Shown one piece after another: positions 1-60,893 of a DNA stretch of 60,893 nucleotides. Below the pieces are notes generated by a model that was given only the letters and a program-made list of their open reading frames with translations, ran no database searches and was not told where the DNA came from. This DNA comes from Zoogloeaceae bacterium (GTDB lineage Bacteria; Pseudomonadota; Gammaproteobacteria; Burkholderiales; Rhodocyclaceae). Made by a program: the position numbers and the translations under genes. The stretch covers positions 1 through 60,893 of the forward strand of contig JAITMP010000037.1 in the NCBI GenBank assembly GCA_031277315.1, given 5' to 3'. Position 1 is the stretch's first letter. Each line of letters begins with the position of its first letter.

Positions 1-3000
1 TACTTCATCCCCACATACAGGGTGTGATTGCGGTAGTCGCGTCCGCCCTGGGCGCCCAGCGCGCCCCAGAGGGAGAGATTCTTCGTCGCGTTGCCTTCCA
101 GACCGAGCTTGAGTTCCCAAATGTTGCCGGGCAGCTTGTCTTTGACCTGATCGGCGTTGAAGGCCATGTCGTGGCTGCTTTGGCCGTGCCACCAGTTGGC
201 TTCGGCAAACGGGCGCAGCCGGCCGCCTTCCTTGGGCAGGTCGGCATAGAGTCTTACGCCCAGCCGGGTGGTGAGTTCGTTGTCGTTGAGTTTCGAGACG
301 ACGGTGCCGCCGTTGCTTTGTTTTTCGGTGTGTTTGCCGGCGCGGTAGGTGGAGGAGATCACCTGGGCTTGGGGCTGGACGATGATTCTTGTGCCGTCGG
401 CCTTGTTTTCATGCACGGTGATGCCGTAGCCGGCTTCAAGGGAGGCGGCATACACCTTGGCCTGGTAGGTCTCTTTTGCCCTGTTGTCGCCATGGATGGT
501 GTTGTCGAAGCGTCCGCCCATGAGCCAGGCGTCGATCCAGAGGCCGGTCGTGGGGTCGTTGTTGCCGTACCAGGTGGCGTAGAGGCCGCCGCTGTAGCCG
601 TCTACGCTGTGGCGGGATTTGAGTTCTTGCACATGGGTGTTGCCGCTGCTGTGGTGGATCATGCCCATGAGGCCGAGGCGCAGGCTGCCTTGATCCTTGT
701 CCCAGCGCGCAAGATCGCTGCCGGCATGGAGGAGGTATTGGCGGTTGTCGTTCTTGAAGTTGTTGGTGTCGCGGTTGCTTTCGCTGGCTTGGATGCGGAT
801 CCAGCTATTGGCGTCGGGTTTGTCGCCTTGTTTGCCACCTTGTCCGATCATGCCGGGGGCCTGCGTCTGGCGGTCGTGCAGGGTGTGCCATTGGCTGCGC
901 ATGGCAGTGTAGCGGTTGTCGAGGTAGTCGCCCACTTCGGGGCGGTAGCCGATCGAGCGCAGATACCAGTCGCCGTTGGCGGCGCTCGCGCCGATGCCGC
1001 CCTGAAACAAGTTGTACTCATACGCGCCGGCGGAGACGCGACCGGCGAGACTGAAAATGCCACCGGAGTTGCCGTCGACTTGCACCACTTCAATGCCGTT
1101 GCCGGTGGTCCGCCCGCCCGCGCCGCCCGCGTTGACGATGCGGATGCGGGTGGTGCCGGAAGTATCGCCTTCGACGATGAGTTTGTCGGTAGGGGAGCCG
1201 TCATCGCCGAGCACGGTGTTGATGGCGATGAGGCCGTTGTTGCCGGTGTAGTCGCCCGTGACGGTAAACGTCGTTCCCGGCGGGGTGTTGGCGCCAAAGT
1301 CGATGAAGCCGGCGTGGGTCAAATCGGCGGCGGTTTGGTCAAAGCCCGCAAGATCAAGTGTGCCGGCGGGGTTGATCTGGTGGCTGGAGACGGCGCTCAG
1401 GACACCGGCCGCGCCCGCGCGCAGGATGCCTTGATTGACGACAGTGTCGCCGGTGTAGTCGATGATGCCGGCGGGATTGAACAGCAAGGCGCCGGCGCCG
1501 GTCTTGCTGAGGCCGCCAATTCCGGTGATGCCGCCGGTGAGTTCCAGGGTGGTGCCGGCGTTGGTGTCGAAGACGCCGCCCAAGCCTGTCAAGCCGACAT
1601 TGCGGGCGCTGCTGAAAGTAGCTGTGGTGTTGAGCGTGCCGCCGTCAAAGCTCAAACCGCCCGCAGCGGCGCCGAGGTTGTCGTCGGATGAAACGCGCAG
1701 AACGCCGCCTTCGATGGACGTGCCGCCGTCATAGGTGTTGATGCCGGTGAGCGTGAGCGTGCCGAGGTCGGTTTTGACGAGCTGGACATTGCCGGTGAGT
1801 TCGGCGGCGATGGTGGCCACATAGTTTGCGCCGACATCGCCGGCGCCGACGCGGATAATCGACTGTCCCGGCGCGGCGGCGGAATCGACCAGGGTAATGA
1901 CATCGCCCTGAATGCGGTAGCCATTGGCGTCGAACTGCATGCCCGACACCATGACCGCGCCAAGACTGTTATCCACTGTGACTACGCCGGGCGCGCCTTC
2001 GAAAATGGCGAAGCTGTTGTCGGCCCAGGCGCCTTGCGTCGTGCCGTTCTGGTTCGTCCAGTTATCGTTGCCGCTGGAACTTTGCCAGCCGCCATTTCCG
2101 CCGGCCACGGTGCCGGGGCTGCGCAAACCGGGATCGCCGCCGTTCCAGAACGTGAGCGGCTGGCTGGCATACACCAGATCGACTTCGCCTTTGACCGATG
2201 TCTGGATGGAGGCGGTGCCCGCCGGCACGGAGACAGGCAACGCGCCGATCGCCAAGCCGTTGTCGGTCAATGTTCCGCCATAGGTGATGATGCGGTAGAT
2301 GCCGGGCAGAAAGCTGCCGGAGGCCGTTTCCGCGACATTCAATATGCCGTTCAGCGTCAGATTGCCCTGGACGATGGCCAGATCGTTGAACGGCGCGCCG
2401 ACGGCGCCGGCCTGACCGAAGTTGTAGTTGAGGATCGAGTTGTCATTGAGCGTGAGATGGCCGTTGATGGTCAGCATGCTGGTGTCGGCGCCGCCCGCGG
2501 TGTGAGGCGCGAAGATGCCGCCGTCCGCAACCGTGACATTGCCCCGGATTACCCCGTTGCCGCCCAGCGCGCCGCCGGAAGCGACAGTGACCATGCTCAG
2601 ATTGCCGGCGTCGCCGAGCGCGCCGTCCACCCGCAGCGTCGCGCCGTTGCCGACGGTGGTTCCGCCGCCATTCACGGTATTGACGATGCCGGCGTCCGCT
2701 ATCCTCAGCGTGCCGTTGTCCACCGAAACCGCGTCCGCCACCGCGCCGGTAATCGTGGCGATGCCCGACAGCATCCATTCGTCGCCCGCCACGGTGTTGG
2801 CATCGCCCATCGTCAACTGCTCGAAGCCAGCGCCGGCAAAGTTGCTGTCCTCGCTGCCGCTTTCCCGCAGACGCAGAACGTTCCCCGTTGCGACATCGGT
2901 CAGCACCTCGCCGTTCAGAACCGAGCCGGTTTCCAGAATCAGGGTGTTGTTGGCCGCGCCAAGGAGAACCGCGACGCCGGTGGCGCTGCCGATCGTGCCG

Positions 3001-3878
3001 GCATTGGTAACAGTGAAGTTGCTCGTCTGGATTTCGACGCCGCCCGCGCTCTGGGCCGCAACGCTGCCGCCCGCCTGATTGGTGAAAGTGCCGCTGGAAC
3101 CCGCCGTGACAAGCACGCCCGCCGCGCGCTGGGTTGTGCTATTGCCGCCGCTCGCGCTGATGCTGCCGCTGTTGATGATCGTCGTATTCAGCGCCGCGTT
3201 GGCCCGGATGCCGGATGCGCCGCTGCCGCTGACCGTGATTGCGCCGGTATTCTCCAGCGTGTTGTTGGACGTGACCGATGCGTTGCTGATGTTCAGGCCG
3301 TTGGCGTTCGTGCCCGTGGTGTTGACGATGCCTTCATTGGTTACCGTGTTGCCGGAGCCGGTGACATTGACGCCATAGGCGAAGTTGCCGCCGTTCGTGT
3401 TGACCGTTCCCTGAATCAGCACCGTGCTGTTGTCCTCGATGCCGATGGCGCGGGTGGTGGGGTTCATGCTCGCGCCGGCCAGCACGGTCACGCTGACGCC
3501 CGTGCTGCCGGGGAGCGCCGATACGGTGGTCGTGGTCGCGGTGGGATTGGGCGGATTGCTGTCGCAGACCACTGTCTGGCCGGATGTCGGCTGCCCGGTG
3601 CCGACGCCGATGCCGCCGGTGACTTGCTCTCCCGTGGTGATGTTGACGCAATTTGCCCGGGCTGCGCCGGCGCTGAACAGACCCGCAGCGGCCATGCTCA
3701 ACAACAACGGCGCAAGCAGACGGGTGGACGGGCATGCGTGATGACAGCCGGCGCGGGCAACGGAGGGGGTAACAGCCTGCCCGTTTCGCCCCGCTTTACC
3801 GCGAGCCTTGGCGGTTTCCGATACCACCTGCCAAATACCCAGACTGCGGTTGAGAACAGTTTTGTAACAACGGTTCAT
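1..3878 (-). CDS. ESPR-type autotransporter (type Va secretion), C-terminus cut by window edge
   Basis: The frame is open for 1292 codons from the ATG at 3878 to the window edge, ending in LYVGMK plus the first two bases (TA) of another codon, so only a terminal aromatic residue and the stop are probably missing. The N-terminus has the extended signal peptide pattern (MNR.YK..LN...G.W..VSE.AK.RGK), then a hydrophobic core LLAPLLLSMAAAGLF and a cleavage-like site ARA-N near residue 77. The passenger is rich in G, N, T and V, with beta-helix style repeats such as LTLTGINTYDGGT and LSKTGAGALLFN. Roughly the last 270 residues have the alternating aromatic pattern of an autotransporter beta barrel (LRLGLMGMIHH, YSGGLYATWYG, LGVRLYADLP). 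Likely surface-exposed or released. No protease or other catalytic motif was recognised in the passenger; adhesin is only a guess. Plus-strand ORFs here are antisense shadows. Confidence 0.88.
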   Translation of the reverse strand, partial: MNRCYKTVLNRSLGIWQVVSETAKARGKAGRNGQAVTPSVARAGCHHACPSTRLLAPLLLSMAAAGLFSAGAARANCVNITTGEQVTGGIGVGTGQPTSGQTVVCDSNPPNPTATTTTVSALPGSTGVSVTVLAGASMNPTTRAIGIEDNSTVLIQGTVNTNGGNFAYGVNVTGSGNTVTNEGIVNTTGTNANGLNISNASVTSNNTLENTGAITVSGSGASGIRANAALNTTIINSGSISASGGNSTTQRAAGVLVTAGSSGTFTNQAGGSVAAQSAGGVEIQTSNFTVTNAGTIGSATGVAVLLGAANNTLILETGSVLNGEVLTDVATGNVLRLRESGSEDSNFAGAGFEQLTMGDANTVAGDEWMLSGIATITGAVADAVSVDNGTLRIADAGIVNTVNGGGTTVGNGATLRVDGALGDAGNLSMVTVASGGALGGNGVIRGNVTVADGGIFAPHTAGGADTSMLTINGHLTLNDNSILNYNFGQAGAVGAPFNDLAIVQGNLTLNGILNVAETASGSFLPGIYRIITYGGTLTDNGLAIGALPVSVPAGTASIQTSVKGEVDLVYASQPLTFWNGGDPGLRSPGTVAGGNGGWQSSSGNDNWTNQNGTTQGAWADNSFAIFEGAPGVVTVDNSLGAVMVSGMQFDANGYRIQGDVITLVDSAAAPGQSIIRVGAGDVGANYVATIAAELTGNVQLVKTDLGTLTLTGINTYDGGTSIEGGVLRVSSDDNLGAAAGGLSFDGGTLNTTATFSSARNVGLTGLGGVFDTNAGTTLELTGGITGIGGLSKTGAGALLFNPAGIIDYTGDTVVNQGILRAGAAGVLSAVSSHQINPAGTLDLAGFDQTAADLTHAGFIDFGANTPPGTTFTVTGDYTGNNGLIAINTVLGDDGSPTDKLIVEGDTSGTTRIRIVNAGGAGGRTTGNGIEVVQVDGNSGGIFSLAGRVSAGAYEYNLFQGGIGASAANGDWYLRSIGYRPEVGDYLDNRYTAMRSQWHTLHDRQTQAPGMIGQGGKQGDKPDANSWIRIQASESNRDTNNFKNDNRQYLLHAGSDLARWDKDQGSLRLGLMGMIHHSSGNTHVQELKSRHSVDGYSGGLYATWYGNNDPTTGLWIDAWLMGGRFDNTIHGDNRAKETYQAKVYAASLEAGYGITVHENKADGTRIIVQPQAQVISSTYRAGKHTEKQSNGGTVVSKLNDNELTTRLGVRLYADLPKEGGRLRPFAEANWWHGQSSHDMAFNADQVKDKLPGNIWELKLGLEGNATKNLSLWGALGAQGGRDYRNHTLYVGMK

Positions 3879-4041
3879 TTACTTGCGCTCCCGATGATTA
3901 ATCCAATCCGGTAAAAGATTGTCATGCAGCGGGATAAATAGCATATTTAAAGTTCATGCGCGATATTTGAGAAAAGCGCTTGAGCGCCATTTCTGTCCAA
4001 ATCCCCCCTTGAAGGGGCGCGCTTTTACCTCCGGGCGCTGG

Positions 4042-5610
4042 TCAGCGCGGCGGGCGGTGGCTGTCGCTATGGGAGGTGCTGTGGGTGGCGCTATGGGTAG
4101 CGCTATGGGCGACGTGGTGAGTCTGGGCGGCGGCGTGGTGCGAGTGGCGGGGGGCGGGGGCCGGGTGGCTGATCCATTGCGGCAGCAGGGAGCCGGCGAC
4201 GAAGCCGAGGGCGGAGACGGCGAAGCCGATCAACTGCGGCGGAATGCCTTCTTCGCCGACCAGCGCGTAGGCGTAGGCGCCGCCGCTCTCGCCGGTGACC
4301 AGCGCCTCGACCAGCAGCCAGGTGAAGAGGCCGCCGAAGATGGCCGCCAGCGCGCCTTGGGAAGTGGCGCGCTTCCAGAAGATGCCGCCGACCAGCGGCA
4401 CGAACGCGCCGGCCAGCGTGACCTTGTAGGCGTTTTCGACCATTTCGAAAATGGAGGATTCGGAATGCATCGCAAAGGTCAACACCAGACAGGTGAAGCC
4501 GACCAGCGTGGCGCGCATGACCCAGAGGAAATGGCGGTCGCTCATCTTCGGCCAGAAGCCGCGGACGACGTTTTCGGCGAAGGTGACGGAGGGGGCGAGC
4601 AGCGTCGCCGAGGAGCAGCTCATGATGGCCGAGAGCACGGCGCCGAAGAATAGCACCTGCGCGGCGAGCGGCATGTGCTGCAAGACCAGCGTCGGCAGCA
4701 CGAGTTGGGAATCTTCCTCGATCAGCTTGCCAAACAGGGCCGGGTCGATCAGTGTCGCCGAGTAGGCGATGAACATCGGCACGAAGGTGAAGCAGAAGTA
4801 GATCGAAGCGCCGAGCACCGAACCCCACAGCGCGACGCGGGCGCTTTTGGCCGAGGTGACGCGCTGGAAAACGTCCTGCTGCGGAATCGAGCCGAGCATC
4901 ATGGTGGCCCAGGCGCCGAGAAAGGCGACCCACTTGAGCGGATCCATTTCCGGGAAGAAGCGCAGCTTGCCGGCGTCGAAAGCATGGCTGACGACGGTGG
5001 CGGTGCCGCCGTCCACCTTGCCGCTCACCACCCAGGCGATGAACAGCAGGCCGCCGATGGAGACGGCCATCTGCACGAAATCGAGAATGGCGACCGAGAA
5101 CATGCCGCCGAACGTGGTGTAGGTGAGCACAATGGCGGCGCCGAGGATCATGCCGGTGGGCTGGCTGACGGCGCCGTCGGTGACGACGAAAAAGATCAGG
5201 CCGAGCGCCTTGATCTGGGCCGCCACCCAGCCGAGGTAGGAAGCGACGATGCACACCGCCGTCAGCACTTCGACGGCGCGGTTGTAGCGCATGCGGTAGA
5301 AGTCGCCGAGGGTGAGAATGTTGAGACGGTAGAGGTAGCGCGAGAACAGCAGGCCGGCGATGATGAGGCACAGCGAGGAGCCGAAGGGATCGGCGACGAC
5401 GCCGGTGAGGCCTTCCTTGACGAAGGTGGCCGAGACGCCGAACACGGCTTCGGCGCCGAACCAGGTGGCGAACACGGTGGCGGTCACCACCGGCAGCGGC
5501 AGCGAGCGCCCGGCGACGGCGAAATCCTTGACGTTGTGCACGCGCGTGGCGGCAAGCAGGCCGATGCCCACGGAAACCATCAGGTAGAGGACGACGAACC
5601 AGAGCAGCAT
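4042..5610 (-). CDS. Sodium:solute symporter (SSS family) with His-rich tail
   Basis: The product is 522 residues with about 13 hydrophobic helices, starting MLLWFVVLYLMVSVGIGLL. SSS-family features include the early AGRSLPLPVVTATVFATWFGAE segment (residues about 33-54) and the LGDFYRMRYNRAVE loop near 110. The protein would import an organic solute with Na+ across the inner membrane; the substrate is not readable from sequence. Unusually, the last 40 or so residues form a His/Ser/Thr/Ala tail (HSATHSATHSTSHSDSH) encoded by short tandem repeats, which might bind metal or simply be low complexity. It is separate from ubiB (37 bp upstream on the same strand) and could be cotranscribed with it. 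Confidence 0.85.
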   Translation of the reverse strand: MLLWFVVLYLMVSVGIGLLAATRVHNVKDFAVAGRSLPLPVVTATVFATWFGAEAVFGVSATFVKEGLTGVVADPFGSSLCLIIAGLLFSRYLYRLNILTLGDFYRMRYNRAVEVLTAVCIVASYLGWVAAQIKALGLIFFVVTDGAVSQPTGMILGAAIVLTYTTFGGMFSVAILDFVQMAVSIGGLLFIAWVVSGKVDGGTATVVSHAFDAGKLRFFPEMDPLKWVAFLGAWATMMLGSIPQQDVFQRVTSAKSARVALWGSVLGASIYFCFTFVPMFIAYSATLIDPALFGKLIEEDSQLVLPTLVLQHMPLAAQVLFFGAVLSAIMSCSSATLLAPSVTFAENVVRGFWPKMSDRHFLWVMRATLVGFTCLVLTFAMHSESSIFEMVENAYKVTLAGAFVPLVGGIFWKRATSQGALAAIFGGLFTWLLVEALVTGESGGAYAYALVGEEGIPPQLIGFAVSALGFVAGSLLPQWISHPAPAPRHSHHAAAQTHHVAHSATHSATHSTSHSDSHRPPR

Positions 5611-5647
5611 GGCGGCGGGGAAAGTCAGCCCATGAAAAGACGGCGGA

Positions 5648-7204
5648 TTATAGCGAAATCAAATACGCGGCAAGGGATGCGGCAAGACCGGCGGCAAGGA
5701 GCGCCGCGACCAGCCGCAGCCAGAACGTCTGCCGCCGCTGTTCCGCTTGCAGCCGCGCCAGTTCTTCGCGCAGGGCGGCCAGCGGCGCCGGGTCGAGCGC
5801 CCGGTGCAGCAGGCGCGGCAGTTGCGGCAACAGGCCGGCCCATCGCGGCGCTTCGCGGCGGAGGCTGTTGACGAATCCTTTCACGCCGACGCGCTCGGCC
5901 ATCCAGCGTTCGAGAAACGGCTTGGCGGTCGTCCACAAATCGAGTTCCGGGTCGAGCTGGCGGCCAAGGCCCTCGATGTTGAGCAGGGTTTTTTGCAGCA
6001 TCACCAACTGCGGCTGGATTTCGACATTGAAGCGGCGTCCGGTCTGGAACAGGCGCAGCAGCGTCTTGCCGAAGGAAATGTCTTTCAGCGGCCGGTCGAA
6101 CACTGGCTCGCAGACGGCGCGGATGCCGGCCTCGAATTCATCGAGGCGCGTATCCGGCGGCACCCAGCCGGCGTCGATGTGGGCCTGCGCCACCGCCTTG
6201 TAGTCGCGGCGGAAAAAGCCGAGAAAATTCTGCGCCAGATAGTTCTGATCCACCTCGGTCAGCGTGCCCATGATGCCGAAATCGAGGGCGACATAGCGGC
6301 CGCCCGGCGTGACGAGAATGTTGCCGGGGTGCATGTCGGCGTGGAAGAAGCCGTCGCGGAACACCTGGGTGAAAAAGATTTCGACGCCGGCGCGGGCAAG
6401 CGCCTTCAGGTCGACGCCGCCGGCCTTGAGTTGCGCGATCTGGCTGATCGGCGTGCCGCGCATGCGCTCCATCACCATCACCCGCGCCGAACACCAGTCC
6501 CAATACACTTCCGGCACGACGAGCAGCGGCGAGCTGCGGAAGTTGCGCCGCAACTGGGCGCAGTTGGCCGCTTCGCGCATCAAGTCCAATTCGTCTTCGA
6601 GGTGCTTGGCGAATTCCGCCACCACTTCGCGCGGCTTCAGGCGGCGGCCGTCCGGCCACAGCATTTCAATCAGCCGCGCGCCGGCGTCAAGCAGGCCGAC
6701 ATCGTGAGCGATGACGCGCTCGATGCCGGGCCGCAGAATTTTCACCGCCACCTCGCGGCCGTCGGGCAGCCGCGCGAAATGCACTTGCGCCACCGAGGCG
6801 CTGGCTTCCGGCTCCGCGCTGAATTCCGTGAACACTTCGCTGACAGGTTTACCGAAGGCGTGTTCCAGCATCGCCGCCGCCTGTGCCGAGGGAAAGGGCG
6901 GCACCTGGTCCTGCAATTTCGCCAGTTCGTCGGCTAGATCGGCCGGCAGCAGATCGCGCCGCGTGGACAGCACCTGGCCGAATTTAACGAAGATCGGCCC
7001 CAGCGCCTCCAGCGCCAGCCGCAGGCGCTGGGCGCGCGGCGCCGACAGGTTGCGCCAGAACAGCGCGATGCGCAGCGCGCGCGCCCAGCGTTCGGTGGAC
7101 GGCGAGCCGAGCACCAGTTGATCAAGACCGAAGCGCAGGCCGACGCCGACGATTTTCAGGAGGCGAAAAAGATGCACGGAGAGAAAGGCGCGCGCGGCGC
7201 GCAA
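5648..7204 (-). CDS. ubiB: UbiB, ABC1/ADCK-type atypical kinase for ubiquinone biosynthesis
   Basis: 518 residues, close to the usual UbiB length of about 540. The ADCK signature KFGQ (KxGQ motif) followed by LSTRRDLLP is near residue 73, a kinase-like core follows (VAVKILRPG near 152, [11 protein letters not shown] with the catalytic-loop D, then ALDFGIMG as the metal-binding DFG-like element), and a hydrophobic C-terminal hairpin ([21 protein letters not shown]) anchors it in the inner membrane. UbiB supports the aerobic steps of ubiquinone synthesis and probably extracts lipid intermediates. The ATG at 7204 lies in a compact divergent region shared with argS, which contains a long hairpin at 7278-7335. 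Confidence 0.93.
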
Positions 7205-7277
7205 AAAAATGAGGCCAAAAGCGGGGCCGTGTGAATTTTGAAAGCGTAAATTCTACCCATATTTGGCGTCGCGCTTA

Positions 7278-7335
7278 GAGCCTGTTCATGATCTTTTCGC
7301 GGCTGCGCAGCTCCGAAAAGACCACGAACAGGCTC
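7278..7335. repeat. 58-bp palindromic repeat (22-bp arms), REP-like
   Basis: Arms 7278-7299 and 7314-7335 are inverted copies that differ at two positions, both compatible with G-U pairing. The loop core is itself a palindrome (gctgcgcagc). A half copy with the same arm sequence (agatcatgaacaggc) lies at 15601-15634 in front of another gene, so this is a dispersed element rather than an ordinary terminator. It sits between divergent ubiB and argS. Confidence 0.75.
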
Positions 7336-7363
7336 TTGGGAAAGGGGACCCGGCGGGTATAAT
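7336..7363 (+). promoter_or_regulatory. Probable sigma-70 promoter of argS
   Basis: A perfect TATAAT at 7358-7363 is preceded, after a 16-bp spacer, by TTGGGA (7336-7341; four of six consensus bases). The -35 box abuts the right arm of the palindromic repeat. The argS ATG follows 33 bp downstream. Confidence 0.6.
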
Positions 7364-7396
7364 CCGCGCTTTCCCGGATTTTCCGATCGCAGTTTC

Positions 7397-9142
7397 ATGG
7401 CAGCCGACCCCCGATCCGACGTGCGCGCAGAATTGACGGCCTTGTTGCGGGCGGCGCTCGCGTCCGTGGCGCCGGACAGCGGCGATGCCGTCATCCTGCT
7501 CGAACGCCCGAAGCAGGCCGCGCATGGCGACTTTGCCAGCAACCTCGCCTTGCAGTTGGCGAAGCCGCTCAAACGCAACCCGCGCGACATCGCCGCGCTG
7601 CTGGCTGCCGCGCTGCCGGCTTCGCCGCTCGTCGCCAAGGCGGAAATTGCCGGCGCCGGCTTCATCAATTTCACCCTCGCGCCGGCGGCCAAACTGCAAG
7701 CGGTGTGTCAGGCGCTGGCGCAAGGCGCCGATTTTGGCCGTGGCGCGCCGGGTGGCGGCGAAAAAATACAGGTCGAATTCGTCTCCGCCAACCCGACCGG
7801 CCCGCTGCACGTCGGCCACGGGCGCGGCGCGGCTTACGGCGCGTCGCTGGCGAATGTGCTCGATTTCGCCGGCTGGCGCGTAACGCGCGAGTTCTACGTG
7901 AACGACGCCGGCCGCCAGATGGACATTCTGGCCTTGTCGACCTGGCTGCGTTATCTCGAATTGCACGACGTGCGGGTGCCTTTCCCGCCCAACGCCTATC
8001 AGGGCGATTATGTGCGCGACATGGCCGCCGCCATTGCGCGGGCGCACGGCGCGCGCTACCGGCGCGAGGCCGCTGGCGTGCTGGACGGCGCGCCCGATGC
8101 GGCGGCGGATGCCGAGGGCCATCTCGACGCGCTGATCGCCAACGCCAAGCGTCTGCTCGGCGACGATTACGCTTATGTGCACAACTTTGCGCTCACCGAG
8201 CAGTTGGGCGATTCCCGCGATGATCTGGCTGAATTCGGCGTCCGTTTCGATCACTGGTTCTCGGAGCAATCGCTTTTCGACACCGGCTTGGTGGAGAAGG
8301 CGGTGGCGCGGCTGGAAGCGAACGGCCATCTGTATCAGCAGGACGGCGCCAAGTGGTTCCGTTCCACCGCTTTCGGCGACGAGAAGGATCGCGTTGTGCA
8401 GCGCGAGAACGGTTTGTACACTTATTTCGCTTCGGACATCGCCTACCATCTCAACAAGTACGAGCGCGGCTTCAGCAAGATCATCGACATCTGGGGCGCC
8501 GATCACCACGGCTACATTCCGCGTGTGAAAGGCGCGATCCGTGCGCTCGGCCTCGACGACAGCCGGCTGGAGGTGGCGCTGGTGCAGTTCGCCGTGCTCT
8601 ATCGCGACGGCCAGAAAGCGCCGATGAGCACGCGCTCGGGCGAGTTCGTCACCCTGCGCCAGTTGCGCGGCGAGGTCGGCAACGACGCCTGCCGCTTTTT
8701 CTACGTGCTGCGCAAGTCCGACCAGCACCTCGATTTCGATCTCGACCTCGCCCGGTCGCGGACGAACGAGAATCCGGTGTATTACATCCAGTACGCCCAC
8801 GCCCGCGTCTGCTCGGTGCTGGCGCAGTGGGGCGGCGAGGAAGCCGCGCTGGCCGGCGTTGATCTTTCCCCGCTCGGCAACGAGCGCGAGTTGGCGTTGT
8901 GCGCGCGGCTGGCCGAATTTCCCGAAGCGGTGGAAAACGCCGCCCGCGATTACGCGCCGCACCTGATCGCCTTCTACCTGAAAGAGTTGGCCGGCGAATT
9001 CCACAGTTACTATAATGCCGAGCGTTTCCTCGTCGATCAGACGAATCTGCGCGAGGCGCGTCTGGCGCTGTGTCTGGCGGTGCGGCAGGCGCTGCGCAAC
9101 GGCCTCGCCCTGATCGGCGTGAGCGCGCCCGAATCCATGTGA
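7397..9142 (+). CDS. argS: Arginyl-tRNA synthetase
   Basis: The protein is 581 residues, the family's normal size. It has an N-terminal Add-1 domain, the class I signature [14 protein letters not shown] (HIGH motif near residues 139-142), the Arg-binding catalytic core with [17 protein letters not shown] and [11 protein letters not shown], a degenerate KMSKS-position motif (MSTRSG near 408) as is usual for ArgS, and an anticodon-binding alpha-helical domain containing YYIQYAHAR. It charges tRNA-Arg in the cytoplasm. An 8-bp gap links it to the SPOR-domain gene, an arrangement common in betaproteobacteria. Confidence 0.97.
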
Positions 9143-9149
9143 GACGACA

Positions 9150-9740
9150 ATGAGCAAACGCAAACAAGGCGGCGGCACCCTTCTCGGACTGTTTATCGGC
9201 CTCGTCATCGGCGTGCTGCTCGCCGCCGGCGTCGTCTGGTATCTCTACAAAACGCCGCTGCCGTTTCAGGACAAAAGCGGCCAGCTGGCGGACAAGAACG
9301 GCGACACGCATTCCGCCGTGCCGGTCGAGCCGGAGCCGCTGCCCGGCAAGCCCGGCGACAAGGTGACGGAGAAACCGCGCTTCGAGTTCTACAAGATTCT
9401 GCCCGGCAGCCAGGACCCCGTGCCCCAGCCGGCGGCATCCACGCCGACGCCGCCCGCCGCGACGCCGAAAACGGCCGCTGCCGGTGAGACGCTGTTTCTT
9501 CAGGCCGGCGCTTTCCAGAAGCCGGCCGACGCCGACAACCTCAAAGCCCGTCTGGCGCTGGCTGGCATCGAGGCCGCCATCCAGCAGACGACGTTGCCCG
9601 ACAAGGGCGCCATGTATCGCGTGCGCATCGGCCCGTACACCAATCCGGACGAAATGGCGAAAGCCCGCTCGCTGCTGGCGCAGAACGGAATCCAGGCCAG
9701 TGTTGTCAGAGTCAAGGACGGCAAGGACGCCGCCAACTAG
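9150..9740 (+). CDS. SPOR-domain membrane protein (FtsN/DedD-like)
   Basis: The 196-residue product has a short basic N-terminus (MSKRKQGGG), one transmembrane helix at about residues 11-31, a Pro/Ala/Thr/Lys-rich periplasmic linker, and a C-terminal SPOR domain (from about residue 114: LFLQAGAFQKPADADNLKARL ... YRVRIGPYTNPDEMAKARSLL). SPOR domains bind denuded peptidoglycan at division septa. The position directly after argS is the usual one for this family in related bacteria. It is shorter than E. coli FtsN, so a precise symbol is not given. Confidence 0.88.
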   Translation: MSKRKQGGGTLLGLFIGLVIGVLLAAGVVWYLYKTPLPFQDKSGQLADKNGDTHSAVPVEPEPLPGKPGDKVTEKPRFEFYKILPGSQDPVPQPAASTPTPPAATPKTAAAGETLFLQAGAFQKPADADNLKARLALAGIEAAIQQTTLPDKGAMYRVRIGPYTNPDEMAKARSLLAQNGIQASVVRVKDGKDAAN

Positions 9741-9789
9741 GGAACCTCTGCAAAACTGCTGCGCTCGCGACGTTTTGCATAAGCTCCCT
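9739..9789. repeat. Imperfect 18-bp inverted repeat with GC-rich loop
   Basis: The arms 9739-9756 and 9772-9789 pair at 15 of 18 positions; the inner 8 bp (tgcaaaac/gttttgca) are perfect. The 15-nt loop is tgctgcgctcgcgac. It overlaps the stop codon of the SPOR gene and precedes dsbA. There is no T tract, so it is more like an intergenic REP element than a terminator. Its architecture resembles the 7278-7335 element, but the arm sequence differs. Confidence 0.6.
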
Positions 9790-9817
9790 GGCAACAGAAT
9801 AGCAACAGGAGAAAATC

Positions 9818-10462
9818 ATGTTCATGCGCATCAAGAAATGGCTCGCTTTCGCCTTCATCGCTGCTTTGGTGGCCGGCCCCGCCGCCGCCCAGATTCAGGC
9901 CGGCCGCGACTACAAGCCGCTTGCCAGCCCGCAGACCGTCGAGAGCGGCGACAAAATTGAGGTTGTCGAGTTCTTCTGGTACGGCTGCCCGCACTGCTTC
10001 GATCTCGAACCCTTCCTGCGCAAGTGGACCGCCCAGTTGCCGGCGGACGTGACGTTCCGCCGCATTCCGGCGATTCCCACCCAGCGCTGGGCGCCGAATG
10101 CGCGCACTTTCTACACGCTGGAAACGCTCGGCCTGCTCGATCGCCTGCATGGCGAGGTGTTCGACGCCGTGCATATCGACCGCGTGAATTTCGACAACGA
10201 GATGGTGCAGCTTGACTGGATGACGCGGCACGGCGTCGACCGCGCCAAATTCTCCGAAGCCTGGCGCTCCTTCTCGGTGCAGAGCAAGACCCGGCGCGCG
10301 GCCCAGTTGACCCAGGCGTACGACGTCAACGGCGTGCCGACGCTGATCGTCGACGGCAAATACCAGACCTCGGTTTCCATGACCGGCAGCCCGGAGGCGT
10401 TGATGAAGACGCTGGACGAGCTGATCGTCAAGGCGCGCGCTGAGCGGCCGAAGAAGAAGTAA
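9818..10462 (+). CDS. dsbA: Thiol:disulfide interchange protein DsbA
   Basis: The protein is 214 residues. A signal peptide (MFMRIKKWLAFAFIAALVAGPAAA) precedes a thioredoxin-fold domain with the redox motif CPHC at residues 57-60 (FFWYGCPHCFDLEPF) and the cis-Pro loop GVPTLIV near residue 173. CPHC is the classic DsbA motif. It introduces disulfides into periplasmic proteins. A good ribosome site (acaggag) precedes the ATG at 9818. Confidence 0.95.
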   Translation: MFMRIKKWLAFAFIAALVAGPAAAQIQAGRDYKPLASPQTVESGDKIEVVEFFWYGCPHCFDLEPFLRKWTAQLPADVTFRRIPAIPTQRWAPNARTFYTLETLGLLDRLHGEVFDAVHIDRVNFDNEMVQLDWMTRHGVDRAKFSEAWRSFSVQSKTRRAAQLTQAYDVNGVPTLIVDGKYQTSVSMTGSPEALMKTLDELIVKARAERPKKK

Positions 10463-10519
10463 ATTCCGTGGGCGCAGCCGGTTGGCCGCGACCGGCGTTT
10501 CCTGCATGACGGCTCCCGC

Positions 10520-11299
10520 ATGACGGCTGCGTCCGCTCCCAGGGTTTTCATCACCGGCGCTTCTTCCGGCATCGGCGCGGCGCTTGCCGCCCACTATGCC
10601 GCGCGCGGCGCGCAACTCGGCCTGACGGCACGCCGCGCCGAGATCCTCGCCGACGTGGCGCGCCGGCTGCCGGGCGAACCGGTTTGCTATACCGCCGATG
10701 TCGCCGACGCCGCAGCGATGGCGGCAGCGGCGCATGATTTCATGGCGCGTTTCGGCGCGCCCGACATCGTCATCGCCAATGCCGGCATTTCCGTCGGCAC
10801 CCTCACCGAGCACGCCGAGGATATCGCCCGTCTGAGCCGTGTTTTGCAGACCAATGTCGTCGGTCTGGCCGCCACGTTTCAGCCTTTCATCGCGCCGATG
10901 CGCGCCGCCGGGCGCGGACGGCTGGCCGGCATCGCCTCGGTCGCCGGCGTGCGCGGCATTCCCGGCGCCGGCGCTTACAGCGCCTCGAAAGCCGCCGCCA
11001 TCGCTTATCTGGAGGCGCTGCGCGTCGAACTGCGGCCAAGCGGGGTGAAGGTCGTCACCGTCTGCCCCGGCTATGTCGCCACGCCGATGACGGCGGTGAA
11101 CAAATACCGCATGCCTTTCATTCTTCCCGCCGACGTTGCCGCCCGGCGCATCGCCCGCGTCATCGACGCCGGCCGCGCCGCCGCCGTCGTGCCTTGGCAG
11201 ATGGCCATCGTCGCCGGCTTCATGCGCCTGCTGCCGAACGCAATCTACGACCGCCTTTTCAAACGCGCCGGCCGCAAGCCGCGCGGGCTGCCGCTGTAA
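10520..11299 (+). CDS. Short-chain dehydrogenase/reductase (SDR)
   Basis: 259 residues. The NAD(P)-binding motif TGASSGIG is at residues 12-19, NAG at about 93-95, and the catalytic Y153-x3-K157 is in YSASK. After the dinucleotide fold, a GYVATPMT motif near 193 is typical of classical SDRs. It is a cytoplasmic oxidoreductase whose substrate cannot be read from sequence. The C-terminus is basic and slightly hydrophobic, as in the SDRs often found next to fatty-acid or lipid genes. It follows dsbA by 57 bp. Confidence 0.9.
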   Translation: MTAASAPRVFITGASSGIGAALAAHYAARGAQLGLTARRAEILADVARRLPGEPVCYTADVADAAAMAAAAHDFMARFGAPDIVIANAGISVGTLTEHAEDIARLSRVLQTNVVGLAATFQPFIAPMRAAGRGRLAGIASVAGVRGIPGAGAYSASKAAAIAYLEALRVELRPSGVKVVTVCPGYVATPMTAVNKYRMPFILPADVAARRIARVIDAGRAAAVVPWQMAIVAGFMRLLPNAIYDRLFKRAGRKPRGLPL

Positions 11300-11391
11300 C
11301 TTTCTCCCGCTGACGGCAAACGCCGTCAGGCCAGCGCGGGCTGCCGCTCCGCCTCCCAGCTCACCCCCAAACCCCTCAATTCATAAATTAC

Positions 11392-11420
11392 TTGACGCCG
11401 GAAGCGAGTATGGCTATTAT
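11392..11420 (+). promoter_or_regulatory. Sigma-70 promoter of the UbiD/UbiX island
   Basis: TTGACG (11392-11397) and TATTAT (11415-11420) are separated by exactly 17 bp; each box has five of six consensus bases. The region is AT-rich compared with its surroundings and lies 65 bp before the UbiD-like gene. Confidence 0.7.
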
Positions 11421-11425
11421 TGGCA

Positions 11426-11456
11426 TTAGGTCATACCTTTGTTAGGTCAGTCTAAT
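11426..11456 (+). promoter_or_regulatory. Candidate operator with two TTAGGTCA repeats
   Basis: Two identical 8-bp direct repeats TTAGGTCA lie at 11426-11433 and 11442-11449, immediately downstream of the -10 box. The second continues into GTCTAATA. The first also forms an AGGTcatACCT pseudo-palindrome, resembling FadR/PdhR-type GntR sites (GGT...ACC). A related AGGTCA..GGTCTAATA string lies in front of the GntR gene at 13748-13764. Repression by that GntR protein is inferred. Confidence 0.45.
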
Positions 11457-11484
11457 AAATTTCTTAGTAGAGGAGGAGTACGTG

Positions 11485-12987
11485 ATGTCGAAAGGAACAA
11501 AGCAGATCAATTGTCTGGGTGATTGGCTCGAGCAGGTGGAGAAGATCGGCGAGGTGAAGCACATTACCGCGCCCGTCGATTCCGATCTGGAACTGGGTTC
11601 GATTACTTACATGAACGGCAAGACCGTCGGCGGGCCGACCCTGCTGTTTGAAAACATCAAGGGTTATCCGGGCGGACGGCTGCTGTTTAATCCGTACGGG
11701 ACGAGCCTGAATCGCGTCGCCATTTCCATCCGCGAGGAACTCGGCAAGACCCCGATCGAGTACACCAAGATTCTGGCGGACAAGATGAAGAAGCGCATTC
11801 CGCCGAAGTTCATTGAGGCCAAGGACGCGCCGGTGAACCAGAACATCGACCGCGACGACAAGGTCAACGTCAACAAATTCCCGGCGCCGACGATGTGGCC
11901 CCGCGACGGCGGCAAATACATCGGCACCGCCGATTCCGTGATCACGCAGGATGCCGTCAGCGGCCGCGTCAACATGGGCACGTATCGGCAGATGATTCTC
12001 AACGACAAGCAGGTTGGTTTCTATGCCTCTCCCGGCAAGGACGCCGTGCTGGATCGGGAAACCTGGTGGAAGCAGGGCAAGCCGGCGCCTGTTGCCGCTG
12101 TCTACGGGCAGGACCCGCTGCTGTTCCTGACTTCGGCGACGTCGTTCCCGAAGGACGTTTCCGAGTATGAGTTCGCGGGCGGCATCAACGGCGCGCCGAT
12201 CGAAGTGTTCAAGAGCGACGTGACTGGCCTCACGCTGCCGGCCAACGCCGAGATCATCATCGAAGGCTTCTCTTATCCGGACAAGACCTGCGAGGAAGGC
12301 CCGTTTGGCGAATTCACCGGCTATTACGGCCGCCCCGGCGGCGCGACGCCGTATATCGACATCAAGTGCATCCGTTACCGCAACAAGCCGATCGTTACCT
12401 CGGCGCTGATGGCGGACTACCCCTCCAATGAGTGCGGCACCATGTGGGCGATGGCGAAAGCCGCCAAGATCTGGAACGATCTGGATGCGCTCGGCGTGCC
12501 GGGCATCAAGGGCGTCTGGTCGCCGCCGGAAGCCGCCGGCTGGGGCATGACGGTGGTGTCGATCGAGCAGAGATACGCCGGTCACGCCGCGCAGACGATG
12601 GCGCTGGCGGCGCAGTGCATGGGCGGCGCGTATTTCACGAAATACGTGGTGGTGGTTGACGACGACGTCGATCCGACCAATCTCGCCGAAGTGATCTGGG
12701 CGATGGTGACGCGCTCGCGTCCGGCCCAGTCCATTGAAATCCTGCGCGAGACCTGGAGCACGTATCTCGATCCGAGCCTGAACCCGCCCGAGATTCGGCC
12801 CTGGGGTTCCAAGTGCCTGATCAACGCCTGCAAGGAGTTCAAGAACCTCAAAGTGTTCTCTCCCCGCAATTTGCTCAAGAAAGAAATGTACGAGCAGGTT
12901 TGCGCGCGCTGGGCCGAGCTTGGGTTTGAAGGCAAGCCGCCGGTCATCACCACCTTCGAGCCGTTCAAGGACGCGCATATCGGCTGA
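11485..12987 (+). CDS. UbiD-family (de)carboxylase, substrate unknown
   Basis: A 500-residue UbiD-family protein. Visible family elements are MWPRDGGKYIGT, NMGTYRQM (Arg of the prFMN/substrate site), YGQDPLLFL, and EEGPFGEFTGYYGRP near residues 271-284, which carries the catalytic Glu pair. The enzyme should use prenylated FMN to carboxylate or decarboxylate an aromatic or unsaturated acid. The ATG at 11485 is preferred over the GTG just before it because AGGAGGAG ends 6 bp upstream. A UbiX gene follows, and GntR, IclR and ABC import genes surround it, suggesting an imported aromatic acid as substrate. The residues around the position of the canonical metal-binding His (WLSHRGG in E. coli UbiD) read FYASPGK here, as in phenylphosphate carboxylase-like sequences. 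Confidence 0.85.
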   Translation: MSKGTKQINCLGDWLEQVEKIGEVKHITAPVDSDLELGSITYMNGKTVGGPTLLFENIKGYPGGRLLFNPYGTSLNRVAISIREELGKTPIEYTKILADKMKKRIPPKFIEAKDAPVNQNIDRDDKVNVNKFPAPTMWPRDGGKYIGTADSVITQDAVSGRVNMGTYRQMILNDKQVGFYASPGKDAVLDRETWWKQGKPAPVAAVYGQDPLLFLTSATSFPKDVSEYEFAGGINGAPIEVFKSDVTGLTLPANAEIIIEGFSYPDKTCEEGPFGEFTGYYGRPGGATPYIDIKCIRYRNKPIVTSALMADYPSNECGTMWAMAKAAKIWNDLDALGVPGIKGVWSPPEAAGWGMTVVSIEQRYAGHAAQTMALAAQCMGGAYFTKYVVVVDDDVDPTNLAEVIWAMVTRSRPAQSIEILRETWSTYLDPSLNPPEIRPWGSKCLINACKEFKNLKVFSPRNLLKKEMYEQVCARWAELGFEGKPPVITTFEPFKDAHIG

Positions 12988-13003
12988 TACCGGCTTGATT
13001 TAA

Positions 13004-13046
13004 CCCACCGGCCCGGCGGCGACGCCTCCGAGCCCGGGCCGGTGGG
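13004..13046 (+). terminator. Strong hairpin between UbiD-like and UbiX genes
   Basis: Perfect 13-bp arms (cccaccggcccgg at 13004-13016 and its complement at 13034-13046) with a 17-nt loop are followed by ctttct. This looks like a terminator or attenuator inside the presumed operon, and could lower UbiX relative to UbiD expression. Confidence 0.6.
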
Positions 13047-13073
13047 CTTTCTACCGCTTCAGGAAAACAGTCC

Positions 13074-13685
13074 ATGACGCTGCCCCTGATCGTAGCCATC
13101 ACCGGCGCCACCGGCGTTGTGTATGGCGTCGAAGCGTTGCGCGCGCTCAAGCAGCTCAATCACCCGACGCACCTGATTCTGAGCGAATCGGCGGTGCGCA
13201 ATTTCCAGATCGAAACGGATCTCGATCTGAACGAGATCAAGGCGTTCGCCGACGTGGTTCACAGCAACAAGAATGTCGGTGCGTCGACCGCGAGCGGCTC
13301 GTTCAAGACGAAGGGCATGCTGGTCGCGCCCTGCTCGATCAAATCGCTGTCCTCGATCGCCAATTCCTACAACGACAACCTGATTACCCGCTCCGCCGAC
13401 GTCTGCCTGAAAGAACGGCGGCGGCTGGTGCTGATGGTGCGCGAAACGCCGCTGCACAAGGGCCATCTCGACTTGATGAGCCGCTGCGCCGATCTGGGCG
13501 CGGTGATTCTGCCGCCGATGCCCGCTTTCTATCACGGGCCGCAGACCATCATGGACCTGATTCGCCAAAGCGTCGGCAAAGCGCTCGATCAGTTCGATAT
13601 CGAGCATGACTTGTTTCACCGTTGGTCGGGCAAGATGGACATGACGCCGGCCCGCTTGAAACAAGGGCCGGCTGCCGTCGAATAA
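13074..13685 (+). CDS. ubiX: UbiX-family flavin prenyltransferase (copy 1)
   Basis: The 203-residue product starts with the flavodoxin-like nucleotide site ITGATGVVYG and has SGSFKTKGMLVAPCSIKSLSSIA, LKERRRLVLMVRETPLHKGHL and PPMPAFYHGP, all hallmark UbiX/Pad1 segments. UbiX joins dimethylallyl phosphate to FMN to give prenyl-FMN, the UbiD cofactor. Its position after a UbiD-like gene fits dedicated cofactor supply. A second, distinct UbiX is encoded at 31214-31804; the two share motifs but differ widely (e.g. VVHSNKNVGASTASGS here against HVHDINDVGACISSGS). Confidence 0.93.
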   Translation: MTLPLIVAITGATGVVYGVEALRALKQLNHPTHLILSESAVRNFQIETDLDLNEIKAFADVVHSNKNVGASTASGSFKTKGMLVAPCSIKSLSSIANSYNDNLITRSADVCLKERRRLVLMVRETPLHKGHLDLMSRCADLGAVILPPMPAFYHGPQTIMDLIRQSVGKALDQFDIEHDLFHRWSGKMDMTPARLKQGPAAVE

Positions 13686-13747
13686 CTCTGAAATGCAGCA
13701 TCGTCCAGCGCCGGGCGGCAAAATTCCGCTCGCGCTTTTACCGAATC

Positions 13748-13765
13748 AGGTCAAAGGTCTAATAT
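13748..13765 (+). promoter_or_regulatory. GntR gene promoter with operator-like AGGTCA
   Basis: AGGTCA (13748-13753) is followed by GGTCTAATAT, in which TAATAT (13760-13765) may be a -10 box. The same word order is found before the UbiD-like gene (11442-11456), consistent with autoregulation. Confidence 0.4.
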
Positions 13766-13766
13766 A

Positions 13767-14615
13767 GTGATTATGGACAATCGCACACACGCTTCGAGCG
13801 TCCAATCCGACATGCAAAAGGACACCGTGAATCCCATCGACAATCCGGCGGACGCGGTATCGACGCTGGTTTTTCGGCCGTTGGGGCGTAAAAACGCCTA
13901 TGAGGAAGTCAGCGAGCAGATCCGGCGGCTGATCCTCACGCAGAAACTGAGTCCCTCGCACAGACTGCCGACCGAACGGGATCTGGCCGAACAGTTCGGC
14001 GTCAGCCGCGTGGTGATCAGGGAAGCCATCCGTTCTCTCGAATGCTCCGGGCTGTTGACGGTCAAGAAAGGGCCGCGCGGCGGCATCTTCGCCGCGCAGC
14101 AACACGGGCGGCCCATCACGGATTCAATCATGAATCTGCTGATCGGCGGCACGGCCAGTCTTACCAATCTTTTTGAAATGCGTTTGTTGATTGAGCCGTA
14201 TGCCGCCTTCCGGGCTGCGGAGCAGGCAACGCCGCCGGATCTGGACGCGCTGGAGGCCATTTTGCGTGAGGGCGAAAAAGCGGGCGAGAATTTCGCCGAG
14301 ATTCGCGCGCACAACATCGATTTCCATCGGACGATTTTGCACATGTCGCGCAATCCCGTCATGGCCGTCATCGGCGATACGGTGCTACGGATTCTTTCCG
14401 ACCGCATCGAAGGCGTCGTCAGCAGGCGCACGACGCTTACCGCATTGGGCATGCACAAGCGGATTTTCGAGGCGCTGCGGAATCATCAGGCCGCGCAAGC
14501 GGAAGCCTTGATGCGGAAAGATATCCAGGTGACAGGTCAAAGACTTTCAGAGCTTGGGCCGGAAACCCTGGCCAAGCTGGCGGTTCAGCAGCCCAGCGAA
14601 TTGGCTCCGCTGTAA
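13767..14615 (+). CDS. GntR-family regulator, FadR/FCD subfamily
   Basis: Up to 282 residues from a GTG at 13767. An N-terminal winged helix-turn-helix (YEEVSEQIRRLIL ... RLPTERDLAEQFGVSRVVIREAIRSLECSGLL) is followed by an all-helical FCD ligand domain with metal-type residues (FEMRLLIEP, D/H in HNIDFHRTIL, and NPVMAVIGD). Starts at GTG 13767, ATG 13773, ATG 13812 or GTG 13827 are all in frame. The last has a weak aaaagga ribosome site and trims a non-conserved N-terminus, whereas 13767 almost touches the putative -10 box. FCD regulators usually respond to organic acids. It is probably the local regulator of the UbiD/UbiX pair upstream. Confidence 0.9.
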   Translation: MIMDNRTHASSVQSDMQKDTVNPIDNPADAVSTLVFRPLGRKNAYEEVSEQIRRLILTQKLSPSHRLPTERDLAEQFGVSRVVIREAIRSLECSGLLTVKKGPRGGIFAAQQHGRPITDSIMNLLIGGTASLTNLFEMRLLIEPYAAFRAAEQATPPDLDALEAILREGEKAGENFAEIRAHNIDFHRTILHMSRNPVMAVIGDTVLRILSDRIEGVVSRRTTLTALGMHKRIFEALRNHQAAQAEALMRKDIQVTGQRLSELGPETLAKLAVQQPSELAPL

Positions 14616-14660
14616 GCGGCCAATACGATTACTCCGACGGCCACCCCGACGACCACTCCA

Positions 14661-15512
14661 CTAACCCGCTCCACCAACACGCCGCACCCGCGACGGCTGC
14701 CTGGATTTCGGCGCGGGCGCTTGGTTGCCTTCTTCGTTTTCCTGAAAGCCGAGCAGGCTTGAAATCTTGCGCCCGGCGTCGACGACGAGGCGGGCGACGC
14801 CTTCCACCTGATCTTCGGAAACCCGCGCGCTCGAACCGTACAGCCCGACCGATCCGGCCACCAGTCCGTGATGGTCGAAGTAAGGGGCGGAAATGGCGAT
14901 AGCGCCCAGAACGATTTCGCTGCGGCTCGTTGCGTAACCGTGTTGTCTGGTCGTCGCCAGCTCGCGCTCAAGACGGGCGCGCTGCGCGTTGCGCGGCATC
15001 TGCTCGATGAACCCGGCTTGCGCGTCGCGCTCGATGAAGGCCAGCATCGCCCTGCCGGTCGCGCCCTGGGCGATGCTCAAAGAAGCGCCGATCCCGCGGC
15101 TGATGGATAGCTCGTGCCGGCTCTGATACTCAAGCACGCACACCGCCCGGTCGTCTTGCAGCTTGAAAAGCGCCGTCGTTTCCCCGGTCGTTTCACGCAG
15201 CCCTTCGACGATGGGCCGCGCGGTATTCACCATGTCGAGCGTGCTCAGCCAGGTGTGCGCGAGGCTCATGACGCCATGCGCCAGCTTGAAGCGCAGAGGG
15301 TCGCCCTCGGACTGAATCAGGCCGCGCCGCGCCAGCGTGTTCAGCAAGCGATAGAGGGTCGGCCGGGTCAGCCCGACGCACTTTTGAATGTCGATCACGC
15401 TCATCAGGGGGCGTTCAGCGCTGAAGGCCTGAAGGATTGCAATCGCGCGATCAACCGCCCGCACGCTCATCGCGCCGGCGTGACTGGAACGGGGCTTTGC
15501 TGTTTTTGTCAT
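14661..15512 (-). CDS. IclR-family transcriptional regulator
   Basis: From ATG 15512 the protein is 283 residues; the frame extends to 15596, but the extra 28 residues are not IclR-like. The winged HTH (VRAVDRAIAILQAFSAERPLMSVIDIQ ... LTRPTLYRLLNTLARRGLI) is followed by an effector domain (ETTALFKLQDDRAVCVLEYQS, GASLSIAQGATGRAMLAF, GYATSRSEIVLGAIAISAPYFDHHGLVAGSVGLYG). IclR proteins of this type control aromatic-acid catabolism and transport. It diverges from the ABC importer genes and is their likely regulator. The C-terminal about 25 residues are basic, low complexity and converge on the GntR gene end. Confidence 0.9.
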   Translation of the reverse strand: MTKTAKPRSSHAGAMSVRAVDRAIAILQAFSAERPLMSVIDIQKCVGLTRPTLYRLLNTLARRGLIQSEGDPLRFKLAHGVMSLAHTWLSTLDMVNTARPIVEGLRETTGETTALFKLQDDRAVCVLEYQSRHELSISRGIGASLSIAQGATGRAMLAFIERDAQAGFIEQMPRNAQRARLERELATTRQHGYATSRSEIVLGAIAISAPYFDHHGLVAGSVGLYGSSARVSEDQVEGVARLVVDAGRKISSLLGFQENEEGNQAPAPKSRQPSRVRRVGGAG

Positions 15513-15600
15513 GGCGGTCGGTATCAAGCTGTTGTTGATTTCGGTTATTGATTCCGGGGATGCGCGATTGTAACGGGCAAAGCATACTTTCCGCATTGAG

Positions 15601-15634
15601 CGGCCGCAGCCACAAAAAGATCATGAACAGGCGC
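15601..15634. repeat. Half copy of the 7278-7335 palindromic element
   Basis: The string gcagccacaaaaagatcatgaacaggc matches the arm plus loop part of the 7278-7335 hairpin with few changes, but no second arm follows. It lies between the IclR gene and the importer promoter. Confidence 0.55.
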
Positions 15635-15653
15635 TAAATATTTTTCTGGCGCA

Positions 15654-15682
15654 TTGACACGGCTGCGCAAATTCGGCATGCT
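15654..15682 (+). promoter_or_regulatory. Probable promoter of the first binding-protein gene
   Basis: A perfect TTGACA (15654-15659), a 17-bp spacer and CATGCT (15677-15682). The same boxes with the same spacing and the shared string aattcggcatgct recur before the second binding-protein gene at 16890-16918, so the promoter was duplicated with the gene. Confidence 0.6.
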
Positions 15683-15697
15683 AACGAAAAATAAGAC

Positions 15698-15735
15698 GTA
15701 TGTTCACTAGATGGACATTCGTTGGATGAACATAC
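15698..15735. promoter_or_regulatory. Inverted repeat GTATGTTCA/TGAACATAC, candidate IclR operator
   Basis: Perfect 9-bp arms at 15698-15706 and 15727-15735 flank a 20-bp centre holding a further related half-site (TGGACA at 15712-15717). Placement just after the promoter and beside the divergent IclR gene suggests operator function. Confidence 0.5.
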
Positions 15736-15779
15736 AGCATCCCCAAGTGCTGAACGAAAATTCATAGGAGGAGATCATG

Positions 15780-16844
15780 ATGTTTCGACGCATCCATATG
15801 GCGGTGTTTTCATTTGCTGCCCTCGTTGTTTCCATTGCTTCGCTTACGCACTTCAATGCCGCCTTGGCGCAGCAACCCGCGCCGATCAAGATCGGCATGC
15901 TCGGCGCGCTCAGCGATGTGCCGCTGCTGATTGCCGAAAGAGAAGGCTATTTCAAGGCCGAGGGCCTGAAGATCGAGACAATCCCGTTCAAGTCGGGCGC
16001 GCAGTTGGTCGCGCCGCTCGGCACCGGACAGATCGACGTCGCGGCCGGCGTGGTGGCGGCCGGATTGAACAATCTCTCCGTCCGGGGCGTTGATCTGAAG
16101 ATCGTGTCGGATCGCGGGTCGATGTCGCCCGGCCACGGCTATATGTCGTTTTTGGTGCGCAAGGATCTGGTCGACAGCGGCAAGTACAAAACATATGCCG
16201 ATCTGAAAGGCATGAAGGTCGGCAGCCAGTCGAAAGGCGGCGCGGCCGAGTCGACACTGAACGAACTGCTGAAACTCGGCGGACTCAAGTTCAGCGATGT
16301 CGATATCACCTACCTGGGCCACGCCGAGTTGGCCGTCGCGCTGGGCAGCAAGGCGATTGACGCTTCTTTCGTCACTGAGCCTTACGCGACGCTGGCGGTG
16401 AATCAGGGATCAGCGGTTCGCATTGTCACCGGCGACAAGATTTATCCGAATCAGGTGCTCGGCATGCTTGCCTACGGCGGTTCCTTCATCAAGGACAGAC
16501 CCGATGTCGCCGTCAAGTTCATGAAAGCGTTCCTGCGCGGCTGCCGTCTCTACAACGCGGCCTACGACAGCAACGGAAAATTCATTCCGGGCCCGACCGC
16601 GGAGAAGGTCAAGGCCGCGTACAAGAGCATCATGGATCTGAAGGATGATCGTCTGCTTGATGAAATCGTCCCCAGCGGCTGCGATGTGGACGGCAAGCTG
16701 AACATCGCCGGCATGAAGAAGGATTATGAATTCTTCAAGCAGCGCGGCCTGATCCAGGGGGAAGTGAATATCGAACTGCTCATTGACATGACTTTCGCCG
16801 AGCGGGCGGCCAGCGAGTTGGCGAAAACGGCGCAAACCCGGTAG
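15780..16844 (+). CDS. ABC importer periplasmic binding protein 1 (NMT1/SsuA type)
   Basis: 354 residues with a signal peptide (MFRRIHMAVFSFAALVVSIASLTHFNAALAQ). The NMT1/THI5-like fold shows KIGMLGALSDVPLLIAEREGYFKAEGL, APLGTGQIDVAAG, DLKGMKVGSQSKGGAAE and SFVTEPYATLAV. This family delivers sulfonates, aromatic acids, pyrimidines and similar ligands; the ligand here is unknown, but the UbiD/IclR context suggests an aromatic acid. ATG 15780 is chosen over 15777 from ribosome-site spacing and by matching the paralogue. It is a close duplicate of the next gene, including a 163-bp stretch (16306-16468) with one mismatch. Confidence 0.9.
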   Translation: MFRRIHMAVFSFAALVVSIASLTHFNAALAQQPAPIKIGMLGALSDVPLLIAEREGYFKAEGLKIETIPFKSGAQLVAPLGTGQIDVAAGVVAAGLNNLSVRGVDLKIVSDRGSMSPGHGYMSFLVRKDLVDSGKYKTYADLKGMKVGSQSKGGAAESTLNELLKLGGLKFSDVDITYLGHAELAVALGSKAIDASFVTEPYATLAVNQGSAVRIVTGDKIYPNQVLGMLAYGGSFIKDRPDVAVKFMKAFLRGCRLYNAAYDSNGKFIPGPTAEKVKAAYKSIMDLKDDRLLDEIVPSGCDVDGKLNIAGMKKDYEFFKQRGLIQGEVNIELLIDMTFAERAASELAKTAQTR

Positions 16845-16889
16845 CCCCTTGTTATCGGCGCTGGGGGGTGTGTTGAAGCGGGCTGTTAA

Positions 16890-16918
16890 TTGACATGACG
16901 GCAGTAATTCGGCATGCT
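16890..16918 (+). promoter_or_regulatory. Duplicated promoter before the second binding-protein gene
   Basis: TTGACA (16890-16895), 17-bp spacer, CATGCT (16913-16918). It shares aattcggcatgct with the upstream copy. Further downstream a GGCATGCC palindrome (16948-16955) replaces the TGTTCA/TGAACA arms seen before copy 1, so the two copies may be regulated differently. Confidence 0.55.
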
Positions 16919-17003
16919 GGGAAAATAACAATTATGTCTTTTAACTAGGCATGCCCAAGCGCTCAGCGTATCGGGGATGAGACTCATCAAGGAGGAGGTA
17001 TCC

Positions 17004-18062
17004 ATGTTTCGACGCATCCATATGGCGGTGTTTTCATGCGCTGCCCTCGTTGTTTCCATTGCTTCGCTTACCCACTTCAATGCCGCCTTGGCGCAGCAGT
17101 CCGCGCCGGTCAAGGTTGGCATGCTCGGCGCGCTCAGCGACGTGTCATTGCACATCGCCGAAGGAGAAGGTTATTTCAAGGCCGAGGGTCTGAAGATCGA
17201 AATGATCCCGTTCAAGTCGGGCGCGCAGCTGGTCGCGCCGCTCGGCACCGGGCAGGTCGACGTCGCGGCCGGCGTGGTGGCGGCCGGATTGAACAATCTC
17301 TCCGTCCGGGGCGTTGATCTGAAGATCGTGTCGGATCGCGGCTCCATGCCGCCCGGTCGCGGTTTCATGTCGTTCCTCGTGCGCAAGGATTTGGTCGAGA
17401 GTGGCAAGTACAAGACCTACGCCGATCTGAAAGGCATGAAAGTCGGCAGCCAGTCGAAGGGCGGCTCGGCCGAGTCGACGCTGAACGAACTGCTGAAACT
17501 TGGTGGACTCAAGTTCAGCGATGTCGATGTCACCTACCTGGGCCACGCCGAGTTGGCCGTCGCGCTGGGCAGCAAGGCGATTGACGCTTCTTTCGTCACC
17601 GAGCCTTACGCGACGCTGGCGGTGAATCAGGGATCAGCGGTTCGCATTGTCACCGGCGACAAGATTTATCCGAATCAGGTGCTCGGCATGCTCGCGTATG
17701 GCGGCCCGTTCATGAAGGACAGACCGGACGATGCCGTCAAGTTCATGAAAGCGTTCCTGCGCGGCTGCCGTCTCTACAATTCGGCTTACGATAACAACGG
17801 GAAACTGATTCCGGGCCCGACCGCGGAGAAGGTCAAGGCCGCGTACAAGAGCATCATGAACATCAAGGATGATCGCCTGATGGAGGAGATCGTTCCTGTC
17901 GGCTGCAATCCGGACGGCAAGCTGTACGTCGCCGGCATGAAGAAGGATTATGAATTCTTCAAGGAGCGCGGCCTGATCCAGGGGGATATACAGATCGAAC
18001 AGCTCATCGACATGTCTTTCGCCGAGCGGGCGGCCAAGGAACTGGCGGGAGCGGGTAAATGA
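17004..18062 (+). CDS. ABC importer periplasmic binding protein 2 (NMT1/SsuA type)
   Basis: 352 residues from ATG 17004, which follows AGGAGGAGG by 5 bp; an upstream in-frame ATG at 16977 would run through that ribosome site and is less likely. Signal peptide and domain layout are as in the preceding paralogue. The two proteins differ most in the first ligand-contact loops (SLHIAEGEGYF against PLLIAEREGYF; PPGRGF against SPGHGY) and in the last about 60 residues, and are nearly identical in the centre. The stop overlaps the start of the ATPase gene (ATGA), so this copy is translationally coupled to the transporter. Confidence 0.9.
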   Translation: MFRRIHMAVFSCAALVVSIASLTHFNAALAQQSAPVKVGMLGALSDVSLHIAEGEGYFKAEGLKIEMIPFKSGAQLVAPLGTGQVDVAAGVVAAGLNNLSVRGVDLKIVSDRGSMPPGRGFMSFLVRKDLVESGKYKTYADLKGMKVGSQSKGGSAESTLNELLKLGGLKFSDVDVTYLGHAELAVALGSKAIDASFVTEPYATLAVNQGSAVRIVTGDKIYPNQVLGMLAYGGPFMKDRPDDAVKFMKAFLRGCRLYNSAYDNNGKLIPGPTAEKVKAAYKSIMNIKDDRLMEEIVPVGCNPDGKLYVAGMKKDYEFFKERGLIQGDIQIEQLIDMSFAERAAKELAGAGK

Positions 18063-18901
18063 ATGCTGTGATGATGGCGCGCGAGCCGGAGGTTTCATCC
18101 GAGCCGCAATCCAAGGTCCGCATTCGCGGCCTGCGCAAGGATTACCGCGCATTCACGGCGCTGGAAGAAATCAATCTTGACATCGCCGACGGGACGTTCT
18201 TCGTCATCGTCGGCCCGAGCGGGTGCGGCAAGACAACCTTGCTGCGCATGCTGGCCGGCCTTGAGCGGCCAAGCGCCGGCACGGTTGAATGCCTGCGCAG
18301 GGGTTCTGATAATCCGCGCATGTCGATGGTATTTCAGGGCGATGCCATCTTTCCCTGGTTGACGGTCTGGGACAACGCGGCCTATGCGCTGAAATTGCGC
18401 AAGGTGCCGCCGGGGGAGATTGACGATGTGGTCGGGCATTTTCTCGACCGCACCGGCTTGAGCAAGTTCGCCAAGGCGTATCCGCATCAGCTATCCGGCG
18501 GCATGCGCCAGCGCGTGTCGATCGCCAGGGCGTTCGCCAACGATCCTGAAATCCTTCTGATGGATGAACCCTTCTCGGCGCTGGATGAGCAGAACAAGAC
18601 CATCCTGCAGGAAGAATTGCTGAGAATCTGGGACGAAACGAAGAAGACCGTGCTTTTCATCACGCATAGCGTCGATGAGGCGGTGACGCTCGGCGACAAG
18701 ATCATGATCATGACGGCGCATCCGGGCCGCATCAAGGAAATCGTCGATGTGCCTTTCGTGCGTCCGCGCAAGGTGATCGAGCTGCGGGCGCAGCCGGAAT
18801 ACGGCGAACTGGTCTTCCGCATCTGGGGTTATCTGCGGGATGAAGTCCAGCAAGCGCGCTTGCAGAGTGAAGACCGGCTTGGGGGGAAATACGAAAAATG
18901 A
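18059..18901 (+). CDS. ABC importer ATP-binding protein (SsuB/TauB-like)
   Basis: 280 residues. Walker A GPSGCGKTT (about residue 51), Q-loop MVFQGDAIFPWLTV, signature LSGGMRQRVSIARAF (about 144), Walker B ILLMDEPFSALDE and H-loop TH(S)VDEAV. This is the nitrate/sulfonate/taurine-type subfamily that pairs with NMT1 binding proteins. It energises uptake at the inner membrane. Start and stop both overlap neighbours through ATGA, so the four genes from 15780 act as one importer. Confidence 0.94.
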   Translation: MNAVMMAREPEVSSEPQSKVRIRGLRKDYRAFTALEEINLDIADGTFFVIVGPSGCGKTTLLRMLAGLERPSAGTVECLRRGSDNPRMSMVFQGDAIFPWLTVWDNAAYALKLRKVPPGEIDDVVGHFLDRTGLSKFAKAYPHQLSGGMRQRVSIARAFANDPEILLMDEPFSALDEQNKTILQEELLRIWDETKKTVLFITHSVDEAVTLGDKIMIMTAHPGRIKEIVDVPFVRPRKVIELRAQPEYGELVFRIWGYLRDEVQQARLQSEDRLGGKYEK

Positions 18902-19749
18902 ACGGCATAACGGCTCAGGCAAACACGGGAAATTTCGTCACGGTCGCGGCGGCGTCCAAAAGGCGCCACCGCCGCTGGAATCTCGGCGTGGTGTTCAACG
19001 ACCGGGTCATGATGATCGCTTCTCCCATCGGCCTGCTGGTGATTTGGGAGCTTGTGGGGCGGGCGGGTTTTCTTGATCAGCGTTATTTCCCGCTGCCCAG
19101 CACGATTTTTCTGGCGCTGAAAACGCTCGCCATTTCGGGCGAGTTGTGGATGAACACCAAGGCCAGCCTGCTGCGGCTGCTGTTCGGTTTCCTGGTTGGC
19201 GGCATTCCGGCGCTCGTCATCGGCATTGCGATGGGCATTTCAAAACCCGTGCGCCTGATTATCGACCCGCTCATCGCGGCAACGTATCCCGTTCCCAAGA
19301 GCGCGATTCTGCCCCTGCTGCTGTTGATCTTCGGTCTTGGCGAAGGCTCGAAAATCGCGATGGTGGCGATCGGGGTGTTCTACCCGATGGTAATCAACGC
19401 GACTTCCGGCGTGCTGACGATCAACAAGACCTATTTCGAGGTCGGCAAGCATTTCAAGGCCAGCCGGTGGCAGGTGTTCCGCACCATCGCCCTGCCGGGG
19501 GCGCTGCCCTTGATCATTGCGGGCACGAAACTGGGCGTCGGCTTCGGTCTCATTCTGATCGCCATCGCCGAAATGGTTGGCGCGAAGGAAGGCTTGGGCT
19601 TCATGATCTGGAACGCCTGGGAATTGCTGGCGGTCGACGTGATGTATGCCGGTATCCTGACGATTGCCGTGATTGGTTTTGTGTTGTCGCTGCTTTTCAA
19701 CGAGGTTGAATGGCTGCTGGTGCCCTGGAACAGGGACAAGGATCGCTAA
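18898..19749 (+). CDS. ABC importer permease (SsuC/TauC-like)
   Basis: 283 residues with about six transmembrane helices after a basic 30-residue N-terminus. The BPD_transp_1 EAA-type loop is visible as EVGKHFKASRWQVFRTIALPGALPLIIAGTKLGVGFGLI (residues about 180-220). It forms the channel for the ligands of the two binding proteins upstream. A hairpin terminator follows at 19763-19799. Confidence 0.93.
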   Translation: MNGITAQANTGNFVTVAAASKRRHRRWNLGVVFNDRVMMIASPIGLLVIWELVGRAGFLDQRYFPLPSTIFLALKTLAISGELWMNTKASLLRLLFGFLVGGIPALVIGIAMGISKPVRLIIDPLIAATYPVPKSAILPLLLLIFGLGEGSKIAMVAIGVFYPMVINATSGVLTINKTYFEVGKHFKASRWQVFRTIALPGALPLIIAGTKLGVGFGLILIAIAEMVGAKEGLGFMIWNAWELLAVDVMYAGILTIAVIGFVLSLLFNEVEWLLVPWNRDKDR

Positions 19750-19762
19750 AAACTTGCTGTAT

Positions 19763-19799
19763 CGCTTCCCCGCTTGCTGGACACGACGGCGGGGAAGCG
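19763..19799. terminator. Hairpin between convergent importer and PNPOx-like genes
   Basis: Perfect 11-bp arms (cgcttccccgc 19763-19773 and its complement 19789-19799) with a 15-nt loop. No strong T tract. Its position between convergent genes supports a two-way terminator. Confidence 0.6.
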
Positions 19800-19807
19800 G
19801 TTGCAAA

Positions 19808-20290
19808 TCAGTCGCCGGATAACGGCAAAAGGCGCTCGCGGTGGGCGAAGCCGAGCGTGTTGTCGATCAGGTAAATCTCCTCCGGCATCAATTCGTACCA
19901 GCGGATCTTGTCCAGCGCTTCGAGGATTTTGCGCGGGATACCGGCGCCGCCGCCGATGAGGGGATAGCGGCGCTGATAGAGGGCGCGCACGCGGGCTTCA
20001 TCTTCCGGCGCGACCACGCGCGCCTGACCGGCGAGTTGCAGACCGCGGATGCCGGGCCAGTTATCGTAGTCGCGCTGAATGGTGACGGCCGCGCGCGGAT
20101 CGGCGGCAAGATGCCGGGCGTGGCGCGAAGTCGGCGACGAGAGAAAGTAGAGACGCGCCGCCGGCGCGGTTTCCTCGAAAACATAAAACACCGCCGCCGC
20201 CCAGGGGCCATCCGCGCCGGTGGTGGACAGCGTCATGACGTGATGCGCGCCGAGAAAGTCGAGCACGCGCTGGCGCAAAGTTCCGTTCAT
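19808..20290 (-). CDS. Pyridoxamine 5'-phosphate oxidase-like FMN-binding protein
   Basis: 160 residues with the split-barrel flavin-binding pattern: MTLSTTGADGPWAAAVFYVFEE near residue 19, LYFLSSPTSRHARHLAADPRAAVTIQRDYDNWPGIRGLQLAGQARVV, then a C-terminal YLIDNTLGFAHRE. Members bind FMN, F420 or heme. The start overlaps the stop of the sigma-54 activator gene, so the two are probably cotranscribed from the activator promoter. A role in flavin or redox chemistry of phenol metabolism is possible but unproven. Confidence 0.82.
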   Translation of the reverse strand: MNGTLRQRVLDFLGAHHVMTLSTTGADGPWAAAVFYVFEETAPAARLYFLSSPTSRHARHLAADPRAAVTIQRDYDNWPGIRGLQLAGQARVVAPEDEARVRALYQRRYPLIGGGAGIPRKILEALDKIRWYELMPEEIYLIDNTLGFAHRERLLPLSGD

Positions 20291-22005
20291 GTTTTCCCCA
20301 TGATGACATCCGCCTTGGCCTGGCCGCTTTCCTGCATGCGCTTCAGCCGGTAGGCGAGTTGCGGACGGGTGATGCCGAGCAGCCGCGCCGCCGATGAGAG
20401 GTTGTTCTTCGCTTTCGCCACCGCCGCTTCAAGCAGCATGGATTCCACTTCGTCGAGTGTGCACACGCCGTTCAGCACCGCCTCGCACAGTCTGGCGCCG
20501 GACTGCCAACTCTGCGCGTTGAGCGCGCCGTCGGCGTCCAGCCCGAGTTCGGATGGCTGCCCGTCGCGTTTGGCGAGGAACAGATGTTCGGCTTCGACGC
20601 GCGTGCCGGGTGGCGCCAGAATCACGCTGCGCTCGATGACGTTCTGCAATTCGCGGATATTGCCCGGCCAGTTGTAGGAGAGCAGGGCGCGCTTCGCCTT
20701 GTCGGTGAAGCCGCGCAGCTTTTTGCCGTGCAGGGTGGCGTATTTGTCGATGAACGCTTTCGACAGCGGCGAGATGTCTTCCTTGCGCTCGCGCAGCGGC
20801 GGGATGTGAACCTGATAGGCGTTGAGACGGTAGTAAAGATCGAGGCGGAAGCGGCCTTCCTGCACCAGCCGCGACAGATCGGCGTTGGTCGCCGCCACCA
20901 CGCGCACATCCACCCGTCGCGGCCGGGTGTCGCCGAGGCGTTCGATCTCGCCTTCTTGCAGCACGCGCAGCAGCTTGGCCTGGGCCGGGGACGGCAGGTC
21001 GCCGACTTCGTCGAGGAACAAGGTGCCGCCGCTGGCGCGCTCAAAGCGGCCGGGGCGCGAGGACTGCGCGCCGGTGTAAGCGCCTTTTTCGACGCCGAAG
21101 AGTTCCGCTTCGACCAGTTCCGGCGGGATGGCGGCGCAGTTGACGGCGACGAACGGCCCGTTCGCGCGCGGGCTGCAGCCGTGCAGGGCGCGCGCGAAAA
21201 CTTCCTTGCCGACGCCGGTTTCGCCCAGCAGCAGCACCGGAATCTGGCTGTCCGCCGCCCGCTTGAGTAAACCGTAGGCCTGACGGAAGCCGGGCGAAGT
21301 GCCGATCATGTGTTTCGGCAGCGATTCCTTTTCGCCGATCGACGAGCGCAAGTGCGTGACCTGCGTTTGCAGGTCGATGAGCTGGTCGGCGATGGATTCC
21401 GGGTTGTAGTAGCGCAGGTGTTCTTCGGCGTTGTCCCATTCCTCGACCGGCTTGCCGATGATGCGGCAGTCGCTGTTGCCGGCGCCGACGCATTCGGTTT
21501 CCTGATACAGGATGCGCCGACCCATGAAGGCCGAGGTGTAGCCGGAGGCGTAGCCGATTTGCGTCCAGCATACCGGCTCGTGGTGAATGCCGTAGTACTG
21601 GCGATGCGATTGCCCCTCCCAGGAATTTTCCCAGAGGAATTCGCCGTAGAAATGGCCGCGCGGCCGATCCATTTCGACGCGGATCGGCGTCACGCGCACG
21701 ATGCCTTCCAGCGTGTGCAGCTTGGGCCCGGTCATGAAGGCTTCCATGTCGTCGACATCCTGCATCTGTTTGCGCGCCAGTTCGGCGTCGCGCATGCCCG
21801 AGGCGTAGCCCATGCGCGTGAGCAGTCCGCGCGCGCGCGCCATGCCGAGCGTGTCGATGAGTTCCTTGCGCAGCAAAGCCTGCGCTTCCGCATGCACCAG
21901 CAGCATGCGGTGCTCGTGCAGCCAGATCTGGCCGGTTTCGGCGCAGAAATGAATGTGCGAGCGCATGTCGTCGGCCGCCTTGGCGACCGAAGTCAGTTTG
22001 CGCAT
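20287..22005 (-). CDS. Sigma-54-dependent phenol sensor/activator (MopR/DmpR/XylR type)
   Basis: 572 residues from ATG 22005, chosen because AAGGAGGAG precedes it; an ATG at 22023 lies upstream of that ribosome site. Domains: XylR_N sensor, V4R (about 130-185), B-linker, AAA+ core with Walker A GETGVGKE (261-268), GAYTGA (308-313; Tyr replaces the usual Phe of GAFTGA), Walker B TLFLDE, and a C-terminal Fis-type HTH ([22 protein letters not shown]). Spacing of H97, W125, C146, E169, C172 and C180 matches, with constant offset, the phenol contacts (H106, W134) and zinc ligands (C155, E178, C181, C189) that I recall for MopR. It diverges from ppsA and should activate it with phenol as ligand. 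Confidence 0.94.
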
Positions 22006-22108
22006 TTTCTTCTCCTCCTTCATATCGGCTGCGGCTTTTTATCAAATCATCAACTGCCGCATACCGGTTTTACTTGCAGCCCGGCCCGCAACAGCGGGGG
22101 CGGAGGCT

Positions 22109-22165
22109 GAAAATCATCCAAATGGTGAAATCGTACCCCAAGTCGTGGCTGGATTTCATGAAATC
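22109..22165. promoter_or_regulatory. Candidate enhancer (UAS) sites for the sigma-54 activator
   Basis: A perfect 14-bp palindrome GATTTCATGAAATC lies at 22152-22165. A looser site with the half-sites GAAAATC (22109-22115) and TGAAATC (22126-22132) lies about 40 bp further upstream. They are 145-200 bp before the -24/-12 promoter, the usual enhancer distance for XylR-like activators. Confidence 0.55.
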
Positions 22166-22308
22166 ATCACGCGCCGCCCGGCCATAACAACAGCGGTTTT
22201 TTGCTGCACCGCAGCGCCAACGGCTTTCGGCCATCAACGAGCACGGCGCTTTTCATCACGCATGGCGGGCGTTTTCCCCGCCGCCGCGCCACCATGTTGC
22301 GACGCACA

Positions 22309-22324
22309 TGGCACAGCGTTTGCA
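22309..22324 (+). promoter_or_regulatory. Sigma-54 (-24/-12) promoter of the phenol operon
   Basis: TGGCACA-GCGT-TTGCA matches the RpoN consensus with the invariant GG (22310-22311) and GC (22322-22323) ten bases apart. The ppsA ATG is 110 bp downstream. The activator is encoded divergently. Confidence 0.85.
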
Positions 22325-22433
22325 ATAGCCTTTTCCACACTGCCGAGGCACAAAGCATGTCCGGCACAGATATAAACAGAAAAGACAAAAGATCCATATC
22401 TAAACCATCACCGCACGAGGAGGCGCGAGCAAA

Positions 22434-24269
22434 ATGAAATTTCCTGATCCGCATGACGTGAAAGCCCAGACGATTCCCGGCACCGAAGGCTGGGAGCGCA
22501 TGTATCCGTACCAGTACCAGTTCGTTACCGACGATCCGGTGCGCAACCAGTACGAGAAGGAAATGTTCTGGTTCCACGACGGCCTGCATTATCCTGAGCC
22601 GCTGTATCCCTTCGACACCATTTGGGACGAAGCCTGGTATCTGGCGCTGTCGCAGTTCAACAACCGTATTTTCATGGTGCCGCCGGTGCGCGGCGTCGAT
22701 CACCGCGTCATCAACGGCTATATCTACATTTCGCCGGTGCCGGTGAAAAATCCGGATGAAATCGGCAGTCGCGTGCCGCATTTCATGGAGCGCGCCGGTT
22801 ATTACTACAAAAACTGGGACGCGCTGGAGAAGAAGTGGAAGGTGAAGATGGAAGCCGCCATTCGCGAGCTGGAAAAGCTGGAAATTCCGCGTCTGGCCGA
22901 CATGGAAGACATCGCGGTGGTGAACGACGCCATCGGCGAGTCGAAAGGCTACCATTTGCTGAAGAACTACGACGATTTGATCAACCTCGGCATCAAGTGC
23001 TGGCAATATCACTTCGAGTTCCTCAACCTCGGTTATGCCGCTTACGTTTTCTTCCTCGATTTCGTGCAGAAGCTGTTCCCGAGCGTTCCGGCGCAGCGCG
23101 TGACGCAGATGATCTCCGGCATCGACGTCATCATGTATCAGCCCGACGAGGAACTGAAAAAACTCGCCAAGCTCGCCATTGAACTGGGCGTCGACGGCCT
23201 CGTCACCTCCAGTCAGGAGTGGACCGAGGTCGAGGCGGCGCTGAAAAAAGCGCCGAAGGGCGTCGAGTGGCTGACCTCGCTCAATCTTTCGCGCCAGCCC
23301 TGGTTCAACGTGTCGACCGGCACCGGCTGGTTCCATCACGACCGTTCCTGGAACGACGCCATGAACGTGCCGCTGAACGGCATCCAGACCTACATCCAGA
23401 AAGTCAAACAGGGCGTCAACATCGAGCGGCCCACCGAGCAGGTGCGCGCCGAGCGCGACCGCATTACCGCCGAGTATCGCGGCCTCATCGAGAGCGAGGC
23501 GGATCGCAAGCAGTTCGACGAACTGCTCGGCTGCGCGCGGACGGTGTTCCCCTACGTCGAGAACCACCTGTTCTACGTCGAGCACTGGTTCCATTCGGTG
23601 TTCTGGAACAAGATGCGCGAAGTGGCGGCGATCATGAAAGAGCATGGCGTCATCAACGACATCGAGGATGTCTGGCTGCTGCGCCGCGACGAAATCAAGC
23701 AGGTGCTGTGGGACATCGTGACTGCCTGGGCCACCGGCGTCACCCCGCGCGGCACGCAGACCTGGCCGAAGGAAATCGAGTGGCGCAAGGGCGTCATGCA
23801 GAAATTCAGGGAATGGAGCCAGCCGCCGGCCATCGGCACCGCGCCGGAAGTGATTCAGGAGCCGTTCACCATCGTCCTCTGGGGCGTCACCAACAGTTCG
23901 CTGACCGACTGGGCCGCGGTGGCGGAGGTGAAGGATCCGGGCAGCGTCAAGGAGTTCAAGGGCTTTGCCGGCAGCCCCGGCATCGTCGAAGGCAAGGCGC
24001 GCGTCTGCCGCACGGTGGATGACGTCCGCTCCTTGCAGGAGGGCGAGATTCTCGTCGCGCCCACCACCTCGCCGTCCTGGGCGCCGGCGTTCGCCAAGAT
24101 CAAGGCCTGCGTCACCGACGTCGGCGGCGTCATGAGCCACGCGGCGATTGTCTGCCGCGAGTACGGCATGCCGGCGGTGGTCGGCACGGGCCACGCCACC
24201 AAGATCGTCCAGACCGGCATGACGATCCGCGTCGACGGCTCGACCGGCGTCATCACGGTGGCGCGTTGA
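22434..24269 (+). CDS. ppsA: Phenylphosphate synthase subunit A (PEP synthase C-terminal-like)
   Basis: 611 residues, about 70 kDa, like Thauera PpsA. Most of the protein is the phenol-specific region; the C-terminal quarter is the PEP-utilising mobile swivel domain with GGVMSHAAIVCREYGMPAVVG, whose catalytic His is residue 569. In the family, ATP phosphorylates this His with release of AMP and Pi, and the phosphoryl group is passed to phenol, giving phenylphosphate. The ribosome site gaggagg precedes ATG 22434. It is first in a long plus-strand operon driven by the sigma-54 promoter. PpsB supplies the ATP-grasp half. Confidence 0.96.
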   Translation: MKFPDPHDVKAQTIPGTEGWERMYPYQYQFVTDDPVRNQYEKEMFWFHDGLHYPEPLYPFDTIWDEAWYLALSQFNNRIFMVPPVRGVDHRVINGYIYISPVPVKNPDEIGSRVPHFMERAGYYYKNWDALEKKWKVKMEAAIRELEKLEIPRLADMEDIAVVNDAIGESKGYHLLKNYDDLINLGIKCWQYHFEFLNLGYAAYVFFLDFVQKLFPSVPAQRVTQMISGIDVIMYQPDEELKKLAKLAIELGVDGLVTSSQEWTEVEAALKKAPKGVEWLTSLNLSRQPWFNVSTGTGWFHHDRSWNDAMNVPLNGIQTYIQKVKQGVNIERPTEQVRAERDRITAEYRGLIESEADRKQFDELLGCARTVFPYVENHLFYVEHWFHSVFWNKMREVAAIMKEHGVINDIEDVWLLRRDEIKQVLWDIVTAWATGVTPRGTQTWPKEIEWRKGVMQKFREWSQPPAIGTAPEVIQEPFTIVLWGVTNSSLTDWAAVAEVKDPGSVKEFKGFAGSPGIVEGKARVCRTVDDVRSLQEGEILVAPTTSPSWAPAFAKIKACVTDVGGVMSHAAIVCREYGMPAVVGTGHATKIVQTGMTIRVDGSTGVITVAR

Positions 24270-24286
24270 GCGGAGCGAACCACGGT

Positions 24287-25417
24287 ATGACTATGGCATC
24301 AGAACGAAGCCCGGCAGCGATGCGTGAAGACGCGCCGCAAGTGTGCTGGTTCGAGGAAGTGCGCAAGGAGGATGTCGCGCTGGTCGGCGGCAAATGTTCC
24401 TCGCTTGGCGAACTGATCCGCGCCGGCGTGCGCGTGCCGCCGGGTTTCGCGCTGACCACCCACGGCTTCGCGCGCTTCATGCGCGACGCCGGGGTGAGCG
24501 GCGAGATTCCCGGCATGCTTGGCGGCGTGCCGCACGACGACCTTGGACGTCTGGAAGACGTGAGTCAGGCGATCCGCGCCATGATCGAAGAACACCCCTT
24601 CGCCTGGGAGCTGGAAGACGCCATCGCCGAGTATTACCGCCGGCTTTCCGTGCGCTGCATGGTGCCGGCGGTGCCGGTGGCGGTGCGCTCCAGCGCCACC
24701 GCCGAGGATCTGCCCGGCGCCAGCTTCGCCGGACAGCAGGATACTTATCTGTGGATTCGCGGCGTGGACGATTTGCTCCATCACGCCCGCCGCTGCATCT
24801 CCAGCCTGTTCACGGCGCGGGCGATTTCCTACCGCATCAAGATGGGTTTCCCGCACGAGGACGTGGCGCTCTCGGTCGGCTTCCAGAAGATGGCCAACTC
24901 TTATGCCGCCGGCGTGATGTTCACGCTCAACCCCGGCAACGGCGACCGCTCCGTCATCGCCATTGATTCCAACTTCGGTTTCGGCGAGTCGGTCGTCTCC
25001 GGCGAGGTGACGCCGGATCACTTCGTCGTAAACAAGGTCACGCTCGACATTCTCGAACGCACCATCTGCAACAAGGAAATCACCTACACGGTGGATTTGA
25101 AAACGCAGAAGTCGGTGAAGATCGAAACGCCTTTCGAACGTCAGGACACGCAATCCATCATCGACGAGGAAATCATCGAACTGGCGCGCATGGGCAAGGC
25201 GATCGAAAAGCACTACGGCCGCCAGATGGATATCGAGTGGGCGGTGGACAAGGATCTGCCCGCCGGCGGCAACATCTTCATCCTGCAAGCGCGCCCCGAA
25301 ACGGTGTGGAGCGAGAAGCGCGCGAAGGAATCCACGGAGTCCGCCAGCGCGGCAAAGGCCGCTTCGGCGATGGACTTCATTCTCTCCAGCCTGCTGACCG
25401 GAAAGAAAGTCTCATGA
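24287..25417 (+). CDS. ppsB: Phenylphosphate synthase subunit B (PEP synthase N-terminal ATP-binding)
   Basis: 376 residues from ATG 24287. An in-frame TTG at 24266 overlaps the ppsA stop and is an alternative start. The PPDK_N ATP-grasp fold shows ALVGGKCSSLGEL, VAVRSSATAEDLPGASFAGQQDTYL (about residues 125-150), GVMFTLNPGNGDRS and IDSNFGFGESVVSGEVTPDHF, ending in a QARPET motif. It binds ATP and phosphorylates the catalytic His of PpsA; split of PEP synthase into two chains is the hallmark of phenylphosphate synthase. The stop overlaps the ppsC start (ATGA). Confidence 0.95.
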   Translation: MTMASERSPAAMREDAPQVCWFEEVRKEDVALVGGKCSSLGELIRAGVRVPPGFALTTHGFARFMRDAGVSGEIPGMLGGVPHDDLGRLEDVSQAIRAMIEEHPFAWELEDAIAEYYRRLSVRCMVPAVPVAVRSSATAEDLPGASFAGQQDTYLWIRGVDDLLHHARRCISSLFTARAISYRIKMGFPHEDVALSVGFQKMANSYAAGVMFTLNPGNGDRSVIAIDSNFGFGESVVSGEVTPDHFVVNKVTLDILERTICNKEITYTVDLKTQKSVKIETPFERQDTQSIIDEEIIELARMGKAIEKHYGRQMDIEWAVDKDLPAGGNIFILQARPETVWSEKRAKESTESASAAKAASAMDFILSSLLTGKKVS

Positions 25418-26124
25418 TCGTACGCAACTGGATGCAACAGGAGCCGACGCTGGTCAGCGGCGACACGCTGCTGGCGGAGGCCAAGCGCCTGCTCACCGAG
25501 CACAATCTGCAAGCCATTCCGGTGGTCGATGATGGCCGCCTGCGTGGCATCGTTACGCGCCAGCACTGCCTGCGCGCGGCGCATTTCGTCGCCCGCACGC
25601 AAAGCGCCGATGAATACCGTTTCTTCGCCGACCGCCTCAAGGTGAAAGACATCATGGTGCGCAATCCGGCGACGGTAAGCGCCGGCGACACCATGGAGGA
25701 ATGCCTGCGCCGCGGGCAGGAACTCAGCGTCGGTCAGTTCCCGGTCATGGAAGACGGCAAGGTGGTCGGCGTCATTTCCTCGACGGAGGTTTTCTCGCTG
25801 GCGGCGCATTTTCTCGGCGCCTGGGAGAAACGCTGCGGCCTTACGCTGGGCCCGATGGAAATGAAGCCCGGCGTCATTGGCCGCATCGCCGATCTGGTGG
25901 ACGGCGCCGGGGCCGAGGTGCAGGCGATTTATCCGATCGCCAGCAACGGCGGCAACGGCGGCAAGGGTGGCAAGGGTGGCAAGGGCGAGGGTGGACGATC
26001 ACGCCAGCGCAAGATCATCGTCCGCTTTCATGCCGCCGATCTGAAGAAAGTGATCGCCGTGCTGGAAGCCGCCGGCTTTCATGTCATCGAGTCCATCGAT
26101 GCGCGCCACGAAGAACAACATTGA
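25414..26124 (+). CDS. ppsC: Phenylphosphate synthase subunit C (CBS-domain stimulator)
   Basis: 236 residues, about 25 kDa. Two CBS domains: MIVRNWMQQEPTLVSGDTL ... AIPVVDDGRLRGIVTRQ (1-55) and VKDIMVRNPATVSAGDTMEECL ... QFPVMEDGKVVGVISSTEV (about 75-130). The C-terminal part resembles a small regulatory domain (KIIVRFHAADLKKVIAVLEAAGFHV). Between them is a Gly/Lys low-complexity linker (GGNGGKGGKGGKGEGG near residue 180). The Thauera 24-kDa subunit strongly stimulates the A+B synthase. The longer frame reaching upstream to 25237 overlaps ppsB and is not the real start. Confidence 0.93.
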   Translation: MIVRNWMQQEPTLVSGDTLLAEAKRLLTEHNLQAIPVVDDGRLRGIVTRQHCLRAAHFVARTQSADEYRFFADRLKVKDIMVRNPATVSAGDTMEECLRRGQELSVGQFPVMEDGKVVGVISSTEVFSLAAHFLGAWEKRCGLTLGPMEMKPGVIGRIADLVDGAGAEVQAIYPIASNGGNGGKGGKGGKGEGGRSRQRKIIVRFHAADLKKVIAVLEAAGFHVIESIDARHEEQH

Positions 26125-26145
26125 CTCACAGGAGCGATAAACAAA

Positions 26146-27564
26146 ATGGATTTGCGATACTTCATCAACCAGTGCGCCGAAGCTAACGAGCTGAAGCGTG
26201 TCAAGGCGGAAGTCGACTGGAATCTGGAGATTTCCCACGTCTCCAAGCTGACCGAGGAGAAAAAAGGCCCGGCCCTGCTGTTCGAGAACGTGAAGGGTTA
26301 CAGCAGCCCGGTGTTTACCGGCGCTTTCGCCACCACCAAGCGCCTCGCCATCATGCTCGGCCTGCCGCACAACCTGTCGATGTGCGAATCAGCGCAAGCC
26401 TGGATGAAGAAAACCATCACCTCCGAGGGCCTCATCAAGGCGAAGGAAGTCAAGGACGGCCCGGTGCTGGAAAACATTCTCTCCGGCGACAAGGTCGACC
26501 TCAACATGTTCCCGGTGCCGAAATTTTTCCCGCTCGACGGCGGCCGCTACATCGGCACCATGGTGTTCGTCGTGCTGCGCGACCCGGAGACGGGCGAAAC
26601 CAATCTCGGCACGTATCGCATGCAGATGCTCGACAACAAGACCTGCGGCGTGCAGATTCTGCCGGGCAAGCGCGGCGAGCGCATCATGAAAAAATACGCC
26701 AAGCTGGGCAAGAAGATGCCGGCTGCCGCGGTGATCGGCTGCGATCCGCTGATCTTCATGGCGGGCACCCTGATGCACAAGGGCGCCAATGACTTTGACA
26801 TCACCGGCACGGTGCGCGGTCAGCCGGCTGAATTTCTCATGGCGCCGCTGACCGGCCTGCCGGTGCCGGCCGGCGCCGAGATCGTGCTGGAAGGCGAAAT
26901 CGACCCGAACAACTTCCGTCAGGAAGGCCCCTTCGCCGAATACACCGGCTACTACACCGACGAACTGCACAAGCCGATTCTCAAGCCGGCGCTGGAAGTG
27001 AAGCAGATTCTTCACCGCAACCAGCCGGTTTTGTGGGCGACGGGACAGGGCCGTCCGGTCACCGACGTGCACATGCTGCTCGCCTTCACCCGCACCGCCA
27101 CGCTGTGGACGGAACTGGAAAAAATGAAAATCCCCGGCGTGCAATCGGTGTGCGTGCTGCCCGAATCGGCGGGCCGCTTCTGGGCCGTCGTCTCCCTCAA
27201 GCAATCCTATCCCGGCCACTCGCGCCAGGTCGCCGACGCCGTCATCGGCAGCAACACCGGCTCCTACGGCATCAAGGGCGTCATCACGGTGGATGAAGAC
27301 ATCATGGCCGACGATTTGCAGCGGGTGATGTGGGCGCTGTCGTGCCGCTACGATCCGATGCGCGGCACGGAACTCATCAAGCGCGGCCGCTCGACGCCGC
27401 TTGATCCGGCGCTCGATCCGAATTCGGACAAGCTCACCACCTCGCGCATCCTGATGGACGCCTGCATTCCCTACGAGTGGAAACAGAAGCCGGTCGAAGC
27501 GCGCATGGACGAGGAGATGCTGGCGAAGATTCGCGGCCGCTGGGCCGAGTACGGCATTGATTGA
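26146..27564 (+). CDS. Phenylphosphate carboxylase UbiD-like subunit (about 53 kDa)
   Basis: 472 residues of the UbiD family: FFPLDGGRYIGTM, NLGTYRMQML, VIGCDPLIFMAG, EGPFAEYTGYY near residue 263, and a C-terminal DEDIMADDLQRVMWALSCRYDP. With the second UbiD-like chain and the 10-kDa chain it should form the carboxylating core that exchanges CO2 with 4-hydroxybenzoate in Thauera; the phosphatase-like chain enables phenylphosphate use. Which alpha/beta letter applies is left open. The segment aligned with the E. coli UbiD metal His reads QILPGKRGE, without a His. Seven or so bases after an acagga ribosome site; 21 bp after ppsC. Confidence 0.92.
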   Translation: MDLRYFINQCAEANELKRVKAEVDWNLEISHVSKLTEEKKGPALLFENVKGYSSPVFTGAFATTKRLAIMLGLPHNLSMCESAQAWMKKTITSEGLIKAKEVKDGPVLENILSGDKVDLNMFPVPKFFPLDGGRYIGTMVFVVLRDPETGETNLGTYRMQMLDNKTCGVQILPGKRGERIMKKYAKLGKKMPAAAVIGCDPLIFMAGTLMHKGANDFDITGTVRGQPAEFLMAPLTGLPVPAGAEIVLEGEIDPNNFRQEGPFAEYTGYYTDELHKPILKPALEVKQILHRNQPVLWATGQGRPVTDVHMLLAFTRTATLWTELEKMKIPGVQSVCVLPESAGRFWAVVSLKQSYPGHSRQVADAVIGSNTGSYGIKGVITVDEDIMADDLQRVMWALSCRYDPMRGTELIKRGRSTPLDPALDPNSDKLTTSRILMDACIPYEWKQKPVEARMDEEMLAKIRGRWAEYGID

Positions 27565-27579
27565 AAGGAAGCGGAAAAA

Positions 27580-28086
27580 ATGGATAAAGCGAAGGGCATC
27601 AAGCTGGTGATTCTCGATGTCGACGGCGTCATGACGGATGGCCGCATCGTCATCGACGACAATGGCGTTGAGCAGCGCAATTTCGACATCAAGGACGGCT
27701 TCGGCGTCGTTGCGCTGCAAATGACCGGCATCGACGTCGCCATCATCACCTCGAAGAAATCCGGCGCCGTGCGCCACCGCGCCGAGGAACTGAAAATCAA
27801 GCGTTTCCACGAGGGCATCAAGAAGAAGGTCGAGCCGTACGAGGAGATCCTGAAGGAGATGAACATCACCGACGCCGACGTCTGCTATGTCGGCGACGAT
27901 CTGGTCGATCTTTCGATGATGCGGCGCGTCGGCCTGCCGGTCGCCGTTGCCGATGCCGTGGAGGAAGTCAAGGACGCCGCCGGTTACATCACGATGGCAT
28001 GCGGCGGACATGGCGCCGTGCGCGAGGTGGCCGAGATGATCCTCAAGGCGCAGGGCAAGTGGGACAAGATTCTTTCCAAGATTTAA
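27580..28086 (+). CDS. Phenylphosphate carboxylase 18-kDa HAD-type subunit
   Basis: 168 residues of the KdsC-like HAD phosphatase family. Motif I is LDVDGVMTDG (Asp nucleophile about residue 13, acid/base Asp 15), motif II IITSKKS, motif III Lys in EGIKKKVEPY, and motif IV VGDDLVDLSMM. Size and placement between two UbiD-like genes match the 18-kDa Thauera subunit that is needed for carboxylation of phenylphosphate but not for CO2 exchange with 4-hydroxybenzoate. It likely handles dephosphorylation coupled to carboxylation in the cytoplasmic complex. Confidence 0.93.
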   Translation: MDKAKGIKLVILDVDGVMTDGRIVIDDNGVEQRNFDIKDGFGVVALQMTGIDVAIITSKKSGAVRHRAEELKIKRFHEGIKKKVEPYEEILKEMNITDADVCYVGDDLVDLSMMRRVGLPVAVADAVEEVKDAAGYITMACGGHGAVREVAEMILKAQGKWDKILSKI

Positions 28087-28106
28087 CCCAGCAAGGAGAA
28101 CGCAAA

Positions 28107-29555
28107 GTGGCCGCACCGCGCAGCAACAGGGAATTCATCGAGGCCTGCATCAAGAGCGGCGACGCCGTTCACATCAAGCAGGAAGTCGATTGGGAAAACG
28201 AGGCCGGTGCCATCGTGCGCCGCGCCTGCGAACTGGCGGCGCCGGCGCCGTTCATGGAAAAGATCAAGGGCTATCCTGGCTTCTCCTACTTTGGCGCGCC
28301 CTTGTCGACTTACCGGCGGATGGCGATTTCGCTCGGCATGGATCCGGCTTCCCGCCTGCCGGAAATCGGCAAGGAATATTTGAAGCGCACCAACAGCGAG
28401 CCGATCGCGCCGGTGCTGGTCGACAAAAAAGATGCGCCCTGCAAGGAGAACATCCTGAAGGGCGCCGATGTCGATCTGTGCAAATTGCCGATCCCGCTGG
28501 TGCATGAGGGCGATGGTGGCCGCTACGTCGGCACCTGGCATGCCGTGGTGACCAAGCACCCGGTGCGCGGCGACGTGAACTGGGGCATGTACCGGCAGAT
28601 GATGTTCGACTCGCGCACCATGTCGGGCGCGGTGTTTCCCTTCTCCGATCTCGGCAAGACCCTGAACGATTATTACCTGCCGCGCGGCGAGAGCTGCCCG
28701 TTCGCCACCGCCATCGGCCTTTCGCCGCTGGCCGCCATGGCCGCCTGCGCGCCCTCACCGATTCCCGAGCCGGAACTGACCGGCATGCTGGCCGGCGAGG
28801 CGGTCAAGCTGGTGAAGTGCGAAACCAACGATCTGCAAGTGCCGGCCGATGCCGAAATCATTCTCGAAGGCGAAATCTGCCCCGACTACACAGTCGAGGA
28901 AGGCCCGTTCGGCGAATACACCGGCTACCGCACCAGCCCGCGCGATTTCCGCGTCACCTTCCGCGTCAACTGCATCACCTATCGCAACAACGCGACGATG
29001 ACCATCTCCAACATGGGCGTGCCGCAGGACGAGGGGCAGTTGCTGCGCTCCTTCTCGCTCGGGCTGGAACTGGAGAAACTGCTGCGCAGCCAGGGCATCC
29101 CGGTCACCGGCGTGTACATGCACCCGCGCTCGACGCACCACATGATGATCGTCGGCGTGAAGCCGACGTACGCCGGCATCGCCCAGCAAGTCGGTCAGCT
29201 TGCCTTCGGTTCCAAGCTCGGCCCCTGGTTCCACATGGTGATGGTGGTCGACGACAAAACCGACATCTACAACTGGGACGAGGTCTACCACGCGTTCTGC
29301 ACGCGCTGCCACCCGGCCAACGGCATCCACATCTACCGCAATGCGCCCGGCACGCCGCTGTATCCCTTCGCCACGCCGCACGAGCGCAAGTACGCGGTCG
29401 GATCGAAGGTCGTGTTCGATTGCCTGTGGCCGGTCGACTGGGATCCGGTCAACGACGTGCCGACTTTGGTTTCGTTCAAGAATGTCTATCCGCAGGCGAT
29501 TCAGGATAAAGTGCTGGCGAACTGGACGGCCTACGGCTACCCCCCCGTGAAGTGA
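28107..29555 (+). CDS. Phenylphosphate carboxylase UbiD-like subunit (about 54 kDa)
   Basis: 482 residues from GTG 28107, which follows AAGGAG; the frame extends back to 27999 but that part overlaps the HAD gene. UbiD segments: LVHEGDGGRYVGTWH, NWGMYRQMMF, IGLSPLAAMAACAP, EGPFGEYTGYRTSP near residue 264, and MVVDDKTDIYNWDEVYHAFCTRCHP. It is only distantly similar to the 53-kDa partner. At the aligned metal-His region it reads AVFPFSDLGK. In Thauera the two UbiD-like chains and the 10-kDa chain form the carboxylase core. Confidence 0.92.
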   Translation: MAAPRSNREFIEACIKSGDAVHIKQEVDWENEAGAIVRRACELAAPAPFMEKIKGYPGFSYFGAPLSTYRRMAISLGMDPASRLPEIGKEYLKRTNSEPIAPVLVDKKDAPCKENILKGADVDLCKLPIPLVHEGDGGRYVGTWHAVVTKHPVRGDVNWGMYRQMMFDSRTMSGAVFPFSDLGKTLNDYYLPRGESCPFATAIGLSPLAAMAACAPSPIPEPELTGMLAGEAVKLVKCETNDLQVPADAEIILEGEICPDYTVEEGPFGEYTGYRTSPRDFRVTFRVNCITYRNNATMTISNMGVPQDEGQLLRSFSLGLELEKLLRSQGIPVTGVYMHPRSTHHMMIVGVKPTYAGIAQQVGQLAFGSKLGPWFHMVMVVDDKTDIYNWDEVYHAFCTRCHPANGIHIYRNAPGTPLYPFATPHERKYAVGSKVVFDCLWPVDWDPVNDVPTLVSFKNVYPQAIQDKVLANWTAYGYPPVK

Positions 29556-29567
29556 GGAGAAGCAGCG

Positions 29568-29822
29568 ATGAATCAGTGGGAAGTTTTCGTCAATGACGTA
29601 AAAGAACTGGCCGAGGATACCGAACTGGAATTGACGGTGCGCACGCTCAATCCCGGCCCGCATAAATTTACCTACAAGCGCGTGCGCTGCCAGGTTTCGA
29701 GCGACTTGAAAAAGCACGCCGACCAGTTGCAGGTGCGCCTTGGCCGCGGCCAGCTCAGCCAGAGCCGTTTCTCCATCGCGGTGCTGGGCGAAGTCCGCCG
29801 CCTGCCGGCAAAATATGCGTAG
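29568..29822 (+). CDS. Phenylphosphate carboxylase 10-kDa subunit
   Basis: 84 residues, about 9.7 kDa, with no recognisable domain beyond its match in size and place to the small unique carboxylase subunit of Thauera. It is charged and soluble (MNQWEVFVNDVKELAED ... VRCQVSSDLKKHADQLQVRLG). A gaggaga ribosome site precedes the ATG; gaps are 12 bp upstream and 6 bp downstream, implying strict cotranscription. In Thauera this chain is required with the two UbiD-like chains for CO2 exchange. Confidence 0.85.
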   Translation: MNQWEVFVNDVKELAEDTELELTVRTLNPGPHKFTYKRVRCQVSSDLKKHADQLQVRLGRGQLSQSRFSIAVLGEVRRLPAKYA

Positions 29823-29828
29823 CGCGAA

Positions 29829-31172
29829 ATGGCTTATTCTGACCTGCGCAGTTTTCTCGACGATCTGGCCGATGACCTGATCCGCGTGCGCGAGCCGCTC
29901 GATCCGCGTTTCGAGATCGCCGCGCTGCTCGCTGAAGTGCAAAAGAGCGGCAAGGCGGTGCTCTTCGAGGGCGTGAAAGGGCGGCCCGGTCAGCGCGTCG
30001 CCGGCAACCTGCTCGCCAGCCGGCGGCTGGCGGCACGTGCCCTCGGCGTCAGCGAGGACAATCTCATCGCCACCTACACGGCGCGCAGCGCGCAGCGCGT
30101 GCCGCCGGTGCTGGCGAAAGAAGCGCCGGCGCAAACGGTCGTGCATCGCGATCCGGCCGACATCGCCGCCCTGCTGCCGCTGCTCACGCACTACGAAAAA
30201 GACGCCGCGCCTTTTCTCACCTGCGGCATGGTGCTGGCGCGCGATCCGGCCACCGGCCAGCGTGGCATGGGCATTCACCGCATGATGTTCAAGGGCGGCA
30301 GGCGCTTCGGCATCCTGCTCGCCAATCCGCCGCTATCGCAATTCCTCGCCAACGCCGAAGCGTCGGGCAAGCCGCTGGAGATCGCCATCGCGCTCGGCGT
30401 CGATCCGGCCATGCTGATTGCATCGGTGGTGAAAACCGGCCCGCTCGGCCCGGACAAGATGGAAATCGCCGGCAGCTTGCGCGGCGCGCCGGTCGAACTC
30501 GCGCGCGGCGTGACGGTGGATGTCGAAGTGCCGGCGCGCGCCGAGGTGGTGCTGGAAGGCCGCGTCCTGCCCGGTGTGCGCGAACCCGAAGGCCCGTTCG
30601 GCGAGAACACCGGCTACTACTTCATGAACACCAGCCCGGTGATCGAGATCAGCGCCGTTACGCATCGCGAGAATTTTATTTTTCCGGCGCTGGTGCCCTG
30701 GACGGCGGATGTCGACACCCTGCTCTCGCTCGCCGGCGGCGCTGAACTGTTCGGCCAGCTCAGGGGTTTGGTGCGCGGCGTGGTCGATCTCGACATCGTG
30801 CCCGGCACGTGCAGCTTCGGCGCCGTGATCGCCGTCAACAACTGCCCATCGCATGAAGTGCGCCGCTTGATTTACCTCGCGCTCACGCTCGACCGCCGTT
30901 TGAAATCGGTGACGGTGGTGAATGACGACGTGAACATCCGCGATCCGCGCGAGGTGGCCTGGGCGCTCGCCACGCGCTTTCAGCCCGAGCGCGACACGGT
31001 GATATTGAGCGGGCTGGAAGGGTATGTCATCGACCCGTCTTCCGCCGGCGGCATCGGCTCGAAGATGGGCTTCGACGCCACGCGCGGCGCCGGCGCGGAT
31101 TTCGACCGCATCCTCATTCCCGCCGCCGCTGCCGCGCGCGCGCGTGAAGTTGCGGCGGCGATCAGTACGTGA
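29829..31172 (+). CDS. Third UbiD-family (de)carboxylase in the phenol operon
   Basis: 447 residues and more classical than the two Ppc chains: GMGIHRMMF, IALGVDPAMLIAS, SLRGAPVELARGVTVDVEVPARAEVVLEG, EGPFGENTGYYF near residue 255, VVNDDVNIRDPREVAWALATRFQP, and the C-terminal GSKMGFDAT that canonical UbiD proteins have. It is not one of the four named Ppc subunits. It may be a monomeric-type hydroxybenzoate decarboxylase, or a homologue of ubiquinone UbiD. Directly followed by UbiX copy 2. Six bases separate it from the 10-kDa gene. Confidence 0.88.
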   Translation: MAYSDLRSFLDDLADDLIRVREPLDPRFEIAALLAEVQKSGKAVLFEGVKGRPGQRVAGNLLASRRLAARALGVSEDNLIATYTARSAQRVPPVLAKEAPAQTVVHRDPADIAALLPLLTHYEKDAAPFLTCGMVLARDPATGQRGMGIHRMMFKGGRRFGILLANPPLSQFLANAEASGKPLEIAIALGVDPAMLIASVVKTGPLGPDKMEIAGSLRGAPVELARGVTVDVEVPARAEVVLEGRVLPGVREPEGPFGENTGYYFMNTSPVIEISAVTHRENFIFPALVPWTADVDTLLSLAGGAELFGQLRGLVRGVVDLDIVPGTCSFGAVIAVNNCPSHEVRRLIYLALTLDRRLKSVTVVNDDVNIRDPREVAWALATRFQPERDTVILSGLEGYVIDPSSAGGIGSKMGFDATRGAGADFDRILIPAAAAARAREVAAAIST

Positions 31173-31177
31173 AGCGC

Positions 31178-31210
31178 GGGGAACAAAGGGAATAAGGGGA
31201 ACAAGGGACA
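31178..31210 (+). repeat. 9-bp tandem repeat forming the ubiX copy 2 leader
   Basis: GGGGAACAA, AGGGAATAA, GGGGAACAA and a partial copy occupy 31178-31210 and end 3 bp before the ATG at 31214. The purine-rich units supply the ribosome site (aaggga), so unit number would alter its spacing. Confidence 0.6.
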
Positions 31211-31213
31211 GTC

Positions 31214-31804
31214 ATGAAAATCGTGGTCGGCATTTCCGGCGCCAGCGGCGCCATTTACGGCGTTCGCATTCTCGAAGTGCTGGCCAAAGCCGGCGTCGAG
31301 ACGCATCTCGTCATGTCGGATTCGGCCAAGCGCACCATCGTGTACGAAACCGAGCGCAGCATCGACGACATCAAGCGCCTCGCCGCTCACGTGCACGACA
31401 TCAACGACGTCGGCGCCTGCATCTCCTCGGGCAGCTTCCGCCACGCCGGCATGATTATCGCGCCCTGCTCGATCAAGACGCTCTCGGCGATCGCCAATTC
31501 CTTCAACGCCAATCTGCTCATCCGCGCCGCCGACGTGACGTTGAAGGAGCGCCGGAAACTGGTGCTGATGATGCGCGAGACGCCGCTGCATCTGGGCCAC
31601 CTGCGCCTGATGACGCAGGTGACGGAAGCCGGCGCCGTGCTGGTGCCGCCGCTGCCGGCGTTCTACCACCGGCCAAAGACGCTCGAAGACATCATCATGC
31701 AGTCGGTGAACAAGGCGCTCGATCAATTCGATCTCGATCTCGATCTGTTCAAGCGCTGGACCGGCAATGAGGAGCGGGAGACGCTGAAACAGCGGCAGCC
31801 GTAG
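31214..31804 (+). CDS. ubiX: UbiX-family flavin prenyltransferase (copy 2)
   Basis: 196 residues. Segments GISGASGAIYG, SGSFRHAGMIIAPCSIKTLSAIANSFNANLLIRAADVTLKERRKLVLMMRETPLHLGHLRLM and PPLPAFYHRP are UbiX/Pad1 hallmarks. It should make prenyl-FMN for the UbiD-type proteins encoded just upstream. A UbiX-like gene also belongs to the Thauera phenol cluster. The tandem-repeat leader (31178-31210) is unusual. Confidence 0.93.
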   Translation: MKIVVGISGASGAIYGVRILEVLAKAGVETHLVMSDSAKRTIVYETERSIDDIKRLAAHVHDINDVGACISSGSFRHAGMIIAPCSIKTLSAIANSFNANLLIRAADVTLKERRKLVLMMRETPLHLGHLRLMTQVTEAGAVLVPPLPAFYHRPKTLEDIIMQSVNKALDQFDLDLDLFKRWTGNEERETLKQRQP

Positions 31805-31820
31805 CCGGCAACCAGCGGAA

Positions 31821-31860
31821 AATCCGGGCAAGTCCGGGAAAGTCCAGGTAAATCCAGGCA
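31821..31860. repeat. Four 10-bp tandem repeats ARTCCRGGNA
   Basis: Consecutive units aatccgggca, agtccgggaa, agtccaggta, aatccaggca, exactly one helical turn each. Two more agtccaa words follow (31871-31877 and 31886-31892). The array lies in the 208-bp gap between ubiX copy 2 and the DUF120 gene. Confidence 0.7.
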
Positions 31861-32012
31861 AAATTGTTGTAGTCCAAACTATTGCAAGTCCAACAAAATT
31901 CGCGTACGCTCCACCCGGAATCAAGGGACGCCATGCCGGACAGGATGGCATCTGCGGCGCGATGGATGACGGATCACGGGTTCGTCAGACAGGCAGACGC
32001 GGAGGCGTGGCG

Positions 32013-32432
32013 ATGACGGTAACGGAACGGATAGCGGAAGCGGACACACTGTTGTTGACGGGTGAGGCTTGTTCCGGCTTTGGCGAAGGCGCCGGCTTCA
32101 CGCAGCTTGCGTGGGTGCGGCGCGCGTTTCTCGCCAGACTCGGTTTTGCGCCCTACCCCGGCACGTTCAATCTGCGCATGAGCGGCGCCGAGTGGGAGGC
32201 GGCGCGGGCCGTGATGGCGGGCAAGCCCGGCATCATCATCGCGCCGGAAGCCGGTTTTTGCGCGGCAAAGTGTTTTCACGTGGTGATCGGTGGTCGTATC
32301 ACCGGCGCGGCGGTGTTTCCCGAGGTAAGCGATTACCCGGTCGACAAGCTCGAAGTGATTTCCGCCGTATCGGTGCGCCAGGCGCTGGGCGTAAAAGACG
32401 GCGATCCGGTTGCCGTCAGCGTGGTGTGTTGA
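32013..32432 (+). CDS. DUF120 CTP-dependent riboflavin kinase homologue (archaeal RibK type)
   Basis: 139 residues from ATG 32013 (GGAGG 7 bp upstream; an ATG at 31962 lacks a ribosome site). It aligns along its whole length with the archaeal RibK pattern as I recall it for MJ0056: GEACSGFGEGAGF (nucleotide loop, residues 17-29), LGFAPYPGTFNLRM (about 45-58), and the C-terminal GRITGAAVFPEVSDYPVDKLEVISAV..RQALGVKDGDPVAVSV. Archaeal enzymes make FMN from riboflavin with CTP; bacteria normally use RibF. Placed among UbiD and UbiX genes it could supply FMN for prenyl-FMN. Catalytic competence is not proven from sequence. Confidence 0.82.
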   Translation: MTVTERIAEADTLLLTGEACSGFGEGAGFTQLAWVRRAFLARLGFAPYPGTFNLRMSGAEWEAARAVMAGKPGIIIAPEAGFCAAKCFHVVIGGRITGAAVFPEVSDYPVDKLEVISAVSVRQALGVKDGDPVAVSVVC

Positions 32433-32463
32433 GCGCCGGGTTGCCGCCCCCGGGTTGCCGCCC

Positions 32464-32988
32464 TTGAGCCGGACGCGCCATTGCCAGCATTGCGGCGCTG
32501 CGCTGACGGCGCTGGTGTGCGCCGACGGCAAAACGCGCGAGCGGTGTGAGCGCTGCGGCCTCATCGCCTGGCGCAATCCGGCGCCGGTCGGCATGGCCCT
32601 GATCGAGCGCGAAGGCAAGCTGGTGCTGATCCGCCGTCAAGCCGACCCGCTCGCCGGCTACTGGGCGCCGCCGGCGGGTTATGTGGAACGCGGCGAATCC
32701 GTGCCGCAGGCGGTGCTGCGCGAGGCGAAGGAAGAGACGGGTCTGGATATCGCGCTCGACGGTCTGCTCGACGTGTATTCGCGGGCCGATGTCGATGTGC
32801 TGATCGTCGCCTACCGCGCGCATGCCGTCGGCGGACGGCTGGTGGCGGGCGATGACGCCAGCGAAGCCGGCCTGTTCGCGCCGGACGCATGGCTGCGTGA
32901 GCCGCAAGCGCCGCCGCCGGTTGGCGGCGCGGCGGTGGATGAATGGTTCTATGGCGTCATCCGCGACGCGGTCGCGCGCTGGCGTTGA
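32464..32988 (+). CDS. NUDIX hydrolase with N-terminal zinc ribbon
   Basis: About 174 residues. An N-terminal four-Cys ribbon (CQHCGAAL ... CERCGL) precedes the NUDIX box GYVERGESVPQAVLREAKEETGLD (residues about 73-96; G-x5-E-x7-REAxEETGx). Such proteins hydrolyse nucleoside diphosphate derivatives such as ADP-ribose, NADH or CoA. A MutT-like gene is, to my memory, also present at the end of the Thauera phenol cluster. The start is uncertain: TTG 32464 is chosen, but TTG 32410 or 32455 are possible and no ATG is available. No clear ribosome site is seen. Confidence 0.82.
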   Translation: MSRTRHCQHCGAALTALVCADGKTRERCERCGLIAWRNPAPVGMALIEREGKLVLIRRQADPLAGYWAPPAGYVERGESVPQAVLREAKEETGLDIALDGLLDVYSRADVDVLIVAYRAHAVGGRLVAGDDASEAGLFAPDAWLREPQAPPPVGGAAVDEWFYGVIRDAVARWR

Positions 32989-33068
32989 AGTGGAGGAGAC
33001 GGACAGAGCAAGGCGCGCGTCAGACGCGCCAGCTTGTTCCGAAACGAAAAATTTATTTGGAGATCAGC

Positions 33069-34367
33069 ATGACCTATTTCGACCAGACCGTTGAAACCTT
33101 GCCGCGTGAGCAGCTCGCCGCATTGCAATTTTCAAAGCTGCAAGCGATGGTCAAGGAGTTGTGGGGCAAAAACCGTTTCTATACTGAAAAGTGGAAGCAG
33201 GCCGGCATACAGCCGGACGATTTGAAATCAATCGATGATCTGGCGCGGCTGCCGTTTACCATCAAGCATGAATTGATGACGGATCAGGCCGCCCATGGCC
33301 CCTTCGGCAGCAACCTCACCTATCCGGTCAGTCAGTACGTGCGCTTTCACCAGACCTCCGGCTCCACCGGCGTGCCGCTCAAAGTGCCCGACACCGAGGA
33401 AAACTGGCGGTGGTGGGGCCGCTGCTGGGGACATGTGCTGGCGGGCGCCGGCGTCACCGCCGCCGATCGCATTTTCATGGCCTTTTCCTTTGGCCCCTTC
33501 GTCGGCTTCTGGGCCGCCACCGAAGGCGCGCGCCAATTGGGGTGCATGATGATTCCGGGCGGTGGGCGCGATTCGTTGCAGCGCCTCGAACTGATGAGCA
33601 GCACCGGCGCGTCGGTGCTCTGCTGCACGCCGACCTATGCGCTGCGCCTGGCGGAAGTGGCGCGCGAAACCGGCTTTGATCTTTCCAGCATTCCGCTGAA
33701 AGCCACGGTGAACGCCGGCGAGCCGGGCGCCAACGTGCTGTCGACCAAGACGCGCATTCAGGAAGCGTGGAACGCCAAGTGCTTCGATCACGCCGGCGCC
33801 ACCGAGATCGGCGCGTTTTCCTTCGAGTGCCAGGTCCAGCCGGGCGGCATTCATGTCATCGAAAGCGAATTCATCGCCGAGGTGCTCGATCCGCTCACCG
33901 GCCAGCCGGTGGCGGAGGGCGAGCGCGGCGAACTGACACTCACCAACCTTGGCCGCTGGGGTTTCCCGATCATTCGCTACAAGACCGGCGATGTCGTGCG
34001 CGCCACCACGCAACGCTGCGACTGCGGCCGCACGTCGATGCGTCTTGAAGGCGGTATTCTCGGCCGCGCCGACGACATGGTGACGGTGCGCGGCGTAAAC
34101 GTCTTCCCGGCCGGCGTCGAGAACATCCTGCGCAAGTTCGCCGAGGTGGACGAGTTCCGCGTCACCATCAGCAAGGTGCGGCATATGGACGAGATGGATG
34201 TCGAGGTCGAATTGTGCGAAGGCGCCGATCCGAAAGTCGTGCATGCCATCGCCGAGCGCCTCGATGCGATGCTCTCCTTCCGCCCGCGCGTGCATCATGT
34301 GGCGCGTGAATCGCTGCCGCGCTTCGAGTTGAAGGCCAAGCGCTTCCACGTCAAGCGCGACGCCTGA
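33069..34367 (+). CDS. PaaK-type aryl-CoA ligase (phenylacetate-CoA ligase family)
   Basis: 432 residues from ATG 33069, after tttggagatc; the frame opens at 32943 inside the NUDIX gene. The adenylate-forming PaaK signature is clear: RFHQTSGSTGVPLKV (P-loop, about residue 93), HAGATEIG, GELTLTNLGRWGFPIIRYKTGDVV, and the C-terminal GRADDMVTVRGVNVFPAGVE with hinge and lysine region (LKAKRF). It would convert an aromatic acid plus CoA and ATP to aryl-CoA, AMP and PPi. Following the phenol carboxylase genes, 4-hydroxybenzoate is the obvious candidate, though the known 4-hydroxybenzoate-CoA ligases are usually of another subgroup. Confidence 0.88.
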   Translation: MTYFDQTVETLPREQLAALQFSKLQAMVKELWGKNRFYTEKWKQAGIQPDDLKSIDDLARLPFTIKHELMTDQAAHGPFGSNLTYPVSQYVRFHQTSGSTGVPLKVPDTEENWRWWGRCWGHVLAGAGVTAADRIFMAFSFGPFVGFWAATEGARQLGCMMIPGGGRDSLQRLELMSSTGASVLCCTPTYALRLAEVARETGFDLSSIPLKATVNAGEPGANVLSTKTRIQEAWNAKCFDHAGATEIGAFSFECQVQPGGIHVIESEFIAEVLDPLTGQPVAEGERGELTLTNLGRWGFPIIRYKTGDVVRATTQRCDCGRTSMRLEGGILGRADDMVTVRGVNVFPAGVENILRKFAEVDEFRVTISKVRHMDEMDVEVELCEGADPKVVHAIAERLDAMLSFRPRVHHVARESLPRFELKAKRFHVKRDA

Positions 34368-34371
34368 TCCG

Positions 34372-35142
34372 GTGACTTTGCGCTGGCGCGATTGTCCGCG
34401 CCCGGATGCCGCGGCGCGCGCCGCGCCGCCGCCCGGCACGGCGGTATATGCCATCGGCGATGTGCACGGGCGCGACGATTTGCTTGCGCGCCTCCATGAC
34501 GGGATCATTGAAGACGCCGCTCGCCGCCGCGCCACCCGTCGCGTGCTGGTTTATCTCGGCGATTATCTCGGGCGCGGCAACGACGCGCGCGCCGTCGTCG
34601 AGCGCGTGCTCGGCTGGCGGCCGCCCGGCTGGGAGATCGTTGCCCTCAAGGGCAACCACGAGGAGCTGTGCCTGCGGTTTTTCGATGGCGATCTGCGCGC
34701 CGGCCTGCTCTGGTTCGATTACGGCGGCGTCGACACGCTGGCCCACTACGGCATTCCGATGGCTGACCCTGCGGCGCGTGACGAGGCGACCGCCGCCGCC
34801 CTGCGCGACAAACTGCGCGACGCCTTGCCCGCCGCGCATCTCGATTTTCTGCGCACGCTGTCAACCCGTCATCAGGAAGGCGGCTACTTTTTTGCTCACG
34901 GCGGCGTGCTCCCCGGCGTGCCGCTGGCGGCGCAGCGCGAACGTGATCTGATCTGGATCCGCAAGCGTTTTCTGCTCTCCGGGGCCGATCACGGCGCCGT
35001 CGTCGTGCACGGCCACTGCATTTCGCCCGAGCCGGATGTGCGGCCCAACCGCATCGGCATCGACACCGGCGCATACCAAAGCGGCATCCTGACCTGTCTG
35101 GCGCTCGAAGGCGAAACACGCAGTTTCCTGCAAACGGCGTGA
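34372..35142 (+). CDS. Calcineurin-like metallophosphatase (PPP/ApaH-like)
   Basis: 256 residues from GTG 34372, 4 bp after the ligase stop. Metal-binding motifs of the PPP family: GDVHGRDD (about residue 28), GDYLGRG, GNHEEL, and C-terminal HGH with IGIDTGAY. It hydrolyses phosphoesters, either phosphoproteins or small molecules such as dinucleoside polyphosphates. Tight linkage to the ligase suggests it is the last gene of the phenol run. Its substrate is unknown. Confidence 0.88.
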   Translation: MTLRWRDCPRPDAAARAAPPPGTAVYAIGDVHGRDDLLARLHDGIIEDAARRRATRRVLVYLGDYLGRGNDARAVVERVLGWRPPGWEIVALKGNHEELCLRFFDGDLRAGLLWFDYGGVDTLAHYGIPMADPAARDEATAAALRDKLRDALPAAHLDFLRTLSTRHQEGGYFFAHGGVLPGVPLAAQRERDLIWIRKRFLLSGADHGAVVVHGHCISPEPDVRPNRIGIDTGAYQSGILTCLALEGETRSFLQTA

Positions 35143-35254
35143 TATGCCCGATGCACTACCGGCGCGGCGCCGTGGCCGCCGCCGTCATGAATGGTAAAAT
35201 CATTTTCGTATCAATCCATGAGCCGCGCGCCTTCCGGCAGTGGGCGGCCTCGCA

Positions 35255-36565
35255 ATGGACATCGCGTTACTCCTGCTTCTGATTCTCATCAACGGCTTTT
35301 TCTCGATGGCGGAGATGGCCGTCGTGTCTTCCCGCAAGGCGCGGCTGCAACGCCTGGCCGACGATGGCCGTCCCGGCGCGCAGACGGCGCTGACGCTGAA
35401 TAGCGAGCCTTCCCGTTTTCTCTCCGCGATCCAGGTCGGCATCACCTCGATCGGGATTCTGAGCGGCGCCATCGGTGAAACGGTGCTTGCCAATCCGCTG
35501 ACGACATGGCTGAAACAGGTTGCGCTGCTCGAGCCCTATGCGCGCGGCATCGCATTGACGGTGGTGGTGGTGAGTTTGACCTACGTTTCCGTGGTGATCG
35601 GCGAACTCGTGCCGAAGCGTCTGGCCTTGCTGGCGCCCGAGGGCATCGCCGCGCTGGTGGCCCGGCCGATGACCTGGTTCGCCCGCTCGGTGCGTCCGCT
35701 GGTGTGGCTGTTTACCGCCTCCTCCGGCCTGCTGCTGCGCCTGGCCGAGGCCCGCCGCAAGGACGAGCCGCCGGTGACTGACGAGGAAATCAACGTGCTG
35801 ATGGAACAGGGCGCCGAAGCCGGCGTCTTCCACGAAAGCGAGCAGGAAATCGTCTCCAACGTGTTGCGTCTGGATGAGCAGCGCATCGTGGCGATCATGA
35901 CGCATCGCAACGACATCTACCAGATCGACCTGGCGGAGCCGGAGGAAGAAATCCGCCGCCGCATCGCCGAAAGCCCGTACACGCGCATCGTCGTCTCCCG
36001 CAACGGACTGGAGCACATCGTCGGCCTGCTGCGCAGTTCCGACCTGCTGAAATCCGCTCTCGAAGGCGCGCCGCTGGATGTCGAAGCCCATTTGCGCCCG
36101 CCGCTGTACGTGCCGGAAGGCGTCACCACGACGCATCTGCTGGAGCATTTCCGCAACACGCGCGCGCAATGCGCGCTGATTGTGGACGAATACGGCGAAC
36201 TCAAGGGGCTGGTGACGCTGACTGATGTGTTGACTGCCATCGTCGGCGAACTGCCGTCTTCCAACGCCGCCGAGGAAGAAGAGATTGTGATGCGCGAGGA
36301 CGGCTCATGGCTGATGGATGGCAGCGTGTCGGTCGAACGCTTCAAGTCGGTGCTGCAAATCGAGGAAGATCTGCCGGGCGAAGAAGAATTCAACACCCTC
36401 GGCGGCTTCGTCATGCACGCCTTGGGCCGCGTGCCGGTCGCCGCCGACCATTTCGAGTGGAACGGCTGGCGCCTTGAAGTCGTCGACATGGATCGCAAGC
36501 GCGTTGACAAGGTGCTGGTGTCCCGCGCCAAACCCGACGCCGCCACGCCCGGCGCGGCGGGATGA
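35255..36565 (+). CDS. CNNM/CorC-HlyC-type membrane protein (DUF21 + CBS pair)
   Basis: 436 residues from ATG 35255 (GTG 35240 in frame). An N-terminal DUF21 transmembrane domain with about four helices (MDIALLLLLILINGFFSMAEMAVVSSRKARL, GILSGAIGETV, VVIGELVPKRLAL) is followed by two CBS domains (VAIMTHRNDIYQID ... RIVVSRNGLEHIVGLL; CALIVDEYGELKGLVTLTDVL) and a CorC_HlyC domain (GSWLMDGSVSVERFKSVL). Relatives handle Mg2+/Co2+ or other cations. A perfect hairpin follows the stop. A 112-bp gap separates it from the phosphatase gene; a separate promoter is likely. Confidence 0.92.
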   Translation: MDIALLLLLILINGFFSMAEMAVVSSRKARLQRLADDGRPGAQTALTLNSEPSRFLSAIQVGITSIGILSGAIGETVLANPLTTWLKQVALLEPYARGIALTVVVVSLTYVSVVIGELVPKRLALLAPEGIAALVARPMTWFARSVRPLVWLFTASSGLLLRLAEARRKDEPPVTDEEINVLMEQGAEAGVFHESEQEIVSNVLRLDEQRIVAIMTHRNDIYQIDLAEPEEEIRRRIAESPYTRIVVSRNGLEHIVGLLRSSDLLKSALEGAPLDVEAHLRPPLYVPEGVTTTHLLEHFRNTRAQCALIVDEYGELKGLVTLTDVLTAIVGELPSSNAAEEEEIVMREDGSWLMDGSVSVERFKSVLQIEEDLPGEEEFNTLGGFVMHALGRVPVAADHFEWNGWRLEVVDMDRKRVDKVLVSRAKPDAATPGAAG

Positions 36566-36568
36566 GTT

Positions 36569-36597
36569 TAGCTTGGGCTGAGGCGCAGCCCAAGCTA
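36569..36597. terminator. Perfect 12-bp hairpin between convergent genes
   Basis: TAGCTTGGGCTG (36569-36580) pairs with CAGCCCAAGCTA (36586-36597) around a 5-nt loop. Short T/A runs flank it. It can end transcription from both the CNNM-type gene and the RlmN-like gene. Confidence 0.8.
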
Positions 36598-36620
36598 TCC
36601 GCAAATGCCATTGGATTCAT

Positions 36621-37631
36621 TCACCCCGCGCCAGCCGCGCTCGGGCTGCGGGCGCGTAGCTGGCCGCAGCCGGCGTCGATGTCTTGTCCAGCGGAACGGC
36701 GCAGCTTGGTGAGGATGCCGCGTTTGTAGAGAGCGAGCGACATCGCTTCGGCGCGTTCGCGGGAGGGCCGCCGGTAGCCGGCGCCGTCCACTGCGTTCCA
36801 GGGAATCAAATTCATCACTGCGTATTTTCCGGCCAGCAGCCGGGCGATGCCGTCGATTTCGGCGTCGGTGTCGTTGATACCTTCCAGCAGCGTCCATTGG
36901 TACTGGACCGGATAGCCGCTTGCGCGCGCGTAGTCATCGGCCAGCGCGACGAGTTCGTCCGGCGCGATGCGCGGCGCGCGCGGCAGGAGTTGCGCGCGCA
37001 GGGCGGCGTCGGTGCTGTGCAGGGACAGCGCCAGCGCCGGTTTGACCGCGCCTTGCGGCAGCCGCGTGAAGACGCGGCGGTCGCCGACGGTGGAGAAGAC
37101 CAGATTCTTGTGGCCGATGTCGCCCAGTGCGCCGAGGAGGTCGATGGCTTCCAGCGTGTTGTCGAGGTTGTGGGCCGGTTCGCCCATGCCCATGAAAACG
37201 ACTTTCTTGACCGGCTGTTTGCAGCGGGCGAGCGCGACCTGGGCGATGATCTCGGCGCTGTCGAGTTGCCGCAGCAGACCGGCGCGGCCGGTCATGCAGA
37301 ACGTGCAGCCGACCGCGCAGCCGACTTGCGTCGATATGCAGAGGCCGCCGCGCGGCAGCAGCACGCTTTCCACGGTGTGCTCGTCAGCCAGCGCCAGCAG
37401 CAGGCGGATGCCGTCTTCCCCGGCGCGCTCGTCGCGCAGGCGCGCAAGGCCGCGCAGTTCTTCGGCCAGCGCCGGCAGGGCGGCGCGGAGCGCGAGGGGC
37501 AGGCAATCTTCGGCGCGGCTGCGGCCGGCATCGAGCGGCAGCGCCCGCGTCCAGTTGCGCAGGATGCGTGTTTCATGGCCCGGCTTGGCGCCGAGCGCGC
37601 GCAGGCGCTGGCGTAGCCGGGCAATCGTCAT
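36621..37631 (-). CDS. RlmN/Cfr-family radical SAM RNA methyltransferase-like protein
   Basis: 336 residues, shorter than E. coli RlmN (384). The radical SAM cluster motif is CAVGCTFC (about residue 107-114). Also visible are FMGMGEPAHNLDN, FSTVGDRR, LALSLHSTDAALR, a YQWTLLEGINDTD segment and a C-terminal AGCGQLRA with the Cys expected to form the methyl-transfer thiyl/methyl-Cys intermediate. The N-terminal region lacks the usual RlmN accessory pattern. It may be a second RlmN-like methyltransferase acting on another RNA site; the canonical rlmN normally lies beside ndk/pilF in related genomes, which is not the case here. Confidence 0.8.
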   Translation of the reverse strand: MTIARLRQRLRALGAKPGHETRILRNWTRALPLDAGRSRAEDCLPLALRAALPALAEELRGLARLRDERAGEDGIRLLLALADEHTVESVLLPRGGLCISTQVGCAVGCTFCMTGRAGLLRQLDSAEIIAQVALARCKQPVKKVVFMGMGEPAHNLDNTLEAIDLLGALGDIGHKNLVFSTVGDRRVFTRLPQGAVKPALALSLHSTDAALRAQLLPRAPRIAPDELVALADDYARASGYPVQYQWTLLEGINDTDAEIDGIARLLAGKYAVMNLIPWNAVDGAGYRRPSRERAEAMSLALYKRGILTKLRRSAGQDIDAGCGQLRARSPSAAGAG

Positions 37632-37650
37632 GCGCGGAGAAATCCTCTTG

Positions 37651-39483
37651 TCATTCTTCCTCCTCCTGCGCGTCGAGGCGGAACTTGACGAAGGAGCCGG
37701 GCGCGTCTTCGAGCGGCTTCAGCTTGCCTTTGGCTGGATCGCGCGCCGGGACTTTGTCGTCGCCGTTGAGCTTGCCGATCCATTGCTGCCAGTCGGTCCA
37801 CCACGAGCCGGGGTGTTGCGTGGCGCCTTCGAGCCATGCTTCGGGCGTGGCCGGCTGCGTTTTGGCGTCGTTGGTCCAGAAGAAATATTTGTTGGCCGCC
37901 GGCGGGTTGATGATGCCGGCGATGTGGCCGGAGCCGCCGAGCACGAAGCGCACCGGGCCGGACAGCCGCGTGGCGCCGAGGTAGGTGCTCTTCCACGGCG
38001 CGATGTGGTCTTCGACGGTGGAGATGAAGTAGGACGGCGCCTTGACCTTGGAAATGTCGATCGGCACGCCGGCCAGTTCGATGCCGCCCGGTTCCTTGAG
38101 CAGGTTCTTCATATACATGTTGCGCAGGTAGAAGCTGTGCATCTTGTACGGCATGCGCGTGGAATCGGAGTTCCAGTAGAGCAGGTCGAAGGGGAACGGC
38201 TCCTTGCCGAGCAGGTAGTTGTTGACGACGAAAGACCAGATCAGGTCGTTCGAGCGCAGCATGTTGAAGGTGGTGGCCATCTCGCTGCCTTCGAGATAGC
38301 CGCGCGCCTGCATTTTCTTCTCCAGATTGGAGACTTGCTGCTCGTCGATGAACACGCCGAGTTCGCCGGGGATGGAGAAATCGAGCAGCGAGACGAAGAA
38401 GGTGGCCGAGACGATGCGCCGGTCGTTCTTGACAGCGTTGTAGCCGAGCGTGGCGCCGAGCAGCGTGCCGCCGAGACAATAGCCGATCAGGTTGACTTCC
38501 TCCTCGCCGGTTTGGCGGCAGACGACATCAAGCGCGGCGAGCGAGCCTTGCAGCATGTAGTCGTCAAAACCTTTTTGGGCCAGATGCTCATCCGGGTTCA
38601 CCCATGAGATGACGAAGACGGTGTGGCCCTGATCGGTGGCGTACTTGATGAAGGAGTTCGACTGGCGCAGATCGAGGATGTAGTACTTGTTGATCCAGGG
38701 CGGGATGATGAGCAGCGGCCGGCGGTATTGCTTTTCCGTGGTCGGGTTGAACTGCAACAACTGGATCAACTCGTTCTGGAAGATCACCTTGCCGGGCGTG
38801 ACGGCGACGTTGCGGCCCAGCTCGAAGGCGGTCGGGTCGGTCATCTTGACGCGCAACTGGCCGTGCCCTTCCTCGATGTCGCGCAGCAGGTTGTTGAAAC
38901 CCTTGAGCAGGTTCTGTCCGTTGCTCTTTACCGTCTCGCGCAGCACTTCCGGGTTGGTCAGGGCGAAGTTGGAAGGCGAGAGCGCGTCGATGTACTGGCG
39001 GGTGAAAAAGTTGACCTTCTTCTCCGCGTCCGGCGAAAGGCCCTGAACGCTGGTAATCACGTCGCAGATGTGGCGCGCCGTGATCAGATACGATTGCTTG
39101 ATGAAATCGAAGAGAAAATCCTCCTCCCATTCCGCATCCTTGAAACGGCCGTCGCCCTTGCGCGGCTCGGCCACCGGCTTGGTCTTGAGGCCGGCGAAGC
39201 GCAGCATCGCGTGCTGCCAGAGCGAGAAGTGATCCCACACCAGATTCATCTGCGCCTGCGCCAGCTTGTAGGGATTGGTGAGCAGTTTCGCCATCATGTC
39301 CATGAAGGCCTGGGCGATGCCCAGTTCGTCCGACGGCACCGTGATGCCGTGCTTCAGTTGCCGCCGCACATGTTCGGTGATGAGCCGGGAGGCGCGACTG
39401 GCGACCTCGGCGTAGATCGCGGCCGTTTCCTGCGGATCGGGCAGGGCGGGTGAGCGGGATTCTGGCTGCTGCGCGGACATCAT
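37651..39483 (-). CDS. phaC: Class I polyhydroxyalkanoate synthase
   Basis: 610 residues from ATG 39483, which follows aaggagaag (the frame extends to 39522). An N-terminal PhaC_N domain is followed by the alpha/beta-hydrolase core. The PhaC box is GYCLGG with nucleophile Cys336; the catalytic Asp lies in STVEDHIAPW and the His in GGSGHIAGI. Class I enzymes polymerise 3-hydroxyacyl-CoA of short chain into PHB granules. It is followed by the RlmN-like gene and preceded by an MBL hydrolase gene. phaA and phaB are not in the window. Confidence 0.95.
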   Translation of the reverse strand: MMSAQQPESRSPALPDPQETAAIYAEVASRASRLITEHVRRQLKHGITVPSDELGIAQAFMDMMAKLLTNPYKLAQAQMNLVWDHFSLWQHAMLRFAGLKTKPVAEPRKGDGRFKDAEWEEDFLFDFIKQSYLITARHICDVITSVQGLSPDAEKKVNFFTRQYIDALSPSNFALTNPEVLRETVKSNGQNLLKGFNNLLRDIEEGHGQLRVKMTDPTAFELGRNVAVTPGKVIFQNELIQLLQFNPTTEKQYRRPLLIIPPWINKYYILDLRQSNSFIKYATDQGHTVFVISWVNPDEHLAQKGFDDYMLQGSLAALDVVCRQTGEEEVNLIGYCLGGTLLGATLGYNAVKNDRRIVSATFFVSLLDFSIPGELGVFIDEQQVSNLEKKMQARGYLEGSEMATTFNMLRSNDLIWSFVVNNYLLGKEPFPFDLLYWNSDSTRMPYKMHSFYLRNMYMKNLLKEPGGIELAGVPIDISKVKAPSYFISTVEDHIAPWKSTYLGATRLSGPVRFVLGGSGHIAGIINPPAANKYFFWTNDAKTQPATPEAWLEGATQHPGSWWTDWQQWIGKLNGDDKVPARDPAKGKLKPLEDAPGSFVKFRLDAQEEEE

Positions 39484-39508
39484 CTTCTCCTTGTTTTGCC
39501 TGACGGCA

Positions 39509-40591
39509 TTACTTGCTGACAAAGCGGAACACGCCGTCGGCGCCGAGCATGCGGCGCGCGTAGCCGGCGTGTTCCAGATAATTCAGGTGGGCAATCGATT
39601 CCCCCATGGCGAACATGATCTGATGCGCGTCGAGCGGGAATTTGAACAGCGTCGGAACCAGATCGCAGGCGCTTTGCGGCGTGCTGAGCGCGGCGCGCAG
39701 CATCTCAAAGCGTTCCTCGTGATGGGCGGCCAGTTGGGCGGCGCGGGCATGGATGCCGCGAAACGGCTTGCCGTGCGAGGGCAGCACCAGCGTGTCGTCG
39801 GGCAGTTCGGTGAGGCGCTCGACCGAATCGAGAAACCAGCCGAGCGGATCGTCGTCGGGATTGCTGGCGGTGACGCTGACATTGGTCGAGATGCGCGGCA
39901 GCAGCATGTCGCCGGAGATCAGCACGCCGAGTTCGGCGCAGTGCAGCGAAGCGTGTTCGAGCGAGTGGCCGTGGCCGATGATGACGCGCCAGTCGTTGCC
40001 GCCGATGCGCAGCAGGTCGTCTTCCATCAGGCGGCGGTATTCGATCGGCAGGCCGTCGACGCGCTTGTGGTAGGTCGGGCCGCGCTCCGCGAGCAGGCCG
40101 GCGCGCGCTTCGTCAAGGCCGTGGCGGCGGAAGAAGTCGACCATGCCGATGGAATCGTAATTCGGCAGTTGATGAAACCAGGCGTAGGCATTGAGCATTT
40201 CGCCCTGGGTGATCCAGGTGACGGCGCCGGTTTTCTCGCCCAGCCAGTGCGCCAGGCCGAGGTGGTCCGGATGGCAATGGGTGACGATGATGCGCTTGAG
40301 GGGCTTGACGCCGCAATGCGCGGCGAGCACGACTTCCCAGTTGCGCTTGATCTCGTCGACATGCAGGCCGGTATCGACCAGCGTCCAGCCGTCCGCCTCC
40401 TCCAGCAGCCACAGGTTGATGTGGTTCAGCTCGAAGGGCAGCGGCATGCGCACCCAGCGTATGCCGGGAATGAGTTCCAGCGCCTCCCCCGCGTCGGGCT
40501 GGCGCGCATGGGGATAGTCGATCGGTTGCAACGGTTTCAATTGATTAAACACCGGAAAAATGATTAACTCGGCAGGTTCGCCCGCCGTCAT
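39509..40591 (-). CDS. MBL-fold metallohydrolase (glyoxalase II/RNase Z-like)
   Basis: 360 residues from ATG 40591 (TTG 40603 in frame). The metal motif THCHPDHLG (H-x-H-x-D-H) is near residue 108, with a further His in IGHGHSLEHASL, Asp in LISGDMLLP and His in LVLPSHGKPF. After the MBL core comes a C-terminal winged-helix-like segment typical of LACTB2-like proteins. It hydrolyses a thioester, lactone or phosphodiester; substrate unknown. It is 26 bp upstream of phaC on the same strand, so a role in acyl-CoA or hydroxyacyl metabolism is plausible. Confidence 0.85.
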   Translation of the reverse strand: MTAGEPAELIIFPVFNQLKPLQPIDYPHARQPDAGEALELIPGIRWVRMPLPFELNHINLWLLEEADGWTLVDTGLHVDEIKRNWEVVLAAHCGVKPLKRIIVTHCHPDHLGLAHWLGEKTGAVTWITQGEMLNAYAWFHQLPNYDSIGMVDFFRRHGLDEARAGLLAERGPTYHKRVDGLPIEYRRLMEDDLLRIGGNDWRVIIGHGHSLEHASLHCAELGVLISGDMLLPRISTNVSVTASNPDDDPLGWFLDSVERLTELPDDTLVLPSHGKPFRGIHARAAQLAAHHEERFEMLRAALSTPQSACDLVPTLFKFPLDAHQIMFAMGESIAHLNYLEHAGYARRMLGADGVFRFVSK

Positions 40592-40718
40592 GCGGCGGCG
40601 CAAGACCTAGCATTTTATACCGAACATGCCCCGGAAACAGGCTTTTACGATCATCGCGCCGGCGCGCGCTACTGGCCTTGGCTCTCGTATCCGGCCTGCA
40701 TTCCACGGCGGAGAATTC

Positions 40719-40766
40719 ATGACCATGCACCACGTCAACCTGACGCACCCGGAGATCACGCCGTGA
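40719..40766 (+). other. Possible 15-residue leader ORF overlapping the thioesterase start
   Basis: ATG 40719 opens a 15-codon frame (MTMHHVNLTHPEITP) whose stop overlaps the downstream GTG start as GTGA. It has a ggcggaga site 8 bp upstream. This could give translational coupling, or be chance. Confidence 0.3.
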
Positions 40767-41308
40767 GCCGCGAAACCGAAGCCTTGCAGAAAGAATGGCT
40801 GGAGGCGGCCCAGGCCCTGCGCGGGCGCGTGCAGGCGCCCGACATCCTGCCGATTTCGGCCCTGCGCGATTGCAGCGGCATGGAAGTGCTTCAGCGCATG
40901 ATGCGCGGCGAATTGCCGCCGCCGCCGATTACCCACACGCTCGACTTCGCTCTCGTCGAGGCCGAGCCGGGCCGGGTCGTCTTTCAGGGCCATCCCTCGA
41001 AGGAAGTCTACAACCCGATCGGCACCATTCACGGCGGTTGGCAGGCGACGCTGCTCGATTCCTGCATGGCCTGCGCCGTGCAGACGCAGCTTGAAGCCGG
41101 TCAGGCCCACACGACGCTGGAAATCAAAATCAATTTCGTGCGCGCCATGACCGACAAGGCCGGCCCGGTGCGCGCCGAAGGCAACGTCATACAGGTCGGG
41201 CGCCGCATCGGCATCGCCGACGGGCGGCTCTACGACGCGGCGGGCAAGCTCTACGCCCACGGCACCACCACGTGCCTGATCTTCGATCCGGAGGAAATAA
41301 AACGATGA
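40763..41308 (+). CDS. PaaI-type hotdog acyl-CoA thioesterase
   Basis: 181 residues from GTG 40763. The hotdog signature IGTIHGGWQATLLDSCMACA is near residue 88, followed by TTLEIKINFVRAMTDKAGPVRAEGNVIQVGRRIGIADGRLYDAAGKLYAHGTTTCLI. PaaI-type enzymes hydrolyse aryl- or acyl-CoA. The stop overlaps the next thioesterase start (ATGA), so three thioesterases are made together. In this aromatic setting it may release CoA from dead-end aryl-CoA. Confidence 0.88.
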   Translation: MSRETEALQKEWLEAAQALRGRVQAPDILPISALRDCSGMEVLQRMMRGELPPPPITHTLDFALVEAEPGRVVFQGHPSKEVYNPIGTIHGGWQATLLDSCMACAVQTQLEAGQAHTTLEIKINFVRAMTDKAGPVRAEGNVIQVGRRIGIADGRLYDAAGKLYAHGTTTCLIFDPEEIKR

Positions 41309-41724
41309 TGACCGAAACCGCGCGCGGCACCGTGCACGAATGGCAGCGCGATCACATGGGCCACATCAATGTGCGCGCCTACATGGAGTTTTTCGAGGAA
41401 GCCTGCTGGCAGTTCTACGCCATGCTCGGCCTTACCGCCGCGAAAATGCGCAGCGGCGAAGTGCGCCTCGCCGCCGTGCAGCAGAACATCAGCTACCAGA
41501 AAGAACTTTATCCCGGCGACACCATCGCGGTGCGCACCGGCGTGCTGGAACTGCGCGAGAAAGTGCTGCGCTTCCGCCACGAACTCTACGACACCGATAC
41601 CGGCAAGGTGGCCTCCACCTGCGAATTCACGGTCGTCTGCCTCGATCCGCAAACGCGCCGCTCGTGCCCTTTCCCGCCCGAGTGCGCCGGGCATGCGCGC
41701 GGCCTGATGCTTGAGGCGCAATGA
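41305..41724 (+). CDS. 4HBT-type acyl-CoA thioesterase, middle of a trio
   Basis: 139 residues from ATG 41305 after GGAGGAAA. The 4-hydroxybenzoyl-CoA thioesterase-like fold shows VHEWQRDHMGHINVRAYMEFFEEACWQFYAMLG with the Asp/Asn-type loop (RDHMGHINV), followed by LAAVQQNISYQKELYPGDTIAVRTGVLELREKVLRFRHELYD. Substrate unknown. It overlaps both neighbours by 4 bp. Confidence 0.85.
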   Translation: MMTETARGTVHEWQRDHMGHINVRAYMEFFEEACWQFYAMLGLTAAKMRSGEVRLAAVQQNISYQKELYPGDTIAVRTGVLELREKVLRFRHELYDTDTGKVASTCEFTVVCLDPQTRRSCPFPPECAGHARGLMLEAQ

Positions 41725-42164
41725 TGGCGGAAATGATCGAAACCTATCGCGGTGCCGTCTATCCCTGGCACTGCGATCACATGGATCACATGAACGTCAT
41801 GTGGTACGTCGGCAAGTTCGACGAAGGCACATGGAATTTTCTCGCCATGCTCGGCATCACGCCGGGCTACCTGCGCGACAACGGCCGCGGCATGGCGGCG
41901 GTGGATCAGCGCATCGCCTACCGGCGCGAGGCGCGCGCCGGCGACACGGTGGCGGTGCGCACCGGCGTCATCGAAGTGAAAGAGAAATCAATCCGCTTCG
42001 TGCATGAGATGCGCAATGCCGTGACCGGCGAGATCTCCGCCATCACGCTGCTGACGGGCGTCTTCTTCGACGCCGTGGCGCGCAAGTCGTGCGCTTTTCC
42101 GGCGGCGCTGCTGGAACGCATGGAACAATTCAGAATTACTTACGACTTGCCCTGGCGGGATTGA
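41721..42164 (+). CDS. 4HBT-type acyl-CoA thioesterase, last of a trio
   Basis: 147 residues. It has the same architecture as the preceding gene (VYPWHCDHMDHMNVMWYVGKFDEGTWNFLAMLG; AAVDQRIAYRREARAGDTVAVRTGVIEVKEKSIRFVHEM), so the two probably arose by tandem duplication, but identity is only moderate. The active-site loop is CDHMDHMNV. The two might form a hetero-oligomer. An MBL hydrolase gene follows 34 bp downstream. Confidence 0.85.
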   Translation: MMAEMIETYRGAVYPWHCDHMDHMNVMWYVGKFDEGTWNFLAMLGITPGYLRDNGRGMAAVDQRIAYRREARAGDTVAVRTGVIEVKEKSIRFVHEMRNAVTGEISAITLLTGVFFDAVARKSCAFPAALLERMEQFRITYDLPWRD

Positions 42165-42198
42165 CGCCGCTAGGTCGACGCCGTCAAGAGACATCGCG

Positions 42199-43122
42199 TT
42201 GAACGCGTTGAACGGCTTGCCCGATCGAATCCGCGTCATCGAACGCGGCTGGCTTTCCGCCAACAACATCGTTTTTCACGAAGGCGCGGCGGCGACGCTG
42301 GTCGATTCCGGCTACGTCACCCACGCCAATGAAACCCTGACGCTGCTGGACACGGCGCTGGCCGGGCGGCAACTCACGCGCCTCGTCAACACCCACTCGC
42401 ATTCCGACCATATCGGTGGCAACGCCGCCGTGCGCCGCGCCCACGGCTGCCGCATTCTGGTGCCCGCAGGCATGGCCCCGGCGGTGGCCGGCTGGGACGA
42501 AGACGCGCTGCTGCTCTCCCTTGCGCATCAACAAGCCGAACCCTTCGTGTTCGACGCCACCCTCGCGCCCGGCGATGAACTCGAAATGGGCGGCTTTGTC
42601 TGGCAGGCGCTCGCCGCCCCCGGCCACGACATGCACGCGCTCGCCTTCTATTGTCCGGCGGAAAAAATCCTGATTTCCGGCGACGCGCTGTGGCGGGACG
42701 GCTTCGGCGTGATGTTCGCCGAACTGCATGGCGACAAGCGCGGGCTGCCGGCGCAGCGGCGCACGCTGGAAGCATTGCGCGCGCTTGAAGTGCGCCTCGT
42801 CATCCCCGGCCACGGCGCGCCCTTCACCGATTATGATGCTGCCATGACGCGGGCCTTGCAGCGCCTCGCCGCCTTCGAGCAGAGCCCGGAGCGCATGGCG
42901 AAAAGCGCCATGAAGGCGTTGCTTACGTTCACCCTGCTGGAAAAGCGCCGCATGCCGCGCGCCGCCATCGGCGATCACTTCTCCCGCGTCGCCATCTTCC
43001 GCGACGTATCGCGGCATTTCTTCCAGCGCGAACCCGCCGTCGTCGCCGCTCAAGTCATCGCCGAACTGCTGCAAGCCGGCGTGCTGACTGAGCAGGACGG
43101 CGATATCGTCGTGCGCGCTTGA
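42199..43122 (+). CDS. MBL-fold hydrolase with C-terminal winged helix
   Basis: 307 residues. The start is TTG 42199 (none of the nearby codons is ATG). Metal motif NTHSHSDHIGGN (HxHxDH) near residue 67, then PGHDMHALAFYCPAEKILISGDAL and VIPGHGAPFTD, with a C-terminal helical extension (FTLLEKRRMPRAAIGDHFSR). It belongs to the same broad family as the 39509-40591 protein. Its link to the thioesterase trio suggests thioester or lactone hydrolysis. Confidence 0.85.
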   Translation: MNALNGLPDRIRVIERGWLSANNIVFHEGAAATLVDSGYVTHANETLTLLDTALAGRQLTRLVNTHSHSDHIGGNAAVRRAHGCRILVPAGMAPAVAGWDEDALLLSLAHQQAEPFVFDATLAPGDELEMGGFVWQALAAPGHDMHALAFYCPAEKILISGDALWRDGFGVMFAELHGDKRGLPAQRRTLEALRALEVRLVIPGHGAPFTDYDAAMTRALQRLAAFEQSPERMAKSAMKALLTFTLLEKRRMPRAAIGDHFSRVAIFRDVSRHFFQREPAVVAAQVIAELLQAGVLTEQDGDIVVRA

Positions 43123-43171
43123 GCGGAAGGGACTAACGCTTGAATTCTCTGGGCTGTCCAGCTTTAATGGG

Positions 43172-43342
43172 TTAGGCCAGCCACGTATGTCCGCACTTGG
43201 GGCAAACCGTCGGGTTCCTGTCGGCGAGCAACGCAAGCAAACCGATAGGGAAGAAACAGATCGCTACGAGAATTTGCCAGAACTTACGACCACCTTGGGT
43301 GGCCATTTCGCCGCACTTCGGACAGGATAACTTGTTTGCCAT
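43172..43342 (-). CDS. Small zinc-ribbon membrane protein, 56 residues
   Basis: The frame (ATG 43342, stop 43172-43174) is not long but is convincing. It has CPKCG near the start (residues 7-11), a hydrophobic stretch ILVAICFFPIGLLALLA, and a second CPKCGHTW near the end, so two Cys pairs could form one zinc ribbon on either side of a membrane hairpin. It lies 13 bp after the DUF2752 gene on the same strand. The codons are AT-richer than in neighbours. Function unknown. Confidence 0.7.
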   Translation of the reverse strand: MANKLSCPKCGEMATQGGRKFWQILVAICFFPIGLLALLADRNPTVCPKCGHTWLA

Positions 43343-43355
43343 AACGGTATGCCTT

Positions 43356-43790
43356 TTAATGGTGGTTAAACAGCGTGATGAGCCAATGCAACATAAGGAA
43401 AGAGAAGAATATGCGAGTGGTCAAGGCTACAAGCTGTTGAGCAGTGGAAAACGTAACAAAGCGAGCTAGAGCACTGAAGTGAACACCAATTTGAAATGTG
43501 ACGGTTAATACGAGAGCAATGCCGCCTGGATTTGTGGAGATGGACTCCGCGATATGAAGATGGGCGATTTGGACTAACGCTAAAGTAATGTTGCAGCCGG
43601 GACACGGAATATCTACGAATCGCTCGAAAATGCAGTAATGGGGTAACTCAGTAACAAGCCTTAAGATTGACGGAAACGCGAAAGCCATTGCGATAAGCGT
43701 TGCGCTCAAGATGGCATTGAGATGAATGGCATCATGGTCAGATAACACCATGCGGCGAATGACTGAGCTGGGAATTATGCAAATATTCAT
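43356..43790 (-). CDS. DUF2752-family membrane protein
   Basis: 144 residues. The family hallmark is FVDIPCPGCNITLALVQIAH (normal form CPGCGxTRA) near residues 57-77, flanked by hydrophobic helices. The region is clearly AT-richer than the rest of the window, and the codon choice (ata, tta, aat) differs, which suggests horizontal acquisition. Biochemical role of DUF2752 is unknown. Cotranscribed with the 56-residue zinc-ribbon gene. Confidence 0.75.
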   Translation of the reverse strand: MNICIIPSSVIRRMVLSDHDAIHLNAILSATLIAMAFAFPSILRLVTELPHYCIFERFVDIPCPGCNITLALVQIAHLHIAESISTNPGGIALVLTVTFQIGVHFSALARFVTFSTAQQLVALTTRIFFSFLMLHWLITLFNHH

Positions 43791-43974
43791 GTAACGAATT
43801 GTTCAGTCGGACAGGTCGAAGTGAGTGTAGTGAACCTCAACGTCGCTTTACTTTGCCGTAATCCCGTTGTTGGATTTCCTCACTCTAAGGTTATAGCAAT
43901 TGACTCGCGCGGAAACGATAGCAAGAAGCCGGGCTTTTGGCTATGCTTGACTTCCCTTTACGGCGGCGGCGTCC

Positions 43975-44814
43975 ATGCAGCTTATTCTCATCAGCGGTTT
44001 GTCCGGTTCCGGTAAGAGCGTTGCCCTGCGCGCGCTGGAAGACGCCGGGCATTATTGCGTCGACAACCTGCCCGCCACCTTGTTGTCGCCGCTCGTGCGC
44101 GAGTTGCGCGAGGAGGGCTGCGAGCGGGTGGCGGTGGCGATTGATGTCCGCGCCGGCAGTTCCATCGCCGCCCTGCCGCAGCAGTTGCGCGATCTGCAAG
44201 CGGCAGGCGTGTCGACCTGTTTCGTGTTTCTCGACGCGCGCGACGAGACGCTGATTGCCCGGTTTTCCGAAACGCGCCGCGGCCATCCGCTGGCGAATGA
44301 CAACACGACTCTGGCAGAGGCCATCGTGCGCGAGCGCGGCATGCTGGAAAACGTTGCCGGCCTCGGCAACCGCATCGACACCAGCGGCCTGACGCCCAAC
44401 GCGCTGCGCGCCTGGGTGCGCGATCTGGCCCGGCCCGCCGTCTTGCCGGGGCTGACCCTGCTGTTCGAGTCTTTCGGTTACAAGCATGGCATTCCGCTCG
44501 ACGCCGATCTGGTTTTCGACGCGCGCTGTTTGCCCAACCCGCATTACGATCCACGGCTGCGCCCGCTCACCGGCCGCGATCCGGAAGTGGCGCGTTTTCT
44601 CGAAGCGCAGGCCGAGGTGCGCAAGATGGCGGAAGACATCCGCCGCTTTCTCGATGAATGGCTGCCCGCCTACGTGCGCGACAACCGCAGCTATCTGACC
44701 GTCGCGCTCGGCTGCACGGGCGGCCAGCACCGCTCGGTGTATCTCGCCGAATGGCTGGTCGGCCAGTTCCGCGCCCGCGTTCAGGTGCTGGTGCGGCATC
44801 GGGCGATCACGTGA
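43975..44814 (+). CDS. rapZ: RapZ, RNase adapter/nucleotide-binding protein
   Basis: 279 residues. Walker A GLSGSGKS at residues 8-15, a VDNLPATLL segment, Walker B-like, and a C-terminal phosphosugar-binding module with VALGCTGGQHRSVYLAEWL. In enterobacteria RapZ senses glucosamine-6-phosphate and guides RNase E cleavage of GlmZ. In betaproteobacteria rapZ is usually next to hprK; here the upstream neighbour is the AT-rich DUF2752 patch instead. The 184 bp before it (43791-43974) holds no gene I can support. Confidence 0.95.
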   Translation: MQLILISGLSGSGKSVALRALEDAGHYCVDNLPATLLSPLVRELREEGCERVAVAIDVRAGSSIAALPQQLRDLQAAGVSTCFVFLDARDETLIARFSETRRGHPLANDNTTLAEAIVRERGMLENVAGLGNRIDTSGLTPNALRAWVRDLARPAVLPGLTLLFESFGYKHGIPLDADLVFDARCLPNPHYDPRLRPLTGRDPEVARFLEAQAEVRKMAEDIRRFLDEWLPAYVRDNRSYLTVALGCTGGQHRSVYLAEWLVGQFRARVQVLVRHRAIT

Positions 44815-44860
44815 GGCGTCCCCCGGTTCTTTTGTCCGCAAGCGGAGAAGGGGCGGCTGC

Positions 44861-45238
44861 GTGAAATCTTTTCTGCGTTTCATGAAGCCCGGCGACTGGG
44901 TTGTGCTGCTCGGGTTTGCCCTGGCGACGGCGGCGTTGGCGCCGGTGGCGTTCATCGGCGGCGCGGCGGAAAAAGCGGTGGTGCGGCGCGATGGCGTTGT
45001 CATTGCCGAATTGCCGCTTACGCAGGCGCGGCGCATTGAAGTGCAAGGCGCGCTCGGCGTCAGCGTCATCGAGGTGCAGCCGGGCCGCGCCCGCATCGCC
45101 GCCGATCCCGGCCCGCGCCAGTATTGCGTGCGTCAGGGCTGGCTCACGCAGCCGAATGCCATCGCCATTTGCGCGCCGAGCCACATCAGCCTGTCCATCG
45201 CCGGCCGCGCCGCCAGCCATGACAGCCTCAGTTATTGA
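44861..45238 (+). CDS. NusG-domain-II-like protein
   Basis: 125 residues from GTG 44861. One N-terminal transmembrane helix (WVVLLGFALATAALAPVAFIG) is followed by a small beta domain of the NusG_II type (AVVRRDGVVIAELPLTQARRIEVQGALGVSVIEVQPGRARIAADPGPRQYCVRQGWL). These proteins frequently sit beside Gx-transporter (ThiW/Hpre-type) genes, as here. Function is not known in detail; possibly a part of a redox or precursor uptake system. Confidence 0.8.
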   Translation: MKSFLRFMKPGDWVVLLGFALATAALAPVAFIGGAAEKAVVRRDGVVIAELPLTQARRIEVQGALGVSVIEVQPGRARIAADPGPRQYCVRQGWLTQPNAIAICAPSHISLSIAGRAASHDSLSY

Positions 45239-45240
45239 CG

Positions 45241-45771
45241 ATGAACCGCATGTCCGGTCAAAGCATTGAGCTGACGCCGACCGGCGATGACGACCGCATT
45301 GCGCGTTACGCGGCGGCGGCGATTGCGCTGTCGGTGGCAGAGGCGGCGATTCCGCTGCCGTTGCCGGGCGTCAAGCCGGGGCTGGCGAACATCATCACGC
45401 TTGTCGTGCTGGCGCGCTACGGCTGGCGTGATGCCGTCTGGGTTTCGCTGCTGCGCGTGGTGGCGGGCAGCCTGCTCATCGGCCAGTTTCTCGCGCCCGG
45501 TTTCTTCCTCAGTCTGGCCGGCGCGCTCGCCAGCCTCGCTGCGCTGGGTCTTGCCATGCACCTGCCGGCGCGCGCCTTTGGCCCGGTGAGCCAGAGCCTG
45601 ATCGCCGCCTTCGCCCACATCGCCGGACAACTCATTGTGGCGCGGCTGTGGCTGGTGCCGCACGACGGCTTGTTTTATCTGACGCCGTTTTTCGCTCTCG
45701 CCGCGCTGCTGTTCGGTCTTGCCAACGGACTCGCGGCGGCGAAGTTGCTCGAAAGCGCCAAGCCGGCGTGA
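45241..45771 (+). CDS. Gx transporter / heptaprenyl diphosphate synthase component I-like
   Basis: 176 residues from ATG 45241, overlapping nothing but only 2 bp after the NusG_II gene. About five hydrophobic helices with LSVAEAAIPLPLPGVKPGLANIITLVVLARYGWRDAVWVSLLRVVAGSLLIGQFLAPGF, the Gx_transp/Hpre_diP_synt_I signature with GVKPGLAN. Probably an ECF-like S component with unknown ligand. Its 3' end overlaps the convergent mutY by 97 bp. Confidence 0.85.
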   Translation: MNRMSGQSIELTPTGDDDRIARYAAAAIALSVAEAAIPLPLPGVKPGLANIITLVVLARYGWRDAVWVSLLRVVAGSLLIGQFLAPGFFLSLAGALASLAALGLAMHLPARAFGPVSQSLIAAFAHIAGQLIVARLWLVPHDGLFYLTPFFALAALLFGLANGLAAAKLLESAKPA

Positions 45772-46844
45772 ACATCGTTCAGGATTTTCCTGACCGGCGC
45801 CGGCAGCGGCGCCGTGTCGAGTTGTTTCAGGCTGAGCCAGACGCCCTCCGGCGCCGTCTCGCCGGCGTTGAGGTCGCACAGCAGTGGCGTGATGTCGAGG
45901 CGGAAGTGCGTGAAAGCATGGCGCACGACGGGCAGCGGCACAGCGGCGGCGTAGCGGTGCGGCAGTTTTCCTTGCGGCAGTTCCGGCAGCGACAACAGCC
46001 CGCCCCAGATGCCGTGTGGCGGGCGCTGTTCCAGCAGCACGCGGCCGCGCTGCCGCAGCACCAGCATTTTCACCGTGCGCTGCGGCACGGCGCGTTTCGC
46101 GCGCGGCGCCGGCAGCGCGGCGACGCGGTCTTCCCGCAGCGCCACGCATGCGGTCGTCACAGGACACACATTGCAGCGCGGCTGTGCGCGCGTGCACAGC
46201 GTGGCGCCGAGATCCATCAAGCCCTGCGTATAGGCGGCCAGATCGCGTGACGGCAGCAGCGATTCGGCCAGCGTCCACAAGCGCGTTTCGACCGCTTTCT
46301 GACCGGGGAAACCTTCGATGCCGAAAGCGCGCGCCAGCACGCGCTTGACATTGCCGTCGAGAATCGCGGCGCGCGCGCCGAAAGCGAATACGGCGATGGC
46401 GGAGGCGGTGGAGCGGCCGATGCCGGGCAGCGCCTCGATGTCAGTCAGGCGTTGCGGGAAATGGCCGCCATGATGCGCGACGATCAATTGCGCGGCGCGC
46501 TGCAGGTTGCGTGCCCGAGCGTAATAGCCCAGCCCGCTCCACAGCGCCATCACTTCCTCCGCCGGCGCGGCGGCCAGACTCGTCAGATCGGGAAAGCGGG
46601 CGAGAAAGCGGCGGTAGTAAGGAATGACCGTGGCGACCTGCGTTTGTTGCAGCATGATTTCCGACAGCCAGACACGGTAAGGATCCGGCTGCTGCTGCCA
46701 GGGCAGGTCGTGGCGGCCGGTGGATTTCTGCCAGCGGATGAGCGCGGTCGCAAAACCGGCGGGGCGCGTGACCGCCGGTTTCGCTGCCGCGCCTGATTTT
46801 TTGATCGACGCCGTCCTCAAAAGCGGGCGGCTTCCTGCCGGCAT
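45675..46844 (-). CDS. mutY: Adenine DNA glycosylase MutY
   Basis: 389 residues from ATG 46844; the frame runs back to 47324, but that is antisense to nothing real and overlaps the zinc-ribbon gene in another phase. HhH motif ALPGIGRSTASAIAVFAFGARAAILDGNVKRV with catalytic Asp, and Fe-S ligands C-x6-C-x2-C-x5-C (CTRAQPRCNVCPVTTAC, about residues 208-224) are present, followed by a NUDIX-like MutY C-domain. It removes A opposite 8-oxoG. It overlaps the upstream zinc-ribbon gene by 28 bp and the convergent transporter gene by 97 bp; the C-terminal 30 residues are low complexity. Confidence 0.93.
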   Translation of the reverse strand: MPAGSRPLLRTASIKKSGAAAKPAVTRPAGFATALIRWQKSTGRHDLPWQQQPDPYRVWLSEIMLQQTQVATVIPYYRRFLARFPDLTSLAAAPAEEVMALWSGLGYYARARNLQRAAQLIVAHHGGHFPQRLTDIEALPGIGRSTASAIAVFAFGARAAILDGNVKRVLARAFGIEGFPGQKAVETRLWTLAESLLPSRDLAAYTQGLMDLGATLCTRAQPRCNVCPVTTACVALREDRVAALPAPRAKRAVPQRTVKMLVLRQRGRVLLEQRPPHGIWGGLLSLPELPQGKLPHRYAAAVPLPVVRHAFTHFRLDITPLLCDLNAGETAPEGVWLSLKQLDTAPLPAPVRKILNDVHAGLALSSNFAAASPLARPNSSAARAKNGVR

Positions 46845-47758
46845 AAACTTTGGCCCGCCGGGGGATTTTCGTTCCAGTGTCCTTTGCAGAGCGTATGGCG
46901 CAAAGACTCCCGGCAGAGAACGCCGGAAATGCCCGACGCGCATTCGCTCGCCGCGCGCGCTTTGTAAAGCTGGTCGATGGTTGGCGGCGGCTCGGGCGGC
47001 ATATTGGGCAGCGTATTGGGCGGCGTATTGGAGGCAGCCGCGTTGTCCTCGACGACCGGTTTCGCGTTCCGGGGTTTTTGCGACGCGATGGGCTGATTGG
47101 GCACGACAGCCGGTTTGGTTTGCGTTTTCGCAGCCGCCGCTTCGGGCGCGGTCTGTTGCGGGATGAGCAGCGGCTCGATCGGCGTGGAAGCCGCATCCGC
47201 CGCAGGTTGTACCGGTGCCGTTTCGGCGGGCGCGGCCGCCGGCGCGGGTTCCTGTGTGGTTTCCTCGGCGGGATTTTTGGAAAAAACAAACCAGCCGATG
47301 ATGCCCGTGACCAGAATCAAACAAAGGCCGGCAATCAGCATCACCTGTTTATTTTTGCTCGCCGCCGGTGTTTCTGCTGTCGAAGCTGCGGGTTCTGCAT
47401 GCGCGGCGAAGCCCGCATCCGCGGGGGATGCAACCGCAGGCTCAACCTCGACCGGCGGCGGCGCGGTATACGTCCGGGGCGCGCTTTCTTCCGCGACCAG
47501 CGGCGCCGGGGCGAAACGGTAGCCGCACTTGGGACAAAACTTCGCCTCCTGCGAGAGGCTGGCCGAACAGACCGGACATGGGCGCGCCGGTGTTTGTGGC
47601 GCTATTGCGGGCGTTTCAGGCGGCGCGGCGGCGGTTGCGGCGCTCGTTGCGCCCGAAGCGCCCGTTGTACCCGAAGCGCCCGTTGGCATGGCCTCTCCGC
47701 ATTTGGAGCAGAACTTTGCCGTTTCGGGCAATCCGTTGCCGCATTTTTTGCAGAACAT
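46817..47758 (-). CDS. Double zinc-ribbon membrane protein
   Basis: 313 residues from ATG 47758 (frame runs to 47791). Two N-terminal Cys4 ribbons, MFCKKCGNGLPETAKFCSKCG and CPVCSASLSQEAKFCPKCG, an Ala/Pro-rich linker, one transmembrane helix (VMLIAGLCLILVTGIIGWFVF about residue 138), then a Pro/Ala-rich region and a Cys-containing tail (CASGISGVLC, CKGHWN). The linker contains short tandem repeats (NTLPNMPP, 46999-47033). Similar zinc_ribbon_2 membrane proteins are common, with unknown roles. It starts 5 bp after the related membrane gene. Confidence 0.85.
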   Translation of the reverse strand: MFCKKCGNGLPETAKFCSKCGEAMPTGASGTTGASGATSAATAAAPPETPAIAPQTPARPCPVCSASLSQEAKFCPKCGYRFAPAPLVAEESAPRTYTAPPPVEVEPAVASPADAGFAAHAEPAASTAETPAASKNKQVMLIAGLCLILVTGIIGWFVFSKNPAEETTQEPAPAAAPAETAPVQPAADAASTPIEPLLIPQQTAPEAAAAKTQTKPAVVPNQPIASQKPRNAKPVVEDNAAASNTPPNTLPNMPPEPPPTIDQLYKARAASECASGISGVLCRESLRHTLCKGHWNENPPAGQSLCRQEAARF

Positions 47759-47763
47759 GGCTT

Positions 47764-48879
47764 TTACTCCGGTGTCAGCCGATGGCCGCAATTGCCGCAG
47801 AAGACATCATCCGGCGCGATACCTGATTGGCATTGCGGGCACACTGCGCCTTCGGGTGACGTGGGTGGCGCGGATGGTTGCGTGGACTGCTGACGGGCTT
47901 CGTCCAATTGGCGCTTGACCTGATCGGCTTTTTCCTTGGCGGCGTCAAGCGCGCCCTTGATCGAACGCTCGGCGTCTTCGGCGGACAATCCCTCCGTCGT
48001 GTTGGCGAAGATGATGCAGTTGCCGGCCAGGGCAACCAGGGCTGGAATAACTGCGGCGCAGCCGGCCAGAACGGCGCCGCCCAAAGCGGCGGCGATCATG
48101 TGACCGCTGCCCGCCCCCGCCATCATCCCCAGAGCGCCCCCCAGTCCCCCCATGCCGATGCCCTGACCGAGAATCGGCATGGAGAGGCCGGTAATAAAGC
48201 TCATGCCGAAGAACACCACGCCAAACACGATGCCGCTGACCAGACTCACGAGCAGTCCCAGCAGGAAGATTTGCACGATGATGGCAATCAGGCGCGTGCG
48301 CGCGATCGCCCACAACAGCGCGACCGTGCGCATGATGGTGTTGCCTTCCCAGATGGCCGGGCCGACCAGTCCCAGAACGAACATCATGGCGTAGAAGGTG
48401 AGGCCTGTCGCGGCGGCGCACAGAGGGAAGACCAGAACATACAGCACCGGCCCGAGGTAGGGGATCTTGCAAATCAGCAGCAGGAGCGCGACGGCAAGCG
48501 CAAGGAGAAACACGAAAATGACCATCAGGAGGAACACGCCCAGTTGGCGGTGAACCGTCGCCACCGCGAACGACAAGGCGCTCCCGATGCTTTTTTCTTC
48601 GCGGTTCCTGACCGTGGCATTCAGGATGTAACCGGCGGCCGATGCGCCGATCAGCCCCGCCAGCGCCATGACCAGAAACCCGAGAAATGTTGTTATGCCC
48701 GCCATAACGCTGTGGCCTTGGCCCATGAAGAAGCTGGCGATGAGGCCCGTGACAAAGAAAAGCAGCCCGCAGACGATAATCGTCACGAGGAGGGTTGCAA
48801 AGGCCTTGCGGTGGGTGACGGCTTGCAGCGCATCAAGCAAGCCGGCGGATTTCCTGATTTGTTCGGCGAAGTGTGACAT
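47764..48879 (-). CDS. Polytopic membrane protein with C-terminal zinc ribbon
   Basis: 371 residues from ATG 48879 after aaaggag (the frame extends upstream to 48966). Six or so hydrophobic helices (e.g. FATLLVTIIVCGLLFFVTGLIASFF, LGVFLLMVIFVFLLALAVALLLLI), a Gly-rich stretch (GMGGLGGALGMMAGAG), a coiled-coil-like region (AKEKADQVKRQLDEARQQ) and a Cys4 ribbon CPQCQSG ... CGNCGHRL at the end. The protein and the next gene share zinc ribbons, suggesting they work together. No specific function is recognised. Confidence 0.82.
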   Translation of the reverse strand: MSHFAEQIRKSAGLLDALQAVTHRKAFATLLVTIIVCGLLFFVTGLIASFFMGQGHSVMAGITTFLGFLVMALAGLIGASAAGYILNATVRNREEKSIGSALSFAVATVHRQLGVFLLMVIFVFLLALAVALLLLICKIPYLGPVLYVLVFPLCAAATGLTFYAMMFVLGLVGPAIWEGNTIMRTVALLWAIARTRLIAIIVQIFLLGLLVSLVSGIVFGVVFFGMSFITGLSMPILGQGIGMGGLGGALGMMAGAGSGHMIAAALGGAVLAGCAAVIPALVALAGNCIIFANTTEGLSAEDAERSIKGALDAAKEKADQVKRQLDEARQQSTQPSAPPTSPEGAVCPQCQSGIAPDDVFCGNCGHRLTPE

Positions 48880-49102
48880 CTGGATGCTCCTTTCCCTGGA
48901 TTCCCTGGCGTGCACGATCAGAGCGCGTTGCCGTGAGTGTTGCCGTTCATTGTTTGCCGCTGTCAAAGCCGCGCTGTTAAAGCCGGGATGATACGCGGCG
49001 GATATTCGGCGAATATTTTGGCGAATTCTACCTTACATGCTCCGGGGGTGATTGCGTTATCATCCGATACCGAACGCATGGACTCCCCGGAGAAGTTTTA
49101 CT

Positions 49103-50863
49103 ATGGATCGTGTCAGCCGCTATACCCCGCCGCTTGAGGATTTGCGTTTTCTCCTCGGGCAGGTTCTCGATGTTTCCCGGCTTTTCAATTACGACGCCTA
49201 CGCGCATGCGGATCAGGATCTCGCCGAGGCCGTGCTGACCGGCGCCGCCCGCTATGCCAGCGAGGCGCTGGCGCCGCTGAATGCGATTGGCGACGAGCAG
49301 GGCAGCCGTTTGGAGAACGGGCGCGTGCGCACGCCGCAGGGTTTTCCGGCGGTGTACCGCGCGCTGGCCGACGGCGGCTGGATCGGCCTCGACATGCCGG
49401 CGGAACACGGTGGACAGGCGCTGCCGCTGGTGCTGCAAGCCGCTTACGCCGAGATGATCAATGGCGCATGCGTGTCGTTCGGCATGCTGCCCTTGATGCA
49501 AAGGGCAGCCGCCCGTTTGTTGATCGCGCATGCCGGGGAGGAACTGGCCGCCGCTTTCGCGCCCCGTCTGGTGGCCGGCGACTGGGGCGCCACGATCTGC
49601 ATTTCCGAACCCCAGGCCGGTTCGGATGTTGGCCGCATTTCGACGCGGGCCGCGCAGGATGCCAAGGGCGTCTGGCGCGTCACCGGCAGCAAGATTTTCA
49701 TCACTTACGGCGATCAGGATTTCACGCCCCAGATTCTTCACCTGCTGCTGGCGCGGACGCCGGACGCGCCGCCGGGCACGCGCGGCCTGAGCCTGTTCGT
49801 CGTGCCGGCGCGTGTGCTTGATGCCAACGGCGAACCCGGCGCGGCGAATGGCGTCAGCGTGGCGCGCGTCGAACACAAAATGGGCTTGAAGGCGTCGCCG
49901 ACCTGCGTGATGGATTTCGATAACGCGCTGGCTTATCCGGTGGGCGCCGCCGGCGCCGGCATGCGCTGCATGTTCACGATGGTCAACACCATGCGCCTCG
50001 AAGTCGCCATGCAGGGCGTCGCGATTGCCGGCGCCGCCACCGCCCGCGCCATGGAATACGCCGCCGAGCGTTGCCAGGGCGGGCCGTCCGGCCAGCCTGC
50101 CGTGCCGCTGACCTCTCATGCCGATGTCGTGCGCATGCTGTTCGAGATGCGGGCGCTGACCGAGGGCTTCCGCGCCCTCACCCTGCAAGCGGCGTATTGC
50201 CTCGACGTGGCGCGCGCGGCGGATGACGAAAAGGCGCGCGCCGAGGCGCTGGCGCTGGCCGAATGGCTGCTGCCGGTATGCAAGGCCGGCGGATCGGAAG
50301 CCGGTTTCCGCGTCGCCAATCTGGCCGTGCAGATTTTCGGCGGACACGGCTATGTCTGCGATTCCGGCGTCGAGCAATACGTGCGCGATGCCAGAGTCAT
50401 GGCGATTTACGAAGGCGCGAACGGCATTCAGGCGCTCGATCTGGTGACGCGCAAGCTCGGCGCCGACGCCGCTCTCCGCTATCGCCTGTTCGCCGCTGCC
50501 GTGGGCAAGGATCTGGCTGCTGCCGCCGCCGACAACCCGCTCGCCGCTGCCCTGAAAGACGCGCTGGCCGATCTGGAAAGCGCCAGCGACTGGATGCTGG
50601 AACAACTGCGCGCCGCGCCGCGCAATGCCGAAGCGGGCGCCACCGCCTATCTGCAACTCGCGGGGCTGGTCGGCGTCGGCTGGATGTGGCTGCGCATGAG
50701 CGCCGCCGCCGGTACGCAACTCGCGGACGCGAAGCGCGCCACGGCCCGCTTCTACGGCGAGCATCTGCTGTCCGAAACCGGATCGCTGCTGCGCCGCATT
50801 CAGGCCGGCAGCGCCACGCTCGACAGTCTGACGCCGGGAGAACTGTGCCGCTATCCCGGATGA
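49103..50863 (+). CDS. Acyl-CoA dehydrogenase
   Basis: 586 residues from ATG 49103 (GGAGAAG 8 bp upstream). Flavin/substrate signature ICISEPQAGSDVGRISTRAA near residue 175, GSKIFITYGDQD, HKMGLKASPTC and the C-terminal helical domain with YVRDARVMAIYEGANGIQALDLV (catalytic Glu region near residue 440). The extended N-terminus and C-terminal about 120 residues mark the FadE-like long form used for beta-oxidation or branched acids. It is followed by an acyl-CoA ligase gene, so acyl activation and first oxidation are linked. Confidence 0.92.
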   Translation: MDRVSRYTPPLEDLRFLLGQVLDVSRLFNYDAYAHADQDLAEAVLTGAARYASEALAPLNAIGDEQGSRLENGRVRTPQGFPAVYRALADGGWIGLDMPAEHGGQALPLVLQAAYAEMINGACVSFGMLPLMQRAAARLLIAHAGEELAAAFAPRLVAGDWGATICISEPQAGSDVGRISTRAAQDAKGVWRVTGSKIFITYGDQDFTPQILHLLLARTPDAPPGTRGLSLFVVPARVLDANGEPGAANGVSVARVEHKMGLKASPTCVMDFDNALAYPVGAAGAGMRCMFTMVNTMRLEVAMQGVAIAGAATARAMEYAAERCQGGPSGQPAVPLTSHADVVRMLFEMRALTEGFRALTLQAAYCLDVARAADDEKARAEALALAEWLLPVCKAGGSEAGFRVANLAVQIFGGHGYVCDSGVEQYVRDARVMAIYEGANGIQALDLVTRKLGADAALRYRLFAAAVGKDLAAAAADNPLAAALKDALADLESASDWMLEQLRAAPRNAEAGATAYLQLAGLVGVGWMWLRMSAAAGTQLADAKRATARFYGEHLLSETGSLLRRIQAGSATLDSLTPGELCRYPG

Positions 50864-50909
50864 GTAAATTGCGGCAGCCCGCTTTTTGACCGGCGACAGG
50901 AGTTTCATC

Positions 50910-52445
50910 ATGGCTCTTTTACCGAGAAGTTTTCCCACCGTCGTGCATATGCTGCAGGAAGCGGCGCGGCAGGCGGGCGATCATGAGGCGCTGGTGTCCG
51001 AGGGCGAGCGCCTGACGTATGCCGACTATCAATCCTGCGCCGCCGGTTTCGCGGAGGAATTGATCCGCCTCGGCGCCGCCGGCGAGCGCGTCGCGCTGCT
51101 GATGGGCAACTCCATTGATTTGTGCATCGCCCTGTTCGGCACGCACGCCGCGCAAGCCGTCACCGTGCCGCTCAATCCGGCCTATACCGAACGCGAGCTG
51201 CGCCAGATTCTCACTGACGCGCAGCCGCATGTGCTGCTCTACGATTCAGTCAGCGCCGCCGTTGCCGCGCCGCTCGCGGCGGAATTGAAAGTGCCGCATG
51301 TCATGCGGATCGGCGAGGCGGGGAGAAGGCTCGATGCCTGGCGCGGCAAGGGTCTGGCCCTGCCGCCGCTGCCGACGCCGGAGCAGACCGCGTGCGTGCA
51401 ATATACCGGCGGCACGACGGGGCGCTCGAAAGGCGTGCAACTGAGCCATCGTTCGATGGCGATCAATGTCGCCCAGCGCGAAGCCGTGCTGCCGACGCGT
51501 ACCGGCATCGAGCGCCTGCTGTGCGTGATGCCGCTGTTTCACACCTATGCCAACGCCATGTGCCTGCTCAACATGGCGGCGTGCCGGGGCACGCTGGCGC
51601 TGGTGCCGCGCTACAACGCCGAAACGCTGCTGCAATTGCTCGTCACCGAACGCATCACCATTTTCGCCGGCAGCCCGACGCTGTTTACCAGCCTGATGAA
51701 TTCCGCCGAGTTCGCCAAGGCCGATTTTTCCACCTTGCATGTGTCCTATTCCGGCTCGTCGGCGCTGCCGGAGGCGCTGTTCAAGCGCTGGGAAGAAGCC
51801 ACCGGCGCGCCGGTCGTCGAGGGCTACGGACAAACCGAATCCGGCCCGGTGGTTTCCTTCAATCCGCTGAGCGGAGTGCGCAAGCCCGCCTCGGTCGGTG
51901 TGCCCCTGCCGGAAACCGAAGTGCAGATCGTCGATCTGGCTTCGGGCGAAACCGTGCTGCCGGTTGGCGAGCGCGGCGAAATCAGGGTGCGCGGCCCGCA
52001 GGTGATGAACGGCTATCGCAACCTGCCCGCCGAAACCGCCGCCGCCCTGCGCGGCGGGTGGCTGTATACCGGCGACATCGGCGAGTTCGACGCCGACGGC
52101 TATCTCTATATCCGCGACCGCAAGAAAGAGATGATCAAGGTTTCCGGCTTCAACGTCTTTCCGCGCGAAGTGGAGGAAGTGCTGTATGCCCATCCGATGG
52201 TTTCGGAAGCCGCCGTCATCGGCCTGCCGGATGCGCGCAAGGGCGAAAGGGTGCTCGCCTACGCCGTGCTGCGGCGGGACGCCGCCATCGACGCGGCGGC
52301 GCTGATCGACTACTGCCGCCAGCAACTGGCCGGCTACAAGGTTCCGGGCGAGATCCGCATCGTCGACGCCCTGCCGAAAACCCGCGTCGGCAAGGCCGAC
52401 AAGCTGCGCATGCGCGACATCGCGCTGGCGAACGCCTCAAACTAG
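50910..52445 (+). CDS. AMP-forming acyl-CoA ligase
   Basis: 511 residues from ATG 50910 after acaggag. AMP-binding motif VQYTGGTTGRSKGV (about residue 161), EGYGQTESGP, GWLYTGDIGEFDADGYLYIRDRKKEMIKVSGFNVFPREVEEV and a C-terminal PKTRVGKADKLRMR with the catalytic Lys. It activates a carboxylic acid with ATP and CoA; chain type is unresolved. Cotranscribed with the acyl-CoA dehydrogenase, 46 bp gap. Its 3' end overlaps the convergent Mrp gene by 9 bp. Confidence 0.93.
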   Translation: MALLPRSFPTVVHMLQEAARQAGDHEALVSEGERLTYADYQSCAAGFAEELIRLGAAGERVALLMGNSIDLCIALFGTHAAQAVTVPLNPAYTERELRQILTDAQPHVLLYDSVSAAVAAPLAAELKVPHVMRIGEAGRRLDAWRGKGLALPPLPTPEQTACVQYTGGTTGRSKGVQLSHRSMAINVAQREAVLPTRTGIERLLCVMPLFHTYANAMCLLNMAACRGTLALVPRYNAETLLQLLVTERITIFAGSPTLFTSLMNSAEFAKADFSTLHVSYSGSSALPEALFKRWEEATGAPVVEGYGQTESGPVVSFNPLSGVRKPASVGVPLPETEVQIVDLASGETVLPVGERGEIRVRGPQVMNGYRNLPAETAAALRGGWLYTGDIGEFDADGYLYIRDRKKEMIKVSGFNVFPREVEEVLYAHPMVSEAAVIGLPDARKGERVLAYAVLRRDAAIDAAALIDYCRQQLAGYKVPGEIRIVDALPKTRVGKADKLRMRDIALANASN

Positions 52446-52817
52446 ACTGTCATCGGCCACCGGCGATTTGCCGGCGCGAGCGTTTCCGCCGCCACCGCCG
52501 CCACCGCTGCCCTCGCCGCGAAACAGGGCGGCGCGCATGAGGAGCATGGTGGTGACCGGCGAGGTGATGAGAAGAAAGAGGGTAATCAGCAGTTCGTGGA
52601 TAACGGGCCGTCCGGCGGCGGCTGATGACGTGAGCATCGAGGCAATGAGGACGCAGCCGGCGCCCAGCGTGTTGCCCATCGTTGGCGCGTGGATGCGGGC
52701 GTAGAAGGAATCCAGACGCAGCAGGCCGAGCGAGCCGATCAGCGCCAGCAGGCCGCCGGCGATCAGCAGCAGCGCGGCGGGCAGGGCGATCCAGTCCGGC
52801 ATCGCGGCGGCGCTCAT
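52437..52817 (-). CDS. mnhG: Na+/H+ antiporter subunit G (Mrp/Mnh)
   Basis: 126 residues from ATG 52817. Three hydrophobic helices (LPAALLLIAGGLLALIGSLGLLRLDSFYARIHAPTMGNTLGAGCVLIASML) with the conserved FYARIHAPT sequence of MnhG. The frame extends upstream to 53099 but overlaps mnhF in another phase. The start overlaps the stop of mnhF (ATGA). The tail is Gly-rich. It is the last gene of a six-gene Mrp operon that exports Na+ or K+. Confidence 0.9.
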   Translation of the reverse strand: MSAAAMPDWIALPAALLLIAGGLLALIGSLGLLRLDSFYARIHAPTMGNTLGAGCVLIASMLTSSAAAGRPVIHELLITLFLLITSPVTTMLLMRAALFRGEGSGGGGGGGNARAGKSPVADDSLV

Positions 52818-53095
52818 GGCTCGATGACCTCGCCGCGCAGCAGGAACTTCGCCATCGCCGCCGAACCGACGAAGCCGAACAGCGCGATCAGGAGCGCGAT
52901 GTCGAAATAGATCGCCGAGCCGATGCCGATGCCGAGCATCAGGATCGACAACATGCCGTTGATATACAGGGCGTCGAAGGCGAGGATGCGATCCTGCGCC
53001 GCCGGGCCGCGCATCAGACGGATCGCCGCGCACAGCATGCCGGTGGCGAAGCAAGCAAGGGCGAAATGCACCGCCCAGTCGAGAAAGGCGCTCAT
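52814..53095 (-). CDS. mnhF: Na+/H+ antiporter subunit F (Mrp/Mnh)
   Basis: 93 residues, three hydrophobic helices, RLMRGPAAQDRILAFDALYINGMLSILMLGIGIGSAIYFDIALLIALFGFVGSAAMAKFLLRGEVIE matching the MnhF pattern with its conserved RGP..DR. Overlaps both neighbours by 4 bp (ATGA), as is usual in Mrp operons. It is one of the small subunits needed for an assembled antiporter. Confidence 0.93.
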   Translation of the reverse strand: MSAFLDWAVHFALACFATGMLCAAIRLMRGPAAQDRILAFDALYINGMLSILMLGIGIGSAIYFDIALLIALFGFVGSAAMAKFLLRGEVIEP

Positions 53096-53574
53096 TCAAA
53101 AATCTCCATCAGGGGGCGTTCGTAGCGTTGCGTGATGACGCGCAGCCAGGTGGCTTCATCCTGCAGATCCAGCACGTGCAGCGTCAGCACATTCTCGCGC
53201 GGGTCGTGATGGGCGAAGACGGTGCCGGGGGTGGCGGTGATGATGATCGAGAGCGCCGCCAGTCCGTGCGGATCGCGCAGGGCGAGGGGAATTTTCAGGA
53301 AGCCGACCTTCGGCTGCTGGCGCACGGTGCCGAGGATGATCTGGCCCACCGCCAGATTCGAGCGGATAACGTCACACAAAACGTGCCAGCACAGCAGAAG
53401 CGCCGTGCCGAGGCGGCGCGGCCGCGCCGCCAGCGGGCGCAGCGTGCGCGCCAGACGGCTGACCAGCACGGCGAAGAGCAGGCCGAGCAGCCATTGATGC
53501 GGCGCCAGCGATTCATTCACCAGCAGCCACATCAGCAGCAGCAGGGCTTCCATCAGCGGGAATTTCCTTGTCAT
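53092..53574 (-). CDS. mnhE: Na+/H+ antiporter subunit E (Mrp/Mnh)
   Basis: 160 residues from ATG 53574 (frame extends to 53658 inside mnhD). Hydrophobic N-terminus (ALLLLMWLLVNESLAPHQWLLGLLFAVLV) and the MnhE domain with SNLAVGQIILG and the cytoplasmic TPGTVFAHHDPRENVLTLHVLD. Coupled to the genes on either side by ATGA overlaps. Confidence 0.92.
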   Translation of the reverse strand: MTRKFPLMEALLLLMWLLVNESLAPHQWLLGLLFAVLVSRLARTLRPLAARPRRLGTALLLCWHVLCDVIRSNLAVGQIILGTVRQQPKVGFLKIPLALRDPHGLAALSIIITATPGTVFAHHDPRENVLTLHVLDLQDEATWLRVITQRYERPLMEIFE

Positions 53575-55193
53575 GGCGCGAGCGCCGCCGGCGCGGGCGG
53601 GATGACGGAGCGGATGTACGCGCCGGCGTCGTAGAGGGAATTCGAGGCGGCGCTGCAATATGCCAGCGTCGTTTCAGGCGCCAGCGCCATCCACTGGCAG
53701 ATCAGCAGCAGCGCCGCGACCGGGCCGGCTTCCAGCCATTGCAGGCGCGGCGGCTCGCGCTCCATATCCCAGAACACGCGGATGCCGAGGCGCGAGAGCG
53801 CGATCAGGCCGGCCATGCCGGAGAGCAGCAGGGCGACGATGAACAGCCCGACGTGCGGCAGCGGCGCATTCGGCAGCGAAGCGAGCGACGCGCCCAGCAG
53901 CGCGAATTTGCCGACGAAGCCGGACAGCGGCGGCAGGCCGGTCAACAGCAGCACGCAGGCGACGAAGGCGAGGCCGAGAAAAGCCATCGCCGCCGGAATG
54001 GCGACGCCGGCCATTTCGTCCGGGTGTTCGGAATCGTGCTGCCCGGCTTCCATGCCGAACGCTTCCTGACTGATGGCCAGCATGTCGGCGCTTTGCTTGC
54101 GGTTGCGCTCCGCCATTTCGATCAGCATGAAGAACGCGCCGCCGCCGAGCACTGAACTGATCAGATAGTAGATCGCCGGCCCCGTCAGCAGCGTGCCGGT
54201 GAAGCCGAAGGATGTCAGCAGCGTGCCGGAAGAAACGATGACCAGAAACGCGGCCAGATGATCGAGCCGCTGCGCGCTGAGAACGCCCATCGTGCCCACC
54301 GCCATCGTCACCAGTCCGCAATAGAACAGCCAGGTGCCGCCGAACGGCGCCGGCGCGACGCCGCTTTCCTGCAACAGCACGCCCAGACGCAGCAACACAT
54401 ACACGCCGACCTTGGTCAGGATGGCGAAGATCGCGCCGACCGGCGGCGCCGCGTTGCCGTAGGCCGCCGGCAGCCAGAAATTCAGCGGCCAGGCGCCGGC
54501 CTTGACGAGAAACGCGACGCCGAGAATCGCCGCCGCGACGTGGAACAACTGGTGGTCGCTGGCGTCGAGCGCGGCCACGCGCAGCGGCAGTTCGGCCAGA
54601 TTCAGCGTACCGGTGAGGCCGTAGACCAGCGCCGCCGCGATGAGGAAAAACAGCGAGGCAAGCAGATTGACCACGATGTAATGCAGCCCGGCGCGCACGC
54701 GCGAGCCGCCCGAGCCGTGCAAGACGAGGCCGTAGGAAGCGGCCAGCATCACCTCGAAAAAAACGAACAGATTGAACAGATCGCCGGTCAGAAACGTGCC
54801 GTTCAGACCCATCAACAGAAACTGGAACAGCGGCAGAAAGTGCACGCCGGCTTTTTCCCAGCGGGCGACCGAATACACCAGCGCCGCCAGGCCGAGCGTG
54901 GCGGTCAGCGCCAGCATCACCGCCGCCAGCCGGTCGACGACCAACACGATGCCGAACGGCGCCGCCCAGCCGCCGAGCGCGTAAATGCCGACCGCGCCCG
55001 GCCACGGCATCGTCAGGCGGCCATCCGCCGCCGCCAGCAACGCGAACGCGGCGGCGCATTGCAGCAGCACGGAAACGAATGACAACGCGATGCGCGGCCC
55101 GTGCCGGCTGTCGCTCGACAACAGCAACAACGCGCCGGCAAGCATCGGCGTCAGAATCGGCAGGATCGGCAGATGGTGCAGCCAGTGCGTCAT
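53571..55193 (-). CDS. mnhD: Na+/H+ antiporter subunit D (Mrp/Mnh; NuoN-like)
   Basis: 540 residues from ATG 55193 (the frame extends to 55235, overlapping mnhC). About 14 helices of the proton-antiporter family; the Lys-containing FLVKAGAWPLNFWLPAAYGNAAPPVGAIFAILTKVGVYVLLRLGVLL segment (around residues 230-280) carries the conserved KAGAWPLNFWLP pattern of MrpD. It translocates ions together with subunit A. Confidence 0.94.
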   Translation of the reverse strand: MTHWLHHLPILPILTPMLAGALLLLSSDSRHGPRIALSFVSVLLQCAAAFALLAAADGRLTMPWPGAVGIYALGGWAAPFGIVLVVDRLAAVMLALTATLGLAALVYSVARWEKAGVHFLPLFQFLLMGLNGTFLTGDLFNLFVFFEVMLAASYGLVLHGSGGSRVRAGLHYIVVNLLASLFFLIAAALVYGLTGTLNLAELPLRVAALDASDHQLFHVAAAILGVAFLVKAGAWPLNFWLPAAYGNAAPPVGAIFAILTKVGVYVLLRLGVLLQESGVAPAPFGGTWLFYCGLVTMAVGTMGVLSAQRLDHLAAFLVIVSSGTLLTSFGFTGTLLTGPAIYYLISSVLGGGAFFMLIEMAERNRKQSADMLAISQEAFGMEAGQHDSEHPDEMAGVAIPAAMAFLGLAFVACVLLLTGLPPLSGFVGKFALLGASLASLPNAPLPHVGLFIVALLLSGMAGLIALSRLGIRVFWDMEREPPRLQWLEAGPVAALLLICQWMALAPETTLAYCSAASNSLYDAGAYIRSVIPPAPAALAP

Positions 55194-55209
55194 GTGCGAT
55201 GGGCTTTCA

Positions 55210-55566
55210 CTATTCCTCCGGCTCCTCGCCATCAACGTGGTCGGTGCCGGAGAAGCCGCGCGAGGCGAGCAGAACGACGAGGAACAGGGCGGTGGTGGCG
55301 AAGCCGATGACGATGGCGGTCAGCACCAGCGCCTGCGGCAGCGGATCGGTGTACAGCGCCGGATTGCCGCCCAGCGCTGGCGTGATGACCGGCGGCGCGC
55401 CCAGCCGCAGGCGGCCCATGCCGAAGATGAACAGGTTGACGGCGTAGGCGAGCAGCGAGAGGCCGATGATGATCTGAAAGGTGCGCGGGCGCAGGATCAG
55501 GTAAAGGCCGGCGGCGGCCATGATGCCGACGGCCAGCGAGAAAATGAGTTCCATTGACAATGTCAT
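55210..55566 (-). CDS. mnhC: Na+/H+ antiporter subunit C (Mrp/Mnh; NuoK-like)
   Basis: 118 residues, three helices, NuoK-like with [42 protein letters not shown] and [28 protein letters not shown]. The [14 protein letters not shown] block is typical of MnhC. The start overlaps the stop of the AB gene. Confidence 0.95.
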
Positions 55567-58520
55567 TGCGCGGCTCCGCTCACGGTGCTGCTTATGGTGC
55601 TGCCCACGGTGTTACTTATGGCCGCGCCGGTTTCTGTTCTGCGGTGCAGGTTGCGCAGCGACTGGTGGGCCAGCGCCACCAGTATCAGCACCGTCGCGCC
55701 GACCACCAGCAGGTAGACGCCGATGTCGAACAGCAGCACGGTCGACAGGTGAATTTCGCCGACGAGCGGCAGGCTGCCGTGCCAGGCTTGGCTGGCGAGG
55801 AAGGGGTCGCCGCCGGGGTTGCCGGATACGGCGGCCATGATGCCGGCGGCGGCGGCGCAGAGCAGCCCGGCGGTGATCCAGTAGAGGGGATGAATGCGCA
55901 GGCGGGATTCGACCCAGACGGCGCCGCTGACGATGTATTGCAGGATGATGGCGGTGGCGAAGATCAGCCCGCCGACGAAGCCGCCGCCGGGCGCGTTGTG
56001 GCCGCGCAGCAGGAAAAACAGCGAGATCATGAGCGCCATCGGCAGCAGCAGGCGCACCAGCACGGCGGGCAGCATCAGATAGCCGGTCGGCAGACTGGCG
56101 GCGGGGTCCGGCTTCGGCGCTGCGTCGCGGATCTGCTGCGCGGGCAATGCCATGCTCTCCGGCGCCGGGCGGAAGCGGCGCAGGAGCGCGAACACCGTCA
56201 GCGCGACGATGGCCACCACGGTGATTTCGCCGAAGGTGTCGAAGCCGCGAAAGTCGACCAGAATCACGTTCACCACGTTCAGTCCGCCGCCTTGCGGCAG
56301 CGATTGCGCGACGAAGAAGGGCGCGATGCCGTCGACGGGCGGGCGGGTGAGCATGGCGTAGGTCAACGCGGCGATGCCGCCGCCGCCGGCGATGGCGATG
56401 AGGAGATCGCGCAGACGGCGCAGGCGCGCGCGCGGCGCTTCCGCCTTGCCGGCGCGGAAACGCGCATCGCGGCGCGGCAGCCAACGCAGGCCGAGCAGGA
56501 TCAAGACGGCGGTGACGACTTCGACCGCAAGCTGCGTCAGCGCCAGATCGGGCGCCGAGAACCAGACGAAGGTGAGGCTCGTCGCCAGCCCCGCGCCGCC
56601 GGCGAGAATCAGCGCCGCCAGCCGGTGCAGCTTGGCTTGCCATGCCGCCGCCACCGCGCAGAGTGCGCCGACCACCCACAGCAGGGCGAAAGCCGGATCG
56701 GTTTCCGTCGGTGTTTGCGCGCCAAACAACAGCGGCCCATTATTGGTAGATGAGGCGAACGGGGTGAACGGCAGCAGGCTGCCGCCGATGACGACCAGCA
56801 CGATGACCAGCAACTGTCTTTGCAGCCGCTGCGACGTCAGACGGCCGAGCAGCCATTCGGAAAGAATGCTGACGGCGTTCAGCAGCCGGTTGAAGAAGCG
56901 TTTGCCGTCGATTCTTTCGAGCAGCGGAATGCGCTCGCTGCGCCGCCCGATGCAGGGCAGGTAGAGCATGACGCCGCCCATCAGCGCGGTGAGGCTCATG
57001 TACAGCGGCAGGTTGAGGCCGTGCCAGATGGCGAGGTCATAATCCGGCGCGGCGGCGCCGAGCAGGGCGTCGGTCGCCGCGCGCAGGAAAGGGCCGACGG
57101 TCTGCGCCGGCAGCATGCCGACCAGCAGGCAGGCGGCAACGAGGAGGGCGCTCGGCAGCAGCATCCAGCGCGTCGGTTCGTGCGGCTGGTGCGGCAGATC
57201 GGCGGCGGGCGGGCCGAAGAACACCTGATGCACGAAGCGCAGCGAATAGGCCACGCTCAACATGCCGGCCAGCGTCGCCGCCACCGGCAGCAGCAGACGC
57301 TGCCACTCCGGCCGCGCCAGGAAAACGGTTTCGGCGAAAAACATTTCCTTCGACAAAAAGCCGTTCAGTAGCGGCACGCCGGCCATCGCGGCGGCAGCGA
57401 CGAGCGCCAGCGTGGCGGTGATCGGCATCGCCCGGTAGAGGCCGGAGAGTCGGTTGACGTCGCGCGTGCCGGTTTCGTGATCGACAATGCCGGCGGCCAT
57501 GAACAGCGACGCCTTGAAGGTGGCGTGATTGACCATGTGGAAGACGGCGGCGACCAGCGCCAGTTCGCTGTTCATGCCGAGCAGCAAGGTAATCAGGCCG
57601 AGGTGGCTGATGGTCGAATACGCCAGCACGCCCTTCATGTCGTTCTGGAACAGCGCCAGATAGCCGCCGATCAGCAAGGTGCACAAACCGGCGCCGCCGA
57701 TCAGCCAGAACCACAAATCGCTGCCAGCCAGCGCCGGCCACAGGCGGGCGAGCAGAAACACGCCCGCCTTCACCATCGTCGCCGAATGCAGATAGGCCGA
57801 CACCGGCGTCGGCGCCGCCATCGCGTGCGGCAGCCAGAAATGGAAAGGGAACTGCGCGCTCTTGGACAGCGCGCCGATGGCGATCAGGCCGACGATGGCC
57901 GGATACCAGGCATGCGCCTTGATCTCTTCGCTGGCGGCGAGCACCGCGTCGAGATCGTAGCTGCCGACGATGTGGCCGATCAGCAGCACGCCGCCGAGCA
58001 GCGCCAGACCGCCCATGCCGGTGACGGTGAGCGCCATGCGCGCGCCGGCGCGGGCGTCGCGGCGATGGTGCCAGTAGGCGATCAGCATGAAGGAGGCGAG
58101 GCTCGTCAGTTCCCAGAACATCGCCAACTGCAACAGGTTGCCGGAGAGCACGACGCCGAGCATGGTGCCCATGAAGGCGAGGAAGAAGGAAAAGAAGCGC
58201 GGCACCGGATCGGACGGCGACATGTAATAGCGGGCGTAAATCACCACCAGCATGCCGATCAGCGACACCAGCATGGCGAACAGCCAGGCGAAGCCGTCCA
58301 TGCGCAACTGGAAATCAATACCGAGCGTCGGCAGCCAGGGCAGCGTCAGGCGCAACACGCCGTCGGTGGCAAGTTGCGGATACTGGGCGGCGGTCAGCAC
58401 GGCAACCGTCAGCGCGATGATGCCCGCCAGCCAGGCTTCTGCGTTGCGCGCATGGGCGGGGAGAAGCGCCGCGCACAGGCTGCCGATGAAGGGGAGCAAT
58501 ACGATCGGAAGCAAAATCAT
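55563..58520 (-). CDS. mnhA: Na+/H+ antiporter subunit A fused to subunit B (MrpAB/PhaAB type)
   Basis: 985 residues. The N-terminal about 500 are NuoL-like ([78 protein letters not shown]), followed by the MrpA extension and, from about residue 845, a MnhB domain ([36 protein letters not shown]). Separate MrpB is therefore absent, making this the group 2 six-gene form. The complex exchanges Na+/K+ for protons, aiding salt and pH homeostasis; bicarbonate uptake or energy coupling in anaerobic growth is speculative. Confidence 0.94.
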
Positions 58521-58560
58521 GCGCCCGAGTCTAACCGACGCAGGCGCACATTGGGGCGCG

Positions 58561-58596
58561 AATTAGGGTGGGAATTAGGGTGGGAATTGGGGTGGG
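58561..58596 (+). repeat. Three 12-bp tandem repeats AATTAGGGTGGG, G4-prone
   Basis: aattagggtggg occurs at 58561-58572 and 58573-58584 and aattggggtggg at 58585-58596, then aattttttt. Runs GGG-T-GGG-N4/5 could fold as a G-quadruplex in the plus strand, which is the template for the minus-strand Mrp operon. The array lies between the pta-like gene and mnhA. Confidence 0.75.
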
Positions 58597-58646
58597 AATT
58601 TTTTTGGATTGGGGCGGGCGCGGCTAACCCCGAATCACTATTGCCG

Positions 58647-59624
58647 CTACGCCCTCACCGGCCGCGTGCGCGCCAGATAGTCGGCGTAGATCGCCGCGAC
58701 TGCGCATGAGGCGAGGCGCGAGCGTTCGCTGTCGGCGCGGCTGGTGAGAATGATCGGCACGCGCGCGCCGAGCACGATGCCGGCTGCGCCGGCGTCGGCG
58801 AGAAACACGAGATTCTTCGCCAGCATGTTGCCGGCTTCCAGATCAGGCACCACCAGCACCTGCGCCCGTCCCGCCACCGGCGAGACGATGCCCTTGATGC
58901 GCGCCGCTTCCTCGCTGATGGCGTTGTCCATCGCCAGCGGGCCGTCGAGAATGCCGCCCTTGATCTGGCCGCGATGGGCCATCTTGCACAGGGCGGCGGC
59001 GTCCAGCGTGCCGGGGATGACGGGATTGATCTGCTCCACCGCCGACAGAATCGCCACGCGCGGTTCGCCCAGACCGAGGCCGATGTGCAGGTCGATGGCG
59101 TTGCGCACGATGTCGGCCTTGGTGGTCAGGTCGGGAAAGATGTTCACGGCGGCGTCGGTGATGAACAGCGGATAGGGGTAGCGCGGCACGTCCATGATGA
59201 AGACATGGCTGATGCGCCGGTCGGTGCGCAGCCCGGTCGCGTGCGCCACCACCTCGTGCATCAACTCGTCGGTATGCAGGCTGCCTTTCATCAACAGACT
59301 GGCGCGGCCGCCGCGCACCAGCGCCACGGCTTCCGCCGCCGAGGCGTGGCTGTGCGGCGTATCGACGATCTCCAGACCGTCGAGGTTGAAGGCGCATTTT
59401 TTCGCCGTGGCTTCGATCCGCGCGCGCGGGCCGACCAGAATCGGTTTCAGCAGGCCCAGCCGCGCCGCCTCCACCGCCGCGCCGAGCGAGGTTTCGTCGC
59501 ATGGATGCGCCACGGCGCAAGTGATCGCGGGCAGGGCGCCGGCGGCGGCGACCAGCCGGGCATAGTGCTTGCGCACCGTGGCGGATGAGGGGGATGCGGC
59601 GGCGGTGTCGGATGAAGTTTTCAT
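58647..59624 (-). CDS. Phosphate acetyl/butyryltransferase-family protein
   Basis: 325 residues of the PTA_PTB family: CAVAHPCDETSLGAAVEAARLGLLKPILVGP, VALVRGGRASLLMKGSLHTDELMHEVV, FITDAAVNIFPDLTTKADIVRNAIDLHIGLGL, VSPVAGRAQVLVVPDLEAGNMLAKNLVFLADAGAAGIVLGARVPIILTSRAD. It should interconvert acyl-CoA and acyl-phosphate. The start overlaps the stop of the PhaC/PhaZ-like gene (ATGA), so the two are linked; acetate kinase is not present. Short form, so it may prefer butyryl or other short acyl groups. Confidence 0.9.
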   Translation of the reverse strand: MKTSSDTAAASPSSATVRKHYARLVAAAGALPAITCAVAHPCDETSLGAAVEAARLGLLKPILVGPRARIEATAKKCAFNLDGLEIVDTPHSHASAAEAVALVRGGRASLLMKGSLHTDELMHEVVAHATGLRTDRRISHVFIMDVPRYPYPLFITDAAVNIFPDLTTKADIVRNAIDLHIGLGLGEPRVAILSAVEQINPVIPGTLDAAALCKMAHRGQIKGGILDGPLAMDNAISEEAARIKGIVSPVAGRAQVLVVPDLEAGNMLAKNLVFLADAGAAGIVLGARVPIILTSRADSERSRLASCAVAAIYADYLARTRPVRA

Positions 59625-60745
59625 TGGGCAATAATCCAGTGTGCGATTTCGGGCCAGTGTTCCTTGAGCGTGCGGCTGCCCATGAACAAACCGATATGTC
59701 CGCCCGGCACGGTCTTGCTCATGATCCGCTCCCTGGGCGTACTGACGTAACGAGCGGCGCCGAGCACCTGCTCCGGCGTCGTGATGTCATCCGACTCGCC
59801 GCCCAGCAGATACAGCGGGCAGGTGATCGCCTTCAGATTGATCGCGCGGCCCAGCGCCACGAATTCGCCCTTGGCAAGGCGGTTTTCCTTGAAAAGCTGC
59901 TCGATGACACATAGATACCAGCGCCCCGGCAGGTCCAGCGGATGCTCGTACCAGCTCTTGAAGGTTTCTTCTTTCCTGATGTAGGCCGGGTCGTCGATAT
60001 TCTCGTACAGGTCGATGTGATCCTTCACGTAGTGGTCGACCGGGTGCATGTTCTTCCAGTCTTGCAACATGAATTTGCCCAGCATGAGGCCGTCCCCGAG
60101 TTCCACCAGTTCCTCGTAGAATGACATCGGCGAGGCGTGCGCCATGCGCTTGATGGGGCCGTTGCCGGCGTCGGTGTCGATCGGCGCGCCGGCCAGCGTC
60201 AGCGAATGCACCTTGTCCGGAAAGCGCGCCGCGAGCATCGCCGAAGTCCAGCCGCCCTGACACAGGCCGACCAGATTCACCTTGCCGCCCAGATCGTCAA
60301 TGGCGGTCAGCAGTTGCGCAAGATAGTCGTCGACGTCGAGATCCTTCATGTCGGCGCTGGCTGATTTCCAGTCGGTCAGCGCAACGTGGGAATGGCCGTT
60401 GGCAAGCAGCGTTTCGATCAGGCTTTGTCCCTTGTCGTAATCGGCGATTACCGCGGTGTGGCCGGCATAGGGCGCATTCACCAGCGTCGGGATGGACGCG
60501 CTGCCGGGTTGGCCGTAATCGCGCAGCGTCATCGTGCGCAACTCAAGCCGTGCCGTGTTCGGTGTCGCCAGCTTGGGCCGCAGTTCGGCCTTGATGCGGA
60601 TTTCTTCCTCGACAAACTTGATGTTCCGTGCGTAGAACGCCTCCCCCGCTTCGGCCAGTTGCGCCGCCATCGCCACCGGCCAGAAAGCCGGCACGCAGGT
60701 CAGCGAGAAATCGGACGCTTTCGCGACGGGGTTTTTCGACGACAT
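59621..60745 (-). CDS. PhaC/PhaZ-like alpha/beta hydrolase (PHB depolymerase-type)
   Basis: 374 residues. The nucleophile box is GLCQGGWTS with Cys (PhaC-like box G-x-C-x-G), followed by acid and His in GGESDDITTPEQVL and VPGGHIGLF. The N-terminus has an ARNIKFVEEEIRIK region instead of the full PhaC_N domain. Shorter than class I PhaC; similar proteins are annotated as intracellular PHB depolymerase or class III-like synthase. Overlap with a pta-like gene hints at hydrolysis or thiolysis of PHB to acyl-CoA/acyl-P. Confidence 0.82.
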   Translation of the reverse strand: MSSKNPVAKASDFSLTCVPAFWPVAMAAQLAEAGEAFYARNIKFVEEEIRIKAELRPKLATPNTARLELRTMTLRDYGQPGSASIPTLVNAPYAGHTAVIADYDKGQSLIETLLANGHSHVALTDWKSASADMKDLDVDDYLAQLLTAIDDLGGKVNLVGLCQGGWTSAMLAARFPDKVHSLTLAGAPIDTDAGNGPIKRMAHASPMSFYEELVELGDGLMLGKFMLQDWKNMHPVDHYVKDHIDLYENIDDPAYIRKEETFKSWYEHPLDLPGRWYLCVIEQLFKENRLAKGEFVALGRAINLKAITCPLYLLGGESDDITTPEQVLGAARYVSTPRERIMSKTVPGGHIGLFMGSRTLKEHWPEIAHWIIAQ

Positions 60746-60761
60746 CCCGGATTCCTGTCAG

Positions 60762-60835
60762 TGGAGCGGGTGAAGGGAATCGAACCCTCGTATGCAGCTT
60801 GGGAAGCTGCCGTTCTGCCATTGAACTACACCCGC
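60762..60835 (-). tRNA. tRNA-Gly (anticodon CCC)
   Basis: The complement folds as a cloverleaf: acceptor GCGGGTG/CACCCGC, T-loop GGGTTCGATTCCC, anticodon arm GCAGC-TTCCCAA-GCTGC with anticodon CCC (reads GGG), D-arm GTTCAATGGCAGAAC, and an encoded CCA at the 3' end (60762-60764). It closely resembles E. coli glyU. No integrase or direct repeat is seen around it. Confidence 0.95.
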
Positions 60836-60867
60836 GGAGAGCGCATTCTACCTGTTAGAATTCCGGC

Positions 60868-60893
60868 ATGGAAATCCATGTCAATGGCGAGGC
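60868..60893 (+). CDS. thiS: Probable ThiS (sulfur carrier) N-terminus, partial
   Basis: An ATG at 60868 opens MEIHVNGE before the window ends. This matches the ThiS beginning (M-x-I-x-x-NGE), a ubiquitin-like sulfur carrier for thiamine synthesis. Only eight residues are visible, so this is a tentative call. Confidence 0.4.

What the first reader, a model, noticed from the sequence alone, without database searches (positions are those of the whole stretch)
32013..32432. Archaeal-type CTP-dependent riboflavin kinase homologue inside a phenol operon
The 139-residue product matches the DUF120/RibK pattern along its whole length (GEACSGFGEG, LGFAPYPGTFNLRM, LEVISAVSVRQALGVKDGD). Bacteria usually make FMN with RibF, yet this gene stands among four UbiD-like genes, two UbiX genes, and next to a NUDIX gene. 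Hypothesis: local FMN supply for prenyl-FMN, a complete cofactor module in one operon. It may occur unnamed in other phenol clusters.
Basis: partly seen in the sequence, partly recalled or inferred. Interest (0 to 1): 0.8.

Follow-up and report, generated by a model that had tools for sequence, protein, structure and literature searches.

The report
Riboflavin kinase tied to UbiX genes
A bacterial phenol-degradation operon carries its own extra riboflavin-kinase-like gene, of a kind otherwise typical of archaea; such genes sit beside, and once are fused to, the enzyme that turns FMN into prenylated FMN, which suggests a dedicated supply line for that cofactor.

Summary
Window 32013-32432 encodes a 139-aa protein that matches Pfam PF01982 over its whole length (100.8 bits, cut-off 25) and solved archaeal kinases such as MJ0056. 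It lies between ubiX and a Nudix gene, downstream of phenylphosphate carboxylase genes. The same genome also has RibF, so this is an extra enzyme.
In 297 genomes of the family, 33 of 34 with ppcA also have PF01982, against 5 of 263 without; 4 of those 5 are RibK-HAD fusions of one genus. Beyond phenol, RibK beside UbiX or UbiD recurs in Desulfobacterota, Chloroflexota and Nitrospinota, with one in-frame UbiX-RibK fusion. Controls: 0 of 31 archaeal RibK and 0 of 12 RibF loci.
It is not simply an archaeal gene: a signature cysteine (83 of 84 bacterial, 0 of 33 archaeal rows) and replaced archaeal residues mark a bacterial subfamily. Best reading: FMN supply for prenyl-FMN synthesis. Kinase activity, CTP preference and the Nudix substrate remain untested.

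The parts
32013..32432 (+). bacterial RibK-like protein (PF01982, DUF120), 139 aa; putative riboflavin kinase
31214..31804 (+). UbiX flavin prenyltransferase (TIGR00421, over cut-off), directly upstream
32410..32988 (+). Nudix hydrolase; Nudix box present; weak zinc-ribbon match at its N-terminus (PF14803, 19.9 bits, below its cut-off 25.6); start uncertain (in-frame TTG codons at 32410, 32455, 32464)
29829..31172 (+). third UbiD-like decarboxylase of the operon
29568..29822 (+). phenylphosphate carboxylase gamma, 84 aa (PF09662, 124.1 bits against 25; TIGR02725 123.6 bits, just under its cut-off 135.55)
28104..29555 (+). phenylphosphate carboxylase alpha (TIGR02723, over cut-off); start uncertain
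27580..28086 (+). phenylphosphate carboxylase delta, HAD-like (TIGR02726, over cut-off)
26146..27564 (+). phenylphosphate carboxylase beta (TIGR02724, over cut-off)
25237..26124 (+). CBS-domain protein, PpsC-like by position and domain; start uncertain
24266..25417 (+). PpsB-like, PPDK_N domain (phenylphosphate synthase, by domain and position)
22434..24269 (+). PpsA-like, PEP-utiliser mobile domain (phenylphosphate synthase, by domain and position)
20287..22023 (-). sigma-54 activator with XylR_N and V4R domains, divergent from the operon; PheR/MobR-like
33069..34367 (+). PaaK-like CoA ligase following the Nudix gene (below the NCBIfam PaaK cut-offs)

Best explanation
The gene encodes an extra riboflavin kinase of the RibK (PF01982) family. 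It makes FMN, and only FMN, beside the enzymes that use it: UbiX prenylates reduced FMN, and the UbiD-like subunits of phenylphosphate carboxylase and the third UbiD use the product. The housekeeping RibF normally passes FMN on to FAD (recalled), so a monofunctional kinase induced with the operon would keep FMN available when large amounts of prenyl-FMN enzymes are made. Shown: family membership, conserved core residues, purifying selection, co-occurrence with ppcA, adjacency to UbiX/UbiD across phyla, one UbiX-RibK fusion. Inferred: riboflavin as substrate, CTP as donor, co-induction, and the flow of FMN to UbiX.
For: Full-length PF01982 match; the three PDB sequences found at E <= 0.001 are all named riboflavin kinase or MJ0056. 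Thr51, Asn53 and Glu114 (window numbering) identical in 117 of 117 aligned rows, 33 archaeal and 84 bacterial. RibF also present in this genome and in the 12 of 12 other RibK-bearing genomes tested, so the gene is not needed for general FMN supply. Co-occurrence with ppcA: 15 of 15 in 100 relatives, 33 of 34 in 297 family genomes against 5 of 263 without ppcA, Fisher p 2e-37 without correction for kinship. UbiD-UbiX-RibK-Nudix order in 17 of 17 further loci. UbiX or UbiD within 1.5 kb of 60 of 87 bacterial RibK places, against 0 of 31 archaeal and 0 of 12 RibF places; in the Desulfobacterota sample 14 of 28 places (counted). UbiX-RibK in one frame in a Chloroflexi MAG (PF02441 at 17-188, PF01982 at 217-336). 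RibBA, UbiX and RibK in a row in a Nitrospinota MAG. UbiX uses reduced FMN and DMAP or DMAPP (PMC6541611, passages).
Against: No activity was measured. RibF already makes FMN. Residues that are nearly invariant in the archaeal rows (R, T and G of R-T-F-G; R, T and H of R-T-H-Y) are replaced in bacteria, one of them a residue that I recall as contacting FMN. The glycine-rich loop G-x-G-E-G, recalled as part of the CTP/CDP site, is invariant in 33 archaeal rows and intact in the window, but over all 84 bacterial rows its Glu is kept in only 56 and its last Gly in 44. So donor or acceptor may differ, at least in part of the branch. The protein is far below the NCBIfam cut-off for the archaeal equivalog (59.1 against 168 bits). 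Some bacterial RibK lie near no UbiX/UbiD: 12 of 28 Desulfobacterota places have only a HAD neighbour or fusion and 2 have neither; 5 of 8 Chloroflexota places have neither UbiX nor UbiD. No survey of ppcA genomes outside the family was made.
Confidence: 0.62

Rival explanations
1. A RibK-fold kinase with a shifted substrate: it phosphorylates something else needed for prenyl-FMN, such as dimethylallyl alcohol, or a prenylated or damaged flavin that has lost its phosphate (salvage).
For: The bacterial branch has F-C-x-A-K/R-C in most rows where archaea have R-T-F-G, and most often V-x-G/D-Y-P-x-D-K where archaea have R-T-H-Y; the first Cys is in 83 of 84 bacterial and 0 of 33 archaeal rows, the second in 68 of 84 (10 of 33 archaea). 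The host already has RibF. The tie to UbiX is tight in phenol operons.
Against: Thr51, Asn53 and Glu114 are unchanged in all rows; I recall no PF01982 member with another substrate. The wider branch includes proteins beside HAD or PNPOx-like genes and not UbiX.
Confidence: 0.15
2. The kinase supplies FMN for other flavoproteins of the pathway, not for UbiX: for UbiD-like carboxylase subunits that use plain FMN, or for the PNPOx-like protein encoded next to it in relatives.
For: A PNPOx-like gene follows RibK/Nudix in many relatives and directly follows RibK in three Chloroflexota loci without UbiX (L150, L151, L152; PF01243 over cut-off in 3 of 3). One paper states that FMN suffices for phenylphosphoamidate carboxylation in Desulfatiglans anilini (PMC7500099, passages).
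Against: The PNPOx-like gene is absent from this place in the window (80 bases between Nudix end and ligase start); UbiX is the commonest of the neighbours counted apart from UbiX-or-UbiD together (55 of 87) and is once a fusion partner.
Confidence: 0.15
3. A passenger: an old acquisition that stays in the operon by linkage and has no important role.
For: RibF is present; no expression or mutant data.
Against: Purifying selection and retention in 33 of 34 ppcA genomes, while the neighbouring Nudix is lost or internally deleted in congeners; UbiX links in other phyla.
Confidence: 0.06

Closest known systems
Archaeal CTP-dependent riboflavin kinase RibK (MJ0056; PDB 2p3m, 2oyn, 2vbs-2vbv)
   Same: Single-domain protein of about the same length, near full-length alignment (residues 13-135), G-x-G-E-G loop present in the window protein, G-T-x-N, and the C-terminal E-x(7)-R.
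   Different: R, T, G of R-T-F-G and R, T, H of R-T-H-Y are replaced, a Cys stands where archaea have Gly; below the NCBIfam equivalog cut-off; sits in a catabolic operon of a bacterium that has RibF.
RbkR, archaeal regulator/kinase with winged HTH (PRK14165; 3cta, which I recall as Ta1064)
   Same: Kinase domain aligns; best NCBIfam hit (83.8 bits).
   Different: No room for an HTH domain in 139 aa; below cut-off 279.
Bacterial RibF (PF01687 flavokinase)
   Same: Same presumed reaction, riboflavin to FMN (recalled).
   Different: Another Pfam family; separate gene elsewhere in the same genome.
Phenol (pps-ppc) gene clusters of Aromatoleum and Azoarcus
   Same: UbiD-UbiX-RibK-Nudix in A. toluvorans, A. 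toluolicum and Azoarcus KH32C.
   Different: In the one annotated record seen (KH32C) the gene is called 'DUF120 domain-containing protein'; I found no text linking it to riboflavin kinase.
Plant FMN/FHy (FMN hydrolase and riboflavin kinase in one enzyme) and NUDX23 (FAD to FMN)
   Same: Bacterial RibK is fused to HAD domains in 14 of 87 places and has a Nudix within 1.5 kb in 36 of 87, a similar set of activities on paper (PMC12840815, passages).
   Different: Kinase family unrelated as far as recalled; HAD and Nudix substrates in bacteria unknown.

Membership tests
PF01982 (CTP-dep_RFKase) | profile score over the curated cut-off along the whole domain | tested here: met
   100.8 bits against 25, profile 2-121 of 121
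PF01982 (CTP-dep_RFKase) | Thr/Asn of G-T-x-N (Mg2+ ligands, recalled) and the later Glu kept | tested here: met
   Thr51, Asn53, Glu114 in 117 of 117 rows; roles recalled
Archaeal CTP-dependent riboflavin kinase (ribK_Meth, NF040694) | NCBIfam equivalog cut-off | tested here: not met
   59.1 bits against 168
Archaeal CTP-dependent riboflavin kinase (ribK_Meth, NF040694) | archaeal R-T-F-G and R-T-H-Y stretches | tested here: not met
   near-invariant in 33 archaeal rows; R, T, G and R, T, H replaced in the window and in most bacterial rows, F and Y mostly kept. MJ0056 itself departs from both stretches
Archaeal CTP-dependent riboflavin kinase (ribK_Meth, NF040694) | G-x-G-E-G loop (CTP/CDP site, recalled) | tested here: met
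   intact in the window protein and in 33 of 33 archaeal rows; over 84 bacterial rows E in 56, last G in 44
Archaeal CTP-dependent riboflavin kinase (ribK_Meth, NF040694) | CTP-dependent phosphorylation of riboflavin | not testable with these tools
RbkR (winged HTH plus RibK, PRK14165) | N-terminal winged HTH domain | tested here: not met
   139 aa, PF01982 only; 83.8 bits against 279
pps-ppc phenol degradation cluster | phenylphosphate carboxylase subunits next to pps genes | tested here: met
   TIGR02723, TIGR02724, TIGR02726 over cut-off; gamma by PF09662; PpsA/B/C-like genes
UbiX flavin prenyltransferase (neighbour) | TIGR00421 over cut-off | tested here: met
   244.8 bits against 108.9

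The most novel reading that the evidence does not exclude
The bacterial RibK branch, marked by the F-C-x-A-K/R-C signature, is a dedicated arm of prenyl-FMN biosynthesis across phyla. It forms a channelling complex with UbiX (fused in one Chloroflexi genome) and may have a shifted acceptor, for instance a prenylated or dephosphorylated flavin or dimethylallyl alcohol, so that prenyl-FMN supply has a kinase step that has not been described.
Probability: 0.2. Interest if true: 0.85.

Novelty: new variant of a known kind. Interest (0 to 1): 0.62.

Why it matters
Where the FMN and the dimethylallyl donor for prenyl-FMN come from is rarely asked, although UbiD enzymes are used for carboxylation chemistry and their cofactor supply can limit them in heterologous hosts (recalled). 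A kinase gene that lies beside UbiX or UbiD in several phyla, with one natural UbiX-RibK fusion, is a testable candidate for that supply and possibly a practical helper gene. It also offers a function for a gene that a public record calls 'DUF120 domain-containing protein' in a phenol cluster.

Tried and rejected
Chance match or pseudogene: rejected. Replacement of a missing RibF: rejected, RibF is present. Recent transfer from an archaeon into this operon: not supported. In a tree of 83 rows (thinned at 82% identity, short search, 137 columns, 40 of 80 inner branches unresolved) archaeal rows form one side of a branch (SH-aLRT 92), and the phenol-operon rows are one branch of 25 rows (94) that includes a Chloroflexi and a Rhodospirillales sequence. 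The direction and age of any transfer are open.

Nudix as DMAPP-to-DMAP hydrolase: attractive because E. coli NudJ, NudB, NudF and NudI are said to do this in PMC12359138 (passages), but the profile hits give no clear subfamily (best NCBIfam hit NAD diphosphatase at 40.8 of 158 bits; nearest solved sequence 3cng, 'NUDIX hydrolase'). Nudix as FAD-to-FMN hydrolase, like plant NUDX23 (PMC12840815, passages): equally untested. The Nudix is not a constant part: no Nudix hit at the locus of G002, a complete genome, or after RibK in L040, L044, L046, L050, and an internal deletion removes the Nudix box in G009 (L022).

Fusions: one search flagged shared stop-to-stop frames by coordinates only. A frame check kept the 14 HAD fusions and, of three UbiX flags, only L056; L022 and L027 are not fusions. 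The L056 fusion is one MAG contig and could be an assembly or sequencing error. In one search I gave Pfam a wrong frame for the gene after RibK in L150 (no hit); the right frame gives PF01243. The PNPOx-like gene of L026 itself is slightly under the Pfam cut-off (26.9 against 28.1).

Sampling: L033, L195 (cut or partial) and L196 (weak) were left out of the residue table and tree; duplicates of one place were removed before the 118 unique places. The 87 bacterial places are not a random sample: many come from the window's own family and from a profile seeded with it. The per-phylum samples are the fairer figures. The 31 archaeal loci are the 30 best-scoring matches of a sample in which 113 of 120 genomes had one, plus one locus, all of one phylum.

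Full report
WHAT IS THERE. Window 32013-32432 on the + strand encodes 139 aa. Pfam gives one family, PF01982, 100.8 bits against a cut-off of 25, over the whole profile. It is the only PF01982 match in the 2.4-Mb genome (98.41% complete). The three PDB sequences at E <= 0.001 are MJ0056 (two sequences, 6 entries) and 3cta ('Riboflavin kinase', 2 entries; recalled as Ta1064). A GGAGG stretch stands 7 bases before the ATG (read). NCBIfam hits (PRK14165, 83.8 bits; ribK_Meth, 59.1 bits) are well below their cut-offs of 279 and 168, so the protein belongs to the Pfam family but not to the archaeal equivalogs as curated.

SURROUNDINGS. Upstream on the same strand are PpsA-, PpsB- and PpsC-like genes, phenylphosphate carboxylase beta, delta and alpha over their cut-offs and gamma by Pfam (just under the NCBIfam cut-off), a third UbiD-like gene and UbiX. 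Downstream come a Nudix gene and a PaaK-like CoA ligase. A sigma-54 activator with XylR_N and V4R domains is divergent from the operon; its best NCBIfam match is the phenol regulator MobR, below the cut-off (611.3 of 999 bits). This resembles the pps-ppc cluster with PheR of A. aromaticum EbN1 (PMC10715001, passages). The genome has a flavokinase match elsewhere (PF01687, 132.8 bits).

WHOSE GENOME. Same-genus genome G002 has a contig of 3,145,360 bases, as has AP021857, Candidatus Desulfobacillus denitrificans, with RibK at the same place. The window is therefore from a congener of that organism, in or near Rhodocyclaceae.

CO-OCCURRENCE. In 100 relatives, 15 have ppcA (TIGR02723) over the cut-off and all 15 have PF01982; three more have PF01982 (G015, G021, G051). 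G051 has ppcA in pieces on two contigs, and G015 carries RibK on a short contig with UbiD, UbiX, Nudix and ligase (L025). In 297 genomes of the family, 34 have ppcA at E <= 1e-140; 33 of these have PF01982. The exception, G328, has ppcA about 310 bases from the contig end on its downstream side. Of 263 without ppcA, 5 have PF01982: G015, and four genomes of one genus (G021, G125, G172, G234), whose RibK is fused to a HAD domain (Pfam on one of them, L156). Fisher's p is 2e-37, with no correction for shared ancestry; the ppcA genomes fall in 7 genera. In an even sample of the phylum, 2 of 398 genomes have PF01982: this genome and one weak match.

GENE ORDER. Of 17 further loci of the family (L111-L127), 17 show UbiD, UbiX, RibK and Nudix in this order. 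Of the 17 loci of the first survey (L020-L036), 15 have RibK in a UbiD/UbiX cluster (in L034 RibK follows UbiD directly and a UbiX lies after the ligase); L033 is cut by a contig end and L036 is a RibK-HAD fusion elsewhere. Named examples are A. toluvorans, A. toluolicum, A. buckelii and plasmid pAZKH of Azoarcus sp. KH32C, where ubiX and the 'DUF120' gene overlap by 4 bases.

BEYOND PHENOL. PF01982 is in 8 of 350 Chloroflexota and 25 of 247 Desulfobacterota genomes sampled (the phylum names rest on the record titles of L056 and L057, and on my reading of them). Of 28 Desulfobacterota places, 14 have UbiX or UbiD within 1.5 kb, 12 have only a HAD neighbour or fusion, 2 have neither (counted; one of the two, L193, is listed there as L057, the same place). 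Of 8 Chloroflexota places, 3 have UbiX (one convergent, one divergent with a HAD-RibK fusion, one fused) and 5 have no UbiX/UbiD; in 3 of those 5 a PNPOx-like gene follows RibK. In L056 UbiX and RibK are one 344-aa frame: PF02441 at 17-188, PF01982 at 217-336. In Nitrospinota L053 a RibBA gene, UbiX and RibK follow one another. Over all 87 bacterial places, 60 have UbiX or UbiD within 1.5 kb (55 UbiX); 0 of 31 archaeal places do, nor do these have any of the other neighbours sought, and 0 of 12 RibF loci do. All 12 genomes tested for RibF have it.

A BACTERIAL SUBFAMILY. In an alignment of 117 rows (33 archaeal, 84 bacterial), Thr51, Asn53, Pro103 and Glu114 (window numbering) are invariant, and Arg122 is Arg or Lys in 114. 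In the archaeal stretch R-T-F-G (R 32, T 29, F 32, G 32 of 33) bacteria keep mostly the F (69 of 84) and have Cys for the Gly in 83 of 84 rows; no archaeal row has that Cys. In the archaeal stretch R-T-H-Y (R 32, T 32, H 31, Y 32 of 33) bacteria keep mostly the Y (74 of 84), while the R is V in 57 and the T is kept in 1. A Lys at window position 112 is in 60 of 84 bacterial and no archaeal row. The G-x-G-E-G loop is invariant in archaea and intact in the window, but relaxed over the bacterial rows (E in 56, last G in 44 of 84). The tree (limits given under Tried and rejected) puts archaea on one side of a branch with support 92 and the phenol-operon proteins in one branch with support 94. I recall, without a call, that the Thr/Asn pair binds Mg2+, that the glycine-rich loop binds CDP, and that the Thr of R-T-H-Y contacts FMN in MJ0056. 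If so, the metal site is kept while the flavin side, and in part of the branch the nucleotide side, has changed.

MECHANISM. UbiX needs reduced FMN and DMAP or DMAPP (PMC6541611, passages). The most economical reading is that RibK makes FMN at the point of use, so that an induced operon full of UbiD-type proteins gets its cofactor without competing with FAD synthesis by RibF. The Nudix next door could supply DMAP from DMAPP (as reported for NudJ, B, F and I of E. coli, PMC12359138, passages) or FMN from FAD (as plant NUDX23, PMC12840815, passages); neither was tested. RibK is the more constant partner: the Nudix is absent from the locus in G002 and internally deleted in G009 while RibK is intact.

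NOVELTY. Literature searches of the held library: 'phenylphosphate carboxylase' with 'riboflavin kinase', 0 papers; 'DUF120' with 'UbiX', 0; 'riboflavin kinase' with 'UbiX', 4 papers, on other subjects by title and start of abstract (listing only); 'CTP-dependent riboflavin kinase' with 'bacteria', 2 papers, on an archaeon and a halovirus (listing only). Term searches inside PMC10715001, PMC7500099, PMC13416013 and PMC13101534 found no 'riboflavin' or 'nudix', and no 'DUF120' in the three where it was asked (not asked in PMC10715001). Most subscription papers are not held, and I did not look for the original Thauera papers by id, so prior mention cannot be excluded.

Noticed in passing
L156 2833-3876, L157, L158, L036, L058 (RibK-HAD); L149 6274-7383 and L054 9284-10396 (HAD-RibK); L173, L182, L186, L188, L190, L191, L192: RibK is fused in frame to HAD phosphatase domains in both orders, in Betaproteobacteria, Chloroflexota, Acidobacteria and Desulfobacterota (14 of 87 places; Pfam on L156 and L149), reminiscent of the plant FMN hydrolase/riboflavin kinase.
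   Followed up: partly
L190/L195 (G825:C7, about 2500-6300): A Desulfobacterota cluster holds UbiD, HAD, a RibK-HAD fusion, UbiX and a second RibK in a row on one strand.
   Followed up: no
L026 9287-9742, L022 9051-9506 and many relatives; absent between 32988 and 33069 of the window: A PNPOx-like gene follows RibK/Nudix in many relatives but is missing at this place in the window; a different PNPOx-like gene lies at 19808-20290 (-) beside the regulator.
   Followed up: partly
L022 9523-9819 (G009): The Nudix gene of one congener carries an internal deletion that removes the Nudix box, while RibK next to it is intact.
   Followed up: partly
window 11482-13685: A second UbiD/UbiX pair with a short-chain dehydrogenase upstream and a GntR-type regulator downstream, about 19 kb before RibK and without a RibK of its own.
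   Followed up: no
window 15777-19749: Two NMT1/THI5-like binding proteins with an ABC ATPase and permease lie between that pair and the phenol regulator; possible uptake of an aromatic or pyrimidine-like substrate.
   Followed up: no
L159 and L160 (G322, contig length equal to that of Aromatoleum buckelii L048): One genome has two ppcA copies and three RibK copies.
   Followed up: no
literature, PMC5852087: A NUDIX-like gene on a UbiD/UbiX transcript of a benzene-degrading culture was read there as a hydroxylase candidate (passages); a cofactor role would be an alternative.
   Followed up: no
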